From a virus: a DNA stretch of 28,410 nucleotides. Every line of letters starts with the position of its first letter. Position 1 is the first letter of the stretch. The stretch lies in the IMG/VR virus record IMGVR_UViG_3300006028_000029, positions 1 through 28,410 of that record; one strand, written 5' to 3'. Under the pieces are notes generated by a model that ran no database searches, was not told where the DNA came from, and saw only the letters and a list, made by a program, of their open reading frames with translations. The position numbers were made by a program, and so were the translations under genes. This document shows positions 1-28,410 of this stretch, piece after piece.

Positions 1-1
1 G

Positions 2-172
2 CGGAATCGCGCCCTCGAGATCGGCACCGAGCCATCGGGCTTCCCGCCCGAGCTGCCATACGAGAACGGAGTCCCCGCGAAGGACTCCGGCGGCAGCTAC
101 AAAGACAACGTCGATGGAGGCATCCCGAACCCGGGAGCCGAGATCAACCCCAGCCCATTCCGGGCTGGATAG
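2..172 (+). CDS. C-terminal end of an unrecognised phage protein (partial)
   Basis: The frame is open from the window edge and ends at TAG 170-172, giving 56 residues of the C-terminus only. The visible part is rich in Pro, Gly, Asn and Asp, looks disordered, and ends in NPSPFRAG. The next small gene has a very similar ending (DPSPFRVGTTK). Just upstream of the head genes, this could be the tail of a portal or another head protein, but no domain is visible and the identity stays open. The stop codon is followed directly by the Shine-Dalgarno sequence of the next gene. Confidence 0.6.
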   Translation, partial: RNRALEIGTEPSGFPPELPYENGVPAKDSGGSYKDNVDGGIPNPGAEINPSPFRAG

Positions 173-185
173 CAGGAGCCTGACC

Positions 186-365
186 ATGCCCACCCCGAAT
201 GACCAGACTGGCGTTGGCCTCGACGGCACGCACAAGCAGCCGACCGACAAGTACGATGCCGAGCACGGCAAGTACCAGCAGAACGTGCCCGAAGGCACGC
301 ACGTCCCGAACGCCTCGCCGGCCGCGCCGGACCCGAGCCCGTTCCGCGTCGGCACCACGAAGTAA
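186..365 (+). CDS. Small disordered protein, 59 aa, unknown
   Basis: I chose ATG 186 because AGGAG (174-178) lies just upstream. A longer in-frame start at 114 would overlap the previous gene. The product is hydrophilic and rich in Pro, Asp, Lys, Thr and Asn, with no predicted helix core, membrane segment or known motif. Its C-terminus (DPSPFRVGTTK) repeats the ending of the preceding partial gene, so the two may share a binding site or descend from a duplication. It sits in the head region and may be a minor virion or assembly protein. Function not recognised. Confidence 0.6.
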   Translation: MPTPNDQTGVGLDGTHKQPTDKYDAEHGKYQQNVPEGTHVPNASPAAPDPSPFRVGTTK

Positions 366-374
366 CCCCCGCCG

Positions 375-764
375 GTGCCGACCGACCTGTTCAAGATCCA
401 AGGCCAGTGGAGCACGTCTCCGCAGGACGGTGGCTTGCTCATGTCTGGGGCAGCACCGATCGGGCCAACACCCATCAACGAGTCGGTCACTCTCGACGAG
501 AAGGACCTGAACTCGATCAAGCTCTCAGGGGATGGCGCCGTTGCCGTCCCCTTTGGCAGTGTGGCGAACGCCCACGTGGTCGTCATCCAATCTGATCGCA
601 AGGTCATGGTTCGGCTGACCTCCGCCGATGGCGCGACCCAGGCCATCCCCGTGGATGGCTACCTCCAGCTCATCTCGAGATCGGTGCCTTTCACGGCGAT
701 CGACCTCACCAGGGTTCCGGCGACTCTGACGAACGTCTCTGTCTTTCTCGGGGAAAAGGCGTAG
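375..764 (+). CDS. Small beta-rich head-region protein, 129 aa, unknown
   Basis: The likely start is GTG 375, ten bases after the previous stop; no strong Shine-Dalgarno is seen, so the start is uncertain. The protein alternates short hydrophobic strands and turns. Its second half (AVAVPFGSVANAHVVVIQSD, later VSVFLGEKA) reads like a compact beta-sandwich. There is no signal peptide or membrane segment. Its place upstream of scaffold and capsid genes suggests a minor head or decoration protein. That assignment comes from position and composition, not from a recognised family. Confidence 0.7.
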   Translation: MPTDLFKIQGQWSTSPQDGGLLMSGAAPIGPTPINESVTLDEKDLNSIKLSGDGAVAVPFGSVANAHVVVIQSDRKVMVRLTSADGATQAIPVDGYLQLISRSVPFTAIDLTRVPATLTNVSVFLGEKA

Positions 765-780
765 CGCCAGCTCCCGCTGA

Positions 781-788
781 TCTGATAC
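781..788 (+). promoter_or_regulatory. TCTGATAC motif upstream of the 155-aa head gene
   Basis: TCTGATAC lies in the short gap before the gene at 820. The pattern TCTGRTAY also occurs in two other non-coding gaps (3781-3788 and 9546-9553). It resembles an extended -10 element (TGNTA...), but I see no convincing -35 here. It could be a weak or phage-specific promoter, or coincidence. Confidence 0.2.
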
Positions 789-819
789 ACCTGCCCCACC
801 CCTAAGGAGATCTATCGCT

Positions 820-1287
820 ATGACCACCTCGATCGCTCAGACCATGCAGAGTGCCCTCGACAAGGGCGGACCCGCGATCGTCGGCGATGCCGCGTCGCAG
901 ATGAAGCTCGGCACGATGCTGACGCCGCTCAAGCGGACGTTCACCGGGCTGACCGGCGCCGCGACCTACGATCTCACCGCGCTCGATGGCGATGGTGAGA
1001 CCGCGGGTGCAGGCAACCCGAAGCGCCTCGCTGCTCTGTGCGTCAACTCGCTTCGCGTGACCGCGGCGACCACGGCGACCGCCGCTGGGACCTACGCGGT
1101 CTCGGACATCGGTGGCGCAGTGGTCAGCCCCGCGACCCACACCGCGGTCGGCGTGGCGCTGATCTCGGACGACGGCAAGTCGCTGACGTTCGCGACGGCT
1201 GACGTCACGGCGTTCGTCATCGAGTATATCCCCCGCGCCGCGATCGATATGGTCGCGACGAACAACGCGCTCAACGGCGCGCCGTAA
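820..1287 (+). CDS. Head-region structural protein, 155 aa (candidate decoration/stabilising protein)
   Basis: ATG 820 has a strong Shine-Dalgarno, AAGGAGA (804-810). The product is Ala/Thr/Gly-rich and beta-prone. Strand-like stretches include SLRVTAATTATAAGTYAVSD and the C-terminal VTAFVIEYIPRAAID. It has no membrane segment and only one cysteine. A strongly translated small protein just before scaffold and major capsid genes is a common place for a capsid decoration or stabilisation protein, so I call it a candidate. I do not recognise a specific family. A 188-nt non-coding gap follows. Confidence 0.75.
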   Translation: MTTSIAQTMQSALDKGGPAIVGDAASQMKLGTMLTPLKRTFTGLTGAATYDLTALDGDGETAGAGNPKRLAALCVNSLRVTAATTATAAGTYAVSDIGGAVVSPATHTAVGVALISDDGKSLTFATADVTAFVIEYIPRAAIDMVATNNALNGAP

Positions 1288-1475
1288 GCGAACGACCCAA
1301 AGGGGACTGCTGAAAGGCAGTCAAACGTCGCTCGCCGGGCGACACCCAAAGGACCCGGCTCACCCGCAACCCTCAACCGATGGCCTATCTGAGCTCTGGA
1401 CACTAGCTGCCAACGCCTACGACGGCGGTAAACAGTCGGTCAACCAGAGGCTAAGACCAGGAGCGACGAAGCGCC
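1288..1475 (+). other. 188-nt non-coding leader before the scaffold gene, with hairpins
   Basis: This is the longest non-coding gap in the window. It holds two small hairpins in a row: GACTGC/GCAGTC (1305-1310 with 1317-1322) and GTCGC/GCGAC (1327-1331 with 1339-1343). They are bracketed by a direct repeat, ACCCAAAGG, at 1295-1303 and 1344-1352. Neither hairpin has a T-run, so they do not look like terminators. No ORF of useful length is present. It may be a structured 5' leader or RNA-processing region controlling scaffold and capsid expression; this is inference. Confidence 0.4.
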
Positions 1476-2318
1476 ATGCCGGACCCGACTCAGATCGAGA
1501 CACCCGAGAAGATTGTAGACCCTGCGATCATTGCCCAGCCGACCGAGACCCCGCCGCCTGTTGTAAAGCCGGTGGTGGTAGTCGAGGAGCCCGAGGGTGG
1601 TGACGGAAAGGTACTCCAGGTCAAGCACGGCGACTTCAAGCGCATCAAGGACGAGGCAAAGGAAAAAGGCCGCCAGGAGGCTCTCCTCGAATACGAGGCC
1701 AAAGCCAAGAAGGCGGGATTCCGATCACTCGACGAGTTCCTCGAGACCGCAAAGAAGCCGACAGCGCCGAACCCGGAGCCACTGGTTCCACCGAAGAAGG
1801 TCACAACTGCCATGCCGATCACGCCAGCACCCGCCCCCAAGCCCGACAAGGCAGCCGCTGAGGCCGCCAAGCTCTCCGACGAGAAAAGCCGCATGCGCAA
1901 GCAGCGGCGTCGCGAGGAGAAGCAGCGCCGTTTGCTCGAGCGTCAGCTCGCAGCTAAGGACGCCGAGATGGAGCTCCGCGATGAGCTTCACTCGTTCGGG
2001 GTTGCGGACGTCGACTACGGCATCCGCCTCCTGACTCGAGCCCTCCAGGGCAAGTCGGAGGAGGAGCTGGCGAAGTTCGATCGCAAGGCGTTCTTCGAGG
2101 GGATCCGTCAGGATCGTCCCTATCTGTTCGGCGAGAGGGTTCAGCCCGCCACGACCGGGACCAACGGCGCCAAGCCCGACGGTTCCAACCCGGTGACACC
2201 CCCCGCCGGTGGCCCGGCCGCGGCCGCGGCAGAAGCCAACAAGTTCGACGCCCGGAAAGCAACGCCCCAAGAGGTGAGTGATAAGCTCAAGTCTCTTGGA
2301 CTCAACCCGCACATGTGA
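1476..2318 (+). CDS. Capsid scaffolding-like protein
   Basis: 280 aa, starting at ATG 1476, with AGGAG at 1459-1463 (a rather long spacing). Residues 1-45 are acidic and Pro-rich. Residues about 46-90 are charged and helical. A Pro/Lys linker follows to about 125, then a strongly charged coiled-coil region (about 126-172, SDEKSRMRKQRRREEKQRR). Next comes a conserved-looking block with GVADVDYGIRLL and FFEGIRQDRPYLFGE, typical of phage scaffolding proteins next to capsid genes. The C-terminus is Pro/Ala/Gly-rich with a short helical end. It should guide procapsid assembly of the protein encoded next. No protease domain is visible. Confidence 0.75.
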   Translation: MPDPTQIETPEKIVDPAIIAQPTETPPPVVKPVVVVEEPEGGDGKVLQVKHGDFKRIKDEAKEKGRQEALLEYEAKAKKAGFRSLDEFLETAKKPTAPNPEPLVPPKKVTTAMPITPAPAPKPDKAAAEAAKLSDEKSRMRKQRRREEKQRRLLERQLAAKDAEMELRDELHSFGVADVDYGIRLLTRALQGKSEEELAKFDRKAFFEGIRQDRPYLFGERVQPATTGTNGAKPDGSNPVTPPAGGPAAAAAEANKFDARKATPQEVSDKLKSLGLNPHM

Positions 2319-2355
2319 GACAACAGGTCGGTAAGAATCCGATCAGGAGAGCACG

Positions 2356-3756
2356 ATGCCCGATTTCAGTACCATCAGCCAGGACCCGACCGTTCGATCT
2401 CTCGTCCAGGACGGCCTCCTGGAGCGCGCGTTTCACGACGCGCTGTTTCCCCGCATGTTGTTCCGCGGTGAGGCGATGCCTCAGCTGTGGCCGAACAACG
2501 TCGGTGACTCGATGGTGTTCACGGGCGTCGGTCTCGTGGCTCCAAAGATGCGCCCCCTCCAGCCGGGCAGCGATCCGGCTCCGTCGACGTACCAGGCAGA
2601 GCAGTGGTCCGCCACGCTCCAACAGTACGCCGACTCGATCGACACGCACATGCCGTCGTCGATCACGGCGATCGCCAACCTCTTCCTGCGCAATGCGCAG
2701 CAGCTCGGCCTCTCGTCCGGCCAGTCGCTGAACCGGATGGTCCGTGACCGTCTGTTCAACGCAGCCGGCTCGGGCTCGACCGTTGCTGACGGCGCGCAGA
2801 ACAACGTGACGACCCTCCGGGTCAAGCGCCTCGCGGGCTTCACCCGCGCGCGCCGCCCAGACCTCGCGGCCGGCTCGCCCGTGCAGTTCAGCACGGTGTC
2901 GACCAACAACCCGCTCAAGGTCCTGCTCGGCACGGCCCTGACGGCCAACACGGTGACGGGGTACTCCCCCGACAACCCGGGCGATGAAGTCGGCCCGGGT
3001 ACGCTGACCCTCTCGGCGGGCTCGCCGAACCTCGCGGACCGCGCAGCGGTCCTCGCGGTCGACCGCACCAGCGCGGTGTACGTCGGCGGCGGCAACCGCA
3101 CGGACGATATCGGCACGACCGACCTCCTGACGCTCGCCGCCATCCGGACCGCAGTCGCGCGGTTCTGGCAGCAGAACGTCCCGGAGATGCCGGACGGCCG
3201 CTTCCACCTGCACGTCGACCCGACGGCGCAGGCGCAGATCTTCGCCGATGACGAGTTCCAGCGCTTGCTCACGAGCTTGCCGGATTACTTCATGTACAAG
3301 CAGTTCGCGCTCGGCGAGCTTCTCGGTACGGTGGTCTTCCGGAACTCGGAGAACCCGCTGCCCGAGACCGTCGCCCCGAACGACGGCGTGACGTTCTCGC
3401 TCGACGACCCGTTCGCCGGCGAGCTCTACTCGAACGGCAGCGCGACGACGGGCGTGCGGATCCACCGCACGTTGCTCGTGGCCCAGGGCTCGATCTACGA
3501 GTACTACCAGGACCTCGGCGCGCTGATCACCGAGGCCGGCGTGACCGGCAAGGTCGGTCAGTCGACGATCAACAACAACGGAATCGAGGTCAACACCGAC
3601 CGCATCCAGTTGATCATCCGGTCGCCCCTCAACCGGCTCCAGGACCTCGTGTCCACGAGCTGGAAGTTCATCGGCGACTGGCCGGTGCGCACGGACGCGA
3701 CGGTCGGCGACGCGGCGCGCTACAAGCGCCTCGTGCAGATCCTGACCGGCGAGTAG
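2356..3756 (+). CDS. Major capsid protein
   Basis: 466 aa, starting at ATG 2356 with AGGAGA (2345-2350). It lies right after the scaffold-like gene and just before a strong terminator, as expected for the most abundant head protein. The sequence resembles the N4 gp56-like branch of HK97-fold coat proteins. It has an N-terminal helical segment, a central RVKRLAGFTRARRPDL stretch, a long helix (TLAAIRTAVARFWQQNVPEM), the DGRFHLHVDPTAQAQIFADD region, and then YKQFALGELLGTVVFRN. The C-terminus ends in strand-rich sequence and ARYKRLVQIL. Family placement is from remembered pattern, so the subtype is less certain than the role. Confidence 0.85.
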   Translation: MPDFSTISQDPTVRSLVQDGLLERAFHDALFPRMLFRGEAMPQLWPNNVGDSMVFTGVGLVAPKMRPLQPGSDPAPSTYQAEQWSATLQQYADSIDTHMPSSITAIANLFLRNAQQLGLSSGQSLNRMVRDRLFNAAGSGSTVADGAQNNVTTLRVKRLAGFTRARRPDLAAGSPVQFSTVSTNNPLKVLLGTALTANTVTGYSPDNPGDEVGPGTLTLSAGSPNLADRAAVLAVDRTSAVYVGGGNRTDDIGTTDLLTLAAIRTAVARFWQQNVPEMPDGRFHLHVDPTAQAQIFADDEFQRLLTSLPDYFMYKQFALGELLGTVVFRNSENPLPETVAPNDGVTFSLDDPFAGELYSNGSATTGVRIHRTLLVAQGSIYEYYQDLGALITEAGVTGKVGQSTINNNGIEVNTDRIQLIIRSPLNRLQDLVSTSWKFIGDWPVRTDATVGDAARYKRLVQILTGE

Positions 3757-3780
3757 ACCTCGCCCCACGCCAGCCCGGCG

Positions 3781-3788
3781 TCTGGTAT
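3781..3788 (+). promoter_or_regulatory. TCTGGTAT motif after the capsid gene
   Basis: This is a second occurrence of TCTGRTAY. With the following bases it reads TGGTATCTT (3783-3791), like an extended -10. A start point seven bases downstream would fall inside the terminator stem, which argues against a simple promoter. Kept as a low-confidence motif because it sits in a non-coding gap like the other two copies. Confidence 0.15.
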
Positions 3789-3794
3789 CTTCAA

Positions 3795-3826
3795 GGGGCG
3801 CCCAACCGGGTGCCCCTGTTTTGCTT
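3795..3826 (+). terminator. Intrinsic terminator after the major capsid gene
   Basis: GGGGCGCCC (3795-3803) pairs with GGGTGCCCC (3808-3816), giving nine pairs with one G-U, around the loop AACC. TGTTTTGCTT follows immediately. This is a typical rho-independent terminator placed 38 nt after the capsid stop. A smaller hairpin, ACGCC/GGCGT (3767-3771 with 3777-3781), lies just upstream. The terminator would limit read-through from the highly expressed head genes into the neck genes. Confidence 0.85.
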
Positions 3827-3841
3827 TCATGGGAGGCCCAC

Positions 3842-4195
3842 GTGGCTGAAAAGACCAAGTACGATCCGCTCGAAGCAGCCAAGGTCACCGGCAAGACCCA
3901 GGCGAAGGACGAAGCTACGCTCGCGCGCAAGGACTGGAGCCCGCCTCCCGTCGAAGCTGCACTCCCCCCGCCGCCCCCGGCCACTCCAAAAACACGGGAG
4001 GCAAGCCCGGCAGAGGCCCCCCCAGAGGCGCCGCTACGCGAGGTCTACGAGGTTGTCGAGGCCAAGATGGTCTCCCTCGGGGGCGGTAACATGCACCGCT
4101 TCAAGGTCGGGACCATCATCGACCCCGAAGGCTTCGGCGGCGAAGAGGGTGTCGCTCGGCTCGGACTCAAGCTGCGCAAGGTGACGGTGGCCTGA
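3842..4195 (+). CDS. Small neck-region protein with Pro-rich linker, 117 aa, unknown
   Basis: I chose GTG 3842 because GGGAGG (3831-3836) is five bases upstream. The in-frame TTG at 3821 would place the start inside the terminator T-run. The N-terminal half is charged and then Pro/Ala-rich (PPPPPATP near residue 45), so probably disordered. The last ~45 residues form a compact beta-like segment (YEVVEAKMVSLGGGNMHRFK, then GLKLRKVTV). Position between capsid and connector genes suggests a head-tail joining role. Family not recognised. Confidence 0.7.
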   Translation: MAEKTKYDPLEAAKVTGKTQAKDEATLARKDWSPPPVEAALPPPPPATPKTREASPAEAPPEAPLREVYEVVEAKMVSLGGGNMHRFKVGTIIDPEGFGGEEGVARLGLKLRKVTVA

Positions 4196-4196
4196 T

Positions 4197-4610
4197 ATGG
4201 TCCTCGACCCGACGGAGCGCGAGCGCATTCGATACCACATGGGCTACCTGAGCGTAGCTCCTGCGGCGTCGATCACGTTCGGGCTCCCCGCGCCGATCCA
4301 GACCCTGTTCCTCGTCGAGCTGGCGATGAACAACCTGCTGCCCGAGGCGACGGATCGCATCCGTCGCTTCCTGACCATCCTCGACAACATCGAATGCAAG
4401 ATGATCGAGGGTCAGTCGTACCTGGTCGCGACTCAGCTCGACCAGATGTATATCCGGAACGACAACATCGACAAGCTCGAGGACGAGTACAGTCGGTGGG
4501 CGTCGCGGCTTGCTGACGAGCTCGGGTGCCCGCTGTACCCAGGCTCGGCGAAGTTCAGGAAGCTGTTCCGCGACGTCGGCGCCGGCTCGATCCCGGTGCG
4601 AGGCATCTAA
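4197..4610 (+). CDS. Head-tail connector-like neck protein
   Basis: 137 aa, starting at ATG 4197 one base after the previous stop. The protein is mainly helical: LDPTERERIRYHMGY at the N-terminus, then a hydrophobic stretch (FGLPAPIQTLFLVELAMNNL), then amphipathic helices to about residue 115. The N-terminal ERERIRYHMGY-type opening and ~137-aa size fit a family of small phage proteins found between the capsid and tail-completion genes. I infer a head-completion or adaptor role from gene order. There is no catalytic motif and no membrane segment. Confidence 0.7.
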   Translation: MVLDPTERERIRYHMGYLSVAPAASITFGLPAPIQTLFLVELAMNNLLPEATDRIRRFLTILDNIECKMIEGQSYLVATQLDQMYIRNDNIDKLEDEYSRWASRLADELGCPLYPGSAKFRKLFRDVGAGSIPVRGI

Positions 4611-4613
4611 GCT

Positions 4614-5159
4614 ATGGGCGGTCCCTACGAGAAGCGTGACGGCTTCGCGGTGGCGTCGCCCCAGCTCCTTCGCGACAGCCTCGCCCGCAAGCTCGTGCCC
4701 GTCGCCGACAAGCTACGAGACCTTCAGACTCGGCTTGGCGGGCGGCCGTACCGCGTGAAGGTCGTTCGGACCACGTGGTCAGGCCTCAAGCGCGGCGTCG
4801 GTGTCGAGCAGGTCGTCAGCGAGCTCGAGCTCTTACCGACCCCGCTCGTCGTCGACCTCAACGGGTTGGGCGAAGAGGTCTCGGCCGTTGGTGTGACCGA
4901 GGTCGGCCAGGTGATCCTTCAGGAGGTCTCTGGCCGCTACACCGAGGACCACCTCACCGGCGTTGACGCAGAGGGCAACCCTGTCGGCGACTCCGATTCG
5001 CTGTACTACGAGATCGAATCGTTCAGGCCTGACGGTCAGCCGGCGGAGCGTCGGCGCTTCGCACTCGCCTCGGTGCCGTACTACGCTGCGACCAAGTTCC
5101 AGTGGACGATCACGCTGGACGCTCAGCTCGCGAAGCGCGGCCGGAACGGGCGGCCGTGA
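4614..5159 (+). CDS. Neck/head-tail joining protein, 181 aa, unknown family
   Basis: ATG 4614 lies three bases after the previous stop, consistent with translational coupling. A helical N-terminus (LLRDSLARKLVPVADKLRDL) is followed by a beta-rich core (YRVKVVRTTWSG, VVSELELLPTPLVVDLNGLG) and a C-terminal strand pair (YYAATKFQWTITLDAQL). Size and place, between a connector-like gene and an HK97 gp10-like gene, fit a head-completion/stopper protein, but no signature residue settles it. It overlaps the next gene by four bases (GTGA). Confidence 0.7.
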   Translation: MGGPYEKRDGFAVASPQLLRDSLARKLVPVADKLRDLQTRLGGRPYRVKVVRTTWSGLKRGVGVEQVVSELELLPTPLVVDLNGLGEEVSAVGVTEVGQVILQEVSGRYTEDHLTGVDAEGNPVGDSDSLYYEIESFRPDGQPAERRRFALASVPYYAATKFQWTITLDAQLAKRGRNGRP

Positions 5160-5662
5160 AGTACACGCTCGACCAGTTCCGATCCTACCTGCGCGGCCTA
5201 CCGAAGAAGTTCGAGAAGGCTGCGCTCGAAGGCCTAGAGCTCGGGGCCGCTCGCGCTGTCCCTGTGCTCCAGCGCGCTGCCGACAACGCACCCCCTGCCT
5301 CGGCCAACGGCAAGCGTGGGGCGCGCGACTCGGGGCGCTACCGCGGTGCGTTTAAGTGGATGAAGATCACGGACGGCGTCGTGATCTACAACGGGATGAC
5401 CTACGCTGGCGTGATCGAAAAGGGTAGGCGCAAAGGCAAGAAGCCTCCGCCCACCAGAGTGATCGCACTCTGGGCTCAGCGCCGCCTCGGCCTCAGCGAG
5501 AAGCAAGCCAAGGCGGCTGCCTTCCCGATCGCACGCGCCATCGGTCGCCGAGGCCTCCTCGCTCGCAGCGTCTTCGGCAGCTCACGCCCGAAGATCGCCT
5601 CTGTGGTCAGGACGGAAGTACAGGCGTCCATCAAGCGCCACAGCCGCATGGGGAGCCCATGA
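5156..5662 (+). CDS. HK97 gp10-like tail-completion/head-tail joining protein
   Basis: 168 aa from GTG 5156, which overlaps the previous stop by four bases. A longer upstream start would overlap the neighbour heavily. The pattern is typical of the HK97 gp10-like group: a helical N-terminus, an early basic/aromatic segment, then NGMTYAGVIEKGRRKGKKPP (about residues 78-100), followed by VIALWAQRRLGLSEKQAKA and AFPIARAIGRRGLLARSVF. The family acts at the head-tail interface or in tail completion. Very basic overall. Overlaps the next gene by ATGA. Confidence 0.75.
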   Translation: MKYTLDQFRSYLRGLPKKFEKAALEGLELGAARAVPVLQRAADNAPPASANGKRGARDSGRYRGAFKWMKITDGVVIYNGMTYAGVIEKGRRKGKKPPPTRVIALWAQRRLGLSEKQAKAAAFPIARAIGRRGLLARSVFGSSRPKIASVVRTEVQASIKRHSRMGSP

Positions 5663-6348
5663 GCTGCGAGCCGAACCCGGCGCCCCCAGAGGTCGCCAAC
5701 GCGCCCTTGCTCCAGCCAAGCACGCTGGCCAAGCTCGTGCTGCTCGCGACCGACAAGCCTGTCCGTGTTGCCCTGCGCGAGGCCGACGCTGTCACAGCGC
5801 TGCGCCGCGGGCTCGCGGAGTACCTGTCGCAGGTTCAGCTCGATGTGTCGGGCGAGGTGGTCCAGTTCGCCCGCATGCTCGAGGTGTGGTCGGACTCCGA
5901 CACGCCCGCCGACTACCCATCGGCGGTCGTCCAGATCGCTGGCGAGGCTGACTACGACGCGAGCTCGTTCACGCCGAACGTCGACCCCACCGACCGCCTG
6001 CCGACCGGCGAGTACCTCGTGAAGCACTCGGAGGTCACGGTCCTGCTCCAGGTCGAGGCGCACTGCTCCTCACCGGGCCAGCGCGTAGGCGTCGCGATGC
6101 TGCTCGAGGACGCGGTCAACCCGGTCAGCTGGATGCACGGCTTCCGGCTCGACCTGCCCTTCTACTACGGCCAGCGAGCCGAGTACCAGGTGACCGCTGC
6201 CGACTTCCGAGACGACGCGGGGACCGCTCGCCACGAGCTGCGCCCGCTCACGTTGACCGTAGAGGCCCGGATCTCCCAGGTCCGAGTCCGTCGCCTACCG
6301 ATTCTTCAAGTCAAGCTCGACGTCCAGGTGTTGGAACCTGGACAGTAG
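5659..6348 (+). CDS. Tail terminator/neck-like protein, 229 aa
   Basis: ATG 5659 overlaps the previous stop (ATGA). The product mixes helices (TLAKLVLLAT, AVTALRRGLAEYLSQ) with strands and carries a distinct aromatic stretch (VSWMHGFRLDLPFYYGQRAE). It lies between the gp10-like gene and the sheath gene, where contractile-tail phages commonly encode a tail terminator or neck protein. Strand-rich blocks such as HSEVTVLLQVEAHCSS and LRPLTLTVEARISQVRVRRL fit that fold class. The family call is inference from position and length. Confidence 0.6.
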   Translation: MSCEPNPAPPEVANAPLLQPSTLAKLVLLATDKPVRVALREADAVTALRRGLAEYLSQVQLDVSGEVVQFARMLEVWSDSDTPADYPSAVVQIAGEADYDASSFTPNVDPTDRLPTGEYLVKHSEVTVLLQVEAHCSSPGQRVGVAMLLEDAVNPVSWMHGFRLDLPFYYGQRAEYQVTAADFRDDAGTARHELRPLTLTVEARISQVRVRRLPILQVKLDVQVLEPGQ

Positions 6349-6383
6349 TGTAGGATCCCACCCACCGCCTTCAGGAGGCACTC

Positions 6384-8438
6384 ATGGCCGGCTTCATCCG
6401 TCGATTCCCGAACTTCCCCCCGACGGACGTCCTCCAGGCGATCGAGGGCATCAACATCATCGATCTGCCCCCACCTGGTTCCCCTCAGGGCGTCAGCGAA
6501 AACGTGATCGGTCTCGTCGGCGAGTTCGCCGACATGACCTACGCCACCGCAGTCGACGCGAGCGGCAACATCACGACCGACGTTCAGCCAGTCGAGATCT
6601 TCGGCGGGCAGGACCTGGTGAACAAGCTCGGCGGCTTCGACTTCTCCCTCGGTGCCTTCGGCACCGGCTGTGGCAACGGGATGGTCGAGCTGCGGAACAA
6701 GTCGTTCGGCCGCCTCGTGGTCGCCCCCGTGAACCTGGCCTCGTCGGCCGGGATTCGGATGTGGCGCCAGCTGCCAACGAACAAGAGCGCGACCGACCCG
6801 ACCCCTGTGGTCCCGGTGTCGGCCGCATCGGTGCCGGCAGGCTACCTGCTGAAGGACTCGGCGCAGGTCCTCGAGCACCTCAAGGTCGCGAGCGCGGTCA
6901 TGTTCTCGGCCCACGTCGCGTACCTCACGGGCGTCGACGGCGCAGTGACCAACGCGGCTGCGGCAGCCACGACCACGTTCACCTCGGCCGGCGGAGGCTT
7001 CACGACCGTCGCTCGCCCCGACGGCAAGGTCGGCGTCAAGGTCGGTGACATCCTCGTCACCGGCGTTGTCGGCCTCGCCGGCGCACAGGGCGATGACGCG
7101 GGTACGTTCCGCGTCGTGTCCATCACCAGCGACACGGTGGTCGTCGTTCAAGCGCTCAACGGCGCGAACTTCGACTTCGCGACCACGAGCGTCGTGCTCG
7201 CGTGGCGCCTCCACCCGGCCACCGACGCTGACAGCTACGGCGAGAGCGTCCTGGCGAACCAGGCTGCCTTCACCGTACGCGCGCGTCCGATCACGAACGA
7301 CGCCGGCACGGGCGCGAGCGGCACGGACGGTTCGTGGGCCACGGGGACGTTGCTGTCTCCGGTGACTGCACCGGCCGCGCTGACTGCGACCACCGCCGAC
7401 CCGTTGTCTGGTCTCGCTGGGGCTGTCGGACCGACCACCGCGGTCGCGTACACCGCAGCCATCCAGAAGTCGAACGCGGTCAATGCGGCCGGGATCGACG
7501 CGCTCTACCTGAGCGCCATCGCAGCGTTCCTCCATGACGACGTTCCGGAGACGGAGGTCGCTCACCTGTGGGCGGCTCGCAAGAGCAACACGATCCGCAA
7601 CGCGTTGTCGACGCATGCCATCTTGGCGAGCGCCCAGGGTGTCGGTCGGACCGTGTCGATCTCGCCAGAGCTCAATCAGACGCTGTCGACGGTCATCGCG
7701 ACCGTCACAGGCAACGCCGCGCCGGGCGTCGGTGCGAACCGCGACGAGTCGACGTTCTACGACTGGCCGCCCGTGCTGACGTTCGTTCCCGAGGCCGTCG
7801 GTACGATCGTGACGTGTGCTGATGGCAGCACGACGTCGGACGGCATGCTCGACACGACCAGCGATGGCTGGCTCGCGTCGGTGCTCGGCAACCTCGCCCC
7901 GGAGCGCAACCCGGGCGAGGCGACCGCGACCACGAAGGCCGCGCTCGGGCCGATCCTCGGCTACGCGCGTGGTGTCCCCAAGATGGACATCAACGTGTGG
8001 GAGCTCCTCCGCCTGCGAGGCATCTGCGGCGTCCGCATGGACAAGACCGTGGGTCCCGTGTTCCAGAGCGGCGTGACGACCTCGCTGAGCGCGGGGCGCA
8101 AGAACATTGCTCGCCGGAAGATGGCGAACTACATCGAGGACTCGCTGGCGAACGCGCTCAAGCCGTTCTGCAAGCTGCCGCTCGCCAACCAGATGAAGGA
8201 CGGCGCGCTCGGTCAGTGCGTCGACTTCCTCGAGATCCTGCTCTCCCCCGACAACGCGGCGGCGCAGCGGATCCACGGCTACCTCGTCGATGACAAGAGC
8301 GGCAACACGCCGCAGACCGAAGAGGCAGGCATCTTCGTGATCATCGTCAAGGTGCGCACGCTCGCCTCGGCTGACTTCATCGTCATCCAGGCTGAGATCG
8401 GCGAAGGCGTTGTGACGACCTCCGAGGTCCCGCAGTGA
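6384..8438 (+). CDS. Contractile tail sheath protein
   Basis: 684 aa, starting at ATG 6384 with AGGAGG (6373-6378). The N-terminal region has the sheath-like pattern ENVIGLVGEF...VEIFGGQDLVNKLGGFD (about residues 33-90). A variable, Thr/Ala-rich domain occupies the middle, probably the surface-exposed insertion (about 190-360). The C-terminal part (about 510-684) contains the helical DINVWELLRLRGICGVRMDK and ANYIEDSLANALKPFCKLPL segments. It ends in strands such as GIFVIIVKVRTLASADFIVI, as expected for the conserved sheath core that contacts the tube. This gene marks the phage as a myovirus. It overlaps the next gene by four bases. Confidence 0.85.
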   Translation: MAGFIRRFPNFPPTDVLQAIEGINIIDLPPPGSPQGVSENVIGLVGEFADMTYATAVDASGNITTDVQPVEIFGGQDLVNKLGGFDFSLGAFGTGCGNGMVELRNKSFGRLVVAPVNLASSAGIRMWRQLPTNKSATDPTPVVPVSAASVPAGYLLKDSAQVLEHLKVASAVMFSAHVAYLTGVDGAVTNAAAAATTTFTSAGGGFTTVARPDGKVGVKVGDILVTGVVGLAGAQGDDAGTFRVVSITSDTVVVVQALNGANFDFATTSVVLAWRLHPATDADSYGESVLANQAAFTVRARPITNDAGTGASGTDGSWATGTLLSPVTAPAALTATTADPLSGLAGAVGPTTAVAYTAAIQKSNAVNAAGIDALYLSAIAAFLHDDVPETEVAHLWAARKSNTIRNALSTHAILASAQGVGRTVSISPELNQTLSTVIATVTGNAAPGVGANRDESTFYDWPPVLTFVPEAVGTIVTCADGSTTSDGMLDTTSDGWLASVLGNLAPERNPGEATATTKAALGPILGYARGVPKMDINVWELLRLRGICGVRMDKTVGPVFQSGVTTSLSAGRKNIARRKMANYIEDSLANALKPFCKLPLANQMKDGALGQCVDFLEILLSPDNAAAQRIHGYLVDDKSGNTPQTEEAGIFVIIVKVRTLASADFIVIQAEIGEGVVTTSEVPQ

Positions 8439-8725
8439 CCGTCCAGTCGCTTGGGGCTGGCCAGGGCGTCGCCTATGACGCCTCGGCCGAGATCACCTTC
8501 GACATGCAACCGGGGGTGCAGTACCGAGTGATGTGCTCGACGGTGTGCTGGCTCCAGATCGCCAAGACCGGGACCGCAGCCGTCAAGCAGGCGGCCGGCA
8601 CGCACTTCATCCCGGCGAATACGCCGGTGCTCGTTGGCTGCCTCGGCGCAGCCAACAGATGCTCGTTCATCAAAGACACCACCGCGGGCTGGGCTCACCT
8701 GTCCGAAGTCGCTCACCAGACCTGA
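8435..8725 (+). CDS. Small beta-rich virion protein, 96 aa, unknown
   Basis: GTG 8435 overlaps the sheath stop (GTGA), so translation is probably coupled to sheath. The protein is compact and strand-prone (YDASAEITFDMQPGVQYRVM), with four cysteines (MCSTVCW, VGC, NRC) and Trp residues. It has no signal peptide or membrane segment. Size and composition suggest a small jelly-roll or decoration-type domain. A role as a sheath-associated or minor tail protein is inferred only from its place. Confidence 0.65.
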   Translation: MTVQSLGAGQGVAYDASAEITFDMQPGVQYRVMCSTVCWLQIAKTGTAAVKQAAGTHFIPANTPVLVGCLGAANRCSFIKDTTAGWAHLSEVAHQT

Positions 8726-8736
8726 GGAGGTCCGTC

Positions 8737-9525
8737 ATGTCGTCCGTGTTCAAGGCAACGCTTCACGTCACCGACCTTGTGGTCGCGGTTCCGGTGACCA
8801 TGTTCCACGGGCTGCACGACAACTTCATCGGGCCCGTCGTGCCAGATGAAGTTGTGCTCGCCAACGCGGCCGGCTACACGATCGCAGCCGATGACAAGAC
8901 CGTGACCATCACGCGTGGATCTGGCCCGGCCGATGTCGACGTCGTGGTCGAGAGCTGGTCGCGCGCGAAGTCCAAGGACCATCCGACGCTGCCTGCGATC
9001 ATGGAGAGCGGGTCGGCGGCCCTCATCACCGCGCTCCAGGTCAAGTCGAAGTACCAGCTCGCGCTGATCGACAAGGTCCACATGCTCGCGGACCTTGACG
9101 ACATCAACGCGCTGATCGCGCTGCCTGTGCTCGTGGTCGGTGTCGCGAACCAGGCAGCGGCCAACGCGCGAGCGAACGCGCTCCAGGCTTCGTTCGTCGG
9201 CCACCTCAGCAGTGATCCGGGGACCGCATTCGTTGACAACGAGCACCAGACGACCGACGCGACCAACCGCGACACGTTGGCCGCGATCCCCATCGCCTCG
9301 AGCTCGCCGACCTGCATCACGCTCATCAACGGGCTGGCCGCGGCCATCATCTCTCACGGCGATGAGACCGTGGCGACCAAGGTGCACTTCCACGACGACA
9401 CGACCGCCTCGGGGACCGGGTTCACGATGACGACCGACCCGCCGGTGACCCTGGCCAATCAGGTCAATGACCTGAACGACATCCGACAGGCGCTGCTCAA
9501 CCACTACAGCCTCGGCAGCTTCTAG
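8737..9525 (+). CDS. Unknown tail-region protein, 262 aa
   Basis: I chose ATG 8737 because GAGGAGG (8724-8730) lies six bases upstream; the frame is also open further upstream, over the preceding gene. The N-terminal ~95 residues are strand-rich. A helical, hydrophobic segment follows at about residues 100-155 (DDINALIALPVLVVGVANQ). The C-terminal part has KVHFHDDTTASGTGF with clustered His/Asp, then a helix (NDLNDIRQALLNHYSLGSF). It sits between sheath and tube genes, an uncommon insertion point. I do not recognise the family. A terminator-containing gap follows. Confidence 0.7.
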   Translation: MSSVFKATLHVTDLVVAVPVTMFHGLHDNFIGPVVPDEVVLANAAGYTIAADDKTVTITRGSGPADVDVVVESWSRAKSKDHPTLPAIMESGSAALITALQVKSKYQLALIDKVHMLADLDDINALIALPVLVVGVANQAAANARANALQASFVGHLSSDPGTAFVDNEHQTTDATNRDTLAAIPIASSSPTCITLINGLAAAIISHGDETVATKVHFHDDTTASGTGFTMTTDPPVTLANQVNDLNDIRQALLNHYSLGSF

Positions 9526-9528
9526 GCC

Positions 9529-9556
9529 TTGACGGCCGCCGCGGCTCTGATACCGT
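9529..9556 (+). promoter_or_regulatory. Candidate sigma70-like promoter in the gap after the 262-aa gene
   Basis: TTGACG (9529-9534) and TACCGT (9551-9556) are separated by 16 bases, and TG at 9548-9549 makes the -10 look extended. The -10 matches the relaxed TAnnnT pattern. The segment also contains TCTGATAC (9546-9553), the third copy of the recurring gap motif. Transcription would start near 9563, just before a run of hairpins and a terminator. This is a motif reading only. Confidence 0.35.
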
Positions 9557-9562
9557 AGCTTC

Positions 9563-9651
9563 ATCCCCGCCTTGACGAGGGCGGTCGCGCGCACCAGGTC
9601 ATGCCTGGGATAGGGCGAGTGGATCCCAAACGGGGTCCCCTCGCCTTTTCT
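9563..9651 (+). ncRNA. Candidate small structured RNA or structured 3' UTR
   Basis: Three hairpins follow each other with little unpaired sequence: CCGCC/GGCGG (9567-9571 with 9580-9584), CCAGG/CCTGG (9594-9598 with 9604-9608), and the terminator stem (9614-9645). A candidate promoter ends at 9556. This arrangement would make an RNA of about 90 nt. It could equally be only the structured 3' end of the upstream mRNA. No known RNA family is recognised. Confidence 0.3.
9614..9651 (+). terminator. Strong intrinsic terminator before the tail tube gene
   Basis: GGCGAG (9614-9619) pairs with CTCGCC (9640-9645). The inner part GGATCCC pairs with GGGGTCC with one G-U, after a single mismatch, around the loop AAAC. 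TTTTCT follows at once. The stem is long and GC-rich with a T-tract, a clear rho-independent terminator. It separates the sheath unit from the tube/chaperone/tape-measure unit. Confidence 0.88.
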
Positions 9652-9701
9652 CGTTCGACCGTCAGATCGATCAGCAGATGGATAGAAAGAGTCGGTAGCA
9701 G

Positions 9702-10133
9702 ATGAGCAATCCAAGAATCAAAGGCCAAGAAGTAGAGTTGATCTTCGTCGAGGACAACAGCCCGCTGCCGACGATGGTCGACGTGCGGTCGTTCGAGATG
9801 GCCGCCCAGCTCGACATCCTCAAGGAAGGCTACCTCGGCGAGACGACCGATCGCCGAGACTCCGTCTACCGCGGCTACCGCGGGCGGATGGAGATCCACA
9901 TGGAGAACCGGCAGGTGCTCGACTTCACCCGCCGGCTGGTCGACAAGGCTCGGCGACGCACGCCGGGCACGCGCGTGAACTGCAAGGCCACGCTGAACTA
10001 CCCAGGAGGTGACCGTGTTCGGATCATCCTCAAGGACCTCTCCTTCGGAGAGGTGCCGCTGGCGTTCGGCTCGCGGACCGACTACGGCACCATCTCCCTC
10101 GATTTCGAGGGAGAGGACTACCAACTGATCTGA
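9702..10133 (+). CDS. Tail tube protein (candidate)
   Basis: 143 aa, starting at ATG 9702; only a weak Shine-Dalgarno (AGAAAGAG, 9684-9691) is seen. The protein is beta-rich: VELIFVEDNSPLPTMVDVRS, then an EGYLGETTDRRDSVYRGYRG segment, a helix (VLDFTRRLVDKARRR), and strands ending in GTISLDFEGEDYQLI. This resembles the small tube proteins of contractile tails, where the LGET-type turn and the C-terminal acidic strand are common. Its place directly before the tail assembly chaperone and tape measure genes supports tube identity strongly. Confidence 0.75.
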   Translation: MSNPRIKGQEVELIFVEDNSPLPTMVDVRSFEMAAQLDILKEGYLGETTDRRDSVYRGYRGRMEIHMENRQVLDFTRRLVDKARRRTPGTRVNCKATLNYPGGDRVRIILKDLSFGEVPLAFGSRTDYGTISLDFEGEDYQLI

Positions 10134-10152
10134 ACCAACGTAGGAGAGCTCG

Positions 10153-10533
10153 ATGAACGCGCTAGTGACAGGACAGCAGACCGACAGCCGCCCCGTGTTT
10201 GAGTACGACCTTCCAGCCGAGATGGTCGCGCTGAACGACCCACACGTGAAGAAGTCGGTCGGGATGGTCAAGCTGACCATGCAGGAGGAGCTGGCCTGCA
10301 TCGAGCGCGCCGAGCAGAACCCAGCCAAGCTCGGCTACTACTTCGCCCAGCGCTCGCTGGTCGAGGTCGATGGCCGCCGGTTGGACAAGAGCGAGGCCGA
10401 GGACGAGAAGGTCTTGAACCAGACCGACCCCATCATCAGGTCGCTGATCCTCGACGGCTACCTCGACGTCTCGACCTCGAGCAAGGCGGTGACCAAGAGT
10501 TTTTTGGGAAGTCGCAAGATCAAAGCTGGCTAG
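10153..10533 (+). CDS. Tail assembly chaperone, short (G-like) form
   Basis: 126 aa, starting at ATG 10153 with AGGAGAG (10142-10148). The mainly helical product includes LTMQEELACIERAEQNPAKL. It lies between tail tube and tape measure genes, the standard place of the G-type chaperone. Near its end the frame crosses T TTT TTG (10500-10506), a classic -1 slippery heptamer in the correct phase, and stops nine codons later. Most ribosomes should make this short form. It would bind the tape measure protein and help recruit tube subunits. Confidence 0.85.
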   Translation: MNALVTGQQTDSRPVFEYDLPAEMVALNDPHVKKSVGMVKLTMQEELACIERAEQNPAKLGYYFAQRSLVEVDGRRLDKSEAEDEKVLNQTDPIIRSLILDGYLDVSTSSKAVTKSFLGSRKIKAG

Positions 10534-10775
10534 ACAAGCGCACCCAGGAGCAACCAGCGATCATCAGCTTCATCACTGTCATCAAGGACGGTGGTGGGGC
10601 GGAAGGATACGAAAGACAGTTCTGGCAGATGATCGCGTTTGCGGCTCGATACGGTAGGCAGCCAGTGCTCGCACTGATCGGTGACTTGACCATGACTCGA
10701 CTGATCTCGTTCAGCGAGGCTTTGAACGAACTGCTCGAAGCGGAGAACAAGCGGCGCACTTCCAGGGAGGACTAG
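10153..10775 (+). CDS. Tail assembly chaperone, frameshifted (GT-like) fusion
   Basis: A -1 slip at 10500-10506 joins the first 118 codons to a reading frame that stays open for 89 more codons, from GGG 10506 to the TAG at 10773-10775, giving a protein of about 207 aa. The extension has no strong start of its own. It reads GKSQDQSWLDKRTQEQPAII at first, then includes FWQMIAFAARYGRQPVLALI, and ends LTMTRLISFSEALNELLEAE followed by a charged tail. A short helical T domain of this kind, ending three bases before the tape measure start, matches the G/GT arrangement of long-tailed phages. Coordinates span both frames. Confidence 0.82.
10500..10506 (+). promoter_or_regulatory. Programmed -1 ribosomal frameshift site, T TTT TTG
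   Basis: The heptamer is in the X XXY YYZ phase relative to the chaperone frame (Ser, then TTT, TTG). It stands between the two overlapping reading frames. Downstream, GCTGG (10525-10529) can pair with CCAGC (10554-10558), a possible but weak stimulatory structure. Slippage here is required to read the 89-codon T frame. Confidence 0.82.
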
Positions 10776-10778
10776 CTC

Positions 10779-12539
10779 GTGTCTGAAGAGGACGAAGTAG
10801 AGATCCCACTCACCGTAAAGGACCACGCGTCGAAGGTCCTGGAGAAGATCGCCCACGCGGGCGAGAAGATGAGCCATACGATGGACCATGCCGCGGCCAA
10901 GATGGCCGAGCTCGGCATGGCCGTAGCTGGCCTCGCTGGTGGGATCGGCCTCGAGCGGATGGTCGAGACAGGCAAGGAGTACCTCGAGCAGATCTCTCGC
11001 ATGTCGAAGCTGACTGGCCAGTCGGCGAACAGCATCGCGGGCATGCGGCACGCCTTCGAGCTCTCTGGCTTGTCGGGCGAGCAGCTGGCCGCGACGATGT
11101 CCGCGATCAGCAAGAAGTCGGCGATGATGCAGGAGGGCGGCGGCAAGCTGCTCAAGCAGGCCAAGCAGTGGGGCGTCGATCTCGAGCACGGTCCTCAGAA
11201 GACGATGACCTCGATGGCCAAGCTGGTCGAGAAGCACAAGATCGGCGCCGGCCAGGTATCGCAGCTCCTCCGCGTCAGCGGTGACTCCCTCGGCGGGATG
11301 ATGGACCTGCTGAAGAAGGGCCCCGAAGAAGTCGGCAAGATGATCGACGACGGGCGGGCGAAGAACAAGTTCGTCAACGAGGAGACCATGGGCGCGTTCG
11401 AGCGCTACCAGGAAGCCTCGCGCCAGATCCATCAGGCATGGACTCGTCTGTCGGCCAAGGTCGTCACGTCGCTCGCACCCGTCCTCGAGAAGCTGTCCGA
11501 CAAGCTCTCAGCGTGGATGGACAAGATGGGCGACGGCGCTGGTCACTTCACCGACATCCTCGTCAAGGGGATGGAGAAGGGGATCGAGCACGCGCGAACG
11601 ATCGGCAAGCTCATGGCTGCCAACATGCTGCTGGAGAAATTCCACGGGCATGGGCTGTCGGGGACGCTGCTCCAAGTCGGCGAGAAGGGTGGCAAGATGG
11701 GCGAGCATCTTGGCGAGCACCTCTTGAAGGGCGCAGGCAAGTTCTCCAAGTACGTGAGCACCGCCAAGAGCCTCGGGACTTCAGGCAGTGGGGCGATGCG
11801 TAACGTGGGGACCTTCCTCGGCCCGATCGCGCGCATCCTCGGTCCGCTCGCGGGGGCGTTCTCGAAGCTCGGCCCAATCGTCACGGGGTTCATGGGGCTA
11901 GCAGGCAAGGCGTCCATCATCGGCCTTGCTGTGTTCGCGATCGGCGCTGTGATGTCGAACCTCAACGAGATCGGCAGCAGGTTGAAGCCCATCATCGACA
12001 TCATCTGGCAGAACCTCTCGCTCATCGGCAAGCTGTTCTCCGACATCTTCAAGAGCTCGGCCGCCCAGAGCGTTGCGGCACTCCTCGGCCAAGCGGTCGT
12101 GATCCTGACTGAGATCGTCGGCGGCGTCGCAGTGCTCGTGAACAAGTTGCTTGGCGGGCCGAGCGATCCTGGCCGAGCCAACGCGGCCAACATCAACGCT
12201 AACGAGCGCTGGCGAACGAGCCTCGCTGACTTCGCGTACAACGCTGCTGGTGGCGGCGCGAAGGGTCGAGCAGCTGCCAAGAACATTTGGTACAAGCCCC
12301 TCAAGGACGAGCACGACGAGGCCATGCGGAAGAAGGCCGAGCTCGCCAAGCGCAGCGAGGACAACGGCGCGCAGACGGGGCTCTACCAGGACTTCCGCGG
12401 CTCGCGGTTCGAGATCACCCAGGCCTTCTCTGAGGGCTTTGACCCCGACCGCGTGGCTTCGGCGTTCGCCAACGACTTGGGCTCGCTCGGTGAGCGCAAG
12501 CTACAGAGCGGCTTCTCGCCGCTCTTTGGGATCAGGTAG
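10779..12539 (+). CDS. Tape measure protein
   Basis: 586 aa from GTG 10779, three bases after the T-frame stop. The long helical N-terminal half has a repeated heptad-like character (EKIAHAGEKMSHTMDHAAAK) and Gln/Ser-rich helices with SKLTGQSANSIAGMRHAFEL, typical of tape measure proteins. Hydrophobic, Gly-rich segments at about residues 343-395 and 430-460 could insert into the host membrane during DNA ejection. Position after the frameshifted chaperone pair fixes the role. At about 1.5 angstrom per residue the tail would be near 85-90 nm, fairly short for a myovirus. No lytic enzyme domain is visible. Confidence 0.85.
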   Translation: MSEEDEVEIPLTVKDHASKVLEKIAHAGEKMSHTMDHAAAKMAELGMAVAGLAGGIGLERMVETGKEYLEQISRMSKLTGQSANSIAGMRHAFELSGLSGEQLAATMSAISKKSAMMQEGGGKLLKQAKQWGVDLEHGPQKTMTSMAKLVEKHKIGAGQVSQLLRVSGDSLGGMMDLLKKGPEEVGKMIDDGRAKNKFVNEETMGAFERYQEASRQIHQAWTRLSAKVVTSLAPVLEKLSDKLSAWMDKMGDGAGHFTDILVKGMEKGIEHARTIGKLMAANMLLEKFHGHGLSGTLLQVGEKGGKMGEHLGEHLLKGAGKFSKYVSTAKSLGTSGSGAMRNVGTFLGPIARILGPLAGAFSKLGPIVTGFMGLAGKASIIGLAVFAIGAVMSNLNEIGSRLKPIIDIIWQNLSLIGKLFSDIFKSSAAQSVAALLGQAVVILTEIVGGVAVLVNKLLGGPSDPGRANAANINANERWRTSLADFAYNAAGGGAKGRAAAKNIWYKPLKDEHDEAMRKKAELAKRSEDNGAQTGLYQDFRGSRFEITQAFSEGFDPDRVASAFANDLGSLGERKLQSGFSPLFGIR

Positions 12540-12541
12540 CC

Positions 12542-13654
12542 ATGACGCTCGTCGTAGACGGCGCGTCCACGTTCCGAGTCGAGGAGCTGACCGGAGACCA
12601 GCGCGACATCCGCTTGACCGGGCGCGCGCTGCCGTACCGCGGGCTCGAGCTCGCTGGGACGCAGCGGAACAGCATCGAGTGGTACAACGGCAACCCGATC
12701 GGCGTGCTCCAGGTCTTCGGCTCGAAGGAGGAGCCGACCGTCGTCAACGGGATGTGGAAGGACCGCTTCCTCGGCGACGGTGGCGGGCCAGCGCGCGGCG
12801 CGTGGGCGACGGTCGATGGCCTTGGCGTGCTCACGGCTCGCGAGCTCTGTGACGTCTTCAACGACGTGCGACGTAAGGGCCAGGAGATCGAGTTCACGTG
12901 GCTGGACCGAGTGCGCCGTGGGATCATCGAGAAGTTCTCGGAGAAGTGGGATAACGGCCACGACGTCACGTTCGAGATCGGCTTCGCGTGGACCTCGCAA
13001 GGCGAGAGCCTTCAGGACATCACGCTGGCGAGCGACTTCAACTCGGACCTCGCAGACGTCCCGAGTCAGATGCACTCGATCACGGATAACATCCAAGCTG
13101 GCGCAGCGATGTTCGCGAATGGCTTCAACGAAGCCTACTCGAGCACGGTTGGCCAGATCGACCTCGCCGGCGCAGCCATCATGGCTACGGTTGACGAGCT
13201 CGATGCGGCCGCGGTTGGGCTTGCCCAGTTCGAGTCGATCCCAGACTCGGCGATGCGCCGGGTCGGAGGCATCTTAGACGGTCTCAAGCTCGAGGCTGTC
13301 GACCTCGGTGAGGCTCTCCAAGGCAACGCCGATGGCGCCCGCTTGAACATCGGTGGGCCATTCGGGAAGGTGCTCGCCGACCGCGCGACCATCCGCAGCC
13401 AGTCAGACATCGCGAACCAGACGAGCGCACTCGCAGCTGCTCAGCAGCAGAAGCTCCTGCTCGGTGCCAAGTCGAACGTGATCGCGATCTACCAGGCGCG
13501 CGAAGGCGACGACCTGCGCCGCGTGTCGACGATCTATTACAAGACTCCCGACGAGTGGCGTGGGCTGATGGTCTACAACCACCTGACCTCCGACAAGCTC
13601 TCGGCAGGGCAGATGGTCATCGTGCCGACGACGGTGCCGAGGTTCAGTCCGTGA
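12542..13654 (+). CDS. Tail/baseplate connector protein with C-terminal LysM-like domain
   Basis: 370 aa, starting at ATG 12542 two bases after the tape measure stop. The N-terminal ~160 residues resemble the tail protein that sits on the hub, with RALPYRGLELAGTQRNSIEW, a VLQVFGSKEEPTVVNGMWKD block and TARELCDVFNDVRRKGQ. A helical middle region (about 160-300) follows. The C-terminus (about 313-365) is LysM-like: EGDDLRRVSTIYYKTPDEWR, then LSAGQMVIVPT. Such proteins join tube, tape measure and hub in contractile tails; the LysM-like part is structural there rather than proof of lytic activity. Overlaps the next gene by GTGA. Confidence 0.78.
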   Translation: MTLVVDGASTFRVEELTGDQRDIRLTGRALPYRGLELAGTQRNSIEWYNGNPIGVLQVFGSKEEPTVVNGMWKDRFLGDGGGPARGAWATVDGLGVLTARELCDVFNDVRRKGQEIEFTWLDRVRRGIIEKFSEKWDNGHDVTFEIGFAWTSQGESLQDITLASDFNSDLADVPSQMHSITDNIQAGAAMFANGFNEAYSSTVGQIDLAGAAIMATVDELDAAAVGLAQFESIPDSAMRRVGGILDGLKLEAVDLGEALQGNADGARLNIGGPFGKVLADRATIRSQSDIANQTSALAAAQQQKLLLGAKSNVIAIYQAREGDDLRRVSTIYYKTPDEWRGLMVYNHLTSDKLSAGQMVIVPTTVPRFSP

Positions 13655-15708
13655 GCAAGCCGAGCGACCAGGTCTTCTACGCCTCGGTGACGGTGAACCT
13701 CCGCCTGCGCTTCGACGAGTCGATGAAGGTGACAGAGATCCCCGACATCCCGGAGCCGCTCGATGCGACAGGCATCGCCGACGCGGTCAGCGGTGCCTCT
13801 GGTCCGCTCGTGCGACCTCTGATCACTCAGAAGGGGAAGGACAACCTCTCCTTCGTGATGAACCGCGTGCCGCGCATGGCTCACATAGAGCTCCCCGCCT
13901 ATCGGCAGGCGGGCAAGTTCTCGCTGGAGTTCGACTGGCGTGAACTCCCGATCGATCCTCGCCTGCTGCGAGCCATCGGCATCGAGATCTATGTCGGCTC
14001 TGTCGACCCGAGTGACTTCGCTACGGGGATGACTTCGATCGGGCAAGACGGACGCAGGCGCTCGGTGCTCCAGACTCAGGACGCGGCCGGCGCTCCGAAG
14101 GACGACCTGCTCGCCCTGTGCGGCGTCGTCGACACGTGGGCCGTGACACACGGCGAAGGCTCAACCATCAAGATGGAGGGGCGAGACCTGCGCGGGGTCC
14201 TCCTCGACTCACCGATCAATCCCAACGTGGTTGCCAAGATCGATTTGACGAGACCACTGGTCGTGGTCATCGCCGACATCATGCGCGCGCACCCGGCGGC
14301 GCAATACATGAAAATCCTGTACAACCCCGACGACTGGCCGAACGGTGTGCCGCCTCCGTGCGCTGACCGCGAAGGCATGACGCGCGTGCGGCAGGGTGCG
14401 GCGCGAGGCTCGACGCCGGCGACTACGTCTGACAAGCCGAAGAAGGAGAAGGTCGCGAACGAGACTGCGAAAGGGCTCCAGGGCGGCTCGTCGTCGGACA
14501 CAACCAGCTTCTGGGACCTGATCACGCGCTACTGCTTCCTCGTTGGGGCGATCCCGTTCTTCCGCGGACGCAACCTCATCATCAGGCCTGCGCGGTCGAT
14601 CTTCGACCAGAGCAAGCCAGTCGGCCAAGAAGCTTCGGGGCTGCGCGCCGGCCTGAACAAGTTCAACGCAGCCGTGACCCAGTTTGGCACCGGCGGGCTC
14701 GTCCAGTCGACCGAGAAGACCTGGGATCCCGTGTTCGGCGGCAACGGCGTGCGGATCGACGATGACGGGCGACCGTTCACGGTGCGCAAGTTCGTCTACG
14801 GCCGCAACGTCAAGGAGCTGTCCTTCGAGCGCAAGTTCACTGGAGTCAAGGTCCCTGTGATCGAGCTCGTGTCCTACGACACCTCGAGCACCAACCGAGG
14901 CAAGGCCAAGCTCCTCATCGCGCAGTGGCCGCCAGAAGACGAGAAGCTGGCCCGCATGTCCGGCGTGTCACCGAGTGGCGAAGTCTCGCAGACCGACCGC
15001 GTCCAGATCTCGGTGCCGGGCGTACGTGACCTCAAGCAGCTCACTTCGATGGCACGCGACCTCTATGAAGAGATCGGCCGCGGCGAGATGGGCGGCTCGT
15101 GCAAGACGGGGTTCCTGTCTTCGTACAAAGGCAGCAACGCCGACCCCGACATCTGCCGCCTGCGCCCTGGGCACGCGGTCGAGTTCTCGATGGACACTCG
15201 GCAGCTGTCTTCGACTGCCCCAGCTGCGAACACCAAGCTCGCGCTCGATCGCTCCTCGTTCGAGGACGCGGTCAAGCAGATCAAGCGGAGCCTCGGGAGC
15301 TCCGATGAGAACCTCGCGCGTGTGATCGTGGCGTCGTCGCGTTCGGCAGTGCTCGGGCAGATGAACACGTTCAGGAGCTCCAACGTGGTGTTCAGCTGGG
15401 ACCTGAGCGCTGGCCTCCAGACCTCGTTCGACTTCCAGAACTACCTCGTGGTTCGCCACGACGTCGGCGAGAAGCTCGGCGCGAACACGACGCCAGCGGT
15501 AGAGACCACCGTGGCGCGCACGCCAAAGAAGGCCCCTCCGGTCAACGTGGCTCCGGGCCCGAGCAACCAACCAGGTGCCGGCCAATTCAACGGGGCGACC
15601 GGCTTCCGCAAGTTTGGAGGCATCAAGGAGGTCGGCAATGGCTTCATTGAGGTGCCTGTCGTAGGCTTTGAACCGTTCCCGGACCTGCCGCCGCTCAACC
15701 CGAAGTGA
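13651..15708 (+). CDS. Baseplate hub protein
   Basis: 685 aa from GTG 13651, overlapping the previous stop by four bases. A possible longer start at 13555 would run well into the upstream gene. The order (LysM-like protein, this gene, spike, gp25-like) identifies the gp27/gpD-type hub. The sequence has strand-rich domains, e.g. KFSLEFDWRELPIDPRLLRA and GEGSTIKMEGRDLRGVLLDS, the latter typical of hub proteins. A Lys/Ser/Thr-rich linker lies near residues 245-285 (TSDKPKKEKVANETAKGLQG). The C-terminal ~60 residues are Pro/Gly-rich. The hub would form the trimer that closes the tube and carries the spike. Confidence 0.78.
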   Translation: MSKPSDQVFYASVTVNLRLRFDESMKVTEIPDIPEPLDATGIADAVSGASGPLVRPLITQKGKDNLSFVMNRVPRMAHIELPAYRQAGKFSLEFDWRELPIDPRLLRAIGIEIYVGSVDPSDFATGMTSIGQDGRRRSVLQTQDAAGAPKDDLLALCGVVDTWAVTHGEGSTIKMEGRDLRGVLLDSPINPNVVAKIDLTRPLVVVIADIMRAHPAAQYMKILYNPDDWPNGVPPPCADREGMTRVRQGAARGSTPATTSDKPKKEKVANETAKGLQGGSSSDTTSFWDLITRYCFLVGAIPFFRGRNLIIRPARSIFDQSKPVGQEASGLRAGLNKFNAAVTQFGTGGLVQSTEKTWDPVFGGNGVRIDDDGRPFTVRKFVYGRNVKELSFERKFTGVKVPVIELVSYDTSSTNRGKAKLLIAQWPPEDEKLARMSGVSPSGEVSQTDRVQISVPGVRDLKQLTSMARDLYEEIGRGEMGGSCKTGFLSSYKGSNADPDICRLRPGHAVEFSMDTRQLSSTAPAANTKLALDRSSFEDAVKQIKRSLGSSDENLARVIVASSRSAVLGQMNTFRSSNVVFSWDLSAGLQTSFDFQNYLVVRHDVGEKLGANTTPAVETTVARTPKKAPPVNVAPGPSNQPGAGQFNGATGFRKFGGIKEVGNGFIEVPVVGFEPFPDLPPLNPK

Positions 15709-15712
15709 ACCG

Positions 15713-16306
15713 ATGCTGAAGCTAACACGCGTCTCCAAGAGCATGGACGTTGGCCGACTCGGCCAGGCGGTCTCGCGTCCGGGCATCGATCCTCGGACGT
15801 GGGTGAGCTACGCCATCGTCGATGCTGTGACCCTTGACCCGGGCCACGGCGTGATCGTCGACGTGACGTTGATGCCGAGCGGCGCGCAAGGCTCGGCGCG
15901 CGTCGGCCAGGAGTACGCCGGCTCGGGGTTCGGACTGCACGTCCCAATCGGTGTTGATGACGAGGTGCTTGTCGAGGCTTGCAACGGCGACCCTGACCAC
16001 GGCTACGTCGTGACCAAGCGGTTCCACAGCCCGTCCGACCCGCCGTCAGAGGCCGCGGTTGGCAATCCCGACGACTTCGTCATCGTGGTCAAGAGCGGGC
16101 AGAGCCTGCGCATCGTCGTCCAAGACGGCGGCAAGATCGTTCTCGGCGATGCTGATGCCGATGACCCGGTCATCAGAAAGAGCGATCTAGACAAGTTGGT
16201 CGCCGCGTACAACCAACACACGCACGTGGCGAGCGGTTCGCCGACGTCTACGACCAGCGCGCCGCAGAGCTCAATCGACGGCTCGTCGACGGTGGTGGCG
16301 ACGTGA
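15713..16306 (+). CDS. Baseplate spike protein (gpV/gp5-N-like)
   Basis: 197 aa, starting at ATG 15713 four bases after the hub stop. The first ~110 residues look like an OB-fold (VDAVTLDPGHGVIVDVTLMP, FGLHVPIGVDDEVLVEACNG). A beta-helix-like segment follows (DDFVIVVKSGQSLRIVVQDG, KIVLGDADADDP). A short helix with DKLVAAYNQHTHV comes next, and then a Ser/Thr-rich end. H169 and H171 form an HxH motif of the kind that binds a metal ion at the tip of trimeric phage spikes. Gene order after the hub agrees. Overlaps the next gene by GTGA. Confidence 0.8.
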   Translation: MLKLTRVSKSMDVGRLGQAVSRPGIDPRTWVSYAIVDAVTLDPGHGVIVDVTLMPSGAQGSARVGQEYAGSGFGLHVPIGVDDEVLVEACNGDPDHGYVVTKRFHSPSDPPSEAAVGNPDDFVIVVKSGQSLRIVVQDGGKIVLGDADADDPVIRKSDLDKLVAAYNQHTHVASGSPTSTTSAPQSSIDGSSTVVAT

Positions 16307-17118
16307 CCGCGCCTGTCGGTCTCGCCCCGTTCGGCCCGAGCCAGTGGGGCTCGGGCATCGTCCCCGTCTCGATGGTCACGGCCTACGCGATCTCGACTAG
16401 GCAGGTCTACGTGCTGTTCTCTGGTGCGTTGCAAGCGCGCTCGGGCGTGCTCAAGGGCGACGCTCTGAACCCAGGGACCTGGAAGGTCGTACGGCTCGAC
16501 ACGAACGCCGTGGTGCCGATGGTCGGCGTGCGGCTGCGATCCCCGAGCGAGGTCGTAGTCACGTGCCTCGATCCTTTGCCGCCGTTCACGGACTTCGCAA
16601 CGATCTCAGCCCCAGAGCTCAAAGACGCAGCCGGTACACTGATCAGCCTTCCGCGTGACATGACCTTCGCTGGTCTGACTGAGGCGGCGATCTCGACACC
16701 TGAGAAAATCGTGCAGGGCGCGACCGTCCAGCACCGCGACCTTTTGAACTACGCTGCGATCAATCTTGGCGTGCAGGGTGGTGGGACGCTAGTCGTCGCA
16801 GGCGGCGACTACGTGAACCAGAGCGGCGTGGACCTCATCCGCAAGCTGGTCCTTCGTCGCATCCTGACGACCCCAGGTGACTTCTTCTGGCTCCCCGAGT
16901 ACGGGGTCGGGCTGCGCGTCAAAGAGCCGATCCCAGCCGGCGACGTCGTGAAGCTCCGCGCGGCCATCGAACGCCAAGTCTCTCTCGAGCCCGAGGTGAC
17001 CAACGTCAAGGCAAGTGTGACGCAGTCGGCCAATCTGCTGACCGTGATAGTGTCCGTCGTCGTGCGCACCACCGGACAATCGTTGACCGTTACGGCTTCG
17101 GCCAAGGTAGGTCTCTAG
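16303..17118 (+). CDS. Baseplate wedge protein, gp25/gpW-like domain
   Basis: 271 aa from GTG 16303, overlapping the spike stop. The C-terminal ~100 residues (about 170-271) have the gp25-like pattern DLIRKLVLRRILTTPGDFFW, LPEYGVGLRVKEPIPAGD, then a helix and EPEVTNVKASVTQS with a final strand pair. The first ~165 residues form an extra beta-rich domain (TRQVYVLFSGALQ, VGVRLRSPSEVVVTCLDPLP) absent from the short classical gp25 (~130 aa), so this is an N-terminally extended version. It should join the sheath ring to the baseplate wedge. The TAG stop shares its last base with the next GTG start. Confidence 0.82.
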   Translation: MTAPVGLAPFGPSQWGSGIVPVSMVTAYAISTRQVYVLFSGALQARSGVLKGDALNPGTWKVVRLDTNAVVPMVGVRLRSPSEVVVTCLDPLPPFTDFATISAPELKDAAGTLISLPRDMTFAGLTEAAISTPEKIVQGATVQHRDLLNYAAINLGVQGGGTLVVAGGDYVNQSGVDLIRKLVLRRILTTPGDFFWLPEYGVGLRVKEPIPAGDVVKLRAAIERQVSLEPEVTNVKASVTQSANLLTVIVSVVVRTTGQSLTVTASAKVGL

Positions 17119-18326
17119 TGGCTGACTTTCCAACACGAGGGGACCTCTTCCGCGTTGCACGCGATGCGATCCTGACCAAGAACGCTCAGCTCTCGGCCGA
17201 GGCTGTCACCCGCGACGGCACCGACGCGAACATCCTCGTCATGGCCGGCGCAGCGATGGGCGACAAGGTCATCGGGCAGCTCGTGCTTGTGTCGGCTGGG
17301 CAGTTCCTCGATTCGTCTGAGGGTCAGCAGCTCGACCGGCTGGTCTTCGACCGCTACGGCCTGATCCGCAAGCCGGCCGCACCGGCGATGGTCAACGTGG
17401 CCTTCTCGACGGCCGCGCCGGCAGTGAGCGCGTTCGCGATCCCCGTTGGGACCGTGTTGTCGACAGCCTCCGGCGTCCAGTTCGTGACCCTCGTCGCGAC
17501 CTCGATCTCAGCTGGCGACTCTGGGCCGGTCTACGTGCCTGCGCGGTCGATCCTCGCAGGCGCTGACCAGCAGATCAAAAAGGGTGACATCAACTCGGTC
17601 GTGTCATCGATCCCGGGCGCGCCGTCTGCTGGCGTGGTGGTGACGAACGGCGCAGCCTCAGCTGGTGCGTCCAACCGCGAGCAGGACGAGGCCCTCCGCG
17701 ATCGAGCTCGCAGGTTCTGGGTCACTGCCCAGCGCGGGACGCTTGCTGCCATCGAGACGGGCGCGTTGACTGTCCCCGGCGTGCTACGTGCGGCCGCGAT
17801 TGAAGTGACCGATGCAAGCCTGCGCCCTGGGCGCTGGGTCATGTGCATCGTGTCGGACAGCTTCACCGACGCGCTCGCCCAGCTGAACGAGACCTCCTCG
17901 AGTTACCAGGCGCAGTCGCAGGCGCTGGCGACTCAGGTGTTCCAGGCCTTGAACGAGTTCCGTTGTGGCGGGATCTACGTGCAGGTGATCGTGGCGCAGG
18001 TGATCCTGCTCCAGGTCAACCTCTCGCTGTCCTTCTCGGCCGGCGTCGATACGCTATCGGTCGCGAACAACGCCCGCGCAGCCGTCGCTTCGTACATCAA
18101 CGAGCTCGACCCGGGGGCGACGTTCTTCCCGAGCGACGCGCTCGCTCGCCTGCGTCAGGTCGCTGGTCTCGTCATCACTGGCGGCGAGATCTCTTCGCCT
18201 GCCGGCCCCGTCGTCCCGAAGATCCTCCAGGTGCTCCGCACCCAGGCTCAGCTGCTCAACGCGAGCAACAGCGGTCTACCGATCGCAGCGACCATCAATC
18301 CCGACACCCTTGTGGTGGCAGCGTAG
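17118..18326 (+). CDS. Baseplate J-like protein
   Basis: 402 aa from GTG 17118, overlapping the previous stop by one base. The pattern is that of baseplate J (gpJ/gp6-like) wedge proteins: an N-terminal helix, SEGQQLDRLVFDRYGLIRKP, a strand-rich block AIPVGTVLSTASGVQFVTLV (about 113-132), VYVPARSILAGADQQIKKGD, and SNREQDEALRDRARRFW near 190-207. The C-terminal half alternates strands and helices and includes VQVIVAQVILLQVNLSLSFS. It would form the wedge arms with the gp25-like protein. Its TAG stop lies within the Shine-Dalgarno of the next gene. Confidence 0.84.
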   Translation: MADFPTRGDLFRVARDAILTKNAQLSAEAVTRDGTDANILVMAGAAMGDKVIGQLVLVSAGQFLDSSEGQQLDRLVFDRYGLIRKPAAPAMVNVAFSTAAPAVSAFAIPVGTVLSTASGVQFVTLVATSISAGDSGPVYVPARSILAGADQQIKKGDINSVVSSIPGAPSAGVVVTNGAASAGASNREQDEALRDRARRFWVTAQRGTLAAIETGALTVPGVLRAAAIEVTDASLRPGRWVMCIVSDSFTDALAQLNETSSSYQAQSQALATQVFQALNEFRCGGIYVQVIVAQVILLQVNLSLSFSAGVDTLSVANNARAAVASYINELDPGATFFPSDALARLRQVAGLVITGGEISSPAGPVVPKILQVLRTQAQLLNASNSGLPIAATINPDTLVVAA

Positions 18327-18333
18327 GAGACCT

Positions 18334-21300
18334 ATGAAGAAGATCTCGCTATTGATCGTGTCAGCGGTGGCAGCCCTCTCGGCTGTCACCACGGTCGCGT
18401 TTGGTGATGGCGGGCAGCTAACCGATGGCGGCCTGAAGCGGGTCAGTCACGGAGCGTCGCTCACCGGCAGCGGGACCCCATCCAGTCCGCTGGACGTGCA
18501 CACGGCGACAGGCGGCGGCCTCACCGGCGGCGGCGCAGTCTCGCTCAAGCTCGTCGACTGCTCAGTCACTGGGCAGGTGCTCGTGTGGAACGGTGCGACG
18601 TGGGCGTGCGGTGCTGGCGGGATCACGAACAGCGCCGGCAACCACGTGGTGCCAGTGAGCAACGGAACGAACCTGATCGCATCGTCCATCACTGACGACG
18701 GCACGACGCTCTGCCTCACCGGCAGTGCTGGCGGCCCCAATTGCGCAGGAGGAACGAGCGGTATCGATATCGCCGTTCAGGCAGGCGACACGCTTCCCGC
18801 CATGACGTACTTCTCGACCGATCCAGCTGGTCCGCAGATCATGCAACGGATGCACTGGTTCGCTACGAACCACAACCCGACCATCTCAGGCCAGATCTTG
18901 CCGCTTGAGATCATGTCGACAGGGACTGCCGATACTACCGATGGCGCCTACCAGGTCTACGGCATGGAGGCGGATGCGAAAGTATCCCGCGCCATCGGTA
19001 CAGCTCCCGTGACTGACGTGGCCTACCTCGGCAACGCTCAGAACGGAGACTTCAACTGGGCGTTCTACGCGGTGCACGGCATCTTCAAAAGCGATGACGG
19101 CGCTGATCTCGGAGCGACTCTCGCCACGACGTTCCACGCTTCAGGCGCAGCCCAGTTCGATACGACCGTGCACGAGGTGGCCGGTACAGCCGCGTTCGAT
19201 GGCGGTGCAGACATCGGTTCCAGCCCAGGCTTTCATGTCGACATCCAAGGCACAGTCAAGCAGCCGACTGCGAACCCTGCGATCGCAATCAGCGACAGCC
19301 AGACTGAACAGCTGATCTCGCTCGCGACGACCGCGTCAGGCGGCCATAAGTACAAGATGGTCGCCAGCGGCACTGGCGGCTACTGGAACTCCGCGGGGTT
19401 CACGTTCGCTGACGACTCTGGGTGTTCTGTACTTGGTTGTGCGCTGTGGCAGACAGACCAGGCTACGAATTCGTTCTGGCTGCCCGAGAACCTCACGGTC
19501 GGACACACGACGCTGACCAGCAACACGACCAACGACACGTTCATCGATCTCCAGAACACGTCGGCCGGTGGGCGCGAGTACAAGCTCGACGACGGCGGTA
19601 CCTCCAGTGCGTTCGGTGCGGCGGGTCTCTATCTGAAAGACGTGACGCTCGGCTCGAACGTGCTGTCGTTCAATACGAGCGGTGTCGCCACCATCGGCTT
19701 TGGGTTCACAGCAGGTGCCGACTCTTCGATGGGGTCCCACAAGATCACATCGCTGACCAACGGGTCGTCGTCGAGTGACGCGGCTGCATTCGGGCAGATC
19801 GCGACAGCTGTGAGCACGGCTGTCTCTGGCACTACGAACACGATCCCCAAGATCGCTTCTGCTAACACCCTGGGCGACTCGAGCCTGACGGACGACGGCA
19901 CGAAGGTTCTCACCTCGGAGTCTCTCGGTGTTGGGAGCGTGACCTCGCCGGCGAGCAAGCTCGACGTGAAGATCAACGCGGACGCGACCACCCCGCAGCC
20001 TGTGATCACGTTTGGCAATATCTTCTCTGCGCAAAACTTCGGAGCGACGATCGGGGTGAACTCAGGTAAGAGTGTCGTGCTCGGAACGTCGTCAGCGAAC
20101 ACCGCGTGGATCTTCAATAACTCGTCGAGCGTCCAGATCCTCAGGCTAGACACGAAGCTCGGCAACCCAGCGATCGTCGTATCGCGAGATGACACCGGCT
20201 CCCACGCCGATCGACCAATCGTCTCCATCCAGAACACGGCGACCACGGGATCGTTCAACCATCGAGCTGAGCTAGACTTCAGCACTGCCGACACGACTGG
20301 AACGCTCCAGACGACCAGCCTCCTTGCTGACGGCGTATCACTGAAGGTCAACAACCCGACCGAAGTGGACCTTAGTGCCGCCAGCACGATCGAGCTCGCA
20401 GTCACCGCCGGCACAGTTGCTGTTCAGCACGCGGCGACAGTGGGGACGACGCTCAACGTGGTCGGAGCCCTGACCGAGGCGAGCAACCGCGTCCACTCGG
20501 CTGTCACTGCTGGTGGCGGTCTCACTGCCTCCGCGAACTCTGTCGGTCTGCTGACCTCGTGCGGCACCAACAACGTGCTCGCGTGGTCGGGGTCGGCGTG
20601 GGCGTGCTCGACCATCTCCGGTGCCGGCGGTGGCACCGTAACGTCGGTCGTTGCCGGCACCGGGCTATCCGGCGGTACGATCACAACGAGCGGGACTATT
20701 GCAGTCAACCTCTCGGCTACGACGTGCAGCGCTGGTTCCGTAGTCACCGCGATCGACTCGTCTGGCAATGGTACGTGCACCGCGTTCTCGCAGAACTCAG
20801 GCTGGTACAGCCAAGGCACTGATGGTGCGATCGCATGGGACGGCACGAACGCGCGACTTGGCATCACACCGAGCAGCAGTGTCTACACGTTGACGCGTGA
20901 CGTCTTCACGTCCGGCGCAACGGTCAGTACTGGTGTGAAGATCGCAACCAACGGCTACCGCTACTTCGACAACGGCGTGCTCACGCTGACTGGCACCGCG
21001 AACATCAACGACGATGGCGCAGTAGGCGTGAACGCGACTACGACCGGCGTCAGAGCAACCGCTACGATCATTCGCGGAGCTGCAATCTTGGGCCGAGGCA
21101 CGCAGGGTGGCGGCAGCGCCGGCAGCGCTGCAACCTCCAACGCGAGTTTTGGCTGCACAGCTGCGACCGCCTCAGCAGGTGGCAATGTCGGCGGCGCGGG
21201 CGGCGCAGGCACGGTCGGAGGCACCGGCAGCGCGTGTGGTGGCGGTGGCGGTGGCGGTGCGGGCAATAGCGCCGGCGGTGTCGGCGGCGTCGGCACGACT

Positions 21301-21783
21301 GGCGGGGCTGTCACGGTCCGCTCGGCGACTGATGGTTTCTATGTGCAAGATCTGCTAGTCGCTCGCTCAGGTCGACCTTCCGGCCCGATCACATCTACGA
21401 CCGAGCTCCTCGCCGGCAGCGGCGGCGGAGCTGGTGGCATCGGCATCACCGGCTCAGGCGCCGGTGGTGGCGGCGGTGCCGGCGGTAACGGCGGTGGGAT
21501 CGTCTACGTCGACGCCAAGCAGATTTCCGGCACAGGTACGATCACAGCCAACGGCGGGGTTGGTGGTAACGGTTTCCCAGCGACTGGGACCTCAGGCGGA
21601 GGCGGAGGCGGAGGCGGAGGCGGAGGCGGCTACGCGATCTGCCACGTCGCAGTCGGCCTGTGCCCAACGATGACCGCAACCGGAGGCCTCGGCGGTAGCG
21701 GCTCAGCTGGTCTAGGTGGCGGCGGTGCAGGAGCGAACGGTGGTCCAGGCGGCAATGGTCTCGTTATCAAGTTCGAGCCCTAG
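18334..21783 (+). CDS. Tail-fibre-like protein with N-terminal signal peptide and polyglycine C-terminus
   Basis: 1149 aa, starting at ATG 18334 with TAGGAGA (18324-18330). Residues 1-~25 (MKKISLLIVSAVAALSAVTT...) are a textbook signal peptide with a likely signal peptidase I site near TVA/FG. Then come a C...W..W.C module (to about residue 92), a long beta-rich fibre region, and MGSHKITSLTNGSSSSDAAA (from about 466), a motif common in phage fibres. A second C/W module ends at about 758. A 74-residue block (822-895) and a glycine-rich domain with a final ...IKFEP follow; both are shared with the lipoprotein gene at 22258. Position after baseplate J suggests a fibre, but an export signal on a virion protein is odd. 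It could instead act on the host surface. Confidence 0.72.
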   Translation: MKKISLLIVSAVAALSAVTTVAFGDGGQLTDGGLKRVSHGASLTGSGTPSSPLDVHTATGGGLTGGGAVSLKLVDCSVTGQVLVWNGATWACGAGGITNSAGNHVVPVSNGTNLIASSITDDGTTLCLTGSAGGPNCAGGTSGIDIAVQAGDTLPAMTYFSTDPAGPQIMQRMHWFATNHNPTISGQILPLEIMSTGTADTTDGAYQVYGMEADAKVSRAIGTAPVTDVAYLGNAQNGDFNWAFYAVHGIFKSDDGADLGATLATTFHASGAAQFDTTVHEVAGTAAFDGGADIGSSPGFHVDIQGTVKQPTANPAIAISDSQTEQLISLATTASGGHKYKMVASGTGGYWNSAGFTFADDSGCSVLGCALWQTDQATNSFWLPENLTVGHTTLTSNTTNDTFIDLQNTSAGGREYKLDDGGTSSAFGAAGLYLKDVTLGSNVLSFNTSGVATIGFGFTAGADSSMGSHKITSLTNGSSSSDAAAFGQIATAVSTAVSGTTNTIPKIASANTLGDSSLTDDGTKVLTSESLGVGSVTSPASKLDVKINADATTPQPVITFGNIFSAQNFGATIGVNSGKSVVLGTSSANTAWIFNNSSSVQILRLDTKLGNPAIVVSRDDTGSHADRPIVSIQNTATTGSFNHRAELDFSTADTTGTLQTTSLLADGVSLKVNNPTEVDLSAASTIELAVTAGTVAVQHAATVGTTLNVVGALTEASNRVHSAVTAGGGLTASANSVGLLTSCGTNNVLAWSGSAWACSTISGAGGGTVTSVVAGTGLSGGTITTSGTIAVNLSATTCSAGSVVTAIDSSGNGTCTAFSQNSGWYSQGTDGAIAWDGTNARLGITPSSSVYTLTRDVFTSGATVSTGVKIATNGYRYFDNGVLTLTGTANINDDGAVGVNATTTGVRATATIIRGAAILGRGTQGGGSAGSAATSNASFGCTAATASAGGNVGGAGGAGTVGGTGSACGGGGGGGAGNSAGGVGGVGTTGGAVTVRSATDGFYVQDLLVARSGRPSGPITSTTELLAGSGGGAGGIGITGSGAGGGGGAGGNGGGIVYVDAKQISGTGTITANGGVGGNGFPATGTSGGGGGGGGGGGGYAICHVAVGLCPTMTATGGLGGSGSAGLGGGGAGANGGPGGNGLVIKFEP
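20797..21018 (+). repeat. Paralogous 74-residue segment, copy 1
   Basis: Encodes residues 822-895 of the signal-peptide fibre-like protein. Copy 2 is at 22522-22743. A gap-free hand alignment gives about 46 identical residues of 74; shared stretches include DGAIAWD, RLGITPS and NGYRY. The similarity continues more loosely through the glycine-rich ends of both proteins. Confidence 0.85.
21595..21630 (+). repeat. GGCGGA hexanucleotide tandem repeat
   Basis: Five GGCGGA units followed by GGCGGC, in frame, encode an unbroken glycine tract within the polyglycine domain. Copy-number change by slippage would lengthen or shorten the tract without shifting the frame. Confidence 0.9.
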
Positions 21784-21804
21784 ATCGTGTATACAGGAGG
21801 CACA

Positions 21805-22248
21805 ATGTTCACCCGCTCAAGGAATCACATGCGCCCCATCGTTCTAGCTCTCGCCATCAGTTTCTGCGCCTGCGCGCACGCCGTGCCCGCGAAGCCGGCC
21901 AACCTCGCTGCGGTCTACGTGCACGCAGTCGATCCCGACGCCAAGTTCCTCGTGTTCGACGGCGACGGTCCAGACGCTGTGCTCACGTTCTCGCATCTGT
22001 CACTGCTGTACTGCCAGACCAACACAGCCAAGCGAACCACGTGCGCATTGCTCGCCGACATGAACCCGAAGCCAGCTGCGGCCACGGCTCCTCCGGTCCA
22101 CGAAGGCTCGAAGCCCGACGCAGCGAAGGCAGACACGACTCCGATGCACGAAGGATCGAAGCCCCCAGTCGACCCGAAGGTTGACCCAACCAAAGTCGAT
22201 CCTGCGCCTGCTAAGCCGGCACCACCTGCGAAAGCTCCGAAGAAATAA
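21805..22248 (+). CDS. Secreted small proline-rich protein, 147 aa, unknown
   Basis: ATG 21805 has AGGAGG (21795-21800). ATG 21829 (with AAGGAA upstream) is a second possible start that leaves a shorter signal peptide. MRPIVLALAISFCACAHA followed by VPAKP looks like a signal peptide with an AHA-type signal peptidase I site; no proper lipobox is present. The mature part has a small folded region of ~50 residues (VYVHAVDPDAKFLVFDGDGP, two Cys). A disordered tail follows, with a duplicated HEGSKP (once after PPV, once after TPM), KVDP repeats and a Lys/Pro/Ala-rich end. It lies between the two export-signal fibre-like genes, so it probably belongs to the same functional set. Function unknown. 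Confidence 0.7.
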   Translation: MFTRSRNHMRPIVLALAISFCACAHAVPAKPANLAAVYVHAVDPDAKFLVFDGDGPDAVLTFSHLSLLYCQTNTAKRTTCALLADMNPKPAAATAPPVHEGSKPDAAKADTTPMHEGSKPPVDPKVDPTKVDPAPAKPAPPAKAPKK

Positions 22249-22257
22249 GGAGACACC

Positions 22258-23481
22258 GTGAGCAAGCTCCTCGTCCTTCTCGCGATCGTTGGTTGCTCTC
22301 CGGACCAACCAGACACCGCGGGTCACCGTGTTGGTGGTCCGTTGTCGCCGCAAGGCGGCACCGTCACCTCTGTCCTCCCCACGAGTGGCGGAGGTCTCGC
22401 GGGCGGCGGTACGGGTGGGGTGCTTCACCTCGGCCTTGTGACGTCGTGCAATCCGACCGAGGTGCTCGCTTGGAGCGGATCGACGTGGGCTTGTTCAGCT
22501 TCTAGCAGCGGAGCGCAGTCCTCCGGCTGGTTCGGTGATGGCGTCGATGGTGCCATCGCATGGGACTGCACCAACACACGTCTCGGCATCACACCGAGCG
22601 GTGGTGTGTACCTGCTTAGTCGCGACGTCTACACCAAGAACGCAACAATCAGCAACGCGTGCACGGTCTCGACCAACGGCTACCGTTACCGCGACAGCGG
22701 CAACATCGTGATGACCGGGACTGGGAACATCTCGGACGACGGTTGCACAGGGCCGAACGCCTCAGGTGCGACGAGCGGTACGGCGTGCACTGGTCGCACT
22801 GCCACGATCTTCTCGGTCTCAGCTTCTGGCAACGGCGGCTCGTCGTCCAACGTCCCCCCTAACGAGTGCGTGAACGGCACCACTGGCGGCGTCGGCACGA
22901 GCGGCCTCGGAGGGACCGGACCCACGGGGACAACAGGCTCCGCATGTCAAGGCGGCTCTGGCGGCGGCGCTGGCAACGCGACCACCTCGGTTGGCGGCTC
23001 GTCATCCGCCGGCGGAACCGTCACGGTTGCTTCGGCCAACCTGATCGCAGACGTCAACGACTACCTCGTCGCTGAGCGCGGGCGGACGATCAATAACATC
23101 GTCCTGAGCCCAGGCTCTGGTGGCGGTCGCGGTGGCGTCGGGATCGCGGGCGTTGGCACATCTGGAGGAGGTGGTGGAGGCGGTGGCGGTGGCGGCTGGG
23201 TGTACGTCGCAGCCAAACAGATCACTGGAGGCTCCATCCACGCCAACGGGGGCAACGGCGGCACAGGCGCGGCCGGTGCTGGTGGCGGCGGGTCTGGAGG
23301 CGGTGGCGCAGGTGGTGCTGGTGGCATCGCTGTGTGTCGTGTCGCAGTCGGAACGTGTCCAACGACCACAGCCAACGGCGGGACCGGAGGCGCTGGTGCG
23401 AGCGGTGTCGCTGGTGGTGGTGGCGGTGGAACCGGGGGGACCGGCGGAGTCGGAATCGTCCACGTGTTTGAACCATCATGA
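22258..23481 (+). CDS. Glycine-rich lipoprotein, paralogue of the fibre-like protein
   Basis: 407 aa from GTG 22258 with AAGGAGA (22247-22253). MSKLLVLLAIVGC has a hydrophobic core and a good lipobox (I-V-G-C, Cys13); Ser follows the Cys, which fits outer-membrane sorting. Next come GGTVTSV...GLAGGGTGG and the C/W module (W72, W77, C79), the 74-residue segment shared with the upstream gene (89-162), and a polyglycine domain to the end (VFEPS). By my count ten cysteines follow the lipid-bearing one, which would fit disulphides outside the cytoplasm. It looks like a shortened, lipid-anchored copy of the fibre-like C-terminus. It overlaps the next gene by ATGA. Confidence 0.75.
   Translation: MSKLLVLLAIVGCSPDQPDTAGHRVGGPLSPQGGTVTSVLPTSGGGLAGGGTGGVLHLGLVTSCNPTEVLAWSGSTWACSASSSGAQSSGWFGDGVDGAIAWDCTNTRLGITPSGGVYLLSRDVYTKNATISNACTVSTNGYRYRDSGNIVMTGTGNISDDGCTGPNASGATSGTACTGRTATIFSVSASGNGGSSSNVPPNECVNGTTGGVGTSGLGGTGPTGTTGSACQGGSGGGAGNATTSVGGSSSAGGTVTVASANLIADVNDYLVAERGRTINNIVLSPGSGGGRGGVGIAGVGTSGGGGGGGGGGGWVYVAAKQITGGSIHANGGNGGTGAAGAGGGGSGGGGAGGAGGIAVCRVAVGTCPTTTANGGTGGAGASGVAGGGGGGTGGTGGVGIVHVFEPS
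22522..22743 (+). repeat. Paralogous 74-residue segment, copy 2
   Basis: Encodes residues 89-162 of the lipoprotein and matches copy 1 at 20797-21018. It differs mainly by gained cysteines (WDC, NAC, DGC) and by conservative changes. Confidence 0.85.
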
Positions 23482-24959
23482 TCGCACTTGGTGAAACCGA
23501 CCCGCTTGCAGCCGAAGTCCCGTTCACGCTTCCGTTGCAGTCCAACCCGATCAACGGGTTGGACAATCACGTCTTCGTGCTCGGTGAGGTCGAGATCCGC
23601 TTGCCGAACGGCGGCTGGTTCGACGTCCCACTCGACCAGATCTTCTTCATCGGCGAAGCGAACTCTGGCCTCTACGCCGTTCGCCTGACGGCCTCCCAGT
23701 GCGCGGCTCCAGGCCTCGTCTCGATTCATGCCGACGTCGCGACAGCTCAGCCGTACAACGGCGAAGAGACCATCGGGATGATCGGCGGAGACATCGGCGT
23801 CAACGGCGTCGGCTACGTCCCGTTCTTCCTCCCGAACGCTGATGACCCCGTGTACGGTTCGCCGATCACGGCCTACTCGTTCGTGCTCGGTGAGGTCCGC
23901 GTGCGCATGCCTGGGGCAGGCTGGACCAACGCGGTCCTGCTCGACATCATCGAGACAGGCTTCGGCGCGTACAAGCTCAGGATCCAGAGCGCGGTTCGCG
24001 GCAAGGTCTACATCAACGCCACTGCAACCGGAGCTCAGCGCTTCAGCGACTACGTCACCGTGCTCGATGCAGGCCCCAATGGCTCGGGCAGTGTGTCGCC
24101 TATCACCGACCTCGAGCTGCTGCGAACGTTCATGCTGATCTACGACCCCGACGGCAACCTCGCCGACACGTGCGTCCCGGTCGGCTCGGAGCTCCAGATC
24201 TCGCTGTCGGGCTCGCCGTTCTTCGACGCCACGGGATCGTTCGTGCGCACCGGCGAAGGAGCGTTCTACTACCAGTCGCCTATCGGCGAGCGGATCGAGG
24301 GCTTCCTCGGCGTGAAGGTCAAGGCCGCTGACGATCGCTTCATCGAGTCAATCGCGTACACCAAAGTCCCAGGCATGTCGGGCAAGCTCTACATCCCGAT
24401 GCTCGTGCGGAACAACGGCGAGCTCGCTCCAGGCTGCGACCCGTCGGGACCGGGCGAGCTTCAGATGTCGCAGAACGGTGACCTGTGGGAAGCCGCGACG
24501 GGGACGTTCGCTGAGGTCGGCGACGGCCTCTACTACTACGTCCACGACGTCCTCAACTACCCGGGCCAGCTCGAGATCAAAGTCTCGGTCGCTGGCTTCG
24601 ATGAAGAGATCGCGTGGGGCTCGCTGCCGGGCCACGCCAGCAGTGGCGCCATCGTGCTGTCCAACATCTCCCCGGAGCAGGACAGCATCATCAACTCGGC
24701 GAGCTTCATCCAGTTCGACATCACGGATGATACGAGCCCGCTCCAGCTGGTCATCCCAGGTGTGCTGCTCGACCCGAACGCAGCCCCAGAGATTGTCCAC
24801 GACGGCACCGACTTCACGCCCCGCTACAAGAAGCACTCCAGCCGTTGGACGTTGCCGACTGGCTTCCGGTACCGCTTCCTACGCACCGGGGGCTGGCCCA
24901 TCCCTCCTCAGCTGCGCCTTTGGGCAGCTGACTTCAGTGGTAACGTGCTGGCCCTATGA
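23478..24959 (+). CDS. Multi-domain beta-repeat baseplate/fibre protein
   Basis: 493 aa from ATG 23478, overlapping the lipoprotein stop. Four tandem beta-domains are visible at about residues 14-95, 113-195, 215-300 and 304-390. Each has a strand-turn pattern of the type VLGEVEIRLPNGGW ... G.GLYAVRLT. Copies 1 and 2 share FVLGEV, while copies 3 and 4 share a G-E-LQ-S core, so two pairs are likely. The last ~100 residues form a different domain (SFIQFDITDDTSPLQLVIPG, then RFLRTGGWP and WAADFSGNVLAL), like a bacterial Ig-type fold. There is no signal peptide. Probably a baseplate-attached structural or fibre-connector protein. Confidence 0.7.
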   Translation: MIALGETDPLAAEVPFTLPLQSNPINGLDNHVFVLGEVEIRLPNGGWFDVPLDQIFFIGEANSGLYAVRLTASQCAAPGLVSIHADVATAQPYNGEETIGMIGGDIGVNGVGYVPFFLPNADDPVYGSPITAYSFVLGEVRVRMPGAGWTNAVLLDIIETGFGAYKLRIQSAVRGKVYINATATGAQRFSDYVTVLDAGPNGSGSVSPITDLELLRTFMLIYDPDGNLADTCVPVGSELQISLSGSPFFDATGSFVRTGEGAFYYQSPIGERIEGFLGVKVKAADDRFIESIAYTKVPGMSGKLYIPMLVRNNGELAPGCDPSGPGELQMSQNGDLWEAATGTFAEVGDGLYYYVHDVLNYPGQLEIKVSVAGFDEEIAWGSLPGHASSGAIVLSNISPEQDSIINSASFIQFDITDDTSPLQLVIPGVLLDPNAAPEIVHDGTDFTPRYKKHSSRWTLPTGFRYRFLRTGGWPIPPQLRLWAADFSGNVLAL

Positions 24960-26236
24960 CGATCACTTGGGCGTTCCTCCCGTCGTTCGTCCCCGCGCCA
25001 GGCGTGATGGAGTCGGACTCGCCGACGTCAGTCGACTTGATCGTTGATGTTGGCGTCCCGCTCTACTACACGGAGCAGGACTTCCTCGACATGCTCGATC
25101 GGCTCTTGCCCGAGTGGTACTTGCAGCCGCTCAAGGATCAGGGTCAGGGCTACGAACTGCTCCAGTCCTACGCGAAGATGTTCGAGCGGTGCTCGCTCGC
25201 TGTCGGCCGCTCCGAGGACTCGTTCTTCCTCGCCTACTCCAGCGGTGGCGCGAACTCGACAGCCTCGATCGAGTTCTACCGGCCATCCCTCGGGTCTGGG
25301 GTCTTCACTGTGAAGGCCGGGACTGTGGTCGTGGCGAGCAAGTCGAACCGCGCCTACGTGGTCGTCGCTGACGTCTCGTTCGGGGCCGGTGACTTGTTCA
25401 TCCCGGCAGTCGTCGAGTCAGTAGGTCAAGGCGCCGAGTACGACGTGCCGGGTCCGGTAGTCACCGCCGATGGAACGATCTTGCCTGGTGAGATTGATAC
25501 CATCATCCTGCCGATGACCTCGCCCGTGTTCGCCGACCCAGGCCTAGCAGTGCGTCAGGTCGCTGACGCGACCGGAGGTTCTGCGCCCGTACTCGATCAG
25601 CTAGGTAACGACCGCGGGATCGAACGGCTGACAGGCGAGGGTGACCCGACGTACAAGCGCCGAGCTCGCCAGCTGCCTGACACCGTGAGCCCAGCTGGGA
25701 TCCGTCGTCAGCTGGACGCGGCGTTCTTCTCGCGGAACCTCGTCTACGACCTCATCGAGACGTGGGAGCACCGCTACCAGTCGTGCTGGGACGCACCACC
25801 TGGTGACCTCGTGCACCCGCAGCAAGGCCTCCTCCGCGAGGGGACCTTCGTCTACGACGACCCACGCGAGGACCGCTTCACTGGTCGGTGGATGGGAATC
25901 GACGACGCGATGAGCGGCTACGTGCTCGTGGTGCCTCGGCTGCCCGCGCTTGAGGACCGTGGGATGGTGTGGGATGACCCCGCAGTCGACTGGCACGACC
26001 AGCAGACCAACTACGGCAAGCGCGCGGTCTCGGCCTGGGATGCACCAATCCCCGACGCCCCGCGCTACATGGCCGGGGCTTGGGACGGTCCAGACATCGG
26101 TGGAGCGAACTTCCTCCATAGCGTGTGGTCCCTCTTCAAGCGCATCAAAGGAGCCGGTGTCAGCGTGGCCTTCGTGCTGGCCGGTAAGGACCAGACAGAG
26201 CTCGCAGTCCCTGTTACCTTCCCACCCCTCACGTGA
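24956..26236 (+). CDS. Second baseplate J-like protein in the tail-protein-I position
   Basis: 426 aa from ATG 24956, overlapping the previous stop (ATGA). The N-terminal part (YYTEQDFLDMLDRLLPEWYL) is helical. Residues about 101-176 resemble the J core: FTVKAGTVVVASKSNRAYVV, VSFGAGDLFIPAVVESVGQG. GDPTYKRRARQLPDTVSPAG (about 227-246) matches the conserved arm of J-like proteins. The C-terminal ~150 residues are Trp/Asp-rich with repeated WD-type turns (SCWDAPPG, VWDDP, AWDAP, AWDGP). The gene stands where gpI is expected, between J and the tail fibre, and may combine wedge and fibre-attachment roles. Confidence 0.7.
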   Translation: MTITWAFLPSFVPAPGVMESDSPTSVDLIVDVGVPLYYTEQDFLDMLDRLLPEWYLQPLKDQGQGYELLQSYAKMFERCSLAVGRSEDSFFLAYSSGGANSTASIEFYRPSLGSGVFTVKAGTVVVASKSNRAYVVVADVSFGAGDLFIPAVVESVGQGAEYDVPGPVVTADGTILPGEIDTIILPMTSPVFADPGLAVRQVADATGGSAPVLDQLGNDRGIERLTGEGDPTYKRRARQLPDTVSPAGIRRQLDAAFFSRNLVYDLIETWEHRYQSCWDAPPGDLVHPQQGLLREGTFVYDDPREDRFTGRWMGIDDAMSGYVLVVPRLPALEDRGMVWDDPAVDWHDQQTNYGKRAVSAWDAPIPDAPRYMAGAWDGPDIGGANFLHSVWSLFKRIKGAGVSVAFVLAGKDQTELAVPVTFPPLT

Positions 26237-26256
26237 CAGGATAGGAGCCGCACCCC

Positions 26257-27588
26257 ATGGCCGACGCCCCGTTCAACCGCACCCCGATCTACCCGCTCGA
26301 GAAGCCGCTCTCGGTGGACGTCAACCAAGGGTTCAGCCAGAGCGACCGCACGCTCCGCGACACGTTCTTCAGGCTGCTCGGGGGCGCCAGCGGCTTCCTC
26401 CGAAGCGGCTTCCAGTGCCAGGCCTCTGGCCCGCCGGCGATGAGCGTCGTGCTCGCGGCGGGGACGGCCTTCCAAGATGCCCCCACCGACACGCCAGCTG
26501 CCATCGGCGGAGTGCTCGGGGTGGACGACCTCTGCCGGTACAAGCCGATCATCCTCTCGAACGACCTGACGGTGGCCGTGCCGACTGCTCCGGTCGCGAA
26601 CAGCCGCATCGACCTGATCGAGGTTCGGTACAACCGCCAGCTGGACAATTCGCAGTCGAGGCAGTTCCTCGACCCGACCACCGACGCGTTCTCTCCGGCC
26701 TTCCAGCCGAAGACCCTCGACTTCAACGTGGACGCCACGATGGCGTACTACGCAGCCGCTGCGACCCCAACCACAGCCTTCGCCTACAAGAGTGGCGTGG
26801 TTGGCGCGTCGCCGGCCGCCCCTGCGGTGGACACTGGTTACATGCCGATCGCGTACATCACGGTCGGCACAGGTGTCCTCACGATCGTGGCGGCGAACAT
26901 CGCTGACGCCCGCGCGATGATCGCACCAGCTGCCTATGCTGGTCGTCAGACCTTCACGGCGAACGGCACATACACCCCGACGCCCGGCGCAGTGATGGCC
27001 CTGATCAGGGCGTGCGGCGGCGGCGGTGGCTCAGGCGGTATCCACTGCACCGCCGGCAACGTTGCTGCCGCTGGTGCGGGCGCGTCCGGCGTCACCGTCG
27101 AGAAGTTGATGACTGCGGTGTCAGGTCAGCTCACGGGTGGCGCAGTCGTGATCGGCGCAGGCGGGACTGCTGGCCCCGGCGGCGCCGGGCTCTTGCCCGG
27201 TGGAGACGGTGGAGACACCTCGGCGGTAGTCAACGGCGTCACGATCCTTGCCAAAGGCGGCGCGGGTAGCACTGCGGGCGCAGATTTTGGCACGCAGGTC
27301 AGCTGCGCACCCGGATCCAAGCCGCTCGCTGGTTCTGCCAACTTCGACACCTTCACCGCGGAGCACGGTGAGATCAGTGTGGCGACAGCCACGAACCAGT
27401 TCGCCCCAGGTTCTGGCGGGTCGAGCCCGTTCGGAATCGGCGGAGCCGGCAAGCCCGGCGCACCTCCGACCGCAGAAGCTGCAACTGGCCACGGAGCCGG
27501 CGGCGGCGGTACGACCTGTGTTGGCGCCTTCGATTCGGCCGGCGCAGCTGGCTCAGGCGGGATCGTCCAGATCGACGAATGGTTCTAG
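26257..27588 (+). CDS. Tail fibre protein with glycine-rich C-terminal domain
   Basis: 443 aa, starting at ATG 26257 with ATAGGAG (26241-26247). The N-terminus (PFNRTPIYPLEKPLSVDVNQ, SDRTLRDTFFRLLGG) and the ANSRIDLIEVRYNRQLDNSQ block are like baseplate-anchoring regions of phage fibres. From about residue 231 the protein becomes a glycine-rich domain opening with FTANGTYTPTPGAVMALIRA and CGGGGGSGG, and ends GSGGIVQIDEWF. This matches glycine-rich phage fibre tips that may fold as polyglycine-II sandwiches. It has no signal peptide, in contrast to the two glycine-rich proteins upstream, so it is the best candidate for the true receptor-binding fibre. Confidence 0.78.
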   Translation: MADAPFNRTPIYPLEKPLSVDVNQGFSQSDRTLRDTFFRLLGGASGFLRSGFQCQASGPPAMSVVLAAGTAFQDAPTDTPAAIGGVLGVDDLCRYKPIILSNDLTVAVPTAPVANSRIDLIEVRYNRQLDNSQSRQFLDPTTDAFSPAFQPKTLDFNVDATMAYYAAAATPTTAFAYKSGVVGASPAAPAVDTGYMPIAYITVGTGVLTIVAANIADARAMIAPAAYAGRQTFTANGTYTPTPGAVMALIRACGGGGGSGGIHCTAGNVAAAGAGASGVTVEKLMTAVSGQLTGGAVVIGAGGTAGPGGAGLLPGGDGGDTSAVVNGVTILAKGGAGSTAGADFGTQVSCAPGSKPLAGSANFDTFTAEHGEISVATATNQFAPGSGGSSPFGIGGAGKPGAPPTAEAATGHGAGGGGTTCVGAFDSAGAAGSGGIVQIDEWF

Positions 27589-27591
27589 GCC

Positions 27592-28398
27592 ATGACTCGC
27601 TCGCTCATCATGATCAACGGCGTGGATGGGTCGGATGATGACCTGCCGATCAACACGCTCGTAAACCTGTCGAACGACGGCAATGGCGGCGAGGTCACGT
27701 ACCTCTGGGCCATCGTCGACCAACCCGAGGGGACAGCCGACGTGCTGTCCGCGACCACGATCCAGTCACCGACGTTCACTCCGAAGAAGGAGGGGACATA
27801 CCTGCTCAAGCTGGTCGTGAACCAAAGCCTCTCGGACGAGAGGTCCTCCACGGCCATCGTTGCGATCCGTCAGATGCGGACCTATCTCCGCATCCCGGCT
27901 GCAAGCGAGACGACCGAGGACAGCCTTTCGACCGGCTGGGCGCGCGCAGTGAGCCGGCAGCTGCAAGAGCTGAACGACACCGCGACCGACGCGAACCTGG
28001 TCGCAGCGCAGGTGCCTGGGGTCGGCTACGGCCAAGGCATGGTCGTCGCGTTGACCGGCACTGCTGTGATCAAGACTGGCCTCCCGGGCGAAGAGGTCGT
28101 GATGACGGCTGAGCACGCGCTGGCTACCAGCGTGTCACTCATCAAGTACAAGCTCGGCGTGATCGAGCGGACCGCGAACGGCCTCTCGTCTGTGGCCGGT
28201 AGCATGGTCCTCGTTCGGTTGATGGGCCTGTCACCTCTCGCGGTCGCAGGAGCTCCTACGGCTGGAGATCCCGTGTACCTCTCGGACACGGGCGCGCCTG
28301 CGCTTGTGGCTGGCACGCACTCGAAGGTCATCGGCAAAGTGCTGTCGGTTGCCGGCGGGTTCTACTACTGGTTCGTTGACGCTGGGCAGGTGTCGTGA
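27592..28398 (+). CDS. Ig/PKD-like virion protein, 268 aa
   Basis: ATG 27592 lies three bases after the fibre stop; no clear Shine-Dalgarno. Residues ~1-92 look like a PKD/Ig-type beta-sandwich (GGEVTYLWAIVDQPEGTADV, then TYLLKLVVNQ). A helical linker follows (WARAVSRQLQELNDTATDAN). The C-terminal ~120 residues are strand-rich with GDPVYLSDTGAPALVAGTHS and KVIGKVLSVAGG, a pattern seen in small phage capsid/fibre-associated domains. It follows the fibre and could be a fibre-associated adhesin or assembly protein. Specific role unknown. It shares GTGA with the next frame. Confidence 0.7.
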   Translation: MTRSLIMINGVDGSDDDLPINTLVNLSNDGNGGEVTYLWAIVDQPEGTADVLSATTIQSPTFTPKKEGTYLLKLVVNQSLSDERSSTAIVAIRQMRTYLRIPAASETTEDSLSTGWARAVSRQLQELNDTATDANLVAAQVPGVGYGQGMVVALTGTAVIKTGLPGEEVVMTAEHALATSVSLIKYKLGVIERTANGLSSVAGSMVLVRLMGLSPLAVAGAPTAGDPVYLSDTGAPALVAGTHSKVIGKVLSVAGGFYYWFVDAGQVS

Positions 28399-28410
28399 GG
28401 ATCATCGACG
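28395..28410 (+). CDS. Probable start of the next gene (partial)
   Basis: GTG 28395 overlaps the previous TGA in the same 4-nt arrangement used by several pairs in this window, and the frame stays open to the window end (MRIID...). Five codons are visible, too few to judge. Confidence 0.4.

Follow-up and report, generated by a model that had tools for sequence, protein, structure and literature searches.

The cytoplasm is the place where phage tail fibres are assumed to be built and attached. Lambda Lom, an OmpX-type beta barrel of the outer membrane, is encoded between J and the side-fibre genes. To our knowledge, the known Gly-rich fibre tips, such as S16 gp38 and Pam3 gp24, carry no signal peptide, and we know of no precedent in tailed phages for virion fibres that mature in the periplasm. 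In these two proteins a distal Gly-rich region serves receptor recognition, and their N-termini dock on the virion (PMC9608196). The gene of T5 Llp, a protein that blocks the receptor, adjoins the gene of the receptor-binding protein, an intramolecular disulfide is common to Llp and Cor, and purified receptor-binding protein blocks infection when added alone (PMC9586334); going by the title of a reference listed there, Llp is expressed early in infection (PMC9586334). A description of signal peptides of tail fibres as a class was not found in the open-access PMC literature. The locus described here consists of three consecutive phage genes, A, B and C, with N-terminal export signals.

Gene layout and export signals

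The window, that is, the whole stretch of DNA analysed, is a virus record of 28.4 kb with no longer contig behind it, and A, B and C are open frames inside a capsid-to-baseplate operon on its + strand (Table 1). The J-like gene ends 8 bases before the start of A, which therefore adjoins a tail gene as the Llp and Cor genes do. The gene at 16303 has a weak baseplate match (phrog_975, E 4e-4). The first-pass annotation had placed baseplate genes on both flanks, which holds for the Baseplate_J gene at 17118 and, weakly, for the J-like gene at 24956 (phrog_6, E 0.015), however, the gene at 23478 has no family match, and it was without a match in another 189 genomes as well. The J-like matches in the genome search are distant (29-34% identity). 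Further along the fibre cluster, 27592-28398 encodes a PKD domain (Pfam E 8e-6) and a region weakly resembling a phage cement protein.

Table 1. Positions of the genes, signals and domains of the locus within the window.
Feature	Position	Strand	Evidence
Upstream flank, Baseplate_J protein	17118..18326	+	Pfam PF04865 E 7.4e-24; phrog_6 E 6e-35; no signal
Gene A, 1149 aa, predicted exported fibre-like protein	18334..21783	+	start, signal, modules, relatives
N-terminal signal of A (some 17-24 residues; cleavage after ALSA or VAFG)	18334..18405	+	hydropathy 2.72, rule-based SPI
Cysteine-pair module 1 of A, C-SVTGQVLVWNGATWA-C	18559..18609	+	Cys 76 and 92
Cysteine-pair module 2 of A, C-GTNNVLAWSGSAWA-C	20560..20607	+	Cys 743 and 758
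Fibre-tip domain of A, GxDG...RDVF...TNGYR, then Gly-rich	20797..21780	+	profile match 20866-21009, E 1.7e-8
Gene B, 147 aa, predicted exported small protein	21805..22248	+	start, signal; no family match
Gene C, 407 aa, lipoprotein-type fibre-like protein	22258..23481	+	GTG start, lipobox, SPII call
Lipoprotein signal and lipobox cysteine (C13) of C	22258..22296	+	sequence, rule-based call
Cysteine-pair module of C, C-NPTEVLAWSGSTWA-C	22447..22494	+	exact pattern match; 0/100 shuffles
Fibre-tip/Gly-rich domain of C	22522..23478	+	profile match 22528-22728, E 7.9e-8
Downstream flank, repeat protein	23478..24959	+	39% identity, E 3e-19, to L102:14493-15488
Ordinary Gly-rich tail fibre	26257..27588	+	PF21722 above cut-off; phrog_863 E 3e-18; no signal

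The N-terminal signals read MKKISLLIVSAVAALSAVTTVAFG in A, MFTRSRNHMRPIVLALAISFCACAHA in B and, directly before the lipobox cysteine, MSKLLVLLAIVG in C; those of A and B are of the signal-peptidase-I type, that of C is a lipoprotein signal. Each start is preceded by a near-perfect Shine-Dalgarno sequence (AGGAGA at 18325-18330 before ATG 18334, AGGAGG at 21795-21800 before ATG 21805 and AAGGAGA at 22247-22253 before GTG 22258), and hence the signal sequences are very likely translated. The peak N-terminal hydropathy over 12 residues is 2.72 in A, 2.77 in B and 2.47 in C, and at most 1.89 in the other 25 genes scored. A rule-based Sec/lipobox predictor written for this analysis was positive for A, B and C only in the window; its background rate of 18/548 ORFs (3.3%) in 66 other phage loci implies that three consecutive signals arise by chance at about 4e-5 per position. 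These results bear out the signals first noted on the genes at 18334, 21805 and 22258, and the three products are very probably Sec-exported phage proteins, as judged from their sequences.

The three genes differ from the rest of the window in composition too, with a Cys content of 1.2-2.7%, compared to less than 1% in most other genes, and a GC3 of 0.68-0.73, compared to 0.77-0.92 in the neighbours. The highest Cys share of the window (4 Cys in 96 aa) belongs to an open frame at 8435-8725 that overlaps the end of the gene at 6384-8438 and may not be a gene.

Cysteine modules and the fibre-tip domain

Protein A is composed of a signal peptide, two W-type cysteine-pair modules, a mid region and a C-terminal fibre-tip/Gly-rich domain. 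In C, the LAIVG-C lipobox is followed by an 'LSPQGGT' region, one cysteine-pair module and a fibre-tip/Gly-rich domain. With 54% identity between C and the final third of A over the length they share, the two are paralogues. B has a signal peptide of 24-26 aa, a short domain with one Cys pair (C70, C80) and a Pro/Ala/Lys-rich tail; it may be exported to help A and C, which is a guess from gene position. Searches of Pfam, PHROGs and NCBIfam gave no family match for the three proteins, tblastn of A and C against annotated phages returned no match, and a profile of A and C found chance matches only in the PDB. Peptide patterns recovered no A/C domain from GTDB genomes, and no relatives from IMG/VR for A, J, the 493-aa protein or the alignment of the two paralogues. 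The predicted structure of C has a mean pLDDT of 33, and a model of the 52-aa cysteine module reaches a pLDDT of 73.

The C-terminal part of A and C contains, in order, GxDG, RD[VM][FY], TNGYR and a Gly-rich region. When IMG/VR was scanned with a DNA pattern covering RD and TNGYR, 66 contigs were hit, and on reading the frames a fibre-like protein of like layout was present in all of them except L047 and L073. Because the pattern demands RD and TNGYR, what counts as independent evidence is the rest of the alignment and the GxDG part, which stood outside the search pattern and is present in most of these proteins. A profile built from 18 other phage proteins, with the window left out, matches A and C alone in the window, and a profile-profile comparison with the A/C domain gave a probability of 97.9% (E 6e-13). 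By these comparisons, the predicted fibre-tip domain of A and C is homologous to that of other phage fibres, several of which have tail-type N-termini in PHROGs. PF21722 (Gly_rich_2) scores above its cut-off for the gene at 26257 and gives no match for A and C. The domain was found in 0/195 genomes of one bacterial phylum, a set that holds no positive control genome.

Each cysteine module contains two Cys and two Trp. C fits the pattern C-x4-[VI]LxW[NST]GxxWxC exactly, module 2 of A has the same spacing and module 1 of A is one residue longer. This pattern occurs in 4 bacterial loci among GTDB genomes, and a looser version hit 18 viral contigs, 12 of which were real on reading; the matches in L076, L080, L081, L082, L084 and L091 were rejected as chance or frame artefacts. 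A Sec signal stands at the start of 11 of the 12 phage proteins with the module, the one counted as negative being that of L087, which has the module and no clear signal. A signal peptide is absent from all 47 distinct TNGYR-domain phage proteins whose 5' end is complete, which rules out that the signals belong to the Gly-rich domain. The signal thus goes with the cysteine modules rather than with the fibre-tip domain (11/12 versus 0/47, Fisher p 4e-11, which stands for a large effect rather than an exact probability, since the sequences are related). Module proteins are also present in 25/189 genomes of one bacterial phylum, and one module protein, that of L007, carries a Peptidase_S74 domain; 13 of 14 bacterial ones are exported by rule, and the 14th reads as a lipoprotein by eye. 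Furthermore, the Cys share is 1.2-3.5% in the exported fibre-like proteins, compared to 0.54% in fibres that have no signal. This would be consistent with disulfides formed outside the cytoplasm, and the paired cysteines of A-C probably form disulfides in the periplasm.

Fibre-like genes with export signals in other phages

The first-pass annotation had suggested looking for the genes at the same place in related phages, and similar exported fibre-like genes were found in L092, L102 and Bradyrhizobium phage ppBdUSDA122-1, within the limits set by the sequence patterns on which the surveys of relatives rest. The contig G201 (L092) belongs to a myovirus and encodes sheath, hub, wedge and baseplate J. 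Directly after J lie the genes of two exported fibre-like proteins (681 aa and 624 aa), then those of a structural protein, a signal-less fibre-like protein, an exported 135-aa protein and an exported 846-aa protein. The contig G209 (L102) encodes an exported 666-aa protein that is related to A and C; it shares the mid region of A (58% identity over 100 aa, L102:11828-13828), is 59% identical to C over 51 aa and contains a stretch that matches the annotated tail fibre of phage MW202742. The gene downstream of it on the same strand resembles the gene after C, which indicates a conserved neighbourhood. The 40.7 kb contig G203 has a reading frame that is unbroken across both ends, as in a circular genome. 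It is podovirus-like: after its terminase, portal and capsid genes lie those of four exported proteins (1560, 135, 1690 and 151 aa), a lysis-like region comes next, and no long fibre-like gene was seen in it besides the exported ones. Several exported proteins stand in a row in G204 and G206 as well. In L077 and L141 a classic fibre N-terminus follows the signal (in L141 this was read directly), and several exported fibres of one phage (L077/L092) have the region right after the signal in common. In L008, an exported cysteine-module protein lies beside an NlpC-like peptidase gene, and gene content judged by eye suggests that this contig is Mu-like.

Small exported proteins accompany the large ones in L092 and L093, with no obvious sequence likeness to B. 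Those of L093 (5275-5682 and 10768-11223) lie next to giant exported proteins and are PKD-like and fibronectin-like by eye; like B, they may act as exported partners or chaperones. L097 (G206) encodes, at 6268-14313, a protein of 2681 aa in which a signal peptide is combined with 93 cysteines. Homing-endonuclease-like frames, GIY-YIG-like and LAGLIDADG-like by eye, occur at 9722-10417 of L092 and 3255-3659 of L075.

The exported protein of G209 also matches annotated tail fibres, including WAX24263 of ppBdUSDA122-1, the N-terminus of which reads MKLQRLLGAIGAVVMSVSTALA followed by AEQ. WAX24263 has a Collar domain (Pfam E 2.9e-10) and PHROGs tail-fibre matches, and WAX24264, encoded by the preceding gene, likewise begins with a signal; the two share their post-signal region, which occurs at two places in one record. 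Both genes are preceded by the central fibre J (phrog_31, E 7e-137) of a lambda-like tail module. Strain USDA 122 is named in a study of Bradyrhizobium phages that are produced spontaneously; its main text makes no mention of signal peptides, tail fibres or this phage name. In Virus Rctr41k (KX853513.1, L147), the protein encoded at 4996-6975 is of the lipoprotein type, is 659 aa long and has a Spherulin4 domain (Pfam E 8e-37); it may be a further case of an exported enzyme in fibre position. The gene directly upstream is long (763 aa) and matches part of the Bradyrhizobium tail fibre.

The general statement that fibre proteins lack export signals therefore agrees with the 0/47 count for proteins with the shared C-terminal domain, but not with the annotated tail-collar fibre of ppBdUSDA122-1, which has one. 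The initial description of the genes as an inserted cassette proved too narrow, as exported fibre-like genes occupy the fibre position of unrelated phages. Since like genes stand in this position elsewhere, A-C are quite probably not a one-off but members of a recurring class, namely exported, fibre-like proteins whose genes lie in the fibre locus of tailed phages.

Possible roles and known systems

Late expression of A-C is suggested by their operon position, and as late phage proteins they would be sent through the Sec system. The paired cysteines would be oxidised to disulfides in the periplasm, A would reside in the periplasm or outside, C would be anchored to the membrane by lipid, and both would expose a receptor-binding domain of the fibre-tip type outside the cytoplasm. 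The exported adhesins could then block or hide the receptors that the phage itself uses, both on the infected cell and on its debris, with the consequence that released progeny would not be trapped and superinfection would be blocked, as by T5 Llp and Cor. We tentatively put forward receptor masking as the end use of A-C in the window, and superinfection exclusion or receptor shielding is plausible. The lipobox of C and the separate signal-less fibre at 26257 are in support of masking; however, Llp-type proteins are small and Llp is described as early, while A-C are large, several per phage and placed among structural genes. In addition, the Collar domain and the fibre N-terminus of L077 and L141 are virion-type parts that a surface mask would not need.

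These virion-type parts, together with the MW202742-matching stretch of L102, would be expected if the exported proteins were genuine parts of the virion, fibres that fold and acquire their disulfides in the periplasm and dock on the baseplate only at or after lysis. The fibre-locus position in several phages fits this possibility as well, as does the post-signal region shared by the exported fibres of one phage, which is what fibres docking at one site would show, and in the circular G203 the exported proteins are the sole long fibre-like ones. Nevertheless, joining after lysis would suffer from dilution, the window, L092 and L102 also encode signal-less fibre-like proteins, C has a lipobox, and A and C are without a recognised docking N-terminus, which makes virion fibres a possible but doubtful reading. 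Its general form, that some tailed phages (that of the window with A-C, the uncultured myovirus, the podovirus-like circle and the Bradyrhizobium phage) have Sec-exported, disulfide-bonded, periplasmic receptor-binding fibres which join the virion only at lysis, appears slightly more doubtful still. Export and action outside the cytoplasm, as the first-pass annotation had it, are supported by the sequence, and action at the envelope and an unusual maturation of the fibres are both live models.

Export could also serve another extracellular purpose, such as host aggregation, adhesion to matrix or biofilm, or a lysogenic surface trait derived from host genes. Cysteine-module proteins are indeed native and exported in some bacteria of one phylum, including the L007 protein with its Peptidase_S74 domain, and the GC3 of A-C is below that of the flanking genes, but the C-terminal domain is found in phages and in 0/195 genomes of the same phylum, and the placement in the fibre locus recurs; we regard such a purpose as unlikely. 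The 0/195 count likewise weakens the idea of the entire cassette being a surface gene of the host. Finally, the N-termini might not serve export at all: they could anchor the proteins through their hydrophobicity during virion assembly, or they could remain, without activity, from an exported gene that was acquired. It is in principle conceivable that a baseplate accommodates a hydrophobic N-terminus, and the export of A-C is deduced from sequence, yet the cut sites are canonical AxA, the lipobox is canonical, cysteines are enriched, the signal is retained in 11/12 loci and bacterial homologues have the same design, all of which makes this explanation highly improbable.

Sec-exported, probably disulfide-built fibre or adhesin proteins are probably a recurring class, and their genes challenge the rule that tail fibres are made solely inside the cell. 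If such fibres are exported, there is either an extracytoplasmic assembly step or a conversion of fibre tips into surface shields, and either outcome would change the annotation of fibre genes and the interpretation of receptor-binding proteins. As one such gene stands in a Bradyrhizobium phage of known sequence, the question can be tested now.

Among the known systems, lambda Lom resembles A-C in being exported and in the place of its gene, between J and fibre genes; however, A-C are fibre-like and have no match to outer-membrane beta-barrel families in Pfam, PHROGs or NCBIfam. T5 Llp and T1 Cor are phage-encoded exported lipoproteins with a disulfide, the genes of which lie beside a receptor-binding or tail-tip gene (PMC9586334), and C shares with them the lipobox and the position near tail genes. 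While C has a lipoprotein signal of this kind, A and B are of the SPI type, and neither A nor C is a small single-domain protein; at 1149 and 407 aa both are far larger, fibre-built and equipped with a fibre-tip domain, and they have no sequence or family match to Llp or Cor. The Gly-rich distal region of A and C is comparable to that of S16 gp38 and Pam3 gp24, and dozens of phage contigs encode members of the TNGYR domain family, but A and C have signals and cysteine modules and no PF21722 match. The exported module proteins of bacteria (Acidobacteria and Myxococcales MAGs) combine signal and module as A and C do; they differ in that no phage fibre-tip/Gly-rich domain was found in them, and the L007 protein has an S74 end. 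Compared to phage tail fibres, A and C share the homologous fibre-tip domain and differ by the export signals, for which A, B and C are all positive. WAX24263 of ppBdUSDA122-1 is set apart by its Collar domain, and it has a region in common with the L102 relative of A, with no direct match found to A or C; together with WAX24264, it is like A and C in its signal peptide, its high Cys content and its fibre position after J.
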